64,000 nt of DNA, from NCBI GenBank assembly GCA_009733575.1, contig ML769605.1, forward strand, positions 53,214 to 117,213, given 5' to 3'. Below, one piece after another: positions 1-64,000 of this stretch. Each line of letters starts with the position of its first letter. Positions within the stretch are counted from its first letter, which is position 1. A program made the translations under genes and the position numbers. Source of the DNA: Gymnopus androsaceus JB14. Its lineage: Eukaryota > Basidiomycota > Agaricomycetes > Agaricales > Omphalotaceae. A model generated the notes under the pieces. The model was not told where the DNA came from, ran no database searches, and saw only the letters and a program-made list of their open reading frames with translations.

Positions 1-721
1 AGCAGATGGGTTTAACTGTGAAACGACATACCAGAAGCAAACACAAGGTACTCAGAACACTCCTAATGAGCCTAATGAGAAGGATTTAAGTCGAGACAAA
101 GAGATGAGATGCCTGAGCAAAGGTTCCAGAGTCCAACAGATCCACCAGAAAGGGGGAGCGCAGTAAGGAGACTAGAAAGAAGAGTGTAGGTAGCGGACAA
201 AGTAGAGGAAAGAATGATGGGGGAAAGATAAAAGGGCTTGCGCTCACGGAATTCATTTAAGCAGCTGTTTCATTCCCACATTACGTTTAGCTTGTGCCAC
301 AATGATCTGCTCTTTCTGTAAGATATATAGTTAAAAATCATATGACCCTTGTTCTCACCGAGGCCTCTTCATCGATGATCGATCATCTGTACGATACGGA
401 ATTCCATATTATACCGTGATTCCGTATCGTGAGCAGTTCTCAGAGCATCCCCTGTATGCCTATAGGCACGGTGAGCACTCTATCTCCCCATATCAAAGGT
501 TCTGTGTACGTACACGGTTTCCCCAAAAGCGCTGAGGCGCTTCAATGTTCTCGACAGCACTGCTTTGTTTCGACGCACTCGACCCCGTGTCACCGCGTCG
601 GCTGCCATGCTGAAAGCTTCTTAACTTGAAGTATAAATTGTTTTTTCATACAGACCTATAGAAAGCTCTCCGTTCATTGCAGTCACAATAAGCAGTGTCT
701 CATCATTGCGGATAAACTCTT

Positions 722-905
722 TGAAGCCGCCCGCAGTCATAGAGAGACTTTCACTGACGTTCATTCAAGCACAAGTGAAAAGACACGCTAGTCGACCACA
801 ATTCCAAATCCAATGAGGTTGGCACCGATAGATTCAAAGAAGGGAACGAAGATTGATATGATATCGGCCGGAGGTCAAAGCTGAATGTCACGAGTGCTAA
901 AAGTT
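722..905 (-). repeat. Copied 5' end of the sugar transporter (copy 1)
   Basis: Similar to 14340-14570, which covers the transporter's first codons (Met-Thr-Ala-Gly-Gly on the minus strand) and its upstream sequence. The same piece is found at 6358-6545 and 19318-19500. In all three it lies between AA14-derived sequence and the region upstream of an NB-ARC gene, in the orientation that reads toward that gene. Confidence 0.65.
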
Positions 906-1030
906 CAAGCAGTTATCTGTTACGACTGTAGACTCTACGAATTACAAGTAATATTAATGCTATGTGAAGCAAGTTAGTGATGCTAGCGCTACATTGTAAG
1001 ATCCTAAATGTATCATGAAAACCGTCCATT

Positions 1031-2040
1031 TCACATCTTCTTCCACCCAAACAAAGCCCAAGCCAAACCCCCACTTGCATTCTCTCGTTCGCGGCGTTGA
1101 TGTAGATGAGCTGCAATACGACTTCGTTTCCATCCTTCATGAGTTCCTGGATACTTCGTTTGGTATTTGATGACCCGAGAGTTAGACTACAGCTTTTCTA
1201 TTAGCGAAAAAAAAACAAAAGAAGCGAGCTAGCGGACTCACCAGGCGTCATTCAACTTAGTTGTATTACTCTGTGACCTTGTAGTGGTAACGTTTCCGGC
1301 GAACGGAAGGTTGACGCCAGCCGCAACTGTTTGGTTCAGAACAGGTAAAGTCGCTACTGGTGAAGCAGCCGGTATCGAAATGTATGAATCTTCAAAGATA
1401 TCGTTCTGAGCTAAACTATCCTGTTAGTCTCAACCGCCTCGCAGACATTGTGAAACATCTACGCACTCCATCAATGAAGTTGTACAGGTCATTGTAGAAG
1501 GGTGGTGCATGAGAGCCTTCAAACATCTGCATATAACCGTAATTGTTCAACATCATAAGAAAACAAAACAAAAAAGCGACTCACCGTATTGTTCTCCGCT
1601 TGAAGCCAATAGAAAGGCTGTTTCGCACCGTATGTACAGTTCGAGAGAGACGCCAGTTGTTTTCCATTATCAGGATCTGCTCCACAGCGTCGCGGCACTG
1701 GGGCTTGACTAGAGGAACATCTGACGTCGCGCCGGTGATATTGCATTGGAATCCAGTCATGATAAACGATCTAATGGCAAGTATATTAATAGTACAAAAG
1801 ATGAGAAGAAAACACCAACTCGAGCACTCAACTTTATTCACCACCCGCAAATGCAGGCTAAAGAATGAATAAGTTCCAAATTCACAATTGCTAATAGACA
1901 ATCAACCCACCAAAAACAACTACCACCCACCGACCAATGCCCCAATAAAATCCAAACACACAAACAAACCATCCACAGGATACCAACAAAAGACTCTAAA
2001 TCAGGACACCGCCAGGACATAACCTTTCAATGGCATACGA
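1031..2040 (-). pseudogene. AA14 LPMO, broken copy A
   Basis: This matches exons 9 to 4 of the AA14 gene at 6687-8284. Exon 8 keeps the reading ATC-TTT-GAA that is shifted in the other copy, so this copy is intact where that one is broken. Conversely, near 1700 one base is missing in the Lys-Pro-Gln-Val region just before Arg-Arg-Cys-Gly, which throws the frame. Exon 4, around 1860-2030, is scarcely recognisable and the signal peptide and His1 exons are absent. It is probably a non-functional duplicate. Indels next to the 2099 gap may be sequencing errors. Confidence 0.7.
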
Positions 2041-2098
2041 AAGATTCCGAATAAAAACCACCTCGTTCCATAATCAAACCTCTCTCTAAAACATCCTT

Positions 2099-2123
2099 NN
2101 NNNNNNNNNNNNNNNNNNNNNNN
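2099..2123. other. Assembly gap (25 N)
   Basis: A run of 25 N. The left side ends in a decayed AA14 exon; the right side starts in the PHD-like segment that follows the NB-ARC gene. No sequence is shared across this gap. Confidence 1.
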
Positions 2124-2330
2124 GGACCTGAAAAATCATGAATTTCTTCCATAGCAACAGGTTCAGCTTCAGGCAGAGCAGAAGATTGACTAGAGATAGA
2201 GCAGAGATGGCATCAAGTAGTGGATCCTGAATATTAATATGTTGACTTGGTGGTATCATGAGTGGAATAAAATAACATACCTGCCAGTGTGAGATGGCAT
2301 GGAGGATGTGCAAAATAAGCTAAGAGATGC
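2124..2330 (-). pseudogene. PHD-like segment downstream of NLR copy A, truncated by the gap
   Basis: Homologous to 15206-15400. The cysteine-rich part that follows in the second copy (15058-15190) would lie beyond the gap and is missing here. Confidence 0.6.
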
Positions 2331-2369
2331 AAGTAAGTATACAGTTGAGCTGCAATTGAGAGGTATTAC

Positions 2370-3765
2370 TTACCCTCCATGTTCCTGTGTTCTATCCAGA
2401 GCATCAGGATGTTCCTTGCCCAGCACTTGCTCTGGAATTTTGAGCAGAGGCTCCTCCAACTCAAGTGCATCATTGTATCTCCCCAGATCTTTATATGTCA
2501 TTGCCAGGTTCTCTATTCGCTCCAGAGTATGAGGATGTTCTTTTCCTAGCACTTGCTCTGACAATTTGAGCAGAGGCTCCTCAACTCAAGTGCATCATTG
2601 TATCTCCCTAGATCTTGATATGTCATTGCCAGGTTCTGTATTCGCTGTCAGAGTATGAGGATGTTCTTTTCCTAGCACTTGCTCTGACAATTTGAGCAGA
2701 GGCTCCTCCAACTCAAGTGCATCATTATATCTCCCTAGATCTGCATATGTCAATTGCCAGGTTCTGTATTCGTGTCAGAGTATCAGGATGTTCTTTTCCT
2801 AGCACTTGCTCTGACAATTTGAGCAGAGGCTCCTCCAACTCAAGTGCATCATTGTATCTCCCCAGATCTTTATATGTTATTGCCAGGTTCTGTATTCTGT
2901 GTCAGAGTATCAGGATGTTCTTTTCCTAGCACTTGCTCTGACAATTTGAGCAGAGGCTCCTGCAACTCAAGTGCACCATTGTATCTCCCCAGATCTTTAT
3001 ATGTTATTGCCAGGTTCTGTGTTTGCTTCAGAGTATGAGGATGTTCTTTTCCTAGCACTTGCTCTGACAATTTGAGCAGAGGCTCCTGCAACTCAAGTGC
3101 ATCATTGTATCTCCCCAGATCTTTATATGTCAATGCCAGGTTCTGTATTCGTGTCAGAGTATCAGGATGTTCTTTTCCTAGCACTTGCTCTGACAATTTG
3201 AGCAGAGGCTCCTCCAACTCAAGTGCATCATTGTATCTCCCCAGATTTGCATATGTTACTGCCAGGCTCTGTATTCGCTGTCAGAGTATCAGGATGTTCT
3301 TTTCCTAGCACTTGCTCTGATAATTTGAGCAGAGACTCCTGCAACTCAAGTGCATCATTGTATCTCCCCAGATTTGTATATGTCACTGCCAGGCTCTGTA
3401 TTTGTTCAGAGTATCAGGATGTTCTTTTCCTAGCACTTGCTCTGACAATTTGAGCAGAGGCTCCTGCAACTCAAGTGCATCATTGTATCTCCCCAGATCT
3501 TTATATGTTATTGCCAGGTTCTGTGTTCGATTCAGAGTATTAGGATGTTCTTTTCCTAGCACTTGCTCTGACAATTTGAGCAGAGGCTCCTGCAACTCAA
3601 GTGCATCATTGTATCTCCCCAGATTTGCATATGTTACTGCCAGGCTCTGTATTTTGTTCAGAGTATCAGGATGTTCTTTTCCTAGCACTTGCTCTGATAA
3701 TTTGAGCAGAGGCTCCTCCAACTCAAGTGCATCATTGTATCTCCCCAGCCTTCCATACACTGCCC
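2370..3765 (-). repeat. Tandem TPR-coding repeat, about 11 units of 126 bp
   Basis: Units recur about every 126 bp (starts near 2474, 2600, 2729, 2856, 2981, 3107, 3233, 3359, 3485, 3611, 3737) and differ from each other at only a few positions. Several have 1-3 bp length changes. Confidence 0.95.
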
Positions 3766-5364
3766 CCAGATGCCCACCATAAGTGATTGTCTCTGGATGG
3801 TGTTTTCCCTTAACTTCTTCTGAATTCTCAAGCAATGCCTTCACAATCTCCAGCTCCTTCACATAATTCCCACTTAGTGACCACAATGAACTGAAAGCAT
3901 TCCAGATAAACACCTCTTTAACATCCAAAGCATTTACCAATTTACAATGTTCCTGCAGTTGGAGTACAAATGGCATTTCATATTTACTAATTTCTTCCAT
4001 TGATACAGCAAGAAATGCTGCTATAACATCTTTCTGATGCTGTACTCCATCAGAAACCCATTCATGCACTAAAGGATGTATGTTGTATGTCTTGCCATGT
4101 TGCATCACATTAATCAGAGAGAAATTTGACAGCTCTAATATAATGGTATCCATTGTAATATCATTCCATTGTCTGGAATTTGAGTAAAGCTTTTCCAAAA
4201 GATCAATGACTTGGTCCACCAAAGGTCCAGGATGCACTTGATTTACTTTATCTATGTTATCCACTACTCTCTGAAACATCTCTCGAGGAATATTTTCAAA
4301 ATGCATACAAGAGCATATTTTCAAAAACTCTTGAGCTGAGTTTTGCAGCTTATTCCAACTCAAATTCCAAGTAGAGTAAACAGATAATGTATAGTCATCA
4401 TAACTTTGAGAGGCATTGATGGACATTATTTGAGCTCTCTGAGATTCCAGTCTCTCTAGATATCCATATAGACAATGCTGCTGTTGAATATATGCTCCAG
4501 CTTGAACAAGTGCAAGTGGAAAACAACAAAGGGATTGTGCAATTTTTTCAACCATGAGCTGGTCTTCTACAGTTGCATTATGACCCATCCCAGCATAAGT
4601 CATTAACAATTGCACTGCATCTGTATGACCCATGTCCTTGAGCTCTGTATTCCTTCCAGCTGGACCCATAGTCAGCTGGATTAATGCTGCATTCCTTGAA
4701 GTAATTATCACATTTCCATGCCTACAAGTGGGCATAAATCTTCCCAGCTTAAGTTCAGGATCATCAGCATTGTCATAGATCACAAGCCACTCTTCTTTCT
4801 GAGTTTCAAGCCATCTTTTGCCTGATAACCATGTTGGCTGTGGCTGATTGGTTTGCATGGCAATATCATAGAAACTTGCCTGGATGAGACTTTCTGAAGC
4901 AGCATGAATCATCCATACTTTTGTGAATCTGTGTGTTCTTTTAACATCAATGAGTTTACAATGTATTGATATTTGCCTACTGGTTTTCAAATTGAAAAGC
5001 AAACTCCAAGGCTGTCTGTGTCTTTCCACTTCCTCCCAATCCCCATAGTAGATACCTCCTTTGCTTATGTTGGGCTGTAGATGATCCTCCTTTGATGAAA
5101 TGCATTTCCAGTAAGGAAATAAGATCTTTTCTTCCAATGAATTCTGGGGGACAGTGCTGGGAGGTTATGTTTGACATTCCTTCCTGGTATCCTATCATTC
5201 CAAAGTTGCTCATCAGTTCCTTTGTTTCATGTATTTCCAAGCTGAAGCTCACCTGAAGGAACAGTTTTTTTCTCCAAGGGATTGTTGAACATTGTTGTAT
5301 TGATGGTATGAGCAGCTTGGAAGGTTGAGTTGTTGCTCTCAAAGTGTGAAGCATTTGCAAACAT
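2370..5364 (-). pseudogene. NB-ARC/TPR protein (fungal NLR-type), copy A, 3' half frame-broken
   Basis: This is a signal-transducing NTPase of the STAND class, presumably cytosolic; fungal members are implicated in recognition of non-self. Short N-terminal exon 5253-5364 starts MFANASHF. An ORF near 4977-5190 carries P-loop GLGGSGKT and is joined by a small phase-2 intron to the main ORF, which has kinase-2 LVIYDNADD, a sensor-like VIITSRN, a GLPL-like CCFPLALVQAG and a terminal IHPLVHEWV motif. About 11 TPR units of 42 residues (126 bp) follow, with core GRYNDALELEEPLLKLSEQV. The frame is intact only to about 3400. From 3400 to 2370 each unit or two carries a small indel, so the array is spread over several frames. 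This decay lies next to the gap, so sequence error competes with real pseudogenisation. The exact start is uncertain because exons between 5364 and 5590 do not join cleanly. Confidence 0.8.
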
Positions 5365-5439
5365 TTGTGAACTGAGATTAGAGAAAAATTCAACATTATC
5401 ACTTTCTTAAGCAATAAAGCTTTCTCACGATGCACCTGC

Positions 5440-6357
5440 AGCAGATCCTCCTGTTGGAGTGTGTTGCATCCTGTGATAGGGTCAATATAACCAATGAGGA
5501 GTAGTGTAACTAGAAGGCAAGTCTCACATATTCTCAGTCACTTGAATATCATGTTCACATTGTAAAGCATCTCTTGATGATGTGGATTCCATCTTGTGAA
5601 AGGATGGAAGATCAGCAGCTGTGGACATCCATTGATAAATGGAGCAAGCAACAGATGGATGACAAAGGTTGGATAAGCAGATGGGTTTAACTGTGAAACG
5701 ACATACCAGAAGCAAACACAAGGTACTCAGTACACTCCTAATGAGCCTAATGAGAAGGATTTAAGTCGAGACAAAGAGATGAGATGCCTGAGCAAAGGTT
5801 CCAGAGTCCAACAGATTCACCAGAAAAGGGGAGCGCAGTAAGGAGACTAGAAAGAAGAGTGTAGGTAGCGGACAAAGTAGAGGAAAGAATGATGGGGGAA
5901 AGATGAAAGGGCTTGCGCTCATGGAATTCATTTAAGCAACTTTCTTATTCCCACATTACGTTTAGCTTGTGCCCCCATGAGTCAGATATAGTTATAAATC
6001 ATGACCCTTGGTCACCGAGGACTCTTCATCGATGATCGATCATCTGCAGTTCAGATGTACAATACGGAACGGTATCCATAATCCGTGCCACGAGCAGTTC
6101 TCAGTGTATCCCCTGTAAGCCTATACGGCAAAGTGAGCACCCTATCCCTTGTACGTACATGGTTTGCCCAAAAGCGCTGAGGCGCTTCGATGTACAGCTT
6201 TGTTTCGACGCGCTCAACCCCCGTGTCACCACGTCGGCTGCCATGCTGAAAGCTTCCTAACTTGATGTATAAAGAATTATCACTTTTTTTTTCATACAGA
6301 CCTTAGAAAGCTCTCCGCTCGTTGCAGTCGCAGTAAGCAGTGTCTCATTGCGGATAA
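5440..6357. other. Shared upstream region of NLR copy A, no gene seen
   Basis: Nearly the same sequence occurs at 1-720 and 18360-19310. It includes ATCGAT/GATCGATC-rich palindromic sequence around 6027-6045. I see no convincing coding exon apart from possible small 5' exons of the NB-ARC gene at 5524-5600. Confidence 0.6.
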
Positions 6358-6545
6358 ACTCTTTGAAGCTGCCCGCAGTGGTAGTGCAAGAATTTCACTG
6401 AGAACGTCTGTCCAGGCCCAAACTAATAAGACACGCTAGTAGTTGACCACAATTCCAAATCCAATGAGGTTGGCACCGATAGATACAAAGAAGGGAACGG
6501 AGATTGATATGATATCGGCCGGAGGTCAAAGCTGAATGTCACGAG
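6358..6545 (-). repeat. Copied 5' end of the sugar transporter (copy 2)
   Basis: Same homology to 14340-14570 as the 722-905 and 19318-19500 copies. About 1 kb upstream of the NB-ARC gene at 5364 and in the same orientation. Confidence 0.65.
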
Positions 6546-6686
6546 TGCGAAAAGTTCAGGGAGTTATCTGTTACGACTGTAGACTCTGCGAATTACAAGT
6601 GATATTAATGCTATGTGAAGCAAGTTTGTGATGCTAGCGCTACATTGTAAGATCCTACTGTAAATGTATCATGAAAACCGTCCATT

Positions 6687-8284
6687 TCACATCTTCTTCC
6701 ACCCAAACAAAGCCCAAGCCAAACCCCCACTTGCATTCTCTCGTTCACGGCGTCGATGTAGATGTGCCGCAATACGACTTCGTTTCCATCCTTCATGAGT
6801 TCCTGGGATACTTCGTTTGGTATTTGATGACCCGAGAGTTAGACTACAGCTTTTCTATTAGCGAAAAAAAAAACAAAAGAAGCGAGCTAGCGGACTCACC
6901 AGGCGTCATTCAACTTAGTTGTATTACTCTGTGACCTTGTAGTGGTAACGTTTCCGGCGAACGGAAGGTTGACGCCAGCCGCAACTGTTTGGTTCAGAAC
7001 AGGTAAAGTCGCTACTGGTGAAGCAGCCGGTATCGAAATGTATGAATCTTCAAGAGATATCGTTCTGAGCTAAACTATCCTGTTAGTCTCAACCGCCTCG
7101 CAGACATTGTGAAACATCTACGCACCTCCATCAATGAAGTTGTACAGGTCATTGTAGAAGGGTGGTGCATGAGAGCCTTCAAACATCTGCATATAATCTG
7201 TAGTTGTTCAACATCATAAGAAAACAAAACAAAAAAGCGACTCACCGTATTATTCTCCGCTTGAAGCCAATAGAAAGGCTGTTTCGCGCCGTATGTACAG
7301 TTCGAGAGAGACGCCAGTTGTTTGCCATTATCAGGATCCGCTCCACAGCGTCGCGGCACTTGGGACTTGACTCGAGGAACATCTGACATCGCGCCGGTGA
7401 TATTGCATTGGAATCCAGTCATGTAATCTGCAAGTATCATGTAAGTAGACAGAAGATGAACGAAACCAACTCGAGCTCACTTTGTTCACCACCGCTGTCA
7501 GGCTAACAAGAAGAGAAGGTTAATCCCATGCATATAGCTCAACCCACAAAAAATACTCACCGAATGAATCCAAAACCACGCACAGGTACAAAGACCATCA
7601 GGACACGCCGGCATCCTTTCAGGAATCTGAAAGTCCGTAAACCTCGTCCATACACACGTCTGATTCACACTAAACACTGTAAAATCCTCCGGCGTCACTT
7701 CGCTCACATTGCTCTTGTACGCAATCGCGAGTGCACACCCTTTCAGGTCGTCGAATCCAGTAGTGTGGAATTCGGCTATGGGGCTACCAGGACAGACGTT
7801 ATCGCCATCTTGAATATCTCCGCCAGGGTTGGATGCGAAGAAGGATGTGGCGCCCTTGTCGCATGCGATTTCGGTTGTGATTGACTGGTTGACGGGAAGC
7901 TGGAGGATATCTGATGCGTGAGGAGGAAAGTCCAGATGACCGTGGAACCACCACTGCAAAGCAAGTATTAGAGTGAAAAGCACTCTTGAGATTGAACACT
8001 GGAGCGTACCTCGTCGAAGGTATAATTTGTGAGAGGAGACACGGGGCTAATAGTAGATTGTATTGTTAAAGCAAGTATTTTAGAAGCAATAGCGACATAC
8101 CGATTGTCATATGGGAATGATTGTTCAATAACATTAAATCCCCACATACTCGGGTGAAATATAGCTATGAAGAACGCGTCAGGTTAGACCAACAGTCGCG
8201 AGATAAATGAGAATCGTGCGTACAAGCATGGGAAGCAACCTGTCGAACCAAGCAAATCGTGAAGAGAAAGTAGAGCAGTGACAT
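6687..8284 (-). CDS. AA14 lytic polysaccharide monooxygenase (copper, xylan-type), with a C-terminal frameshift
   Basis: AA14 enzymes are secreted copper monooxygenases that act on recalcitrant xylan. Nine exons rebuilt: 8284-8224, 8164-8101, 8046-8010, 7953-7561, 7502-7481, 7427-7246, 7186-7126, 7069-6900, 6843-6687; all junctions keep frame. Signal peptide MSLLYFLFTICLVRQVAS is followed at once by mature His1 (HASIFHPSMWGFN). Counting from it, the second copper His falls at 99 (AEFHTTGFDD) and a Tyr at 176 (EQNYMTGF), matching the His1/His99/Tyr176 set I recall for AA14. Eight or more Cys suit a disulphide-rich secreted fold. The C-terminal tail is basic (HLHRRRERE). In exon 8, near 7055, the sequence reads ATCTCTTGAAG where copy A has ATCTTTGAAG; the extra base gives an early stop after the catalytic domain. 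Either the gene makes a shorter enzyme or this is a sequence error. Confidence 0.9.
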
Positions 8285-8473
8285 CTTATTTCTTTGTTGG
8301 AGATGATGAAGAGTAGCGTCAAGCTATACCAGAAAACCAAAGGATTGTTGCAGGCGTAAAGAACGTGAAGGTCGGGAATGTCGTGTCCACGGAGAGCCAG
8401 AGAGAGAAAGTCTAATTGCCAACCAGTGGACTTTGAAATTAGGAGGGGAAAAACTTGTCCTGAACACGACTGC

Positions 8474-8488
8474 TGGCCCTTTTTATAC
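8474..8488 (-). promoter_or_regulatory. TATA box of the AA14 gene
   Basis: On the minus strand GCAGTATAAAAAGGG lies about 195 bp upstream of the chosen ATG at 8284. The ATG at 8542 is upstream of this TATA and opens a frame without a signal peptide, which supports 8284 as the start. Confidence 0.6.
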
Positions 8489-8559
8489 TGCATCGGTGAC
8501 CTTGATAAATGATAATGATATGAAACAACAAAAACCCATGCCATTGTTCAATAAGCGCC

Positions 8560-9222
8560 AGAGCTTGGTGACGGCCCGGTACTAAGCGCCATTTTGCGAA
8601 CTTCAGGTTTAAACCGATCGCGATGAAGACTATTTCGCTCAGGCTCTTGGAAGTCCATCGTGGCCGGTCACAGGCTACAAGGCAATGAGACCGACGAACA
8701 CTTTAAAATGCTGTTTCAAACAGAAAGCCGGAACCTAGCGCCTAGAATCTTTTTCCTCCTTTTCCCTGAACCTTTCCCCGACGCCGCCATACTACACCGT
8801 CCGGACTCTGGAGCATCCCAATCCATCTGATCATCTCCTTCTTATTTAACTCGAGAACCAGTACGACTCTACGAGTACTAGTAGGGTGGAAAAGAAGGGT
8901 GTACTAATTATCGGCTAGTATGTGTATGCTTTGAAGGAAAAAAGCCCGTCTCTCTCCGTCTTAGGATGGCCAGTTGACGTCGTCCTCCGATTCATCTACA
9001 AGCTCAAGTTTCAGATGAGTATCAGCATCTTGGCCGGTTGCTTAAAGTTCTGCTAAGCCCGCTTGAAATATACTTTCCAGCGAACAATTTCTTCGTCTTT
9101 CTACAAAGTAACGACCCGAACATCACCTGTACTGGTTCTATTTTCGCTCATTGTGGAATCTGAAGGACCACACGGCAAGCTCATCCTGAATACTGAAGCC
9201 ACGCCGAAATTAACCGTTCGTC
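8560..9222. other. Intergenic, no gene seen
   Basis: Sequence between the divergent AA14 gene and the next plus-strand gene. No ORF with protein-like composition. It presumably holds both promoters. Confidence 0.4.
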
Positions 9223-9223
9223 C

Positions 9224-10002
9224 ATGTCCCTGGATCTCGAAGCCGTCAATGCCTCCCCCATCACACCCGCCCCTCAAAGTCGTGACGACTCTGAAGCCAC
9301 CAGCGCGGTCCTTGGTTATGAATTTTCGGGACTCACCGAGAAAACAGTAGAACCCGGAACCTTTTCATCTGTTTTTTCTGAACCTCCCAATCTGCTTACG
9401 ATCCGCAAGTTTGCTAGCACTCGCTTATGTGGTGAGGAGAATCATCGTAGTCTTCCTTCCGCCATACTCACAATTTCCGTTAGGCCATTGTAACTACCAC
9501 CAAGCCAGAAGAATTAGCAAAGGCTCCGAAATTGGTGAGTACGAATCTTGTCGGGCTATTAAACCGTCGTTCTTCGTTCGCACCATTGATTCATGTCATC
9601 AGCTGTACATCGACAACTCAAAAATCGATCTCCAAAAACCTTTCCACCAAAAATACTCTTTATAAGTTGATTAAAGAGCCAACATACATGCACATCTACA
9701 GCGGTCCTACCGCCGTCATCACCAAGGACCCCGATTATGGCAAAGTGATCTTTGGTCCATCAAACAATCCATATGGCATAAAACGCCAGCGTATGACTCT
9801 AGGTAAGTTTTATCCGGTTTGTTTTGTTTCCAGCTCTTCATGAACTCTCCGAGTACCCTGCCGACCGAATACAGTGCAAATTACTTACTAACTTATGTTT
9901 CGTATAGCCGAATTCCAGAAGACGAAGCATTTAAATGGGAATTGGGCGGAATATAAAGCTAATATCTACGACGTGCCCAAACCCCCAGCATTTATCTTCT
10001 AA
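9224..10002 (+). CDS. Uncharacterised multi-exon gene
   Basis: Not recognised. The clearest part is the 3' end: an exon ending at 9802 with PDYGKVIFGPSNNPYGIKR, a GTAAGT donor, and a last exon from 9908 giving AEFQKTKHLNGNWAEYK and ending in PPAFIF and a TAA at 10000-10002. A likely upstream exon begins with an ATG at 9224 (MSLDLEAVNASPITPAPQS), Ser/Pro/Thr-rich. The exons between 9410 and 9600 do not join unambiguously in one frame, so the middle is uncertain. No signal peptide or known domain is visible. Confidence 0.45.
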
Positions 10003-10362
10003 CGTCAACGGTCAGACCAACTGATCGCCAGTCCGTTCAAAGGTGTGGTGCCTTTCCGGATCCTGATCGTACAAGTGAAGAATTTATCAGTTGTATGGCG
10101 TCTTAGTTTACTTTTTGGACTCGTATATAACGCATAAATGATCACTGGCGCTAAACGCAGATACTAAGAGACGACAAAAGTTGAAAAACAAATTAAGGGT
10201 GCGATAAACAGCTTTGACTGACCCGATTCGGACTTTTGATTCACATGATAATTGGTCGTTCTGCACTATACCGGCAGTCGGTAAAGATCTCTTCCAGCTG
10301 ATTTCAGAATCTTATCTACCGCTATATTTTTTATACTGATGTTCGTCGTAATTTAGTTGAAT
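10003..10362. other. Convergent intergenic stretch, no gene seen
   Basis: 3' flanks of a plus-strand and a minus-strand gene. Only short ORFs with no recognisable content. Confidence 0.4.
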
Positions 10363-11616
10363 TTAGTTGAATGATCGGTGAGAGTTACATTCCAAGGTTT
10401 CAAATCCTTGTCTGAAGATTGCATCGAAAGAAGATGATTCAACCTTGTTCAGAACGGGATGAAAAGCAGTACTATGTACATTATTTGAATAGACTCTCCG
10501 TGAACAGGGGAATTCTTCTGTATACCTAAGCCAATCAGCTTTCGATGCAACCCAATCGCTCCGGTAGCAGGAGCTAAAAGTCGCCTGGTTGGTTGTCCAG
10601 AGGTTGGACCACCAAACAGACGACATCATATCTGCTATTGGATTTTCTGCCTGATTTCTCGGAGGAGGAATCGCAAAGTACAGCGTAGCTATTTCTTGTA
10701 AAACCTACAATCACAGTCAGAAAGCAATGCGAGGGGACAACAAATCAAACAGCTCACCCTCCGTACTTCCGGCTGAGTGAGAGGTCCTCCTCTACTCTGA
10801 TACGTACCGCAAAGACGGACCCAATTTTCTCGCATGACTTTGTTGTGATCTCCTTGGGCACGCTGACACGTCGCAACGGCGAGTTGGGCAAAGTTGATAA
10901 TGGGATCTTGCGCTATGACGATTTCGTCACTGGAGGTACCGATATGGACTGTAGACCTGCAACTGGATGCAGAGCGCGGAATAGCGGGAGCAGAGACAAA
11001 GTGTTTGATAGATGTTCGTGCACCTAGAATGTTACCATTTTGGAGATATCTGTACGATCAGTGAGCAGTGGGGTATATATAGAGAGAGGGTCTTGAGACG
11101 TACGGTATTGTTCCACGTAATGCAAATGATCCAAAGGTATTGGTAGGTGTTGCCCAATGTATGAACATCTCGGCCAATAACCTAGCAGTGTCTCTCGATC
11201 CAGACGCCAGGAAATGGGGTTCTGCGGCTTCGAACGATCCCTCTGTCGAGAAAGGAATCAGAAAATAGTGGAACGTGTAATCACGGAAGATTACCTTTGT
11301 AAAGTAGCTCTCCAACATAATGGTGTAATGGTTGATCACCAGCAGGACATGGTCCATGTTTCGCCGACCAACTTTATGATGAATGAGATATCAGTGGTCT
11401 TGGAATGAAGAAATAATCATACACTAAAGATTTATCTACCATATTTTGCGCCATGCTCCTTCAGAACCCGTTAAAGCGATAAGTGGCGTCAATCTTCCTA
11501 GATTTCGGTCATTAATCATTCGGTTATCCCTCAAGAACAAGAGTCTGGCTTACCCTGCTCTCGTCTGGAACAGGTTCCCCTTTGGTATCATAAAGTTCCA
11601 ACAAAAATCAGCTGAG
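10363..11616 (-). pseudogene. GET4: GET4 (tail-anchored protein insertion factor), 5'-truncated and frame-disrupted
   Basis: Get4 is a cytosolic alpha-solenoid partner of Get5 in delivery of tail-anchored proteins to the ER. Exons on the minus strand: about 11616-11554 (ELYDTKGEPVPDESR), 11497-11423 (RLTPLIALTGSEGAWRK), 11371-11295 (WSAKHGPCPAGDQPLHHYV), 11242-11104 (GSFEAAEPHFLASGSRD, FALRGTIP), 11049-10758 (NGNILGART, VRLCGTYQSRGGPL) and 10704-10363 (ATLYFAIPPPR). The LHHYVGELLYKEG and FAIPPPR blocks are typical of the family. The N-terminal third is absent because the sugar transporter 3' end lies there on the same strand. Near 11440 a run of four A has one base too few to join RK to MVDKSLVWSAK, and the first exon joins the second out of frame. 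The last ~60 residues are unlike Get4. It is either a truncated relic or a real gene with sequence errors. Confidence 0.75.
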
Positions 11617-14370
11617 ACCCCCCGATTCTATAATAAAGTGTGTCGGAAGGATAACCAGTGGAGTAGAAAAAGTATAGCATACCGAGAGATAATCGCAACA
11701 GAATTCGACGTGGCTGCAACTTGCAGCTCCTTGATCATCTCCAGCTCGTCCTCGACATCCCCATCCCGTAACATGAACGCCAAAGTGGCATTTGCTGCAG
11801 ATGTAGTCGCATTCACTAGTGGACCGTGCGGACTTGCAGGATGTTTCGCACTTAGAGCGCTCTTCGCAGGGTCCACTAGCGCGAATATGATTGAGGACAG
11901 TCCCGTAACAAGAAACTGGGGAATGACGAGAAATATGTTATGAATGCCCTGTTTGCATACGACAGGAAATCAGTACTTGGATTCAGTTGATAAAGCAAAT
12001 AACGCACGAGAATAATCCCAGCTTTTGCACTCAGACCACCACCATCGTGTTCGTCTGAACCATCATCCGACCCTCCCTCTTCTTCATCTCGAGAGCGCCC
12101 AACAAGCACCGCACCCTCATCTTCATCATCTTCCTCCTCCTCCTGATAATTCGGCAAAACTGGGCTGACATTCACAGAACTCACGCCTGCCTCTCCAAGT
12201 CCCAACAACGATCTTCTTCGAGCATCACTCTTTTGCCGTGTCTCTATCCCAGCGTCCGACTCGTTCCCATCAGAGTCGGATGCATTGCCCGGGACGAACA
12301 CCGTATCATCATCATCGAGGCCATCCTCATCGCGGTTTCTTGGGCTTCGACTTAAGAGGGCTAGTTCCCGCCGGCTCTCGGAGCTTCTTCGTCGAGACAT
12401 GGACAATCGGGCACGCGTGTCAACTAACCGTATACCACCAGCTTCACTTGCGCCGCTTGATGGTGGTTCAGTCAGAATAGCTTCGCCGAGCTATGGAGAG
12501 CTATTAGCGATTGCTATGAACAAGAAGAACGTAATACCAATGCAAATGGGACCCATTGCGTGACAGCCCAAGAAAACCCCGTTATTGTGATTAGTGTAGT
12601 CCCTCCTGCTACGGACGAAGTGAAGCTTGACTCAAGATCAGCGAAAGCTCATATCGGAGAAATATTCGCACCACTCACAAAGTTGAGAGCATGCAGCAAG
12701 CAAGTACACCTGAGCTAATCGCCCAGAGACCAGCAATGTGAATCTTGAACATTTCTGGAATTGCGATATTACGCCACCAAGGACCACTAGATTTAGGCCT
12801 TGCGCTAGTAACTGGGCTCCTCGTCAGGTCATCCAGACCATTATGGGCTCCGTGAGGCTCATAGTGGTCAACACCGGCAAATCCAACACCACGCTGTCGT
12901 TCCTGTTTTCTCCTGCGAGAGCTTGCAGAGGACTCGGTGACGAAGAAGGGAAGGATAATGTTCATAGACAGAGCGAGAATCGAGGAATAGAACATTGCAC
13001 GAGAACCAATACGGGTTGCTTCCGTATTGAGGGCGGCTAATGATTCTTCAGAGATGTCTGGTGGAGGGACCAAGATAGCAGTCGCGAAGAAAGCCCGTTT
13101 GTGGAGGTCCCCGATGTATAGGGTGGAATAAAGAATGATGGGAAACCAAGCTATCCAAGAGCTGTAGAGGTAATTAAGCAAGCGAGAGAGAACTAGAGAG
13201 CGACCACGCTTTACCAAAATTGTATGACGAACTTGAAAAAACAGTGAGCGCAGGACGCCATTAGAAAGTCAAGCCACGTACTATCTGGCGGATTACCCTT
13301 GGAAGTGACCACATGTTTTCAAACATTTCCTTGACTTCGCCAGTAAAAGATTTTGCAAGAGGACTATCATGTAGAGCATGAGGGGCTTCCAACGCGTATT
13401 TCGAACAGGGACTTACCCACCAGCTCCAGTGGCGGTAGTTTTGACAAGAACACGTTCGTTCACAGATGAAGCCACGATGACATGACTTCCAAATAGAATA
13501 AGACTGACTACTATAGCCAGAATCTGCAGTTCGGTGTGACCAAAGATAGGTAGCAGAGAAGGGAGGTCGAGGTTTCCGCTGGATGAAATACATGTCAGTT
13601 GAATGCTGCAAGTCAAATTGAGAATACGCACGCGAAATACCCAATGACGCTCCCAAACCCTGCCATTTGCGCAGCCCAGGCATTCCCAGAGGGTTGAAGT
13701 GTTGCAGGCAAGATGTCAACGAGTAGAGCACGGTCAACAGCCATTACTGCGGAACAGATGAGTATGGTGAACAAGAGTAGCAAAGTAAGGAGTAAGACCT
13801 GCGTCGACACTAAAGTCTATGAGATACACTGATAGCACAGCAAGCCACAGTGTTAGGCCAATCTTAATTGAGAATTGTGTCAGTTTGAACGACGAGGCTC
13901 CTTCAGTCAAGCACATACCCAAGAAGTGAAGATTCCGGCTACCTCCTTCGTCCACCCAAGTAGCATCATCGCAAACATAGACAAAATTGTTCCAACAATC
14001 ATGTACGGTCTCCGTCTTCCCCATCTTGACGTGCTCGAGTCGGCCAGGATGCCAATTAACGGTTGCTATTTGCGAGATTAGTGTCGGCATGAATGGATAA
14101 ATAATGAAGCTAATTGACCATTATAAGACCAGATAAAGGCCCCGCGACAAATACTATAGCCATTGCAGACTTGGAAAGACCGAGAGAGATGAGATAAGGT
14201 GATGCATACGCCATTTCTACCGACCAAACGATGGAGATTCCCAGCATTCCGACGGTGAAAGCTGGCATATGTAGCCACGATGGCCCGCGAATATAAGCTA
14301 TGCCGGAAAATCTTGCATCGTTGGCGGCGGAAGTTCCTGCGTCAATTACAGCAAAGCCGCCCGCAGTCAT
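11588..14370 (-). CDS. GPH/SLC45-type sucrose/maltose-proton symporter (MFS)
   Basis: A 12-exon membrane transporter of about 732 residues that should import disaccharides with protons at the plasma membrane. Exons: 14370-14119, 14065-13919, 13862-13799, 13746-13632, 13578-13417, 13363-13282, 13231-13215 (17 nt), 13161-12679, 12625-12538, 12490-12008, 11948-11683, 11627-11588; all phases agree. Diagnostic blocks: VWSVEMAYASPYLISLGLS, GPLSGLIMQPLIG, STSRWGRRRPYM (the R-x-G-R-R-R loop between TM2 and TM3), DRALLVDILP, AWAAQMAGFGSVIGY, TGFSWAVTQWVPFA. A long acidic cytosolic loop (EEEEDDEDEG; about 12050-12300) precedes the last helices, as in fungal relatives. The start at 14370 follows homology; the reading frame upstream has no earlier ATG. 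The C-terminus is odd: after RIGG at a six-G run the frame leaves the family pattern and stops inside GET4-like sequence. Confidence 0.93.
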
Positions 14371-14580
14371 AGCGAAAGACTTTCGCTGAAAAACGTTTGT
14401 TCGAAGCCCAAAGTAAAAAGACACGCTAGTTGACCACAATTCCAATGAAAATGTGGTTGGCGAAAGAAGAGAAGCTGAGAACGAAGAAGAAAGTTGAATC
14501 CGTCGGCGTGGCAGCTGATTGGATTCAAATCACATGATATCGGCCCGAGGTCAAAGCTGAATATCGCGAGTGCTTAAAGG
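14371..14580 (-). promoter_or_regulatory. Upstream region of the sugar transporter, source of the dispersed copies
   Basis: Homologous to 722-905, 6358-6545 and 19318-19500. It includes a GATATCGGCC-containing stretch and CAAAGCTGAAT that are retained in all copies. No canonical TATA box is obvious. Confidence 0.5.
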
Positions 14581-14689
14581 ATATGGAGACCAGATTTGAA
14601 CGAAGGAACTTGAACGAAGGTCGAGGATTATCATTGGATAGAATGACGAAGCATTGGTTTTACGGGCCAGGTCCTCGGGAGTTGACATC

Positions 14690-14830
14690 TATGATTCTTT
14701 CTGAATTGTCTCACTTCAGAGTCTCAGAATGTTTTTTCCCTTGTAATTGCTCGGCTCAAGTGCATCATTGTATCTTAATTGTATCTCCAAAGATATTTAT
14801 ATTTAATTGCCCAAGGCGCTCCGAAAAAAA
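14690..14830 (-). repeat. Decayed relic of one TPR-coding unit
   Basis: The stretch retains recognisable pieces of the TPR repeat in the same order (CTCAAGTGCATCATTGTATC, AATGTTTTTTCCC, TTTATATTTAATTGCC) but with many substitutions and small insertions. It lies about 600 bp beyond the 3' end of NLR copy C. Confidence 0.6.
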
Positions 14831-14839
14831 GATTCTTGT

Positions 14840-15052
14840 ACCATACCTGCCTACACGTGAATTCACGAACATGTAATTACTAAATAGACCCCCTAGTGAC
14901 TACTCCTCATCGTGCTGCCCTTTCGCCCTTCACACATGCTCTACACACCCAATTCATCCTTGTAAAGTCTTCACCTTGCTCTAGACACTGTATATGATAC
15001 TAAACATTCAGAATATTTCAGTCAAGGAACAACAATATCACTGAAGATGCAA
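14840..15052. other. Intergenic, no gene seen
   Basis: Short pyrimidine-rich stretch without supported features. Confidence 0.4.
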
Positions 15053-15057
15053 CTAAG

Positions 15058-15412
15058 TACTGACCCAAATTGTTTCACAACCTCTCCTTGTACACTGAAC
15101 TGTTGTTGTTGAGTTCATCTTTTCATTATCTGTAACAGGGTTTCCACAGCCCAAGCATTCAAAGGCTGCCTCTGATCTTCTATGCTTTTGGCTTGAGCGG
15201 TGGAGACCTGAAAAATCATGAATGTCTTCCATAGCAACAGGTTCAGCTTCGGACAGGGCAGGAGATTGACTAGAGATAGGCAGAGATGGCATCAAGCAGT
15301 GGATCCTGAATATTAATGGTGATATCATGCAGTGGAATAAAATAACATACCTGCCAGTGTGAGATGCATGAGGATGTGTAAAATAAGCTAAGAGATGCAA
15401 GTAAGTATACAG
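15058..15412 (-). other. PHD-like zinc-finger exons directly after NLR copy C
   Basis: After the last TPR codons (RTRNMEG) a donor at about 15441 can be spliced in phase to an exon ending HASHTGR and then to one reading SQSPALSEAEPVAMEDIHDF and AFECLGCGNPVTDNEKMNS. Cysteines follow as C-x2-C, then C-x4-C with GCETIW. This is the first half of a PHD-type finger (C-x2-C-xn-C-x4-C); the expected His-x2-Cys part is not found before the frame ends at about 15053. It could be the C-terminal domain of the NLR or a remnant of a separate gene. The same sequence follows copy A. Confidence 0.5.
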
Positions 15413-15433
15413 TTCAGCTGCAATTGAGAGGTA

Positions 15434-16710
15434 TTACTTACCCTCCATGTTCCGTGTTCTATCCAGAGCATCAGGATGTTCCTTGCCCAGCACTTGCTCT
15501 GACAATTTGAGTAGAGGCTCCTCCAACTCAAGTGCATCGTTGTATCTCCCCAGACTTTTGTATGTTTTTGCAAGGTTGTTTGTTTGCTTCAGAGTATCAG
15601 GATGATCTTTTCCTAGCACTTGCTCTGACAATTTGAGCAGAGGCTCCCCCAGCTCAAGTGCATCATTGTATCTCTCCAGATGTGCATATGTTATTGTCAG
15701 GTTGTTTGTTCGCTTCAGAGTATCAGGATGTTCCTTTCCTAGCACTTGCTCTGACAATTTGAGCAGAGGCTCCCCCAGCTCAAGTGCATCATTATATCTC
15801 CCCAAATCTGCATATGTCATTGCCAGGGTCTGTCTTCGATCCAGTGTATGAGGATGTTCATTGCCCAGCACTTGCTCTGACAATTTGAGCAGAGGCTCCT
15901 CCAACTCAAGTGCATCATTGTATCTCCCCAGATGTTTATATGTTACTGCCAGGTTCTGTATTCGTGTCAGAGTATTAGGATGTTCTTTTCCTAGCACTTG
16001 CTCTGACAATTTGAGCAGAGGCTGCTCCAACTCAAGTGCATCATTGTATCTCCCCAGATTTTTATATGTTATTGCCAGGTTCTGTATTCGCTTCAGAGTA
16101 TCAGGATGCTCTTTTCCTAGCACTTGCTCTGACAATTTGAGCAGAGGCTCCTGCAACTCAAGTGCATCATTGTATCTCCCCAGATGTTTATATGTTACTG
16201 CCAGGTTGTGTATTCGTGTCAGAGTATTAGGATGTTCTTTTCCTAGCACTTGCTCTGACAATTTGAGCAGAGGCTCCCCAACTCAAGTGCATCATTGTAT
16301 CTCCCCAGATCTTTATATGTCAATGCCAGGTTCTGTGTTCGACCCAGAGTATCAGGATGTTCTTTTCCTAGCACTTGCTCTGACAATTTGAGCAGAGGCT
16401 CCTCCAACTCAAGTGCATCATTGTATCTCCCCAGATGTTTATATGTTACTGCCAGGTTCTGTATTTGTGTCAGAGTATCAGGATTTTCTTTTCCTAGCAC
16501 TTGCTCTGACAATTTGAGCAGAGGCTCCTCCAACTCAAGTGCATCATTGTATCTCCCCAGATTTGCATATGTTACTGCCAGGTTCTGTATTTTGTTCAGA
16601 GTATCAGGATGTTCTTTTCCTAGCACTTGCTCTGATAATTTGAGCAGAGGCTCCTGCAACTCAAGTGCATCATTGTATCTCCCCAGCCTTCCATACACTG
16701 CCCCCAGATG
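15434..16710 (-). repeat. Tandem TPR-coding repeat, about 10 units of 126 bp
   Basis: Ten near-identical units. Variation is concentrated at a few codons (the residues around the TLxRxQNLA segment and the YxxL before each GRYNDALEL), while the rest is almost invariant at the DNA level. Confidence 0.95.
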
Positions 16711-18305
16711 CCCACCATAAGTGATTGTCTCTGGATGGTGTTTTCCCTTAACTTCTTCTGAATTCTCAAGCAATGCCTTCACAATCTCCAGCTCCTTCAC
16801 ATAATTCCCACTTAGTGACCACAATGAACTGAAAGCATTCCAGATAAACACCTCTTTAACATCCAAAGCATTAACCAATTTACAATGTTCCTGCAGTTGG
16901 AGTACAAATGGCATTTCATATTCACTAATTTCTTCCATTGATACAGCAAGAAATGCTGCTATAACATCTTTCTGATGCTTTACTCCATCAGAAACCCATT
17001 CATGCACTAAAGGATGTATGTTGTATGTCTTGCCATGTTGCATCACATTAATCAGAGAGAAATTTGTCAGCTCTAATATAATGGTATCCATTGTAATATC
17101 ATTCCATTGTCTGGAATTTGAGAAAAGCTTTTCCAAAAGATCAATGACTTGGTCCACCAAAGGTCCAGGATGCACTTGATTTACTTTATCTATGTTATCC
17201 ACTACTCTCTGAAACATCTCTCGAGGAATATTTTCAAAATGCATACAAGAGCATATTTTCAAAAACTCTTGAGCTGAGTTTTGCAGCTTATTCCAACTCA
17301 AATTCCAAGTAGAGTAAACAGATAATGTATAGTCATCATAACTTTGAGAGGCATTGATGGACATTATTTGAGCTCTCTGAGATTCCAGTCTCTCTAGATA
17401 TCCATATAGACAATGCTGCTGTTGAATATATGCTCCAGCTTGAACAAGTGCAAGTGGAAAACAACAAAGGGATTGTGCAATTTTTTCAACCATGAGCTGG
17501 TCTTCTACAGTTGCATTATGACCCATTCCAGCATAAGTCATTAACAATTGCACTGCATCTGTATGAGCCATGTCCTTGAGCTCTGTATTACTTCCAGCTG
17601 GACCCATAGTCAGCTGGATTAATGTTGCATTCCTTGAAGTAATTATCACATTTCCATGCCTACAAGTGGGCATAAATTTTCCCAGCTTAAGTTCAGGATC
17701 ATCAGCATTGTCATAGATCACAAGCCACTCTTCTTTCTGAGTTTCAAGCCATCTTTTGCCTGATAACCATGTTGGCTGTAGCTGATTGGTTTGCATGGCA
17801 ATATCATAGAAACTTGCCTGGATGAGACTTTCTGAAGCAGCATGAATCATCCATACTTTTGTGAATCTGTGTGTTCTTTTAACATCAATGAGTTTACAAT
17901 GTATTGATATCTGCATACTGGTCTTCAAATTGAAAAGCAAACTCCAAGGCTGTCTGGGTCTTTCCACTTCCTCCCAATCCCCATAGCAGATGTCTCTTTT
18001 GCTTACGCTGGGCTGTAGATGATTCTCCTTTGATGAAATGCATTTCCAGTGAGGAAATAAGATCTTTTCTTCCAATGAATTCTGGAGGACAATGCTGGGA
18101 GGTTATGTTTGACATTCCTTCCTGGTATCCTATCATTCCAAAGTTGCTCATCAGTTCATTTGTTTCATGTATTTCCAAGCTGAAGCTCACCTGAAGGAAC
18201 AGTTGTTTTCTCTGAGGGATTGTTAAAAATTGCTGTTGTATTGATGGTATGAGCAGCTTGGAAGGTTGAGTTATTGCTCTCAAAGTGTGAAGCATGTGCA
18301 AACAT
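15434..18305 (-). CDS. NB-ARC/TPR protein (fungal NLR-type), copy C
   Basis: Near-identical paralogue of the 2.4-5.4 kb gene and the better preserved of the two. N-terminal exon from ATG 18303-18305 (MFAHASHFESNNSTFQAAH), intron, then an exon with IGRKDLI and P-loop GLGGSGKT (about 17935-17965), a small intron, then kinase-2 LVIYDNADD, VIITSRN, CCFPLALVQAG and IHPLVHEWV. About ten TPR units of 42 residues follow. One break is seen: near 16275 GGCTCCCCAACTC replaces GGCTCCTCCAACTC, a one-base loss in the fourth unit, so the array is read from two frames (18075-16243 and 16261-15434). The break may be a homopolymer error. Lacking a typical HET or Goodbye-type N-terminus, it seems to have only a short Asn/Ser-rich leader. 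Confidence 0.87.
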
Positions 18306-18359
18306 TTGTGTACTGAGATTAGAGAAAAATTCAACATTATCACTTTCTTAAGCAATGAA

Positions 18360-19317
18360 GCTTTCTCACGATGCGCCTGCAGCAGATCCTCCTGCTGGAA
18401 TGTGTTGCATCCTGTAATAGGGTCAATATAACCAATAAGTAGTAGTGTAACTGGAAGGCAAGTCTCACATATTCTCAGTCACATGAATATCCTGTTCACA
18501 TTGTAAAGCATCTCTTGATGATCTGGATTCCATCTTGTGAAAGGATGGAAGATCAGCAGCTGTGGACATCCATTGATAAATATGGAGCAAGCAACAGATG
18601 GATGACAAAGGTTGGATAAGCAGATGGGTTTAACTGTGAAACGACATACCAGAAGCAAAGACAAGGTACTCAGTACACTCCTAATGAGCCTAATGAGAAG
18701 GATTTAAGTCGAGACAAAGAGATGAGATGCCTGAGCAAAGGTTCCAGAGTCCAACAGATCCACCAGAAAAGGGGAGCGCAGTAAGGAGACTAGAAAGAAG
18801 AGTATAGGTAGCGGATAAAGTAGAGGAAAGAATGATGGGGAAAGATGAAAGGGCTTGCGTTCATGGAATTCATTTAAGCAGCTGTTTCATTCCCACATTA
18901 CGTTTAACTTTTCCCCCAATGATCTGTCAGATATATAGTTAAAAATCATATGACCCTCGGTTCTCACCGAGGACTCTTCATCGATGATCGATCATCTGCA
19001 GTTCAGATGTACGATACGAGCAGTTCTCAGTGTATCCCCTGTAAGCCTATACGGCAAGGTGAGCACCCTATCTCCCCATATTGTACGTACACGGTTTCCC
19101 CAAAAGCGCTGAGGCACTTCAATGTTCCTTGACAGCACAGCTTTGTTTCGACGCGCTCAACCAGGCTCGACCCCGTGTCACCGCGTCGGCTGCCATGCTG
19201 AAAGCTTCTTAACCTGATGTATAAAGAACTATCAATTGTTTTTTTTCATACAGACCTATAGAACTTTAACTCTCCGCTCATTGCAGTCACACTGTAAGCA
19301 GTGTCTCATTGCGGATA
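18360..19317. repeat. Flank copy C, upstream of NLR copy C
   Basis: Homologous to 5440-6357 and 1-720. No coding feature is supported beyond possible small 5' exons of the NLR at 18480-18560. Confidence 0.8.
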
Positions 19318-19500
19318 AGCCGCCCGCAGTCGTAGTGCAAGAATTTCACTGAGAACGTCTGTTCCAGGCCCAAAGTAATAAGACACGCTGGTAGTTGACC
19401 GTAATTCCAAATCCAATGAGGTTGGCACCGATAGATTCAAAGAAGGGAACGAAGATTGACATGATATCGGCCAGAGGTCAAAGCTGAATGTCATGAGTGC
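19318..19500 (-). repeat. Copied 5' end of the sugar transporter (copy 3)
   Basis: Third copy of the transporter 5' piece. It lies about 1 kb upstream of NLR copy C, as in the other flank. Confidence 0.65.
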
Positions 19501-19628
19501 GAAAAGTGAGTTATCTGTTACGACTGTAGACTGTACAAATTACAAATTATATTAATGCTATGTGAAGCAAGTTAGTGATGCTAGCGCTACATTGTAAGAT
19601 CCTAAATGTATCATGAAAACCGTCCATT

Positions 19629-19984
19629 TCACATCTTCTTCCACCCAAACAAAGCCCAAGCCAAACCCCCACTTGCATTCTCTCGTTTGCGGCGTTGATG
19701 TAGATGAGCTGCAATGCGACTTCGTTTCCATCCTTCATGAGACCCTGTGATACTCCGTTTGGTATTCGATGAGCCGACAGTTAGACTGCGACGTGTCTAT
19801 TAGCGAGAAAATAAAAGAAGCGAGTTAGCGGACTCACTAGGCGTCATTCAACTCAGTTGTATTACTCTGTGACCTTGCAGTGGTAACGTTTCCGGCAAAC
19901 GGAAGGTTGACGCCAGCCGCAACCGTTTGGTTCAGAAAAGGCAGAGCCGCTACTGGTGAAGGAGCCGGTATCGAAATGTACGAA
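19629..19984 (-). pseudogene. AA14 LPMO C-terminal fragment, copy C
   Basis: Only exon 9 and the downstream part of exon 8 (SYISIPA onward) are present. Homology to the intact gene stops sharply at about 19984, where AT-rich repeat sequence begins. The copper-binding residues are absent, so it cannot be an enzyme. Confidence 0.85.
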
Positions 19985-20900
19985 CACTGCGTGCAAATCC
20001 AAATAAATTTTTTCCGAAATAGTAAAATTATGTTAAAATTGTATGAAAAATTTTCCCCATAAATCCTGCCATTTATGGTAAAGATATGTTAAACCTGTCT
20101 TATGCAACAAATTCACTTTTTTATTGCAAAGTAGGCTATTTATGCTAAAGACATGAAACACCGATGATAACCTTAAAGTAAGTATTTTTCCATTTCCGAT
20201 AAAACTTTGAAGGAATTATGTTAAACTGGGATTTCTTATTCAACATAACTTTACCCTATACGGTTGGATTTATGCTAGCAATATACTATAGTAATAATAC
20301 AGGCATGTTGAAGCTATGCTAAATGACCTATTTGTTTCTTTACAATAAAAGTAAGCCAATTATGGTAAAAGTATCAAGTAGCAATGGTAAACTTAAGATA
20401 AGTATTTTTTCATTTATGGTAAACATCTCAAGTGATTATGTTGAATGGAAATTTTTCATTTAGCATAACCTTACCATGAATGGTTGATTTTATGCTAATA
20501 GTATGCTACAGTAATGGTAAAAATGTGAAGATACAATGATAAAATCACTTATTGAATTGAGTAACTTTTTGAGCAGAAACAAGATACTTATGATGATGAG
20601 CAAAGTATTTCTTTACCATATATATCCTTATTTACCCTAAACATTATGAGAATAAAATATTTCATTTCTTCTACATAAGAGACAGTACTTATGCAAAGTT
20701 AATGCAAAGTTGATATAAGTCATCTTAATGGAACGATGAAATTACTCTAAACACAGAAGCTAAAAGATTATCAGAATCAAATCATAATGTTCAAGATTTA
20801 CAGTTATGGTCCACTGAACATAGAGGAAAGATATGCAAAAAGAGTTCATCATAAACTTATCATAAATTAGGAAGTTTATGTTAACAGTATAACTACTTTT
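19985..20900. repeat. AT-rich tandem repeat, period about 220 bp, two diverged units
   Basis: The block CTTAAAGTAAGTATTTTTCC at 20172 recurs as CTTAAGATAAGTATTTTTTC at 20392. Long stretches after each align in order (TTATGTTAAAC, AACATAACTTTACC, TTATGCTA). Short motifs of the type TTATGGTAAA/TTATGCTAAA occur throughout. No coding potential. Confidence 0.75.
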
Positions 20901-20904
20901 TCAG

Positions 20905-21236
20905 TGCGAACTTTCACAAAACATAAATCAAACTCAATTCCATACATAATATCAAGGGTCGTCTGCTCTGTTCCCCCTCCTGAAACCAGTGCAAAACAGA
21001 AGCTACATTTGGCAGAGCACCCAAATTTGATGAATCATGATGAAGGTGTTGCAAACGTCGATCCGTTTGAAGACTGCTGGGCTGAATTGGAGGTCAAGAA
21101 CCAAGTAACGGGAGTGAAGGATGTCCCTTCTGTTGCTGCAGTGAGCATCTTCCAGGCAGTAACAGAAAATGAGAAGGTCAACGTGACTCTGTCTGTCCTC
21201 CTCAACTTGTTTACAGTTCCTGTCTGTCTGCAATAA
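20905..21236 (+). other. Possible exon of an unknown gene
   Basis: After a TTTTTCAG acceptor-like site an open frame without an ATG runs to 21236 and has protein-like composition (HLAEHPNLMNHDEGVANVD, CWAELEVKNQV). No partner exon was found; the left neighbour is repeat sequence. It is probably a fragment. Confidence 0.3.
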
Positions 21237-23625
21237 GAAGTCCATTAGGACTCCCTGGAGCTCCAAGTACGAAAGTAAAAGAGGAGAACTTACCGAGATA
21301 ACTTCAAGTCTCCTCCCGGTACCTCTATTGTGCAAAATCCGATGTTGCGGCGGAAAAAATCGGTGGATGTAAAACGCGAATGGACCATCTGGAAGAGGTC
21401 TATCAGGGCTCCTTGGAACTACAAGAATGAAAGAAAAAATTCAAAACTCGAAAACTCGCCAACATAAATTCCTGTCTCCTCCTGCCTACCTAAAATGTTA
21501 CACTAACATTTTGCAGTCTGGTGTTGAAATTATTCATGTAATTATTAGTCCTTACCTCTTGCGCAATGCCGAGGCTTTGATGCCAGAAGTCAAGGCTCCC
21601 ATCGCTTCCAGGAGCGAGAACCTTCAGACTTGAAGTTGCTTTGAAGTGGCGGTGTTTGAATAGGCCAGTAAAAGCAAACAAACCTCTTGATCTTATATCA
21701 TTAGTAGTTTGGGAGTTATTTGAGACCGTTAGAATGATGTAATAGATAATTATGAGGGATGGTGGTGGTCAGAGGAAGAGGCAAAAACTGTTCATCAGTG
21801 CTCGGAAATGCGGTCCGTCAGGCGCTTGCTGCGAGTTCATTGTTCAAAACAACGACGGCATGCACGTAGATGTTACTCGATATGCTTCGGAACCATCGGA
21901 AATATCTTTGACCAGTATAAGGAGACCCCATCGCGAAATCTGCATTTAAATAAACTGAAATGAGCTAGTAATGGTCTTGTAATGTGAAACCAAGTATCAA
22001 AATTCGAGTTCACTGTGCATAATAGTGAGCTCAAAGATTAATAAGTATATCTACTACTCTGTAGGTCTAGGAGTAGTATCTGGGTCATTGTAAGGACCTT
22101 ATATACCAAGATCTCATCTACTGAGTTATGGTATAATTCTCGATGCTGTTTAACTTGCCTTTGTTATAGGATGTCATACTTGAAAGTAAGTAAGACTGGG
22201 TCGACTTTGCTTGACTGTTTTGAAAGGCTTCAATTTCACAGTTTATGTTTATATAGTACCCAGTATACCATTTCCAGACTTTGAAGCCACTGCATGAGTT
22301 TCTCCGTCCTTGAGCTCACTGTTATGCATGGCAAACTCGAGTTTTGATGCACATTTCTGCAATGTAATCATATTGCGCGCTATTTTGATTGAATTTCGGT
22401 GCAGTTTTCACTCACAATATGTGATACACTACTAAAAAATAATATCCGGTGGGTCCGAGAGCTATCCAAAACCATCTCCATACCCAGTGATCTTTGCTGA
22501 GCGTTGATCATCCACAAAGCGCCTGTTGTCTACCGCATTCTCACACTCACTTCTTGCTTTCCTTCAGTGACGACGACCTTCCTCTACTGTGCTTTGGGTC
22601 TCAAGCCTTCATAAATAGTATTAGGGCAGTTTCTTTATGCTTATTCTAGGCTCTCACATTGTTGCCGACCTGCATACATCTCTTATACCCTGGATGACTT
22701 GCCACACTCAATGTATGCTTCCCAAAATACAAGCGCAAGTATGGAGGTTGTTTTGGTCAGTCAGTGTCAAATAGGGAGTCTTTATAGACCTCTTTTAGAT
22801 GATTTACTTGTGCTTTACATCCACCAATTCGTTCCACCGCAACATTGGATTTTGTACAACAGAGGTACCGGGAGGAGACTCGAAGTTATCTCGGTAAATT
22901 CTCCTCTTTTACTTTCGTACTTGGAGCTCCAGAGAGTATTAATGGACTTATTTCCAATGCTCCATTCGCGTTTTACATCCACCGATTTTTTCCGCCGCAA
23001 CATCGGATTTTGCACAATAGAGGTACCGGGAGGAGACTTGAAGTTATCTCGGTAAGTTCTCCTCTTTTACTTTCGTACTTGGAGCTCCAGGGAGTCCTAA
23101 TGGACTTCTTTCCAATGCTTCATTCGCGTTTTACATCCACCGGTTCGTTCCACTGCAACATCGGATTTTGTACAATAGAGGTACCAGGAGGAGACTCAAA
23201 GTTATCTTGGTAAATTCTCCTCTTTTATTTTCGTACTTGGAGCTCCAGAGAGTCCTAATGGACTTCTTTCCAGTGCACCATTCGCGTTTGATACCCACCA
23301 ATTCGTTCCGCCGCAACATCGGATTTTGTACAATAGAGGTACCGGAGAGGAGACTCGAAGTTATCTCGGTAAGTTCAGCTCTTTTATCTTCATTCTTGGA
23401 GACTCATAGAGTGCTAATGAACCTATACTGGCGCTTTATTCGCGATTTACAGCCGCCAACTCGTTCCGCCGCAATCTTTCTTTTTTGGGTAAGCATAAAA
23501 CGTGAGTTTATGTTGGTGAGTTCTTACTCTTTTATTTTTTTTCTTGGTGCTCCAAAAACTCCTGATGGACATCTTTTAGATGCCTCATTCGCGTTTTACA
23601 TTCACCAATTTTTTCTAAGTTTATG
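21236..23625. mobile_element. Foldback-like element with 158-bp repeat units in inverted arms
   Basis: The left arm (about 21236-21425, minus orientation) holds a little over one unit. The right arm (about 22785-23625, plus orientation) holds four regular units plus two degenerate ones. GGATTTTG landmarks at 22847, 23005, 23163 and 23321 give a period of exactly 158. The left unit is identical to the unit at about 22966-23112 over roughly 145 bp. The 1.36 kb between the arms has no transposase-like ORF. Long inverted termini made of tandem units are characteristic of foldback elements; the assignment is inference and no target-site duplication was established. Confidence 0.55.
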
Positions 23626-24229
23626 GACAATGTCGAGCTTTTGGTGAATCAAAAGGTTTTAAACTGTGAGAGTAATACTGTATATAGTAGAGTACTAGAG
23701 CGAGTAAACAAGCAGTTATTAAAAGAATGTATTATTAGCTTCTTAGATATAAATGACAGTGAGCGGGAGGTGCATATTAATGAAGTTGGGTGCAGCTGGC
23801 AGTGAAGCGCCTGTGTGATCCTTAGTAGAATCAATACATTTTACTAGCAATAGCCCTATATCATTATCAATATGTCAATCCATCCCATCGTGTGGGATTA
23901 TCAGGTGGTTGGGATGTCGGGAGGGCAATGAGCAGAGTTTATGATGCGCGCGCAGAGCGTTGAGCGCGGTACGGATATTCGGACCTGAAAAGAACTCCCA
24001 TGATGAAAGTTCGGAACAGCCAGGCATATTCCCGCTGCCTTCCGAGGCTTATCTCAACATTCTAGAGGCCCTGAGGGTCTTTTCCTTTTGAAGATAATTT
24101 ACAATTATTCGAGGAATTATTCGCAGTGTATGGTAATTCGCGGATCCAGGGATACAAGCCTGCCAACAGGGGCCATCATTCCAGGCTTGTTACCCACGTT
24201 TATCGTGAGGTCGAGGTGCGATCATCAAT
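23626..24229. other. No supported gene
   Basis: An ORF from 23623 to 23805 starts inside the last degenerate repeat unit (MDNVELLVNQKVLNCESN) and has no other support. The rest is non-coding. Confidence 0.35.
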
Positions 24230-24346
24230 GTGGCCAATCCCTTTGACTGCCATGTTGTCCCAGAGCGAGGTACGTTTGTGGCCTGGACAAAGGGGCTTTC
24301 ATCCATTTTGACTTGCGGCTTTTTATGAACTTACAGCCACCTAGGA
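24230..24346 (+). promoter_or_regulatory. Solitary copy of the outward-reading cassette arm
   Basis: Matches 27700-27845 and 35690-35822: ATCAATGTGGCCAATCCC, then an ATG (MLSQSE) directly followed by a donor GAGGTACG, and a TTACAG acceptor at 24342-24347. After splicing the frame closes within eight codons, so this copy does not start a gene. Confidence 0.6.
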
Positions 24347-24746
24347 ATGCATACGCTTAGCATTCAAGTTCAAATACTGTGATGCTGGGGATTAAGATTA
24401 ACTGTACCGCTTTTACCAATGATCACAAAGGTCACTCAAGTCCTCTTTGACCACCGAAGAAGTCACTATGATTGCTAGGATAATAAGATGATAGTCAAAT
24501 GATGGCTTACCGCTGAGACCACATTCACACTTTCTCGCCTAATTGGTGTTGGACCAAGAATACTTTGCTTGGACCAGGCTCCCTATAAAGGTTTTCGTGC
24601 TCAATGGCCTACTCTATACTGTAATGCCGTCTAAAAACTCTACCCTCCTCAATGCATGACTCGATCTTATTGGTCAACCAGGCTATATTGCTACTGCAAG
24701 CCCTGCAGCCTTCAGTTGGCATAAAAAGGGCAATCGTTCCTTTCTT

Positions 24747-25626
24747 ATGAACTTGGATATGTCTCCTGAACCTGTGGTTCTGATGCTGGTTGTCCAGATT
24801 GCTGGGGGTGACTCCGAGTTGAGACCCGATGCTGGTTATCGAGTACGGAAGACTAACTTGTTATTAGTATTGTTGTTTGCCGATTTTCCTCATCTTCATT
24901 TCAGTGTCCTACTCGATCTGTCCCGACGCTATCAGCTGCAAAACTCAGGGTAGTGGGCCGACGTCCTTCAAGCTCTACCCATTTCCAAGAAGATTATACA
25001 GAGGGAGTGCGAACCCTTGATGCATTGCTTGACAAACAGCGTGTCCCCTACATTGGTTGGAAGGGGCAGGGTTTTACCTTCAATGAATATGGCAATTCCT
25101 CTGGAACGGTTCGAAAAATTTCATTCGAACATAACCTGTTCAAGGTACGTACGACATTATTATTTAAGATTAAATTGCTGGCTGATAATATGACCGCAGT
25201 CTTGCTCTGACACCTTCCAAAGGAGATGTCGTGAATTTTCAAGTTGTCAGAAGGAGTATTCTTCGATTTTCCTGCCTGAAGCACAATACTTCGACCGTGA
25301 CGACTGTAAGAAAGTCACTTATTTTTTATCTGCATTTTCCTGATGGTGTCTGCAAAGGCTGGGGTACATTAGGATGGCCAGTGCGAAGTGCTCGTGCTAA
25401 AGAGGAACTACAGCAAATTGTGCATTCATGTAGTCACCGCGCCACGCCCCTCCCCCTGGATGTTGAATTGTCGTCGGCAGATGCATACAAAAGCCAGTTG
25501 GCCGGGAGGCTTATGCTGGTGAGATTCACGGTGTCGCATATCGTTGATGATACAGACTGCATTGACTACTTCATGGGGAAGATTATCTCGCTGGAACCTA
25601 TTTTGCCTTGGGATGAGAGGGATTAA
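24747..25626 (+). CDS. Uncharacterised four-exon gene, 236 residues
   Basis: Not recognised. Exons 24747-24842, 24905-25144, 25200-25305 and 25358-25626 join cleanly in frame (phases 0, 0, 1), each intron having a GT donor, a CTGAT/CTAA-like branch site and an AG acceptor. The protein begins MNLDMSPEPVVLMLVVQ, has a middle block VRTLDALLDKQRVPYIGWKG, a Cys-containing block (SCSDTFQRRCREFSSCQK) and a C-terminal block LMLVRFTVSHIVDDTDC that ends LEPILPWDERD. No membrane segment or signal peptide. A TATA-like CATAAAAAGGG at about 24720-24732 lies just upstream. Could be a nuclear or cytosolic regulator; no function is assigned. Confidence 0.6.
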
Positions 25627-26034
25627 ATTACTTTCGTACAGTACTATGTGAACATCTCGTTATGGTTGCTTTCGCGGTGCTAGTGATGTGTTTCATTATG
25701 ATTTCATGTGCGTAACATGCATTTTAAGCGCTTCCCCCCTAGAAAACGGTTGAGTTCGGCTGTTTTCAGTGCCAAATTCACGAATTTCTCAAGATTCAGC
25801 CAGGCTGTTAGCATTGAACAAATAGAAAAAGGCATGCTTGCCTAAAGACAGTTTCTACTAATATCTCTCCGAGCCTTTCCGAGGTCTGTATAAGTAGCAG
25901 TGCCATCTAATAGTACAAGATGTAAAGAGATATAAGGGGTTGAAGTTAATTAATAACAAAGAGTCCTCATTAGAACTAAGACGCGACGCTCAAAAATAAA
26001 GTGAAGTATGGAGAAGAAAGAAAAAGAATTCTAA
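25627..26034. other. Convergent intergenic, no gene seen
   Basis: 3' flanks of two convergent genes; no features supported. Confidence 0.4.
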
Positions 26035-27375
26035 TTACAGGTGGGATTGTAACAAGCTATTAAGAATGGCCGTTACCTCTGAAGCGCCTGCAGCAACCAT
26101 TTCACGCTCCTCCTTCATGACATAAGGGAGAACACGGGAGTTGAACTTGTCAGGATGATAAAGCAGAATGGTCTGGCGAAGTCGGTCCTTGGCATGCTTC
26201 GATACATAGCCAGGTCGGCGAGGGCTGAGAAGAAAATACCCAATGTTTGCCTCATCAAAATCCTTCAATGAGCCAACGGAAATGAACTGGGGCCAAGGAA
26301 TTTGATGAAACGCAAGCAAGAATGGGACCTTTTCGTTCTCATGTTTAATGGCAGCCCATCGGCGGTCGTATATTTCCCAAGCATAAAACTCAGGATCGTC
26401 GGTCTGGGGAGGGATGAAGGGAAGAGAAGCATTCTGAGTAGGAGCACGAGTTTCGCCTTGCTCAACGGTCCTCTGTTTCTCAGCCATAGCAGTCTCCCTC
26501 CTCATGTGCTCCTCCCACTCTGCCTGCATTCGCTCTTGTCGTCGCCGCTCTTCATTCTGCATTCTGATGCGCTCCTCAGCACGAGCGGCTGCCTCCCTTT
26601 GTCGAGCTGCTTCAGCCTTCTTCCTCCTATTCTCGTGAATCTCGGCATAGGCTTTCTCCGTCCCCACGCGAACCTTCTCCCAGATACTCCATTCACCTGC
26701 GACAGGCATACGAGTACCGGGAGGGATCTCCCCTCGTTCAATACGTACTTGGTGGGCTCGCCATGCTGCGTCTGATTGAAAAACTCGTTTCTGGTCCTCC
26801 AATTCCCGTCGTAGATACTCGTCGGTCAGCGTGAATGTGGGAGTTGAGGCTGACCCTCCGGCATCAAAAGGTGCAGAGCGCTGTTGCTGCTTGAGCTTCG
26901 AACGAAGCTCCCTAGCTCGAACATCGTGTTCTGCCTGCTGCTTCAACTGCTCGTGGGCAGTCTTCTCCAAGCGATCCAACCTGGCACCCTGGTTAAGCAT
27001 TTCTAGGTGGAAGCAAGCACTAAGACCCTCCAGCTCCCGGTGCTGAGCAAGGATTTTCTCCTCAAGGGAGCGAGGTTTCTCTTGTGCAGTCTCGGAGCTG
27101 ACCCCTGCATGGCGTCGGGGGATAGAGTGCTTCTTGTGGAAGCTGGCACGTTTTGCACGTAGCTCTGCAGCTCGGTGAATAATGCTTGGTTGGCGATGGA
27201 TTTCACTGATGCGTTTTCTGGGGAAGCGTCGTGGAAGACGAGGTTCCTTCACGGAAGCATCACGACAGACACGACCAATAGACTTTTGTTTCTTGACACT
27301 TGTGTTGGTCTGCTTTTTAGCCCAAGGAAGACAAGACCGAATCGCGGCAAGGTGCTGATTTAGATTGGGGAGCAT
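26035..27375 (-). CDS. Coiled-coil protein with a C-terminal degenerate J-domain-like motif, 446 residues
   Basis: A single-exon ORF. The N-terminus is basic (RLPRRFPRKRISEIHR), suggesting nuclear targeting. A long Glu/Arg/Ala-rich coiled coil lies at about residues 240-310 (EAARQREAAARAEERIRMQN). The C-terminal 90 residues contain RLRQTILLYHPDKFNSRVL, with the HPD tripeptide of DnaJ proteins at about residue 407, but without a clear helix I or the usual N-terminal position. HPD is what J proteins need to stimulate Hsp70, so a co-chaperone role is possible but not shown. Similar architectures are common unannotated proteins in mushroom genomes. The start follows directly from the promoter cassette (TATA at 27531-27540 and spliced 5'UTR). 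Confidence 0.8.
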   Translation of the reverse strand: MLPNLNQHLAAIRSCLPWAKKQTNTSVKKQKSIGRVCRDASVKEPRLPRRFPRKRISEIHRQPSIIHRAAELRAKRASFHKKHSIPRRHAGVSSETAQEKPRSLEEKILAQHRELEGLSACFHLEMLNQGARLDRLEKTAHEQLKQQAEHDVRARELRSKLKQQQRSAPFDAGGSASTPTFTLTDEYLRRELEDQKRVFQSDAAWRAHQVRIERGEIPPGTRMPVAGEWSIWEKVRVGTEKAYAEIHENRRKKAEAARQREAAARAEERIRMQNEERRRQERMQAEWEEHMRRETAMAEKQRTVEQGETRAPTQNASLPFIPPQTDDPEFYAWEIYDRRWAAIKHENEKVPFLLAFHQIPWPQFISVGSLKDFDEANIGYFLLSPRRPGYVSKHAKDRLRQTILLYHPDKFNSRVLPYVMKEEREMVAAGASEVTAILNSLLQSHL

Positions 27376-27640
27376 CGTGACGCGGTACGTAAAAAATCTT
27401 CAGGGGATGCACGTATGAGCTGCGATGAGCATGCTGCAAGCGACGAAGAAGCTTACCGAGTAGAGTATTTGTTTCGGTTCAAGTCGGCGAAGTCGGCGAA
27501 ATCTGGGAGGTGAAAGTTGGAAATGTTCAGGTTTTATAACATAGCCGCGCGCGTATAGTATAAAGCAGCAATAATTAGCAGCCATAAGGCCACAGACGAG
27601 CCAGCCACAAGTGGCTGGTCAAAGGGAGAATTTCCGCGTT
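27376..27640 (-). promoter_or_regulatory. Promoter/5'UTR cassette, copy 1 (drives the J-like gene)
   Basis: Reading on the minus strand: CCACTTGTGGCTGGCTCG, GCTATGTTATAAAACC (TATA at 27531-27540), ACATTTCCAACTTTCACC, then CGCCGACTT in tandem, a TACTCGGTAAGC splice donor and a short untranslated intron before the ATG at 27375. Recurs at 35400-35640, 39900-40095, 44270-44420, 50155-50290, 55487-55620 and, degraded, 29050-29225; in plus orientation at 39600-39805. Confidence 0.85.
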
Positions 27641-27850
27641 TAGAACATGGCGATAAGAAAAGCAAAGATGTGGCGTCATAAATTACCTAATTTGGACAAT
27701 CTCTTTGTCTTCTTGCCGATCATCAATGTGGCCAATCCCTATGATTTGCCTTAGTCTGCCATGTCGTCCAGAACGAGGTAGGTTTTTGGCCCGGACAAAG
27801 AGCTTTTATCCATTTTGACTTGTGGCTTTTATGGACTTACAGCCACCCTA
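27641..27850 (+). promoter_or_regulatory. Outward-reading cassette arm, copy 1
   Basis: Continues from the promoter cassette: AAATTACCTAATTTGGACAA, TCATCAATGTGGCCAATCCC, then the small ATG exon with a one-base loss (ATGTCGTCCAGAACGAGG instead of ...TCCCAGAACGAG), donor GTAGG and acceptor TTACAG. The frame is disturbed, so this side is probably silent here. Confidence 0.6.
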
Positions 27851-28098
27851 ACCACAAGTCAGCGAAGTGGATAAAAGCCCTGGTATGGACGTGCCTCTTC
27901 CTCAATTCTTGCACCATGCCTACTTTCAAGTACGATATTCCTATGAATCCTGTATAGCCTTTCCATCTCTTGTATCAGAATTCGAATTCGAGTAGGTTTG
28001 CTTTCTATTGCAGCGTTCACTTTACTGATGAAGTTCGTGGTCTTAGAAATGTTCTTAAGCTTCCGCTTTGATCCTCCCCTCAGCCTATCCCTGCTAGG

Positions 28099-28923
28099 TT
28101 GGAGTTCCCGCGTCCGTTTATACCAGAATTTCATCCAGCCTCTGGCTCGACAGAATCAGATTCACACGTCTCCGAGCTTCACAAAGGTAAAGACAAGGCG
28201 CGCCAGTCATCGATGGAACGAGACTTGACGTCCGTCACCACGTACGTCGAGAGCTTCACATTCCATACTGTTTATATTGAAGACTCTATAGGGGTACTCG
28301 AGCTCGCTCGCGATCTCGCGAATCTGATTCTGTGCAGCTTGATTCTACCAATCTCAGCTCAAGCTCAATTGTCATCAGGTGTGTACATATGTCTCATTTC
28401 ATATATAATTCAACTTACCCATCGCAGACGTACCAGGACGCCTCAACGCAAAGTCACCACCCCGTATCCTCGTCTGGCGACTACCACTGCCACATATGAT
28501 TCTGCGTACGCTAACTACGGTCAACACAAAGTTACTCGAAAGCCCATCTGGGCCCAGTGGTTCTTACATCACAGCACTCGTCACTTACAGTATCCGCCGC
28601 CCCTTCCTCCTGGACATGGTAACCCCGAAGACAACACCTTGTTTGTGCTCGTCAACACCGACATCGAAGCCGATATCCGAACGAGTTGCCCGCCCGAGGT
28701 AGCAGGAATGCCGCCTAAATTATCGCAATGCCTCACCATCTGGATCTGGAAGAACAGTTTGCGAGAGTGGCGATCCATCCAACACGGTGATGTCCAGCTC
28801 ATTGAAGGCGAGCAGCTGGCTCTGAATTTGGGTGGAAGGTCTGGTATTGAGCCACGTTGGGTACTTGTAGGAAGTCTAACGAAGAAGGGCTACAAGAAGT
28901 CTCGACCGATGAAACGAACATGA
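28099..28923 (+). CDS. Uncharacterised gene, exon structure uncertain
   Basis: Not recognised. An open frame of 274 codons can be read through, but a canonical intron (28379-28427, GTGTGTAC...CATCGCAG) lies inside it, and after splicing the other frames also look protein-like. The last block (SQCLTIWIWKNSLREWRSIQ, LALNLGGRSGIEPRWVLVG, ending KKSRPMKRT) is the most convincing coding stretch. Upstream of 28150 the frame has an acceptor-like CTGCTAG. No domain, signal peptide or membrane segment seen. Confidence 0.4.
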   Translation: MEFPRPFIPEFHPASGSTESDSHVSELHKGKDKARQSSMERDLTSVTTYVESFTFHTVYIEDSIGVLELARDLANLILCSLILPISAQAQLSSGVYICLISYIIQLTHRRRTRTPQRKVTTPYPRLATTTATYDSAYANYGQHKVTRKPIWAQWFLHHSTRHLQYPPPLPPGHGNPEDNTLFVLVNTDIEADIRTSCPPEVAGMPPKLSQCLTIWIWKNSLREWRSIQHGDVQLIEGEQLALNLGGRSGIEPRWVLVGSLTKKGYKKSRPMKRT

Positions 28924-29049
28924 AGAAAGAATACTAGACAGCACAGTCATTAGTTTCCAAATTTGTACATGTATCGTTGAGCATGTAATATTAGCTACTA
29001 GTAAAGAGAACAAAGCAAGAACACGGAACAAAGACATTCATTTCGTGAC

Positions 29050-29340
29050 GGTATTTGTTGCTGGAAATCGGTGACGTCGGCGAAGTCGGCAAAATCTGGG
29101 AGGTGAGAAACGTTCGGGTCTTGTAATAGTCGTGCATATAGAACAAAGTATACTTCATGGAGACACTAATAGCAGCCATTCTGGGCCACAGATGAAATGA
29201 CAATTTCCGCGTTTAGAACATGATCGTACTATCTTAATGCAATAGGATCGCCTTTGACTTCAAAATGCAAATCTAGAATGAGGTACGTTCGTCTGGCCCG
29301 GACTTCGAGCTTTTATTCCTTTTCATTCACTCAGATGCCT
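29050..29340. promoter_or_regulatory. Degraded double cassette (promoter arm minus, second arm plus)
   Basis: The minus part keeps CGCCGACTTCGCCGACGTC-like and GAACGTTTCTCACC sequence but its TATA position reads TTGTAATAG. The plus part keeps GAGGTACGTTCG, GGCCCGGAC and CTTTTATTCC without the initiating ATG. Both arms appear dead. Confidence 0.55.
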
Positions 29341-29344
29341 ATAG

Positions 29345-30470
29345 CCGCTTCGGCGCTCAAGTTAGAATATCTTTCTTGTGTATTCCGTCTAGTATGGCAC
29401 ATCCGCCGATGCATTGGTGACTCGCTGCTCTACGATGGTGGTATTGGTTGACGCTTGGAAAGTTGCTGAATGGCAGGTCGGAAGGTACATCGGTCCGATC
29501 GACCATCTACCTTGAACTTGCTAGAGAAGAAGAGGGATCGCCTGGAATCAACGCACCGCCGATGTCTTCGTTCATTACTTCTTTTCCCTTGATAGATACA
29601 AGGGCTAAAATGAAGAACTGATGAGGGAGTCACTTGGTGAATGTGTTTCAGTCTAGCTGCCTAGCAGGCAAATTACCGCATCGTGAACTCGCCATTCACT
29701 CCAGTTCAACTGAGACGGCTGGTACGTCGCCAGAGGGTAAGTTCCTCCATATTCCCTCTCCCGGGTGCTTTTCCCCGGGGTGGCTACCCTTCTTACCGTT
29801 CAGAGAGCGTCCTTGAAGAAGACATCGCACCTAATTGAAGTGAACTTGTACGACATGATGATCAATAGACGAACTTACATATTACACTGTTTGCCGCTAG
29901 TACTGTAACTTCTCAGGAGTCACCCTAGTCTTTGCCACCTTTGCCACCTTTCAGAATGCCAATGCTGCCATTTGTTGGAGATTGTTTCATATCTCGTATG
30001 CTGAACCTCCTTGTCACTTTATTCGGACTTTTCTGTCAGCTAGTCTATGTCGTCCGGCTACGCCATCTCTGGGAGAAGCAATCCGCTACATAAATGATCG
30101 ATCCTTAGGCCTACAGGGTGTCCCTTGGACAGTGCAGACGTTAATCAGACCGTCTTCAACGATTCTAGGTCCAACCGTTTGGGTGCGCTTCAAGGGTGCA
30201 TCATGCATCCTTCGCAGAACAATGATTGCGCGAGGCAGGATCCTTTCCAAGTCAACCTGATTCCTTCATCTTATTATGGCAAGTACTACTTATCGTGACT
30301 TTGGACACTCAAGCAGAAATCGTCGTCCAAGAATTGTGTTCCATAACTAATACGCAACCTACAGTCAGCAGTGAAAGCGACAATATAATATATATAAGGC
30401 TTTGAATAGAGCAGTTCTATGAAACACAGGGAATGAGTTAAATGTATGTACACAGATAAAGTACGCACCA
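29345..30470. other. No supported gene
   Basis: Several short ORFs on both strands, none with consistent splice signals or recognisable composition. A C-rich CCCGGGTGCTTTTCCCCGGG imperfect palindrome sits at 29760-29779. Confidence 0.35.
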
Positions 30471-30471
30471 A

Positions 30472-31084
30472 CTAACTCGAGCATTTACTTTGATCAGCTA
30501 AAAACTTGAATAGATTTTCCAACGTCACGAGAGAAGAGCACTGGAGAGCAGTATAAAGCTCTATTATCCTGTCTATAGAGCTCCTGTCGGCGTTATCTTG
30601 CAGAAGCTCGACCAACTCCTGAGGAGCGTTAAGGTGAGTGCAGGTACCAGAAATATGACACTTACTTGTGAAGCTTGGAGAAGTTTGGGATCGATCAAGC
30701 TTTCAGGCAGCAGTGTATTCATAACAAGTGCCCTGGTTGCCTCAGCCTGGGCACCTCGACATAGAAGACCATGTAAAAATTCCTCATTCCACTCCTCGGA
30801 TGAAGGGAGGATTGCGTGCGCTTCCTTCAGTTGATCATTAAGATTTTCATCGCTGACTTCTAATTTATTCGGAATATCTATCTGGGGTAGTCTCTGAGAA
30901 TAGATACACCTTATAACCGCATTCTCCTTACCAGCGTTTCTCTGAGTTCTTCCATGTTCTCTTGTAGCTGATCAAGAGCAGTTAAATTGTCTTCTTCTTG
31001 CGTTTTTATTTTGTCCCTATCAGACTTGACGACATCCTTCAGCCTTTCGATTCCGGTGAAAAGTTTGTTAAGTTTGTTGTTCAT
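30472..31084 (-). CDS. Uncharacterised coiled-coil protein, 175 residues, three exons
   Basis: Exons 31084-30932, 30893-30666 and 30618-30472, all phase 0, with standard splice sites. The N-terminus (MNNKLNKLFTGIERLKDVV, then LTALDQLQENMEELRETL) has heptad leucines and should form a coiled coil. The second exon is acidic and helical (LNDQLKEAHAILPSSEEWN). The C-terminus is LENLFKFLADQSKCSS. No known domain. It is arranged head to head with the 31220 gene, with only 135 bp between the ATGs, so the two are likely co-regulated. Confidence 0.7.
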
Positions 31085-31219
31085 GGTGATGGTAAAGAAG
31101 AGGGTAGCGCGGCGGAGAGAGCGCTAAATTTCTCTTTTGCTTTGTTCTCTTTTTGGATCTTTTTGTCCTTTATATAACGCACACCTATGTATCCTTCTTC
31201 TTGATTTCAAACGTTGATC
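31085..31219. promoter_or_regulatory. Compact divergent promoter
   Basis: The 135-bp gap between two ATGs holds one self-complementary TATATA (CTTTATATAACGC at about 31169-31181) and flanking CT-rich tracts. A single short region must serve both directions. Confidence 0.6.
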
Positions 31220-33737
31220 ATGGACTCTACCGAATCCAGAGACCTAGCAGATTTCCAGAGTGCTGTCGACTCAGCACATGAGCGCATAGCTGCTGTGTAC
31301 GCCGAGATATACCGAGCGTCTTCTGAAAATCTTGATGCCGCTTCCAAACTACGAACGTCCGTTTTGAAAACCAGTTCAGCAGTGGTGAGTGGCTCTGTTT
31401 TTTGCGCTTATTCCCTATGACTTACCCTTCTGCAAAGCATGAGTTATGCTCTCGCTCCATACATTATGAGAAGCAGTGTCTTTTCAATTTCATCCAACTA
31501 CGGGGGGCTGTTTCCAAAAGCGTTCGCGATGGAAACATAGTCCGGCAGTTAATGGACCATGTTAAATCCTCTTCCTACTCTTTGAATAAACAACTACAGC
31601 TTGTCATTGCGCGAATTCCTGATATACGCAACACGGTTAGGGATTTTGCTTTTCCCGTAGACTTATAACTGATAAAATCGTTGCAGCTTGCGGAAGACCC
31701 GTTACTCGCGCAGAGAATTGTAGGTCGCCTTGGTGAGTTTTCATTTTTACTGCTTAACACACCTACATAACACTCTTTAGGTGCCATTACACCTTCGACT
31801 ACACAGAAGCCCCCGGGCCTGCCCTTAAGGACGCTGAAGAACTCTGACATCATGTCCATGTATCTATCCACCGATACTTGTGCTAAGGTCTTAGAAATAT
31901 TAGAAGCTGGTACCCATGAGTCGATTGCGCACAACGACGCGTTGAAACCAACATTTGACTCGATGAATGTCACGAAGCGCACGGCTGATTCTAATTCTGT
32001 TGTGAGCGTTCAGTCAATTAGTCCAAAGTCTCCACCTCATTACTTTATGACAGGACTCTATACTGGATTGCAGTAATCTTCAGAGCCTGCAGTTTCATAG
32101 CCTCGAGCTCGGAACTATGGACCACGCGTCTGGATCATCTTCTCCCCTCAATGTGTGTACTCTGTTGTATGGCCTTGTTCCATTCTTCTCACAACAAAGG
32201 TCAGGCGACAAAACCAGAAGCCTGTAGCGAGTTTGAGAGCACATTTACCAGAGATCTTGACACTGCACTGCGATTAAAGCGGTACAAAGAGCAAAAGATG
32301 GATCATCTGTTTCAATCAATAGAAGCACTAGAATCCGAAGGTCGTACAAGCAACAAGTGTATGGAAGAGGCCATCCAAGCCCAAAACGACCGTCTGAAGG
32401 AGATCATGGTACTAAAGGCAAGATATTTCATTCAATGTTCCGTTCCCTAGAGTCAACGAGCTTCCAGATGACAACTCAGGAACTAATCGATTCGCGGATC
32501 GAAAGTTTTGATAAAAAAGTGAACTGTTTGAGAAACAACATTGACACGGCGTTCAATCTCAAAGATTTTCCTACGTCCTCACAAGGAGTGGTTGCCTTGG
32601 ACTTTTGGAAAGGCACCTATTTCTTGTCACAGCTTTGGGAGCTTGGACGACAACTTCTATACATCCAAAAGACTGGGTCGCGAGACGACATAATGCACGA
32701 TGTATTGATGAAATTAGGTGCGATAATAACCGCTCTCTCTGAAATGTCTTTATCTCATGTGCAACTGTATCCAGACAGGCTTAAATTCGAGCATGACTTG
32801 TCCATACAATCATGGTCGGGTCCAGATGACGGTCGCGCTGGATGTCTTCGGATATTCAGCCACATTGGACATGTTGTCCTCAATAATGATCCAGAGAAGA
32901 AGGCTGGCACGTCTGGTCACAGTCCCAAAAAGCAATTTCGGGCGCAATTGTTCCCCCACAACTCTGAAGTTTTCCCCTCCAACACAAATCCAGACGCCAT
33001 GAATTCTGCAATCTTGCCTCTAGTTTTATCGAGTGCTGCACCTATACCTCTGTTTCGGGTGAGTTTGACGTGGTATTGTTGAGTGAAAACATTGACAGAG
33101 CCATACCCAGGCAGAAGGAGCGGCTTCAGTTATACCGGTCCTTGAGTTGTCAGTGAAGTCAATGGAAGAGAGAGAAGGCGGAGTGTCTGGAGGACCAGAA
33201 GTAAGTAGACAGTTTTTATTTGAGTGCCTGGCTGACGCCCTTCTTTTGCAGGAACGCTACGAACTACTTCCGTTACAGATCAAGGATGTCCAGTTGCCTT
33301 CACCCTTGACTCTAATAGTGAATCAGATAGTGGAACGATTGTTCTGGCGTATTACCTTCGCGCAACCGTGGACTTCCTGGTCCAGTCCCCTCCATTTCAA
33401 TGATCTCGTATCGCCAAAACGGTCATCCATCCATTACCGCCGTGCTATCTTACTAGCCTTCTATTGTATCAGTGCAATAACGGCGGTGCTCATGGGCAGC
33501 TTTGTTGGCCACTGGGCAATCAGGAGACCAGGCTCGTTGTCTGAGCCACGACTGCGTTCATCGGCATCTGAGTCACGTTTGACAGAACTCAGCTCACCTG
33601 GGCAAGAACTACTGACGAGTCATTACCACAACGATGACAAGTTCCGGCAGTTGCTCCGAGATGTAGCAATGCTCAATGACATTGCAGAGGCTGAGTCGAA
33701 GAGGGCTGGTTCGCAGAGTTCGCATGTTAGCGATTGA
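31220..33737 (+). CDS. Uncharacterised multi-exon protein with a C-terminal membrane segment
   Basis: Begins MDSTESRDLADFQSAVD (ATG 31220). Exon 1 ends at the GTGAGT at about 31385, followed by HELCSRSIHYEKQCLFNF, RNT|LAEDPLLAQRIVGRLG and ITPSTTQKPPGLPLR. Later exons give RYKEQKMDHLFQSIEAL (coiled coil), a long exon with VALDFWKGTYFLSQLWELG and a last exon starting ERYELLPLQIKDVQLPS. A hydrophobic segment (AILLAFYCISAITAVLMG) about 70 residues from the C-terminus suggests a single membrane anchor with a Ser-rich tail ending HVSD. Junctions near 32000-32200 are uncertain. It does not match a family I know. It shares a promoter region with the minus-strand coiled-coil gene. Confidence 0.6.
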
Positions 33738-34217
33738 CCCGGATATAATATGTACATCACCGTGTCTAAGTAGATAGAAGAAGGGTAAAAGTTGATACCA
33801 TGTTAATAAAAAAGCAGTTCCAGATCCGTAGACTTCGACGTATCGTATTTTCTGGCGTCGAACTTCGTTATAAATTTACTAGACGTGGCGTTCAAAATAA
33901 AGCAAACTTGGAGTTCGTAGATTGGTTTGCTAACATTAGAAACGGATGCCATTGTCGAAAATAGGGAATGGATCCATATCCTTCTTGCTGAAATAAAACA
34001 TATGCTGAAAGTACACAGAAGAAGGAATATAGAGAGCCTCTGCCCTCTACGATGCAAAACGATAAGCACTCGGTTCGGCATTGCGGCATTTTGACGACAC
34101 CTTCACAGGTCACCGTACGGTCACATTTATACCATTCTGTCTGCCGTTCTACTGCCGAATGCCGCTTGGGGAAAATGGGGTAATATGTTGGGTCTATAAG
34201 GGGACTGTATAACTCTA
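33738..34217. other. No supported gene
   Basis: Convergent 3' flanks. Short minus-strand ORFs at 33803-34113 have no support. Confidence 0.4.
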
Positions 34218-35339
34218 CTACACAGGTGAGGACGGAACGAAGCTGCGGTACTTGTGTATATCGCAGGTGAATAAAGGCATGAGGTCGCGGAATGAGATAC
34301 TAGAATGTGCAAGTCGAGGTCGTGGAGTGGATGGAAAGCTAACGGAGACTGGCCGATTTCTGAGGACAGATGAAGGATTTATCGACTGTATGGATGATAC
34401 AGAAGCAGCCATAAGAGAGCTAGTGGTATGAAGGGACGTTGTTTGCCGCTGAGCAGGTCCGGCTCCACTCGTGGTTGTATTCTTGCGGCGAGGGTCGTCT
34501 GTGGGAGAGGCAGGAAGAGGTAGCTGTGAGAGATCGGCGATATCATTGAGATCGTATTCATCTGGTGACAAGTCCATAGCAGATATCCATGGTAGGCTGT
34601 CAAAAACGGATGAAGACGACGATTGAGACTGTATTGGACATTCTACGTGAACGCAATGGTGCTTGCGCCGAAAAGCTCGATTGGAATCGGCAGACCGTGC
34701 CTCTATGAGTCTCAATGAAGACACTGTAAAACAATTGAGCTTGGTATTACACTTTGAGAAAGATCTCACTTACGAGTTGACATCGCAATAGTAGAAGAGT
34801 TAATGCGAGAAGGGGAACGCCTGAGTTCATTGGGTGCAAAGATGTCGGAAGAATCATCAATAGTTGCAGTAGGAAGAGACTGTGTACATTGTCTGTCTCT
34901 TGCGGCAGGATTCTTGCAGGTCGGAACTTCGGTGAATAGTTGTGGTTGGTTGAGAGCCATAGAGGCTAAAACATGGCAATGGACTGCGAAACAATCAGGT
35001 CCGAGTGCCTAAAAGCAAGAGGAAGGACTTACAAGCAGGAGAAGCCGATGAAGCAGGATCTATTGGTCGAGAGCATTAAAGACAGCAAGACGAAGAGGAT
35101 GGAAGAGACTTACCATTGAATAAAGATATTTCACCCCCACGCGCTGAAAAAAACGCATCAACGAAGGTGCATAAGACATGTAAGTAGGAGGAGGACATAC
35201 TGGGCTCCTGGGTTCGAGCACGTTTTCCAGCGGGCTCAGCCTGCTGGTCAGTAGCTGTGGAAGCACTATCTGGTACATTATTCGAGGGTAGCGAAAACTT
35301 GCGCTTCGCAGAAGGCAAGGCAGCATTTTGAGATTGCAT
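34218..35339 (-). CDS. Member 1 of a modular phase-1 gene family, 303 residues
   Basis: Five exons: 35339-35201, 35143-35114, 35059-35033, 34983-34774, 34723-34218. Every intron is phase 1, so the internal exons (30, 27 and 210 nt) are symmetric modules. N-terminus MQSQNAALPSAKRKFSLPS with a second basic cluster (EPAGKRARTQEP) looks like a bipartite nuclear signal. The short exons encode RGGEISLFN and DPASSASPA. The rest is Ser/Thr/Pro-rich and disordered (SSSSSVFDSLPWISAMDL, ending SFVPSSPV). Its relatives at 50117, 44178, 40520 and 39862 share exon 1 and the small exons but not the C-terminal exons. Driven by the promoter cassette at 35400-35640 with a 5'UTR intron. Function unknown. Confidence 0.75.
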
Positions 35340-35640
35340 AATGATCAAAGTTCTATGTAATAGAGAAAGAAGAGCATGGTGAGCTGCATTAAAAGTATTT
35401 TAAGCAGCGACGAGCTTACCGAGTAGAGGATTTGTTTCTGGATGTCGGTTTAAGTCGGCGAAGTCGGCGAAATCTGGGAGGTGAAAGTTGGAAATGTTCA
35501 GGTTTTATAACATAGCCGTGCGCGTATAGTATAAAGCAGCAATAATTAGCAGCCATAAGGCCACAGACGAGCCAGCCACAAGTGGCTGGTCAAAGGGAGA
35601 ATTTCCGCGTTTAGAACATGGCGGTAAGAAAAGCAAAGAT
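35340..35640 (-). promoter_or_regulatory. Promoter/5'UTR cassette, copy 2
   Basis: Same order of elements as at 27376-27640: CCACTTGTGGCTGGCTCG, TATA at about 35511-35520, CGCCGACTT repeats, TACTCGGTAAGC donor, and a 5'UTR intron ending TTACATAG 14 bases before the ATG. Confidence 0.85.
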
Positions 35641-35822
35641 GTGGCATCATAAATTACCTAATTTGGACAATCTCTTTGTCTTCTTGCCGATCATCGATCA
35701 TCAATGTGGCCAATCCCTTTTGCCTTTGACTGCCATGTCGTCCCAGAACGAGGTAGGTTTTTGGGCCGGACAAAGAGATTTTATCCATTTTGACTTGTGG
35801 CTTTTTATGGACTTACAGTCAC
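35641..35822 (+). promoter_or_regulatory. Outward-reading cassette arm, copy 2 (best preserved)
   Basis: ATCAATGTGGCCAATCCC, then ATG TCG TCC CAG AAC GAG (MSSQNE), donor GTAGGTTT, a 66-nt intron and acceptor GACTTACAG. Spliced in phase it continues SPNLVLKVPCNVLDSDTN. It lies 130 bp upstream of the RING gene's ATG and may supply that gene's 5' leader. Confidence 0.6.
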
Positions 35823-35952
35823 CAAATCTCGTACTTAAAGTCCCTTGTAATGTTTTGGATTCTGACACCAACATTTTGATCTTTTATCGGCGTAGGTCAG
35901 TTGTATCTGCCTTGTCGCTACTCCTTTTGATCATATTCACTAGCCACTTGCC

Positions 35953-36800
35953 ATGTCCTATGCTTCAACAAGCCGCAAACACTCAGCTGCCCAAATCTCC
36001 GAAGGTTCGCGGGCTCGTTTCGATCCTACTCCAACCCGTTCTGTGAGTTACATTACCTTACATATTCAAATCTTTCTTGAGATTTCTTGTTGATCCACAG
36101 AAGTTGTGTACACGCAAATATGGCCGTCGTGCTCATCAAGCCGCAGCCGCCTCTCTAACCATCAATCGCGTCTCATCAATTGCGACCATTCAGCGCGTCT
36201 CATCGGTACAAACCGTTGAGCAGGTCTCGTCCGGTTCCTCGTTTTCCACAGTGCAGCGTGTCTCTTCAACCCCATCTATTGAATGTATCTCCTCCACCAT
36301 TGACCACGTCTCCGCCCTGAGTACCGGGGAAGAAGGCGCTGAAGGATCAACAAGTCGAATGCAGGTAATATCGTTTACTTTTTATTCTTCTGAATTTATA
36401 CTCAGTTATCCTTGTAGCAGAATGCCCAAGCCACGTTTCAACTTTTCAAAGCCAGAGTCACCGAGGAGTTGTCGTGTTACATTTGCTGCAATCTTGCATT
36501 TCAGTCTCGCATGTAAGTCTTATTTCTGTGTCCGGAGACCACTATCTTATGAATTCTGTGTACAGAACTCCATGCGGGTATGTATTCTGTGCGCAATGCA
36601 TCAAAGCATTGAGATGCGAATCCATCGCAAAGAATCACGAAACTCGATGTGGCTTCTGTCGAACAAAGATCCATACCGAACCGACTCCTTGCTATCCACT
36701 GCAAGCCTTGGTCGAAATTTTGGCCCAAGAAGAGGGTATCGCTATTCCAGACAAAGTTCGAAAAGTTTGGACTCGTCGCACTCGCAAATTGAAAGGCTGA
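35953..36800 (+). CDS. RING-type zinc-finger protein with His-to-Tyr substitution
   Basis: Probable E3-type ubiquitin ligase-like protein. Start MSYASTSRKHSAAQIS at 35953; exon 1 ends before GTGAGTTAC at about 36042, and exon 2 (KLCTRKYGRRAHQAAAA) carries five degenerate repeats around RVSS/QVSS/HVSA. Exon 3 begins after the TTGTAG at about 36416, and the last intron is 36513-36565 (53 nt). The finger reads ELSCYICCNLAFQSR | ITPCGYVFCAQCIKAL then TRCGFCRTKI. In a C3HC4 RING the residue after Cys-Gly should be His; here it is Tyr (TAT). All seven cysteines are in place. The C-terminus ends TRRTRKLKG. Either a RING with weakened zinc binding, or a U-box-like/adapter protein that no longer ubiquitinates. 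Confidence 0.75.
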
Positions 36801-37391
36801 TACACCTTTCTCTATATTTCTTTCTTTCTATGTTCTTGCTGGTCAAGTACGGTAGACACGGTTCAAGGTTATAGATTGCTCCTTACCCGATACCGTGAAG
36901 ATACAGTACATAACTTTTTGTTACCAAGCTACCATGATGAGAATATCGACAGTCCGCTCAGTCCATCCAAGGTCCTGTTTTGTATGATTTGCTTGCTGCG
37001 ACCACACTCATGTAACGCTAGTACGTGCCTTGCAGTTATAATTCTTTTAAAAAAATTCATTTCCGCTCAGAAAGGATCCCTGAGTGATTCGGCTCTATTT
37101 GGATTCCATGAGTTGGGACGGTCTCGATTTCTCACTTGAAAGTCATTTTCTCGTGTAGCTCTTCTACGTGTCATAAAATACACATCTTTCCCTCGTTCAT
37201 TCAATCAAACTGTACACATGAAAACATTGAAAACATTTGCTCCTGTAAGCGCTATATGTACTCGAGTTTACACGAGTCTTATCCCAGAGTCTTCCCGTTT
37301 GTCAAATGGAAACAAAAAGCATGTACTCTCATCCTTGTGGTACTATTTAATTGATCATGTATTCAATTTTCTGGAACATTACGCTGAACTA
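36801..37391. other. Convergent intergenic, no gene seen
   Basis: Only short ORFs. Lies between the RING gene and the 3' end of the MYND gene. Confidence 0.4.
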
Positions 37392-39242
37392 TTAGAGTGT
37401 ACTATTACATGTATATGGTATGAGTACAAAGGTCTCAAGGTTTAGCAGAATACGCCTGCAACCAAGATTCAGTCCGTTGTTGCGTTCTACAAAGCCCTGG
37501 TGTTCAGGACACAGCTGTTCAAGGACCTCGTGTTTTGGTTGCAGAGCCATTGTGTCATTGGAAAAGTCGACAACGACAGCCCTTGTTTCAGTGTGACCGT
37601 CAATGAGAGCACAAATACGTGAAGACAACTGCTGTAGCCTGCTAACGACGACAGAATAAACGTAGTATTTTTCGAGGGAAGGTATGTCCGAACATCGTAA
37701 ATTTCTGCCACTGTGGATAGGATGCTCTGAAACGTCCTGTAAGCAAGTGCTTTTGCGAGAACATCCTCACCTACCATTTCGTTTCCTCGCAAGTTCTTTA
37801 CATTCTGCCCTATGACCTTCTCAATAATGGGCAATTTGGCACGTCCCGGAACAATAGGCAACAACTTTGCAGCCAGAACAGCGGCGGGCTGCAGATCGAG
37901 TTGAGGAGTCCATCATTAAAAGCTGTCCGTTGCACTTTCACATACCGATCAATAATCGGCCTGGGAGAAGTTGACTGAGTGAAAGGCTTACCTGCTCGCA
38001 TGCGTTTGCACAAGTGAGAGACCACATTGATTTCCGGAAGGATATCATCGCTGGGGTACAAAATGTGTCTATAGCCTGTCCCCACGCAGCCTGAAGTGAT
38101 ACCTCTGTCGGAGTATTCCCAAGGGAAAGCCTTCTCGAGGGTGTTTTGCTTAGGCTATGCTGAGCACGGTGACTGACTTCATGAAAAATCCAAAAGCGCA
38201 AAACTCTCCATACCAGGTTCTGAAGTAAATCTATGACGTTCGTATAGTTTAAAGACAGATCTGGATAGGTGTTACTCCAGTCATGAAGGAAATGGCATGT
38301 TCGGTATACCATTGGAAGACAGCGGTGATCCAGAGCAGTGGCGGTCCACAGTGGCCCTCCTGACATCCACATGGAGTGGCACTGCAAGATTCTGGCAATA
38401 CAGTCAAGTCGTAGGAGGGATGAGCTGTATGTTGCACTTCCAAGAATGGAGACTTTAGACGAGGTGAGAATACGCCACACTCTGTAAACATAAGGCCACG
38501 CTGATCGAGCAACATTTAATCGTAAGTGTATTTTGTTGCCGGGGAGAGTGATGACGAGGAGGAAAAGGTATAGCCGATGCCCTTGGATGGAAGTATAAGT
38601 CGGGTGAATGAGCTGCAGTTCAAGACAGTTCTTCCATGTGTCGGTTAGGGAAGTTCCAATGACAGAGCGCGACGCGACCTCTAGAGCCTTGACAAAGCCG
38701 CCCAAGGAACGTTCGTTTGTACGAATAATTCTTCGAACAATAAAAAGAACGCAATGCTGGTAATTGTTGTCATCTGTAGTGAGGTTGTCGGGCTCTATGA
38801 AGGCGACAACAACACAAAGAGCAAGTAGTTTCTTCAACTCGTATGATTCCAAGATCGTGGTCGCATGATCTGAGTGGAAGCCGGCGACAATTTCCGACAA
38901 CATGAGTAGAATGGGTACGACGAATGAAATGATAGTGTTTCTGAGAGCGACAGGTAGGTGGTCACCTTGATCTATCTCATACACATGGAGGACCTTGAGA
39001 CCAGCTCTTAGCCAGTTCCATAACGCGGACCATTCAGGCTCCACGGCAGCCCGAAATCCTTCAGAGCTGGAACAACCCAGCAAAGGTTGTGTATGAGCAA
39101 GAAAGGCTTGGTAGCGATCAGCATCGAAGACGAGTGAAGGACTTGAGCGGATGATTCTCTTCAGACGAGGTGGAAAGATATACATTCTGGGTGTCTCAGT
39201 ATCATGAAAATTTATGAGAACACTAGCTGGTAAAGGTGACAT
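37392..39242 (-). CDS. MYND-type zinc-finger protein with an in-frame stop in the finger
   Basis: MYND fingers bind zinc and mediate protein interaction. A long helical region fills the first exon (ATG 39240-39242, MSPLPASVLINFHDTETPR; about 420 residues). After an intron the finger reads RRCSGCKVVAYCSGTCQIAH, then TAT TGA GAA GGT CAT, then AECKEL (37855-37925). Relatives have Trp (TGG) where TGA stands, so one G-to-A change or an indel interrupts the finger. The last exon (YVYSVVVSRLQQLSSRICAL ... ETFVLIPYTCNSTL) is open to 37392, and its frame is one base off the finger frame, again suggesting an indel. This architecture is common in mushrooms. The gene may be decaying, or the sequence may be wrong here. 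Confidence 0.7.
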
Positions 39243-39429
39243 ACCTGTGTAACTTTATGTAGAGGCGAGAAGTTGAATCTGGAGTGTTTTCAAACCCAAG
39301 AGGACTCTTAAGTACGGTCCATGACTATTTTCCCTTTGTCGATCGCAAAAAAACAACGACTTGTTCTCTGCAAATGGCACTTTGACCAAGTCAAATTAGC
39401 CATTAATTAGTTGCACGGCAGCCTACGAT

Positions 39430-39560
39430 ATTAAAGCATCTAGTCAATAAGGGCAGAGTTCTTTGTCCGACCCACAAACGTACCTCGTTGATCTGGGGTT
39501 TTGCAGTGGAACGATATGCAAGCCAAAGAAAGTCCAAGAGATTGGTGCCTTGATGATTGG
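39430..39560 (-). promoter_or_regulatory. Outward-reading cassette arm, copy 3 (minus orientation)
   Basis: The reverse complement keeps CCAGATCAACGAGGTACG, TTTGTGGGTCGGACAAAG and a later acceptor near ATATCGTAG. The ATG codon of the small exon is not conserved. Confidence 0.5.
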
Positions 39561-39599
39561 CAAGAAGACAAAGATTGTCCGAATTAGGATGCATGTTCT

Positions 39600-39805
39600 T
39601 TGCTTCCATGTTCCAAATGCGGAAATTCTCCCTTTGACCACTTGTGGCTCATTTATGGCCTTCTGACTAGTCGCCATGGCTGTTAATGTCTTGTCTAATA
39701 CACACGAAATAGTATAAAACCCTGGACATTTCCAACTTGCACCTCCCACATTCCTCGCCGACTTCGCCGATTTCACCGACTTCCAGTTGCAACGGTAAGC
39801 TTGTG
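39600..39805 (+). promoter_or_regulatory. Promoter cassette, plus orientation (copy 3)
   Basis: CCACTTGTGGCTCATTTATG, AGTATAAAACCC (TATA about 39711-39720), ACATTTCCAACTTGCACC, CGCCGACTTCGCCGATTT and a CGGTAAGCTTG donor. It points into an inverted, truncated gene start, so it faces copy 4 head to head. Confidence 0.75.
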
Positions 39806-39810
39806 GTCAT

Positions 39811-39862
39811 CCAAGGGTAGCGAAAGCTTGCGCTTCGCCGAAGGCAAGGCAGCGTTCATCAT
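39811..39862 (-). pseudogene. Truncated exon 1 of the modular family
   Basis: MMNAALPSAKRKLSLPLD on the minus strand, then the sequence runs into the inverted promoter cassette at 39600-39805. Only the first 18 codons survive. Confidence 0.7.
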
Positions 39863-39899
39863 GCAAGTTCTATGTAATGAAGAAAGAAGAGCATGCTCG

Positions 39900-40100
39900 G
39901 TGAGCATGCCGCGAGCAACGACGAAGCTTACCGAGTCGGCGAAGTCGGCGAAATCTGGGAAATGAAAGTGTATAACATAGCCGTGCGCGTATAGAATAAA
40001 GCAGCAGTAATTAGCAGCCAGAAGGCCACAGACGAGCCAGCCACAAGTGGCTGGTCAAAGGGAGAATTTCCGCGTTTAGAACATGACGGTAAGAAAGCAA
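39900..40100 (-). promoter_or_regulatory. Promoter cassette, copy 4, with internal deletion
   Basis: Reads toward the truncated exon at 39862. Compared with copies 1 and 2, the segment between the CGCCGACTT repeats and TATA is shortened (GAAAGTGTATAACATAG at about 39963-39979). Confidence 0.7.
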
Positions 40101-40347
40101 AGATGTGGCGTCCTAAATTACCTAATTTGGACAATCTCTTTGTCTTCTTTCCCATCATCAATGCCACCCCGGCGCTCGCTCAAGTAACGACTTTCGTGCA
40201 TGATGCTGGTGCATCCATCAACCAACTTTCGCGGTGCCCTAATGTGTTTCCCATTTGGATAATTATAAAGTCATTTCGCGTATGCGACATCTGGTTGGCA
40301 GCCATAAAGTTATAGATTTGACGATGTTTCGGTCAGTAAAGACATAC

Positions 40348-40445
40348 CTTTGCGCTGTAAACATTTGAGCTCATCTCTTAACTGCCGATTCTCTTCTTTT
40401 AGAGTTCGTATTAATCTATCTTTGTCTCGGATAACCTCTGTCAAC
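40348..40445 (-). other. Isolated leucine-zipper exon
   Basis: Between a TGCAG acceptor and a GTATGTC donor the minus strand encodes LTEVIRDKDRLIRTLKEENR followed by QLRDELKCLQRK, a strong heptad coiled coil. 98 nt long. The neighbouring exons are not found; sequence on its 5' side (above 40500) belongs to a different, opposite-strand gene copy. Probably the remnant of another gene. Confidence 0.6.
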
Positions 40446-40519
40446 CTGCAAACATGGTGTTTCCCAGGTCAATCCAATATTGTTGGCATTGGATAAGGGA
40501 TCCGGAATCAATACTCTAC

Positions 40520-42181
40520 TCGGTAAGCTCAAGATACCGCCTTGCCTTCTGCGGAGCGCAAGCTTTCGCCACCCTTGGGCGATCTACCAGATGGTGCTTC
40601 CACAGGTACTGACCAGCAGCTTGAACCAGCTGGAAAACATACTTGAACCCAAGAGCCCGGTATGTCCTCTCGAAACGCCTCCTTTGTACACCTTCGCTGA
40701 CGCAGTTATTCTAGCGCGTGAGCATAAAACATATCTACTCAATGGTCAGTTTCTTTCATCTTTTTGTCTTGCTGTTTCTAATGCCCTTGACTGATAAGTC
40801 TTGCTCCATCGGCTTCTTCTGCGCGTGAGTCCGTTCTGTTGCTTTTAGGCACTCGAACATGATTGTTTCACAGACGGTGTCTTTCCTCTCACGTTTGCCT
40901 CGAAAATCAGCCCTGGTTCAGCCTCAACAGTCTCTAATCATTGTTGCACAGGGACCCTGTTGCTACCTTGGAGGTCGATTCTCCCTCTCAACATGCACTG
41001 TCTCCGTCTCCTCCTTCCCCTGCATCCGCGTCCAATGTTCCTACTGCCAATCGGAAACATGACCATACCGGTTCAGAGCACGAAGACTTTCCTACTGCTG
41101 ATACAAGTGCAAACTCTCAAGCGCAGTATACGCAGTCTCCTGCTGGAAAGCTGTTTGGCTGGGCCAAAGTCTGCAACGTATTAGGGTCCTCTAAACGACG
41201 GAAAGTTGATTTTCCTGGTAAGATGTCCCGTTATCCCCCATGTCAAGACCCAGAGCTAATTGTTGCCGCCAGTGTTCTGTCCGAAGAAGTATATCATCAC
41301 TGGTGAGGTTTGATTATCAATCTTTTCTTCTCCAAATAACTCATTATACTCCATGAACATACTTAGGTCCTCCTCCGGCGAGCAGTGAGTAGTGCATTTA
41401 TGGCTTTCTGCGTTAATCTCACTCGGTTTTTAAAAGATAACACATTCCCGTTTACTTTCAAGTACTCAGCGCATTCCTTGATGGAAATGCCCAGAACCTC
41501 TACTGGCCCTCCTTTGCCAAATTCTGTTGAATCTCTGCCTCGGAGACCTCCTGTTGTTTCCAGTCAATCGTCGGGGCCTGCTACAGGTTCTCCTTTGCCA
41601 ACTCCTGTTGCTCCCAGCCATTCGTTGGGGCCTGCTATAGGCTCTCCTTTGCCAAATTTTGTTGTTCCCAGCCAATCGTCGGAGCCTACTATGGGCTTTT
41701 CTTTAACAACTCTTGTTGTTCCCAGCCAGTCGCCGGAGCCTGCTACAGGCTCCCCTTTACCAGCTCCTGCTGCTCCCAGCCAGTCGCCGGAGCCTAACTA
41801 CAGGTCTACCTTGGCCAACTTTAGGGTCTTTACACGACGAATCCAATATCGAGGTCATCTAAACTGACATTTGGGAGCATCATCCCCAATCCCCTCCCTC
41901 TTCCAGCTCCGCAACTTCTCCGCCCGCTCGATCACAAAGTCCCTCGAGTCTGATTATGCCTCAGACGAGACTCCTCGATGCGACTGTCGATTCGAAGGGA
42001 AAACAGAAGACGGACGAAATGGACGTCGATCGTGATGATGGAGAAACTGGGGACATTGTTGTCGCAGGTCAATACCTCCATATCATGCCGATATCTTCTC
42101 CGAACTGACTGCAGTCTAGGTATCCTCGGCCCTCAGCTGTTACAGACGCCTTATATACTCGAGTTCTGGGGCGATCTAGGA
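40520..42181 (+). pseudogene. Member of the modular family, start codon deleted
   Basis: Shares exon 1 (CCGCCTTGCCTTCTGCGGAG; Gln-Leu-Glu where others have Gln-Ala-Glu), the 30-nt exon (REHKTYLLN) and the 27-nt exon with the 48814-50117 gene, plus PLTFASKISPGSAS. In place of the 5'UTR intron and ATG there is a direct join between TACTCGGTAAGCTC and AAGCTCAAGA. The 27-nt exon is one base short. Downstream exons encode SPAGKLFGWAKVCNVLGSSK, a Ser/Pro repeat tract (41545-41805) and TVDSKGKQKTDEMDVDRDD. Without the ATG and in-frame small exon it is probably not translated normally. Confidence 0.6.
41545..41805 (+). repeat. 60-bp coding tandem repeat, about 4-5 units
   Basis: Units of 20 residues of the form PVAPSQSSGPATGSPLPTP. 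The third codon positions and several first positions vary, while the frame is kept through the array. Confidence 0.85.
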
Positions 42182-42184
42182 TGA

Positions 42185-42740
42185 AGAAGACACACAATGG
42201 ATAGTCCCTTGTGACTATAACGAGCTCATGTAAGTAATTTAGACAGACCGATTCTATTTACATACCCACCCAGTTCCAATCACTCGCCGAGAACATATCA
42301 ACTTTGCCCGTTTTTAGATAATTCGATGCAATCCTCGGTATGAATATGTCTTCATGGTAAGGACCGATGGTCTTCGCCGACTTTCCACTGCTTTTGCAGG
42401 TCACCTGTGGGTTTCATTAGCTATTAAAAGGTGCTTTCACTGGTACCGACTGTCCGCTGTTTTCACAAGTAAACTTCAACGGATTCAATCGGGCATGTGA
42501 AAGACGAGGATCGATGATTTCTATTTATCTTTTTTGTCCTCCATTTTTGCCAGTAAAACTTCAATCACTTTAAATACAAATAATTGGCTGAATTTGCAGG
42601 TGCATGAAAGGAGACCGATGGTTTTCACTGAACTGATGTTTCACCTTTTTTCTGGGTGAGGTTCATGTTGTTATGTCTCATCAGTGTTATTATATAGCGT
42701 AGTACTATGTATTTATAGTAGAAAAAAACCAGTGAAAGTC
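42185..42740. other. No supported gene
   Basis: Non-coding; ACCGATGGT(C/T)TT(T/C)(C/G)CTGA-like phrases recur at about 42365 and 42620 and TTTTCAC motifs several times, without a regular period. Confidence 0.35.
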
Positions 42741-42844
42741 AATGGAAACCACTGGTCCTCATCGATTGCTGAAGTTCGATGGTTTGATGCAGCGGCGACC
42801 ACCGAGTGTCAATGAAAGCTTCGCGTTGAGGTCCCGATGCCCTT

Positions 42845-43520
42845 TCACGGTCCGCGTGTATCACTGGACGCCGCAGGATTCAGAGATACTCCGGAATCCC
42901 GCGTGCGCGCGATCTCACCACCATGACGGTCAAGGGTACTTTGGAAAGCAGATAACGTGGATGTATAGATTTCCGTCGAAGGAGACCGCTGGGCAACATT
43001 GGAGCCGTAGCTACTGTGAAAAGGGCTGCGCATGGGTAATGTGGGGGTATAGAGGTCCGGCGAAGGAGACCGCTCAGTGGCATTAAAAGACATTTGATAT
43101 CTCTGGGCACTGTAAGGCGGATGGAAGGCTCTGTCTTCCTCATCATAAGCACCCCTCATCTCAAGAAAGCCTTCCATTGTCATACTATGGGGGGTGATTG
43201 GGGGGAAGGAGAAGAGGATGGTCCTAGATCTGTGTCGGTACCGGTGGAAGAATCATTTTCTGACTCGGTATCTAGCTCCTCAACCATGCAAGAAGGCAGG
43301 ACGTGGTTTCGGAATTCAGTTTCCCCACGTTCACGGATGAGACGAAATGTATGGCATCCCGAACAGTGACAGTCATAACGATACGAGTGTGCATCTTCAC
43401 GGTTCTGCTCGGTTGTAGTAACATAGCCCAGCTGAGAGGAGGGCTGGGGTCCACTAAAAGGGCGATACTGGGAGACACCCTTAAAGTACAGTGGGTACTA
43501 CTGGATTTTAAATCTACGAG
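42845..43520 (-). CDS. Uncharacterised Ser/Pro/Tyr-rich protein, partial model
   Basis: Two open stretches on the minus strand. The first (about 43495-43200) reads YPLYFKGVSQYRPFSGPQ, AHSYRYDCHCSGCHTFRLI, ESENDSSTGTDTDLGPSSSP and stops at QSPPIV. The second (43183-42845, ATG MTMEGFLEMRGAYDEEDR) has two repeats of RSP(S)xxxYTxTL (TERSPSPDLYTPTLP, AQRSPSTEIYTSTLS). They may be two exons of one gene or two neighbouring genes. The C-x-C-x2-C-H cluster could bind metal. No family recognised. Confidence 0.4.
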
Positions 43521-43529
43521 CAGTCATTC

Positions 43530-44004
43530 TTGGCCAGCAGCAGTAAAGAATGATTAGAATGATTGTAAGATTTCGACGCTTGCAAAGAGAGGTAGAATGA
43601 TCGAAGTTTTGGCTGTACGATTCGCGAAAAGCGCACATTCATGCCTTCATTACGAATAATTTCTGAGAATCTTTTTGCTGCGCCAAACATTCGAGAGGAG
43701 GATACGTGAGCTTGTGCCCGCGAGCATCGCGGTGTTACGTCTAGACGGTCTCCTTGAGTCCTTGTGATTGGTTTCTTCCTCAACGCCGCACGCGGATGAT
43801 GTTGATCCAACGTATCGCGGCATTGACCCAGGTACCCCTGTTTGACAATTAACGCCTACTAGATCTACCATCAATCTACCATTACAAAGTTTTGATGAAT
43901 ATCGTAGTATCGTTTAACGTGAATGCGCTGGGGAGATATGATATATATATATATTCGGAGTCAGCATGACATATGGGAGCCATCTTGGTCCTAAAAAATT
44001 CTAA
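43530..44004. other. No supported gene
   Basis: A (TA)n microsatellite, ATATATATATAT, at about 43939-43951. Short ORFs only. Confidence 0.35.
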
Positions 44005-44178
44005 TCAACTGAAGATTGAGTTTGGGAATACCTGATCGGTCATATTGGGCCCCTCAGTTCGAGTACGTTTTCCAGCTGGCTCGGCCTGCTGGCCAGTAGC
44101 TGTAGAGGCACCATCCGGTACACTGTTCAAGGGTAGCAAAAGCTTGCGCTTCGTAGAGGGCAAGGCAGCGTTCATCAT
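44005..44178 (-). pseudogene. Modular family exon 1 with a dead splice donor
   Basis: MMNAALPSTKRKLLLPLNS followed by AEPAGKRTRTEGP. Where intact members have the donor GTATGT or GTATTT this copy has ATATGA, so the GT is lost; reading on gives a stop at 44005. The downstream exons are absent. Confidence 0.75.
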
Positions 44179-44264
44179 GCAAGTTCTATGTAAGGAAGAA
44201 AGAAGAGCATGCCAAGCTACAGTGAGCATGCCGCGAGCAACGATGAAGCTTTCCGATTGGAGTC

Positions 44265-44425
44265 AGATTTTGCCGACTTGAAGACGGCGAAGTCGGCGAA
44301 ATCTGGGAAATGAAAGTGGGAAATGTTCAGGTTTTATAACATAGCCGTGCGCGCATAGAACAAAGCAGTAACAGCCAGAAGGCCACAAACGAGCCAGCCA
44401 CGAGTGTTGAAATTCCGCGTTTAAA
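44265..44425 (-). promoter_or_regulatory. Promoter cassette, copy 5
   Basis: TATA (GTTATAAAACC) at about 44331-44340 and CGCCGACTTCGCCGTCTT repeats; the splice donor region reads CGGAAAGCTTC, so the 5'UTR donor GT is also lost. Confidence 0.8.
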
Positions 44426-44429
44426 ACAT

Positions 44430-45114
44430 GCGGAGGTTCGCGGTCCATGTTTCGGTATCACGTTCACGAACCTTCCTGGCATACTATCGGACTTTCTGGA
44501 TCGATTACGCACCTTACAAGAAAGAAAACTGATGTAGATGTAGATGGTAGGATTTTGATATCGTCACCTCCGAGTCGATGGCTATTATCTATATATCACT
44601 AATTCTTCTGGGAAAGCATTGTAACTTGTTCTTCGCAAATTCTAAAGTTTTCAAACTCAAATGCTCTGTTCTCTGAAGTTCATCTCTTAATTCCTGTGGA
44701 ATTCGATTTCAAAATCCTGTTCAAACTTGCCTGCGCAATGCAGAGACCCTTCCGTGAACGTACTACACGAGACAACATCACATATGCACTCTGAATCGAC
44801 TATGTGTCTAGATCTATGCAAACCATATCGAGAATTGCGAGCAACGTGAAACGAAAGCAAATGCCGGGATCAAAGGAAGCTGTGTTCTTATTGCACTACT
44901 CTGCTAGCAGGCGAAATTTGATGGTTGTGGTAATTGGTTTCAGTAGAACACGATAATCGTAATGCTGCATGCGGTCAGCCGCAGCTCATAATTTACCAAA
45001 ACTAGTGCACCAAGGCCTCCTTTGGACAAAGCCAACTTGAATTCTTTCGCAATGTTTTCAGTTCCAGATACCGGCATTCCTGGTAAAAAAAGGTGCCAAG
45101 TTTATACATCAAGG
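44430..45114. other. No supported gene
   Basis: Non-coding. An isolated minus-strand ORF just beyond (45115-45297, ITYTIAARDAHNFECAKAFA, CDIRGCGRELLKLLGD) has protein-like composition and may be an exon of an unidentified gene. Confidence 0.35.
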
Positions 45115-45529
45115 TCATTCGCCTCTTTTATGGGTATCTCCAAGTAGCTTCAGCAGCTCACGACCACAGCCTCGGATGTCACATAAATGATATAGGCTGA
45201 ACTCCTGACCAGTAGCCTGAGCAAAAGCCTTTGCGCATTCAAAATTGTGGGCATCTCTCGCGGCAATAGTGTAAGTTATCACCAAGTTAAATGACATGCA
45301 GATTTTGGATCAGTTATGCAGCGAGTTCTATCCGTGAGTGCTTTTAAAAATCCTCGTTTAATAGAACTCTCCTATCCGATAAATTCTGGAAAAAGGTTCT
45401 CTCTGGTTCCCGCGCCGCAAAGTAAGCCTCCTTCCCCGACTTGCCATCCCCTTCTGCTACCCTTATACCTGCGATATATAGTAATCATCTTATTCCGTGG
45501 TTGCTACAACCAACGATCATCTGGTCCAA

Positions 45530-45777
45530 GCGATAATGATCTGAGTCGAAGTTTTTACCGGAACAACTTGATGGTACTCACATCTCACTCTTGGTCTGCA
45601 TGCAAAGCGCGCAGACCTCCGTAACGCAATGGCCAATTGGGAGACATTTAATCCTGCTGTACAAAGGGAGGGAGTCACTTGTCCAACACCGGTCGGTGGG
45701 AGAATACTCTGTGGATTGGTGTGTCTAGGCTTCCTGGGGGGTCGTCCACCAGTCGACATACGTGCAGTTCTAACCAT
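45530..45777 (-). CDS. Protein with a histone H3-tail-like N-terminus
   Basis: ATG 45775-45777 opens MVRTARMSTGGRPPRKPR. Aligned to H3 ([20 protein letters not shown]), the block TARMSTGGRPPRKPR matches 10 of 15 positions; the equivalent of Lys9 is Met and of Lys14 is Arg, while Ser10, Gly12-Gly13, Arg17 and Lys18 are kept. The body is not a histone fold. A second frame through the same region gives IKCLPIGHCVTEVCALCMQT, a zinc-finger-like Cys set that needs an intron in 45690-45660 or a one-base shift to join the first exon. A GTGAGT donor lies at about 45582 and a CTCAG acceptor at about 45541. Probably a multi-exon nuclear protein. It could act as an H3-tail decoy for chromatin readers or methyltransferases; that is inference. 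Confidence 0.55.
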
Positions 45778-46381
45778 TGCTATGGTTCAAAAGTGGGAGT
45801 TTTAGTGGGTGGGATTCTGAATGAAGGAGCTTGATCACCGTTATATATATGAACCGCAGGGTGATCGTGCAACCAATACTCGAAATATCATGAATGAACA
45901 GAGTTTTGGCAATCTAGATGCAAGTATGCTTTAGCCCGCTGCCCAATCCTCACTTACTAATGATGCACTACTAAATGCGACAGCGACAGACTCCTCCAGT
46001 CTAGGGGATTTTAAGGAGTTCATTGAGAAAGCAATCCATGCTTAGATTGATAGTGAGCTTACATGCATAGTTTCAAGATCATACACATATGCTTGCTTTG
46101 GGAAGGTAGAGATGGAGCAAGGACAAGGATCATACCATGACGAAATCCGATTTCGGGCTCTAGGCGGCCCACTCGAGACCATGAACGTCTATAGCCTATG
46201 CTCTTCAAGTTAAGCCGCCCGCGGTCACTGATCCTGGGGCTTCTCAATCACAATCTTGTTCTGGACTCAGAAACAGGACTAAACAACGGTGGCTAGATCG
46301 TTAAGCCATCATAGTATCCAAGTTCGATGCTGTCTATTTAAAATTACTATGGTTTGCAACTTTCTGCACCCTCCTCACATC

Positions 46382-46872
46382 CTAGTTACCAAGTTTGATA
46401 CTGTCTATACTATAGGCAGTCGCAACTTGCTGCACCCTCCTCAGCCAAGCAGGATGCTTGGACTCGAAATGTTCCAAAATCGCCGATTGGGCATCGCTCC
46501 CTCTAAAGGTCATTTCTGGGTAGTCTAAGCGGGTCTTGCGGCGGCGCCCGCTGCAGAAAATGATGAAGTTTTCAGTTTAGTCTCTTATAAATGAATGAAG
46601 TGGGCTTACTGGCACAGAACGCAAGTCCTACGGTTTCTACTGGATTTCTCCAATATCCAATCAAGAGCTTTCTCGAGTGTGAAGGGGCATTGTAGCTGAA
46701 TCTGTTCGTCCGGTTCTGCCGAGACGATAGTGGTGAGTACTTATATGTGAAAGGAAGCGAGAGTTGACTGACTCCAAAGACTGGGTCGGGATATAATTTT
46801 AGCAGAGGCATTCGGCGGCGGCGTGGATCCCTTTTTTTTAGGAGCTTTATCACTGGTAGTTGTTCGAACCAT
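46382..46872 (-). CDS. Small BED-type zinc-finger protein, 124 residues
   Basis: Three exons, 46872-46773, 46715-46610 and 46550-46382, join in frame (phases 1 and 2). N-terminus MVRTTTSDKAPKKKGSTPPP is basic. The core is FTLEKALDWILEKSSRN, then CVLC (C-x2-C), HGRRRKTRLDYPEM, and ILEHFESKHPAWL, giving C-x2-C ... H-x4-H, the spacing of BED DNA-binding fingers found in transposase-derived proteins. There is no transposase domain; the protein ends IDSIKLGN. It shares the MVRT start with the H3-like gene 600 bp downstream and may be of the same origin. Confidence 0.65.
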
Positions 46873-46899
46873 GGTTGCAAGCTCCAAAGCTGGGATGGG

Positions 46900-47527
46900 T
46901 GAATATTTTGATGCAAGAGGTCCTGTTTTATAATGGTTTATAAGTAATGGTAACTTGAATCAAAGCCGAACATGCATGCTCAGCTAATTAGTAGCTAAAC
47001 AACAGCCTGTCAATGAAATTTCGTCTTTCATCGATAACTCAGGAGATTACTAAAACTAAAACCGAGCATCGCGTGAGACCGCGTCTTCTGGCAGATCTTA
47101 GAGAAAGCCTTGCCTTCTTCCAGATGAATTTATTGGCTAAGAGGGCACGGAGCAGGTGCCGAGGGTTCCCTGAAGGCCCAAGTACCTTGCAAGCCAAGAG
47201 GGCCAAGGTCGAAATTCGTGTCACTAGAAAACAGACCTCTTCCTGCTATGTTCCATCATTGATCCGAGAATGCTATATGATACAGGGCGATATAGTTTGA
47301 CATTTGCCATGCATAACTTGAATCATGACTCGGAAGGTAGGCATTGTTTTATGCAGACTGAGCCATGCGATATTGTCTCTTCAGATTCACCCCAGGCCGT
47401 GAATCTATATAAATGTTTGAAGCATACCTCGAAAACAATATCCAAAGGAACATCGTTCAAAAGAGACTGCAAAACTCCGATCCTTCCCTGAGTTCTTTTG
47501 AACTGTCCCGGAACATGATTCTTCCTT
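46900..47527. other. No supported gene
   Basis: A plus-strand ORF (47013-47300, KRARSRCRGFPEGPSTLQ) is Arg/Lys-rich but without support. Confidence 0.35.
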
Positions 47528-47719
47528 TTAAAATCGAAAGTTTGTTGGTGAAAGTACGTTGGTTGGATTGCGGTTTCTTCGTTGCTTTCCTCGATTTAGT
47601 CGCGGCTTTTCTTCACGATCGCATTCCTCACTATGACGACGCTTCACGCCGGGAAGTCCTGTGTCATCATCTTCCTCTTTAATCGGATTATTTTGCAGTC
47701 CTCGGGCGCGTCTTTTCAT
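47528..47719 (-). CDS. Small very basic ORF, 63 residues
   Basis: MKRRARGLQNNPIKEEDDDT, then KRRHSEECDREEKPR and a C-terminal PTNVLSPTNFRF. Composition suggests a nuclear, disordered peptide. No domain, no repeat elsewhere in the window. May be a chance ORF. Confidence 0.3.
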   Translation of the reverse strand: MKRRARGLQNNPIKEEDDDTGLPGVKRRHSEECDREEKPRLNRGKQRRNRNPTNVLSPTNFRF

Positions 47720-48099
47720 GGGATAACGCGAAGAAAGTGGAGATGAGAAGTGTACTTTCAAAAGAAATGATAAGCACTCCAAAAAATGATAAACGCTGAC
47801 GTCTGAGTCAGCATTCTGCTTTCAATTTTCAACTTGGGTTCATCCGCTACGCTTGACATGTCAAAACGGAAATCGTTTCTTACTGAATGTATACATCCTT
47901 TACTGCAAGAAATTATGTTCATCTGCAGTGAAAAGTACGGGGTCTCATGGCTCACTTCGTTGGACTGATTCCTCGATCTTAGTCTTCCGTCGAAATCGAT
48001 TTCGTACAATTCTACTAGGAACCATGCGTTCAGGGAAATGAATCGTTTCCTTGATTCCTCCACCCTCGATTTTCCTCGGAAAAAGGTGTGCCTCCATAC

Positions 48100-48350
48100 G
48101 TCGATGGCGGATGCAGAGGATGTAATGTACGGTGCGTCTATTGTCTCCCCAATTTTTCTCTCTATTTGAGGGACTTCCTTCAATCCCGCTATCCATCTAC
48201 CTTCTCCTCTCCTTATTTCTTCTCTCGTCATTATTGAAAACATGCAGCTAGACAGCGCATACATGTTGTTTGTACTGCTCCCATGATGAATTTGCAGGCT
48301 GCTTTCCTTTGGAAGCTATGGACAACATTTCCCTCTATTGCACCAGAGGA
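48100..48350 (+). other. Possible small plus-strand two-exon ORF
   Basis: ATG at about 48106 (MADAEDVMY), a GTGCGT donor and an AACATGCAG acceptor, then ARQRIHVVCTAPMMNLQAAF and a stop after PEECRDY. It falls in the duplicated block and is frame-broken in the right copy. Weak. Confidence 0.25.
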
Positions 48351-48813
48351 ATGTCGAGATTACTAGCGATGGTCTCGAGAGGATTGCGAGCTGGCACGCT
48401 CCCTCGACTTTACCGCAGTCTAATGTTTTTGAATCATTACGCCCGCGTCGTGTCTTTTGCAGCAGAAAAGTGAAAACAGATCTAAGTTGATTGCAATGCG
48501 TAGCTCGACATTACAGGCAAGGACAATTGCATCTGCAGGCGCAGGTTACATCTTTACTTGTATGTCTACTCGACAACTGCTCGAATTCTCGACTCGGACG
48601 CTGACTGCTATTCCATCCTCCGTTTGGTGCGATACAGACCCGGTTTCACAAGATGTCTGGTCACCAACAAGAACATTCGCAGATCGCCGAAGTTCGGGTT
48701 CGTCGAGTTCCCTGGGGCGTGGCGAAGAATTATTGGAATGGGTGCTGCCGACGTACACGTAGATGCCTCGAAGAATCTCATGCAGGTTGGGAGAAGGAGC
48801 GTTTAACAAATTC

Positions 48814-50117
48814 CTAAAATGTGTTTGCTGTGAAAGCATTAGTAATTACATCGAATCCGTAGTACCATAAACGTACTATTCCCTTTGTTTTCACTTCGTG
48901 CTGGATCAAACACTCAACCTCAGCTTGCAAGTAACGAATATCCGCCTCTGTATTACTGTTCATTGAATCTTTGTCGCCATTTTCAGTGAGCGAAGAGACC
49001 GAGGTTGTGTTTGGAGTTGAAGCTGCCGAACCTGGAGCAGAACCTGCCTGTCGCATAGTGTGGCTCTCCGCAACGTCAGGCATTTGACAGGGAATCCTCG
49101 TAGAGGTAGCAGGAGCTGATGATGGGCTTGTAGAAGGAGAGAATCCATTACTACAGTTGAGAAGAGTAGTTTGACACCAAGAGGCGGAAGACGCTCGCAA
49201 AGCTTCTGTATGGGCATCGTGCCGGTCTCTGCCAGAGATGACGGTAGATTCTGAGGCAGAGCCGGATCCAGCTACAGCGGAAGCGCCAAACAAAAGATTC
49301 GACCAGTGTGTATGGAACGAAAACGCATTTCGCATGACAGCATCTGCATGGAAGAATGTCAGAATCTGGCTCGAAACCTGAAAGGTACTCTCACTATCAG
49401 GTGAAGGAGAGACTACAGTTCATAGAGAGGTTAAGTCAACAAGGAATAAAAGCAGGTATATGAATGAAACCGACCAGGAATGCACTTCTTTGGATCAAAG
49501 TGAGAACAAAACGATCGTACACCGTTCCATATATGAGTTAACAGCCTTCCACCAATAGCAGCTCCGGCCTCTGCAGAATGGTCTTGTGAGCTTGACGTGG
49601 CGACATCGGAATCCATCTCCGCAGATTCATCGGCATTTTTGGCAAGTGAGGAATGATTCCGAGTTGTGGAGGTGGAGTTGAATACATGGAAAGGAACACC
49701 TGGCGAGGTTAAACCAGGGCTCACTTTCGAGGCAAAAGTAAAAGGATAGACACCGGCTGTGAAACAATCAAATCCGAGTGCCTAAAAGCAAGAGAAAGAA
49801 GAAGGACTTACAAGCAGGAGAAGCCGATGGAGCAGGACCTATCGGTCGAGAGCATTAAAAATAGCAAGACGAAGAAGATGAAAGAAAACTTACCATTAAG
49901 TAGATATGCTTTACCCCCACGCGCTAGAAGAACTGCGTCAACGAGGGTGCATAAGGCAGGCGTTTCGAGAAGAAATACCGGGCTCTTGTGTTCGAGCACG
50001 TTTTCCAGCGGGCTCAGCCTGCTGGCGAGTAGCTGTGAAAGCATCATCTGGTACACTTTCCAATGGTAGCAAAAGCTTGCGCTTTGCAGAAGGCAAGGCA
50101 GCGTCTTGAGCTTGCAT
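48814..50117 (-). CDS. Member 2 of the modular phase-1 gene family, 358 residues
   Basis: Five exons: 50117-49979, 49923-49894, 49838-49812, 49756-49475, 49412-48814; every intron is phase 1. Exons 1-3 have exactly the lengths of the 35339 gene (139, 30, 27 nt): MQAQDAALPSAKRKLLLPL, AEPAGKRARTQEP, RGGKAYLLN, GPAPSASPA. The later exons are different: FNSTSTTRNHSSLAKNADES, GGRLLTHIWNGVRSFCSHFD and a Ser/Thr-rich tail ending in a coiled coil (TEADIRYLQAEVECLIQHEV) and FTANTF. Basic clusters suggest a nuclear protein. The promoter cassette upstream lacks the 5'UTR intron. No family recognised. Confidence 0.75.
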
Positions 50118-50149
50118 AATGACCAAAGTTCTATTTGTTTCTGGAAGTC

Positions 50150-50292
50150 AGTTCAAGTCGGCGAAGTCGGCGAAATCTGGGAGGTAAAAGTTGGAAATGT
50201 TCAGGATTTTATACATTCGTGCGCGTATAGAACAAAGCAGCAGTGATTAGCAGCCATAAGGCCACAGACGAGCCAGCCACAAGTGGGAGTCA
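50150..50292 (-). promoter_or_regulatory. Promoter cassette, copy 6
   Basis: CCACTTGTGGCTGGCTCG, TATA-like GTATAAAATC at about 50206-50215, CGCCGACTTCGCCGACTT, then AACTGACTTCCAGAAACAAAT joined directly to AGAACTTTGGTCATT and the ATG; the TACTCGGTAAG...TTACAT segment (exon end plus 5'UTR intron) found in copy 2 is missing. Confidence 0.85.
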
Positions 50293-50294
50293 CT

Positions 50295-52700
50295 GGACAA
50301 AGATCGGAGTCTAGTTCAAGTATGAATATAAATGAATTAGATTTATTTAAACCCTGAGCTTCTCTTTCATCTTTCTAACTGGTACAAATCCAAATCTGCG
50401 AAATGGCAGTTTGAGAGAGTCGGTGATGATGAGGGAACACTGAAAAAGGTGATTATGTAGATCACGGGCGCGCCCATTGTTTTCCTTTCAGCTTCCACAT
50501 TACCTGGCAATTCAGCCCAAATTCAGCCTACATAAAAACCAAAGAGAATTCGTTGTTTCAGGCAGCGCACGACACGCTCCGAGATGACGCTGACAGAGGA
50601 AACGAAGGATCAGCATCGTCTCTTCAAGCTCATCTCAGTCTAATAAGATTTTTCAAACGTCCTATCTAGATCGATACAGGGACTACTGGAAAGGCATTGT
50701 GAGTTTCAAAACTGTACCGTCTTGGAGTGTCGACGTTGATACCTGCTACTTTTGAAAGGGGGAGCTTGCTCGAGCTGCAATGGAGAAAAATGTCGGTGTG
50801 TAGCCAATCCACAACGGAACAACCTTTGTCATAATCTGCCTTTCACCCAAACGATTTATTTTGCCTACCCCTGCGTATCGCATTGCGGTGAAATATATCC
50901 CAGTCGATAGTAAGCTTCGATGCTTGAATATCAAGTAATTTTACTGACCTAATTCCAGTACAACTTCTTCAGACTCTAACTTCCTCCTCACTAGCGATCA
51001 AGCGTAATGGTGTTCCCAACATAGTACGAGGGTTTTGAAAGGGAGAGGGATGAAGGAAAACAGGAGACAAATCAGGAAGATGTCTTTCCATCCAATATCC
51101 ACCTCCTCGACTCCCCGATCCCGTCGTGCGCTCGAAGCACGAATGTTGCTTTTCCTCCTGGCGTTTATTTGGTCCTGCTCATGTATATTCGCCACAGTCT
51201 ATAGTCAAGTACAACTCGGTCCCTTGAGCGAGTAGATCAACCTCGTTGAACAATGCATACAAAGATGGAGTCGAGGTTTTATAGAAGAATTGAACCTCTC
51301 TTTTTACCAAGACGATACGACGATGCATCTAGCTGATATTCCTCCTTGACTACCGTGGCGGCTTTCTAGGTCGTCCATTTGTTCTGCAAGATGCCTGCGA
51401 TCCACTCTCGAGAGATATCCGTCTCACCATGGCAGAACAGATGGTTCTGCTATATTGCTCATCTATTGATCACTGATACTAGATCTCGATCACAATGTGA
51501 TGACATCTCTTATGATTTCTTCGTCTGTCTTACGGAGGTTCATGGGGAGCGAGTTGTTGCAAACTCGTGGCAGCATCCGCGTCTGCTATTGATTTCGTTA
51601 GATCTGATCTATCTGTGTATACTAGGAACGATCGATACGAATTCAGATCCAGTGGCGGAGGTAGAACCCGGTTGGACGAAGAAGGCGAGGGAGCGTTTCT
51701 CTTTGGATAGATGGAGGAAAAATCTCGATTTCGCGTCGCAGTCCGAACCTGCAGGAAAACTAGTGATCTTGGCTCAACATCCTCGAAGCAGAGAGATGGA
51801 CTTGCTTCAGCTAAATGATCAAGAAAGCCTGGGGTTTGATTTGGCTGGACTCAGCGGAGGTGGTTTCGGCATCGGATTATGAGTACGGAGGGGAATTTTG
51901 TGAGTTTCCTGCCTCTCAGAGTCAAAATCAGCGACCTGATTAGCTTCCTGTATGACTCGGCAGGCTACGGCGCGCGCGCGTAGGTACGGGAGTTTTCGCG
52001 TTGGATTTAGGACTTGTATGGAGAGCAAAGCAGAACACGGCTAGCATCCACGTATAGCATCAACGTCGTCTGGGATCTTTGCGATACCAGGAAATCGATA
52101 TCATCTAGCGTTGGAGGTAGGAGCTTGTTGGACGAGTGTACGCCGCGCAGCACGGTAAACTTATTGTCCTCAAGTGATGTTTCTGCTTTTAATCGACGTC
52201 TTGGAATTCCTATTCCAATTCCTATTCCGCAATTGAGTGACGCAGTATAGGTCTTCGAAAATTTTTGTTGGCCGTTGTCTTTTGTGTTTGGCCCTGCCGC
52301 TGGAGTTGACCGTACCGTTTGAGCTATTGCATCCGGCGATGAAGAACATTTGCATTCCTCGTAAGGATGGCCTTTGCCTACTGAAAGCTCAATGGTTAGA
52401 GGTATTCTATGACTGGATGGCTGTCCAAAACACCTACTCGACTAAAGCTCGTTGGGTTAGTTTTGCATTCTCTTCGCTGTCTAGTAAGGATCCTAGTGAA
52501 TAGTAAGTTTTTTCTGTCGCTTCACATATAGTAGCTCTTACTCAACGATGTTCATGCCCCTCAGGAGCTTTATCTCTCTCTCTCTCCTATATTTTTCTCA
52601 AGCTGGTGCCTCCTGCTTGCTGAGCGCTGGAAAAGGTGGCTGGCTTGAAGATCTCGACAGAGTCGACATCAGGTCTTGACATTTTCAGCGCGACAGCCTC
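50295..52700. other. Stretch without a supported gene model
   Basis: Fragments of protein-like sequence are seen, e.g. 51590-51880 (IDTNSDPVAEVEPGW, MDLLQLNDQESLGFDLAGLS) and 52237-52503 (AMKNICIPRKDGLCLLKAQ), but no consistent exon chain. In the right copy the first of these reads further (YVESYGGSSEGASVVAKLVA), so real exons are likely hidden by indels. Confidence 0.4.
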
Positions 52701-52702
52701 CC

Positions 52703-53074
52703 ATGGTTTCTGGATTGTCGGGGTTTGGCTCAGGCTCCGGTTCGTCTTCATCTGATGAGGTATCTACTCCAAACGCAGCTGCAGCGGGTCCTACAACGCC
52801 AAAGGCAAAGGCAACTCCGTCCGGCTCGAAGCCCCCTGTGGCTCGAAAACCCAAACCGAATATCAAACGAGGCCTACACGTCAGTCGACTCAGAGTCGGA
52901 TTTGGTAAAGGTTCAGGCCGAAATACACTTTTCACTCCCATCGAAGGAGAGAAACCTTGGGTTTTTTTGAGGGTACAGGTAGTCGGGTGTACCGATCTGT
53001 TGGCAAAAGATAGGAATGGTTTCAGTGATCCGTGAGCTCAAATCCACTCTATCTGATGTAATAAACGTACTAAA
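52703..53074 (+). CDS. C2-domain gene, 5' part, cut by the gap
   Basis: Same as 58105-58476 of the complete copy. Exon 1 runs to 53031; the intron is interrupted by the N run. Probably not a separate gene but the overlapping end of the left contig. Confidence 0.75.
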
Positions 53075-53099
53075 NNNNNNNNNNNNNNNNNNNNNNNNN
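53075..53099. other. Assembly gap (25 N)
   Basis: Run of 25 N. Left of it the sequence ends in TAATAAACGTACTAAA, which is also present uninterrupted at 58461-58476; right of it the sequence starts at the equivalent of 47798. Confidence 1.
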
Positions 53100-54147
53100 G
53101 CTGAAGTCTGAGTCAGCATTACTAGCTTTTCAATTTTCAAACCTTGGAGTTCATACCGCTACGCTTGCATGGTCAAACGGAAATCGTTTCTTAACTGAAT
53201 GTTATTCCTTATAACTGCAAGAAATTATGTATCATCTGCAAGTGAAAGTACGGGTTCTATGGCTCAACTTCGTTTGGACTGATTCTCGTCTTAGTCTTCG
53301 TCGAAATCGATTTTCGTACAATTCCTAACTAGGAACCATGGTTCAGGGAAAAGAATCGTTTCCATTGATTACTCCAACCCTTCAGATATAAATTCATCGG
53401 AAAAAGTGTGCCTCCATACGTCGATGGCGCGGATGCAGAGTGATTATGGTACGAGTGCGTCTATTGTCTACCCAATTTATCTCTTCTATATTGAGGGCTA
53501 TCCTCTCTCAATCCATCCACTAACTAATCTCCTCTCCCTTATTCTTCTCTCGTCATTATTGAAAAAATGCAGCTAGACAGCAGCATACATGTTGTTTGTA
53601 CTGCTCCCATGATGAATTTGCAGGCTGCTTTTCCTTTGGAAGCTACTGGCAACATTCCCTCTAATTGCAACAAGAGGAATGCTCGAGATTACTAGCGATG
53701 GTCTCGAGGGATTGCGAGCTGGCACGCTCCCGTCGACTTTACGGCAGTCTAATGTTTTTGAATCATTGACGCCCGCGTCGTGTCTCTTTGCAGCAGAAAA
53801 GTGAAAACAGATCTAAGTTGATTGCAATGCGTAGCTCGACATTACAGGCAAGGACAATTGCATCTGCAGGCGCAGGTTACATCTTTACTCATGTATGCCC
53901 TCTACCGACAACTGCTCGAATTCTCGACTCGGACGCTGACTGCTATTCATCCTCCGTTTGGTGCGATACCAGACCCGGTTTCACAAGATGTCTGGTCACC
54001 CAAAAGAACATTACGCAGATCGCCGAAGTTCGGTTCGTCCGAGTTCCATGGGGCGTGGCGAAGAATTATTGGAATGGTGCTGCCGACGACACGTAGAATG
54101 CCTCGAAGATCTCATGCAGGTTGGGAGAAGGAGCGTTTAACAAATTC

Positions 54148-55447
54148 ATAAAATGTGTTTGCTGTGAAACATTAGTAATTACATCGAATCCGTTACCATA
54201 AACGTACTATTCCCTTTTGTTTTCACTTCGTGCTGGATCAAACACTCAACCTCAGCTTGCAAGTAACGAATATCCGCCTCTGTATTACTGTTCATTGAAT
54301 CTTTGTCGCCATTTTCAGTGGCGAAGAGACCGAGGTTGTGTTTGGAGTTGAGCTGCCGAACCTGGAGCAGAACCTGCCTGTCGCATAGTGTGGGCTCTCC
54401 GCAACGTCAGGCATTTGACAGGGAAATCCTCGTAAGGTAGCAGGAGCTGATGATGGCTTGTAGAAGGAGAAATCCATTAACTACAGTTGAGAAGAGTAGT
54501 TTGACACCAAGAGGCGGAAGGCTCGCAAAGCTTCTGTATGGGCATCGTGCCGGTCTCTGCCAGAGATGACGGTAGATTCTGAGGCAGAGCGGATCCAGCT
54601 ACAGCGAAGCGCAAAACAAAAGATTCGACCAGTGTGTATGGAACGAAACGCATTTCGCATGACAGCATCTGCCATGGAAGAATGTCAGATCTGGCTCGAA
54701 ACCTGAAAGGTACTCTCACTATTCAGTGTGAAGGAGAGACTACAGTTCATAGAGAGGTTAAGTCAACAAGGAAATAAAGCAGGTATATGAATGAAACCGA
54801 CCAGGAATGCACTTCTTTGGATCAAAGTGAGAACAAAACGATCGTACACCGTTCCATATATGAGTTAACAGCCTTCCACCAATAGCAGCTCCGGCCTCTG
54901 CAGAATGGTCTTGTGAGCTTGACGTGGCGACATCGGAATCCATCTCCGCAGATTCATCGCATTTTTGGCAAGTGAGGAATGATTCGAGTTGTGGAGGTGG
55001 AGTTGAATACAAATGGCAAAGGAACACCTGGCGAGGTTAAACCAGGGCTCACTTTCGAGGCAAAAGTAAAAGGATAGACCACGCGGCTGTGAAACAATCA
55101 AATCCGAGTGCCTAAAAGCAAGAGAAACGAAGAAGGACTTACAAAGCAGGAGAAGCCGATGGAGCAGGACCTATCGGTCGAGAGCATTAAAAATAGCAAG
55201 ACGAAGAAGATGAAGAAAACTTCTTACCATTAGTAGATATGCTTACCCACGCGCTAGAAGAAACTGCGTCAACGAGGGTGCATAAGGCAGGCGTTTCGAG
55301 AAGAAATCGGGCTCTTGTGTTCGAGCACGTTTTCCAGCGGGCTCAGCCTGCTGGCGAGTAGCTGTGAAAGCATCATCTGGTACACTTTCCAAATGGTAGC
55401 AAAAGCTTGCGCTTTGCAGAAGGCAAGGCAGCGTCTTGAGCTTGCAT
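54148..55447 (-). pseudogene. Second assembled copy of modular family member 2
   Basis: Same exons as 48814-50117 but with about a dozen one-base indels (for example near 54340, 54440, 54600, 54960, 55310), and the terminal TAG is TAT. Most likely a low-quality duplicate of the same locus. Confidence 0.65.
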
Positions 55448-55484
55448 AATGACAAAGTTCTATTTGTTTCTGGAAGTCAGTTCA

Positions 55485-55622
55485 AGTCGGCGAAGTCGGC
55501 GAAATCTGGGAGGTAAAACGTTTGGAAATGTTCAGGATTTTATACATTCGTGCGCGTATAGAACAAGCAGCAGTGATTAGCAGCCATAAGGCCACAGACG
55601 AGCCAGCCACAAGTGGGGAAGT
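55485..55622 (-). promoter_or_regulatory. Promoter cassette, copy 6 repeated in the right contig
   Basis: Identical in order to 50150-50292, with small indels. Confidence 0.8.
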
Positions 55623-58104
55623 CACTGGACAAAGATCGGAGTCTAGTTCAAGTATGAATATAAATGAATTAGATTTATTTAAACCCTGAGCTTCTCTTTC
55701 ATCTTTCTAACTGGTACAAATCCAAATCTGCGAAATGGCAGTTTGAGAGAGTCGGTGATGATGAGGGAACACTGAAAAAGGTGATTATGTAGATCACGGG
55801 CGCGCCCATTGTTTTCCTTTCAGCTTCCACATTACCTGGCAATTCAGCCCAAATTCAGCCTACATAAAAACCAAAGAGAATTCGTTGTTTCAGGCAGCGC
55901 ACGACACGCTCCGAGATGACGCTGACAGAGGAAACGAAGGATCAGCATCGTCTCTTCAAGCTCATCTCAGTCTAATAAGATTTTTCAAACGTCCTATCTA
56001 GATCGATACAGGGACTACTGGAAAGGCATTGTGAGTTTCAAAACTGTACCGTCTTGGAGTGTCGACGTTGATACCTGCTACTTTTGAAAGGGGGAGCTTG
56101 CTCGAGCTGCAATGGAGAAAAATGTCGGTGTGTAGCCAATCCACAACGGAACAACCTTTGTCATAATCTGCCTTTCACCCAAACGATTTATTTTGCCTAC
56201 CCCTGCGTATCGCATTGCGGTGAAATATATCCCAGTCGATAGTAAGCTTCGATGCTTGAATATCAAGTAATTTTACTGACCTAATTCCAGTACAACTTCT
56301 TCAGACTCTAACTTCCTCCTCACTAGCGATCAAGCGTAATGGTGTTCCCAACATAGTACGAGGGTTTTGAAAGGGAGAGGGATGAAGGAAAACAGGAGAC
56401 AAATCAGGAAGATGTCTTTCCATCCAATATCCACCTCCTCGACTCCCCGATCCCGTCGTGCGCTCGAAGCACGAATGTTGCTTTTCCTCCTGGCGTTTAT
56501 TTGGTCCTGCTCATGTATATTCGCCACAGTCTATAGTCAAGTACAACTCGGTCCCTTGAGCGAGTAGATCAACCTCGTTGAACAATGCATACAAAGATGG
56601 AGTCGAGGTTTTATAGAAGAATTGAACCTCTCTTTTTACCAAGACGATACGACGATGCATCTAGCTGATATTCCTCCTTGACTACCGTGGCGGCTCTAGG
56701 TCGTCCTTTGTTCTGAAGATGCCTGCGCCCAGGTCCGAGAGATATTCCGTCTCACTGGGCAGAACAGATGGTCCTGCTATCCAACTTCTCGGATCTATTG
56801 AACCTCAAGGGTACGAATACTGCAGTGCGGGTTCGATTACCCACGGGAGTGGTAGTATGAGCACCTGCCGGTTGATAGTGCCTTCCATGTTGGAATGACA
56901 TTGATGCCTATGTTGAGTCTTACGGAGGTTCATCGGAGGGAGCGAGTGTTGTTGCAAAACTCGTGGCAGCATCCGCGTCTGCTATTGATTTCGTTAGATC
57001 TGATCTATCTGTGTATACTAGGGAATCGATCGATACGAATTCAGATCCAGTGGCGGAGGTAGAACCCGGTTGGACGAAAGAAGGCGAGGGAGCGTTTCTC
57101 TTTGGATAGATGGAGGAAAAATCTCGATTTCGCGTCGCAGTCCGAACCTGCAGGAAAACCTAGTGATCTTGGCTCAACATCCTCGAAGCAGAGAGATGGA
57201 CTTGCTTCAGCTAAATGATCAAGAAAGCCTGGGGTTTGATTTGGCTGGACTCAGCGGAGGTGGTTTCGGCATCGGATTATGAGTACGGAGGGGAATTTTG
57301 TGAGTTTCCTGCCTCTCAGAGTCAAAATCAGCGACCTGATTAGCTTCCTGTATGACTCGGCAGGCTACGGCGCGCGCGCGTAGGGTACGGGAGTTTTCGC
57401 GTTGGATTTAGGACTTGTATGGAGAGCAAAGCAGAACACGGGCTAGCATCCACGTATAGCATCAACGTCGTCTGGGATCTTTGCGGATACCAGGAAATCG
57501 ATATCATCTAGCGTTGGAGGTAGGAGCTTGTTGGACGAGTGTACGCCGCGCAGCACGGTAAACTTATTGTCCTCAAGTGATGTTTCTGCTTTTAATCGAC
57601 GTCTTGGAATTCCTATTCCAATTCCTATTCCGCAATTGAGTGACGCAGTATAGGTCTTCGAAAATTTTTGTTGGCCGTTGTCTTTTGTGTTTGGCCCTGC
57701 CGCTGGAGTTGACCGTACCGTTTGAGCTATTGCATCCGGCGATGAAGAACATTTGCATTCCTCGTAAGGATGGCCTTTGCCTACTGAAAGCTCAATGGTT
57801 AGAGGTATTCTATGACTGGATGGCTGTCCAAAACACCTACTCGACTAAAGCTCGTTGGGTTAGTTTTGCATTCTCTTCGCTGTCTAGTAAGGATCCTAGT
57901 GAATAGTAAGTTTTTTCTGTCGCTTCACATATAGTAGCTCTTACTCAACGATGTTCATGCCCCTCAGGAGCTTTATCTCTCTCTCTCTCCTATATTTTCT
58001 CAAGCTGGTGCCTCCTGCTTGCTGAGCGCTGGAAAAGGTGGCTGGCTTGAAGATCTCGACAGAGTCGACATCAGGTCTTGACATTTTCAGCGCGACAGCC
58101 TCCC

Positions 58105-59162
58105 ATGGTTTCTGGATTGTCGGGGTTTGGCTCAGGCTCCGGTTCGTCTTCATCTGATGAGGTATCTACTCCAAACGCAGCTGCAGCGGGTCCTACAACG
58201 CCAAAGGCAAAGGCAACTCCGTCCGGCTCGAAGCCCCCTGTGGCTCGAAAACCCAAACCGAATATCAAACGAGGCCTACACGTCAGTCGACTCAGAGTCG
58301 GATTTGGTAAAGGTTCAGGCCGAAATACACTTTTCACTCCCATCGAAGGAGAGAAACCTTGGGTTTTTTTGAGGGTACAGGTAGTCGGGTGTACCGATCT
58401 GTTGGCAAAAGATAGGAATGGTTTCAGTGATCCGTGAGCTCAAATCCACTCTATCTGATGTAATAAACGTACTAAAATCTCGTTTCATCGCTCACAGCTT
58501 CGCCTCAATATCCCTCCCGCCAAACCCGACAAAACATACAACCCCCGTATCCAAACGAACTCTGAACCCTTCCTTCCCTCCTGCCCAAAGTACCTTTGAT
58601 TTTCCTATATATCGGTCCTTGGTCGACCGGTTAGGCGTACTGGAAGTCGTATTATGGGATAAAGACTTTTTCGGAGTGGGTCTTGGTACAAGTAAAGGTG
58701 GAGTAGGAGTGGGAAGGAAGGAATACCTTGGCAAAGTAGCACTTGGGTTGGAGAAGTGGTTTGAGGCAAATGAAGGCAGGGCTCTGGGCTGGCATATGCG
58801 CAAGAATAACAGTGACGGTCACAAGGGAGAAGAGGGTTGTGTTTTTGAACTCCCGTTGGTATCGACGCGATCGAATACCCATGTGCGGGGAAAGGTTAAG
58901 CTTAGGTTGGGGTTTGTTTGTGGATCCGACTCCGAGGCTGAGAGGAAGGGAAACATGAAGGAAACGGAGGAGGAAATGGATTTTGAAAAGGTTTATGAAG
59001 AGTTACTTCGTAGTTCTAGACCTAGCTTGGTTAATATTCCTCCGGTGAGTGAGTCTAACCCGTACCCTATTCCTTGCTATTCTTCCCTCCCTTGCTATTC
59101 TATGAACTGATTTTGATTCTACTTGCAAACAGACCGAAGGCTTAGTTCCGCGACCAAGGTGA
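58105..59162 (+). CDS. C2-domain protein resembling the N-terminus of PSD2-type phosphatidylserine decarboxylase, 301 residues
   Basis: Exons 58105-58433, 58498-59044 and 59133-59162 in frame. A Gly/Ser-rich leader (MVSGLSGFGSGSGSSSSDEV) and a basic stretch (KPKPNIKRGLHVSRLRVGFG) precede a C2 domain: WVFLRVQVVGCTDLLAKDRN, GFSDPFASISL, KRTLNPSFPPAQSTFDFPIY and LEVVLWDKDFFG. The Asp of SDP and the two Asp of WDKD fit the calcium loops. The block MDFEKVYEELLRSSRPSLVN and PPTEG follow, as I recall in basidiomycete PSD2 proteins. There the protein stops (LVPRPR), so the second C2, EF-hand and decarboxylase domains are absent. It may be a lipid-binding fragment or a truncated relic. Confidence 0.75.
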
Positions 59163-60190
59163 AGAATGAGGATGTGGATATGGCCAGGATGCATTCTTCT
59201 TTTTGGACAGTCATGGTGAACATAGAAATTTCCCCGTAGGCTCGAGATTACGCGTTTAGTACGCTGATGATTTGATGACAACCTAGCGTGGGCACGGAAA
59301 ATCCCACTCAATTTGTTTACTGTTGAAGCCAAAACAACGCGAATCTCGTCTCTTTTTTCACCTTTCTTTTCTACAATGACTTTAAAACATAACATGCCCG
59401 CACAAAAAAAATGCCTCGGTCCCCAGCGGACCATCCCCACGATACAACAAGCACGATTGAAAGTGAACTTGCTTTATGTGGCTGGGCCGCCGCCACTCGC
59501 ATATTTTGACTCGAATGTGCGTGCGTTATCCGTAACAGCTGGTGCATGAATCTGAATTTGTAGACACAGGTACCATCCAAAAACGCTTCTTGCTTTTTTG
59601 TTCAATCGCGTTTTACCGCAAACGACGTATGTTTTGTTTCTCATCTTCGCCAAGGCGTGGTTCTCATCTCAACCTTTACAGCTCAAGATTCAAGCAGGGG
59701 CCGATAAAATGCATAACCAGTCCGATGCGATGGATCTCGACCTTTGCAAGTTTTCTTTCTATGTAATATCTTTCAAACTTGCTAATACCAACATGATCTC
59801 AAGAAAAAGAATCCATTCCACGTGCCTTGAACCTACGTTACATCCTCTGATTTTCCCAATGCCTGCTCCAGCGTAGAAATTGTCTAGCGATTTTATGGAC
59901 ATCTTGATTCTAAATTTTCCTGTCGAAACCCCATGTATCATACCGACTTATATTTGTATCCGCTTTCGCTGTCTACCTGCTGTCCTGTTTTCCACCTACG
60001 TTATCCTCGACTTGCTTCCTACTTAGATGTACCTACTTTGAGTATCTACTTATATTTACCTGCAATCAGTACATACCGAAATTGATTACTTGCGCCACAG
60101 CCAAGGCGATTGTTTATACTCACTCTGAAAGTGATTGATGAGATTATTTATATTGTCGAAAACATACTTATGTACGGTTTTACATCGGCT
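59163..60190. repeat. Duplicated 1-kb segment, left copy
   Basis: Homologous to 61495-62590 with scattered substitutions and indels, e.g. AAGGTGAAGAATGAGGATGT at 59157 and 61499 and CATAACATGCCCGCACAAAA at 59388 and 61732. Mostly non-coding. Confidence 0.85.
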
Positions 60191-60599
60191 GGCATAACTT
60201 TGCAAAGTTGCCCTATGCGTGCCAGTTAAGGCTTGTGAACCATGCTCGATGAATAGATGACACGAATGTATGGCTTCAAACCCGCCTTCGTAGCGCGCCG
60301 GGCGTGTTAGCGGATGGAGGGTCAGATAATGGGGAACTGGGACGTTTACTATCTTCTCCTGCTCCATCAAGAATGGATATTTGTGGGAGAGAGCAACAGT
60401 CATCGTTCATAGAGTTGGTAGACGTAGTCGAGGATTCATCGTGATTTGGCAAAACCATGGCGCCGTGGCCGTACGAGAGGGGAAAGCAAATCCACAAAGG
60501 TCCAACCTGAGTTTGTAACAACTCGTGAAACGGCTGTGTAGTTGGAGAGTTCGCAGTGGACACTTCAGGCTACCACTAAATATGACCTAGTTAGGATAG
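60191..60599. other. Fragment related to the right-edge gene
   Basis: Minus-strand GFEATHS-like text (GGFEAIHSCHLFIEHGSQA, about 60230-60290) matches 62690-62740. No intact gene. Confidence 0.45.
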
Positions 60600-60775
60600 A
60601 AAAATGATGTACCTAAACTATCCTAAGAGGTCCCTTTTTCTGGCATTCTGCCCACCCATTATTTTCATGGGGCAGCTGCCCACCTCTGCCCAACTTCACC
60701 AAGGCAGCTGCCCACCCCAGCCAACTCAACTGAAAACCACTGCCCTGCCCAACCTGGCAGCTGCCCAGCTTGTCA
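60600..60775. other. Insert with three perfect GGCAGCTGCC palindromes
   Basis: The decamer is at 60671-60680, 60703-60712 and 60756-60765, separated by CCCA-rich sequence. The segment is unique in the window and sits exactly at the junction to the copied C2 exon. Confidence 0.7.
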
Positions 60776-61065
60776 CAGCGCGACAGCCTCCCATCGGTTT
60801 CTGGATTGTCGGGGTTTGGCTCAGGCTCCGGTTCGTCTTCATCTGATGAGGTATCTACTCCAAACGCAGCTGCAGCGGGTCCCTCAACCAAAGGCAAAGG
60901 CAACTCCGTCCGGCTCGAAGCCCCTGTGGCTCGAAAACCCAAACCGAATATCAAACGAGGCCTACACGTCAGTCGACTCAGAGTCGGATTTGGTAAAGGT
61001 TCAGGCCGAAATACACTTTTCACTCCCATCGAAGGAGAGAAACCTTGGGTTTTTTTTGAGGGTAC
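60776..61065 (+). pseudogene. Third copy of the C2 gene's first exon, start codon lost
   Basis: Matches 58091-58380. At 60791-60800 CCCATCGGTT replaces CCCATGGTTT, so the ATG is destroyed by an inserted C, and further indels follow (CCTCAACCAAAGGC). It is joined at about 61066 to a copy of sequence that normally lies 700 bp upstream (57683 onward). Confidence 0.8.
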
Positions 61066-61494
61066 AGGGTTTTGTTTTCGGCCCTGCTGCTGGAGTTGGC
61101 GGTAGCGTTTGAGCTGCATCCAGCGATGAAGAACATTTGCATTCCTGGCCTTCGCCTACTGAAAGCTCAATTGTTAGAGGTATTCTATGACTGGATGGCT
61201 GTCCAAAACGCGTACTCGATTAGAGCTCGTTGGGTTAGTTTCGCATCTCTTCGCTGTCTAGTAAGGATCCTGGCGAATAGTAAGTTTTTTCTGTCGCTTC
61301 AAATAAAGTGACTCTTACTCAACGATGTTCATGCCCGTCAGGAGCTTCCTCTCTCTCTCTCCCTCTCCTAGATTGTCTCAAGTTGGTGCCTCCTGCCTGC
61401 TGAGCGCTGGCGAAGCTGGCTGGCTTGAAGATCTCGACAGACTCGACATCAGCTCTTGACATTTTCAGGGTCGACGCGTGGCTTCTGAATTCCG
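61066..61494. repeat. Copy of 57683-58090 in shuffled order
   Basis: GGCCCTGCTGCTGGAGTTG, ATGAAGAACATTTGCATTCC and CTGGATGGCTGTCCAAAACG are shared with 57690-57840. Here they follow rather than precede the C2 exon. Confidence 0.85.
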
Positions 61495-62590
61495 CGACCA
61501 AGGTGAAGAATGAGGATGTAGATAGGGCCGGAATGCCTTCTTTTTTATGGACGGTGAACATTGAACGTTTCCTCGTAGGCTCGAGATTTACGCGTTTCAG
61601 TGTGCTGGTGATTCGATCACAACCTAGCGTGGTCACGGCCACGGAAAATCCCACTCAATTGGTTTGCCGCTGAAGCCAAAACAACGCAAATCTCGTCTCT
61701 TTCTTTCTTCTTTTCTACAACCACTTTAAAACATAACATGCCCGCACAAAAAAAAATACCTCGGTCCCCAGCGGACCATCACGACAATACGACAAGCACG
61801 ATTGAAAGTAAACTTGCGTTATGTGGCTGGGCCACCGCCACTGGCATATTTTGACGAGAATGTACGTGCGTTTTCCGTAGGAGCTGGTTCATATTTTTAC
61901 GAGCATGAATCTGAATCTATAGACACTGATACCAATCAAAAATACCTCTCACTCTTTCGCTGAATCGCGTTTTACCACAAGCGACGTATGTTTTGTTTTC
62001 CATCTTCGCCAAAGTGTGGTTCTCATCTCAACTTTTTACAGCTCCAGATTCAAGGAGGAGCCCATAAATTGAACAACCAGTCCGATGCGATGGATGTCGA
62101 CCTTTGCAAGTTTTCTTTCTATTTAATATTCTTCAAACTCGCTAATACTAGCATCGTTTCAGGAGAAAGAATTTCATTCCACGCGCCTTGCCTCACATCT
62201 TGAACCTACATTATACTCTTTGATTTTCCAATGCTTGTTCCAGCGTAGAAATTGTCTACCGATTTTATGGACATTTTGCTTCTAAATTCTGCTGTCGATA
62301 CCCCATGTATCATACCGACTTATATTTGTTGTATCGACTTCCTTTGCTTTCACAATCTACCTGTTGTTCTGTTTTCTACATACGAACCATTCAATACCCT
62401 CGACTTGCTTCATGTACATACTTATAATTACCTACCTACATGCTTACCCACAACCAGCACATACCGAAATTGATTACTGACGCCACAACCAAGGCGCTTG
62501 TTGATACTCTGAAAGTGAAAGATGATATTATTTATATTCTTGAAAAATACTTATGTACGGTTTTACATCGGCTTAGACAAAGTTGTCTTA
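61495..62590. repeat. Duplicated 1-kb segment, right copy
   Basis: See the left copy at 59163-60190. The copy ends near the 3' end of the right-edge gene. Confidence 0.85.
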
Positions 62591-62594
62591 TGCG

Positions 62595-64000
62595 TGCTTG
62601 TTGTTCATCTTCATCATAGTCCGAAGTTTCACCCTCAATCCAGGTCCCTCCCAAGGAGTTAACAAGGTCCACCCATAGAATCATGCTCGATGAATAGATG
62701 CCACGAGTGTATGGCTTCAAACCCGCCTTCCGAAACAAAATATAGATAGCCCGGTCTTTTCCTTTGAGGACGTCCCGAAGTCGACCCTGCATAATCAAGT
62801 TTGAGAGGATTTGGGCCGGTACTTGTCCTTGCTGGATAGCTGTAGACTTGGAAGAACCTGCGACAGAATGAATATTGGAATCGTATTGTCCACCGAGTCC
62901 AACTCAACGCGGTGAAGAACAAGAGCGTCGCCCTCTTGTGGAGCGCGATCATATTTTCTGCCTTCGAAATGTCTTCGTGTGCTTTGAAGAACGAACCGTT
63001 TTATAGGGACATATTAATTTCGAGTGAGTTTAAGGGCACATTACTCACCGTAAAAGTTCAACTTCTATAGCTCTAGTCTTACCAATTACAACTTGCTCAT
63101 TCCTAGCTTGAAGGATGAATGGTCGAACCGCATCCATATCCCGAGAGATCAAAATGTAGTGGAAAAGTGCTTTAGATTGAGTTTCCCAGACTTACGGGAG
63201 GCCTAGTTCATCGAATCCTTCGCTCTTCCAAATGTAGCGTAGTCGCAAGAAGAAAGAAGATGCTCAAGTTCGGAAAGGTGGCAGTTGCAAGGTCAATGCG
63301 ACTAGAATGAGATGATGAGTGGACAGTTAAAAGACAAAAAAGATGGGTTTTGCCGAGTTTCACTGTCCTTTCCGTAAAAAATGATAGTTTTTCCTTCTGG
63401 GATCGAGCAGGACCCCAGTGTAAACGGTCTCTATTTGCAGGAAGCTTTTGCTTACATTCACGAACGGAATCCTCGTCCGTTCTCCGTAGTTCCAACAAAC
63501 GAATACCTTCCCATTTGACCCTGACATTGTTCGCATGAATGGATTGGTGAGTAAGCTTTGGCGTGTTGGATTCAAAAACCAGTTCTGTAAGGGTCTGAAG
63601 GCTCACGCTGGTTGATGGAAGAAGCTCGCTAACATCCACGAGTCTGCAGTGGATAATTGACTCGAGTTCCGGACGCGGATTCAAGATCGCCTTGTATTCT
63701 GTGGGAAATAAAGCAACGTTGTCGAGAGATATCGGTGAGGTTTTGTCGATTTCTGTGTTTGGGTCTTGAATCTAAAGGATGCAGTAGGAGCTACCGCACC
63801 GTATAGAAAGTTGGTGCCGTTGAATGACATCCTCTTCAGAACAGGGATGATAATTGGGAAGCGGATTTGGGCTATATCGGTGCGGATGAAGTTATGGTAG
63901 AACGGATTCAGGCGGTCTGGGTCATGCAAGACTCCGTGGGGGAGTGTCACTGTCACTGCGCAGTTGACGGAGCCTAAAAAGGTGTCGAGCTTGGGAGTAT
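62595..64000 (-). CDS. Uncharacterised gene at the window edge, 5'-incomplete
   Basis: Not recognised. From the edge: PKLDTFLGSVNCAVTVTLPH, GVLHDPDRLNPFYHNFIRTD, IRFPIIIPVLKRMSFNGTNF; then, after a frame change near 63780, QDPNTEIDKTSPISLDNVAL, KAILNPRPELESIIHCRLVD and ESNTPKLTHQSIHANNVRVK ending at a GTATTCG donor (about 63515). The next exon reads TVYTGVLLDPRRKNYHFLRK. A further 3' part is likely at 62950-62595 (GRLRDVLKGKDRAIYILFRK, GIYSSSMILWVDLVNSLGG). No signal peptide or known motif. A piece of the 3' part is copied at 60230-60290. Confidence 0.5.

Follow-up and report, generated by a model that had tools for sequence, protein, structure and literature searches.

Two genes in the window, a stretch of 64,000 nucleotides on contig C223 of Gymnopus androsaceus JB14, start with the same three short exons and end in different sequences. 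The question is how a common start came to stand before distinct tails. The original prediction regarded the locus as a modular family in which all introns lie in phase 1 and the C-termini were diversified by exon exchange. Our analysis favors a different account: this is probably a young, decaying and locally rearranged family of G. androsaceus with chimeric tails, rather than a system of exon exchange through phase-1 introns.

34218..35339, minus strand: gene A (BT96DRAFT_944922, protein P0003), spliced here, 303 aa
35339-35201, 35143-35114, 35059-35033, 34983-34774 and 34723-34218, minus strand: exons of A, with four phase-1 introns
34774..34983, minus strand: exon 4 of A, body type I, common to a member on contig C629 and to P0017 (z 31 against C629)
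48546..50117, minus strand: gene B, corrected from splice signals, open frame and the tail of P0001
50117-49979, 49923-49894, 49838-49812, 49756-49475, 49412-48877 and 48827-48546, minus strand: exons of B, with introns 1-4 in phase 1 and intron 5 in phase 0
54130..55463, minus strand: B', a near-copy of B near the end of the contig, with many small differences; the public model P0002 lies here

Coordinates and splicing agree with the predicted exons 1-3 of exactly 139, 30 and 27 nt in both genes. P0003 (340 aa) supports A, as it contains all 303 residues at 100% identity, preceded by 37 additional ones, and the public model of A has identical exons. Introns 1-4 of both genes are bounded by GT..AG and lie in phase 1. 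Over ungapped columns, A and B are 86, 77 and 93% identical in exons 1, 2 and 3, and 69, 89 and 94% identical in introns 1, 2 and 3. This homology spans the exons and introns of the leader alike and ends exactly at the acceptor of intron 3; exon 4 of A resembles B at the level of shuffled sequence (z -0.1; 152 of 300 shuffles as good). The leader, about 65 residues from three short exons, is basic, with KRK/KRAR clusters that point to a nuclear location, and is probably nuclear and disordered; protein searches detected it in G. androsaceus only. Pfam yielded no family for any of eight proteins (A, B, P0001, P0004, P0005, P0017 and two neighbouring ORFs), and none up to an E-value of 1 in the scan of A and B. 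The AlphaFold model of P0003, built on 13 alignment rows, is of low confidence (mean pLDDT 51.3, pTM 0.20).

The claim that all introns are in phase 1 breaks down at the 3' end of B. Intron 5 (48876-48828, 49 nt) lies in phase 0, as judged from its splice signals, the frame that stays open behind it to 48546, and P0001, an annotated close copy on a 6.9-kb contig that matches both the intron and the downstream frame. Residues 316-406 of P0001 are 97% identical to the tail of B, and the body is preserved at 94-97% amino-acid identity across three long stretches. The tail of B is an orphan. A match on contig C218 (E 0.008 when the whole genome was searched; 34.5%, E 3.8e-5 against a 6-kb piece) was considered as a distant relative but rejected, by judgement, as chance, since it spans an intron of B, lies in short frames only and adjoins sequence that, on inspection by eye, resembles a gene on the opposite strand. 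B' was rejected as independent evidence, because its differences to B, amounting to 72 indels and 145 mismatches in the MAFFT alignment and to 106 gap openings and 49 mismatches in the BLAST alignment, are clustered beside a kilobase without any. Being indel-rich and adjoining the contig end, it is not trusted as a separate gene.

The common part extends upstream of the coding exons, and the predicted constant promoter was recovered in the alignments.

35430..35823, minus strand: promoter/5' leader of A (35406-35823 is 92% identical to 27439-27847; the match with B is likewise 92%, over 157 nt)
35419-35353, minus strand: probable 5'-UTR intron of A, just downstream of the promoter, recognized by eye
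50133..50286, minus strand: promoter/5' leader of B, bordered on its outer side by a segment related to contig C128
39433..39786, plus strand: inverted promoter copy, 68% identical over 395 columns to 35438-35804
39934..40163, minus strand: promoter copy of member E, 88% identical to 27482-27728
27409..27847, minus strand: promoter and 5'-UTR copy ahead of an unrelated 446-aa ORF, from sequence matches
26035..27375, minus strand: the 446-aa ORF downstream of the shared promoter, with a relative on contig C88

No promoter copy appeared among the matches for the C88 relative of the 446-aa ORF. The idea of a widely dispersed element was discarded, as the two genome searches with the promoter (14 and 11 matches, only the best candidates being scored) returned no match outside C223 and C629.

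Three broken members were predicted within a short distance of the two genes, and all three were found.

40525..40925, plus strand: member C, broken, lacking a start codon at the homologous position and having a stop in exon 1 and an exon 3 of 26 nt
44038..44175, minus strand: member D, exon 1 only, its likeness to A stopping 8 nt into intron 1
42742..43698, minus strand: sequence behind D, belonging to another gene family that occurs on C797 and twice on C61, there without the leader
39810..39862, minus strand: member E, coding exon 1 retained for about its first 50-55 nt, with 46 nt aligned to B, adjoining the inverted promoter copy

An additional broken member lies on C629. The original prediction did not list this member, B' (~54.1-55.46 kb) or the promoter copy at 27.4 kb. 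The clear likeness of C to B ends about 52 nt into exon 4; past the first 60 nt of that exon the z score falls to 1.3, with 3.0 for the last 100 nt and 2.6 for the exon-5 stretch. A faint similarity may persist in the remaining bodies of B and C, so that this join may be divergence instead, which is a point against our account. Intron 1 of D has AT in place of GT at its donor site (by eye), and the public model BT96DRAFT_1000708 (P0004) joins D to downstream exons. We infer that A, and perhaps also B, still work as genes, and that the other members, namely C, D, E and the one on C629, are relics.

The tail of A could be traced to a donor.

34218..34723, minus strand: exon 5 of A, a copy of exon 3 of BT96DRAFT_992658 (C71:43833-44306), joined about 11-17 nt past the acceptor

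Exon 5 of A shares 82% DNA identity over 485 nt with exon 3 of the C71 gene (P0005; exons of 57, 63 and 489 nt, both introns in phase 0), and residues 142-302 of A match the conserved C-terminal domain of the BT96DRAFT_992658 family at 74%. Relatives occur in Lentinula, Collybiopsis, Rhodocollybia and others. The family's own first two exons are missing from A, in which the leader and exon 4 take their place. P0017, from a public contig, carries the same captured domain together with a relative of exon 4 of A (40% identity across 55 aa; E 3e-6, as a single comparison), so that the chimera appears to be shared. In the phylogeny of the domain, comprising A, 14 relatives and P0017, A and P0017 grouped together, with support of only 89/85 and a long branch. 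In raw identity the P0017 domain scores 60.7% with the C71 gene and a lower 55.6% with A. Both observations are points against our account. Altogether, A seems, as far as these comparisons go, to be a true and fairly old chimera.

We regard diversification of a modular family through intron recombination of phase-1-bounded 3' exons as unlikely, albeit it survives best among the alternatives. In its favor, exons 2 and 3 belong to the symmetrical 1-1 class, and introns 1-4 of A and B are in phase 1. Two observations also count against our own account: the A-B boundary falls exactly at the acceptor of intron 3, the outcome expected from exon swapping, and introns contain two further joins. Five of the six separable coding introns (1-3, common to both genes, and A4, B4 and B5) are in phase 1, for which a hand calculation after the fact gives a chance of about 2% if the phases are equally frequent. 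However, B has its phase-0 intron, and the sole traced donor has phase-0 introns and was joined within an exon, a join that matching of phases cannot have produced; if our account is right, a run of introns in the same phase is weak evidence for exon shuffling. When the alignments were read by hand, one of eight joins in the cluster fell at a splice site and two inside introns (in the 5'-UTR intron and 8 nt into intron 1), while the remaining five, with sites including exon 1, ~52 nt into exon 4 and 11-17 nt into exon 5, fell at neither. The boundaries of the moved parts thus do not regularly coincide with introns. Recombination among members, which the original prediction expected of the 3' exons, was not seen in two tests, both of low power: the quartet of four leaders did not resolve (AU 0.60/0.51/0.06), and the maximum chi-square on three leaders gave p 0.22. 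The predicted constant leader and promoter before unrelated tails is supported, and one tail, exon 5 of A, came from an unrelated gene; the proposed route of exchange is not supported. Class 1-1 exon shuffling is described in one review as restricted to Metazoa (PMC8001218). The locus resembles the shuffled modular proteins outlined there in its short symmetrical 1-1 exons and in one constant/variable boundary at a splice site, but differs in a donor that is not phase-matched and was joined within an exon, in joins lying mostly outside introns, and in the phase-0 intron of B.

Somewhat less likely still is that all copies, A and B included, are relics without a working protein. The leader dN/dS of 1.05 between A and B (65 codons), the broken or shortened state of C, D, E and the C629 member, and the low-confidence model of A (mean pLDDT 51) would fit such decay. 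So would the captured domain: among 56 positions that are invariant across 11 orthologues, it differs at 11 and the C71 gene at 1. The A-B leader ratio and the changes in the captured domain equally speak for our own account. Against it, the chimera of A is kept open in the much diverged P0017, exon 5 of A and the C71 gene give a dN/dS of 0.55, and P0001 preserves the body of B. Over 41 codons the leader of D gives 0.41 against A and 0.28 against B, values that hint at constraint and count against our own account of a decaying family.

Very improbable is a descent of all tails from one ancestral gene by divergence alone. Diverged homologous tails are the outcome that the original prediction named as refuting it, and some pairs do show them: exon 4 is common to A and the C629 member, and its first ~52 nt to B and C. 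The pair A and B does not. Their introns 2 and 3 are 89-94% identical next to an exon at shuffled level, and the different, identified origin of exon 5 of A refutes the idea for that exon.

On the account that we favor, the family would have arisen from one starting cassette, namely the promoter, the 5' UTR and the three short exons encoding the leader. Local segmental duplication and inversion, together with illegitimate joining, which we infer as the mechanism, would have multiplied the cassette, fragmented it and left it before unrelated sequences. Gene A comprises the leader, an orphan exon 4 and a last exon copied from that of a conserved agaric gene, and gene B the leader and an orphan tail, with the reading frame at each join kept by chance and selection and without matching of intron phases. 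A bolder reading, which we offer tentatively and hold to be rather doubtful, is that promoter and leader form a portable gene-starting cassette and that the cluster is a natural place for trying out new chimeric genes. The cassette, whole or in part, would stand before at least four unrelated bodies in one 30-kb stretch, with one product kept in a second, diverged lineage. The four bodies are the 446-aa gene, the captured conserved domain, the orphan tail and another multicopy family. If our main account is right, the locus would be a clear fungal case in which several chimeric genes sprang from a single promoter-and-leader unit. The donor of one tail is identified, and the second sequence sharing the chimera would make the birth and decay of such genes datable.

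A literature search found no basidiomycete chimeras, and none of four BT96DRAFT locus tags although the prefix occurs; neither result is proof of absence in print. Oomycete Crinkler-type effectors join a constant N-terminus to varied C-termini, a likeness in outline only, and the host here, G. androsaceus, is a litter fungus. Young chimeric genes formed by segmental duplication place a promoter and first exons before a partial copy of another gene, as observed here. The present locus differs in that one cassette, whole or in part, precedes several different sequences in one cluster.

Two intact genes in the window carry the same three-exon leader (exons 1-3), and three broken members lie in its vicinity, as listed below.

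Members of the leader family in the window
34218-35339, minus strand: gene A (BT96DRAFT_944922, protein P0003)
39862, minus strand: E, broken member
40525, plus strand: C, broken member
44175, minus strand: D, broken member
48814-50117, minus strand, extended to 48546: gene B

When spliced at the sites proposed in the original prediction, A comprises exons of 139, 30, 27, 210, and 506 nt and B those of 139, 30, 27, 282, and 599 nt, every junction being phase 1 and both frames open. The shared exon lengths of 139, 30, and 27 nt were thus borne out, and P0003 is the exact sequence of A preceded by 37 additional residues. The claim that all introns are phase 1 held for these junctions of A and B but not for an extra phase-0 intron of 49 nt (GTACGT...TTTCACAG) within the proposed last exon of B. 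The frame beyond it is open as far as 48546, P0001 (an annotated close copy of B) is spliced at the same intron, and residues 316-406 of P0001 match the added stretch at 97%; P0001 was compared as a protein only, its 6,905-nt contig being absent among the genome matches. On this evidence, B has six exons, and four of its five introns are phase 1.

Between the leaders of A and B, exons 1-3 are 86, 77, and 93% identical and introns 1-3 are 69, 89, and 94% identical; the leader exons are not clearly better conserved than the introns. Over 65 leader codons, A and B give a dN/dS of 1.05; over 53 codons, with its stops omitted, C gives 1.47 against A and 0.84 against B; but over 41 codons, D gives 0.41 against A and 0.28 against B. 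Starting at the very first exon 4 base, the likeness between A and B is that of shuffled sequence (z of -0.1; 152 of 300 shuffles as good), in agreement with the prediction of unrelated tails behind a constant leader. Exon 4 of A is instead akin to that of a broken member on contig C629 (z of 31). B and C are alike through approximately 52 nt of exon 4 (z of 22 for the first 60 nt) and then diverge (z of 1.3 for the remainder), albeit z of 3.0 in the last 100 nt and 2.6 in one stretch of exon 5 may reflect faint homology.

The donor of one tail was identified. The part of A spanning residues 142-302 aligns to C71:43833-44306 with 74% identity and an uninterrupted frame (82% over 485 nt in DNA). 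This locus is BT96DRAFT_992658 (P0005), with exons of 57, 63, and 489 nt, two phase-0 introns, and a spliced product identical to P0005. When A was searched against 3,701 candidates, 26 proteins reached E up to 1, three of them leader-family proteins of this species (P0002-P0004); the stronger non-leader matches were of Lentinula, Collybiopsis, Rhodocollybia, Stygiomarasmius, and Mycena. BT96DRAFT_992658 is a member of a conserved agaric family. The C629 copy resembles A through intron 4 and the initial dozen bases of exon 5 and differs afterwards, placing the join of A approximately 11-17 nt within exon 5.

A public protein, P0017, matches both the captured domain and exon 4 of A (40% over 55 amino acids, E of 3e-6 for a single comparison). 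The tree combined exon 5 of A with 15 of the 23 proteins newly found in that search (P0005-P0019; eight weaker ones left out). In it, A and P0017 formed a clade with support of 89/85, P0017 being flagged as a long branch by the program. From the exon 4 match, the shared domain, and this clade, the chimera probably predates the split of A and P0017. The raw identity of P0017 is higher with C71 (60.7%) than with A (55.6%), which is expected if A and P0017 are both fast-changing and also counts as a caution. At the 56 positions invariant in 11 orthologues (excluding C71 and the two most distant sequences), C71 differed at 1, A at 11, and P0017 at 18, so the captured copy has escaped its constraint or altered it.

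Parts of the cassette (promoter, 5' UTR, and leader) were found in further settings. The promoter and 5' UTR at 27.4 kb precede an ORF of 446 amino acids unrelated to the leader, and the C88 relative of this ORF (47%) lies outside the places matching the promoter. D keeps exon 1 plus the initial 8 nt of intron 1, after which different sequence takes over; behind it, from approximately 43698, lies a member of a family matched on C797 and C61 (twice there) without the leader. Of E, roughly the opening 50-55 nt of exon 1 remain, adjoining an inverted promoter copy. C has lost its start, and its 5' end is, by eye, the 5'-UTR donor region fused to exon 1. The promoter edge of B (50286-50290) abuts a low-copy segment (50290-52716), 68-90% alike to several C128 stretches. 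A worn promoter remnant (29052-29148), a 64-nt piece 81% alike to sequence downstream of intron 4 of the C629 member (29697-29760), and a repeated Pro/Ser-rich stretch behind C (41548-41822) were also seen. By reading, we counted eight joins, one at a splice site and two inside introns.

Positions of the joins
Promoter copy at 27.4 kb: within the 5'-UTR intron
A versus B: intron 3 splice site
A versus C629: within exon 5
B versus C: within exon 4
D: within intron 1
E: within exon 1
C: 5' end
B: upstream edge

The constant leader with varied tails is a real and unusual pattern, and we regard it as likely that a young, decaying, locally rearranged family with chimeric tails underlies it, rather than the exchange of 3' exons through phase-1 introns put forward originally. 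The latter we hold to be improbable. The signs of exon shuffling given in PMC8001218 are same-phase flanks and coinciding domain and intron boundaries; here, the flanks are same-phase in part and the boundaries match in three of the eight joins. Phase-1 exchange fails where it can be tested against a known donor, the C71 gene. Two tests of low power gave no evidence for exchange of parts among members: for the leaders of A, B, C, and C629, the quartet test did not separate the grouping agreeing with the tails from a disagreeing one (AU values of 0.60 and 0.51; 0.06 for the third), and the leaders of A, B, and C, scanned by maximum chi-square, gave p of 0.22.

Within the protein collections, the searches being blind to genes absent from them, full-length B retrieved four proteins (E up to 1 among 7,816 candidates) and residues 1-141 of A three (E up to 10 among 402), all of Gymnopus androsaceus. 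A Pfam scan of A and B returned no families. Two basic clusters in the leader, KRK and KRAR, look by eye like a nuclear signal. The predicted structure of A has low confidence and almost no secondary structure, a result that either disorder in the protein or a thin alignment would produce.

The window corresponds to C223:53214-117213 in the 83.3-Mb assembly, and its base 64000 is the end of the contig (117,213 bases). A study of 52 Agaricomycetes genomes listing G. androsaceus reports, for its new genomes in general, annotation through the JGI pipeline, improved with RNA-seq (PMC8480192). The stretches 47795-51469 and 53100-56801 are near-copies whose MAFFT alignment contains 72 indels and 145 mismatches, clustered beside a difference-free kilobase; as the contig ends at 64000, this region may be poorly polished or misassembled. 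By eye, 35950-36800 looks like a RING-finger gene diverging from the promoter of A; the one unspliced ORF scanned there returned no Pfam family. Two similar ORFs with TPR repeats (3383-5137 and 16243-18075) lie within arrays of 126-nt tandem units, and two further ORFs matched lytic polysaccharide monooxygenase family AA14 (7498-7983) and a C2 domain (58418-59110; E of 1.2e-5).
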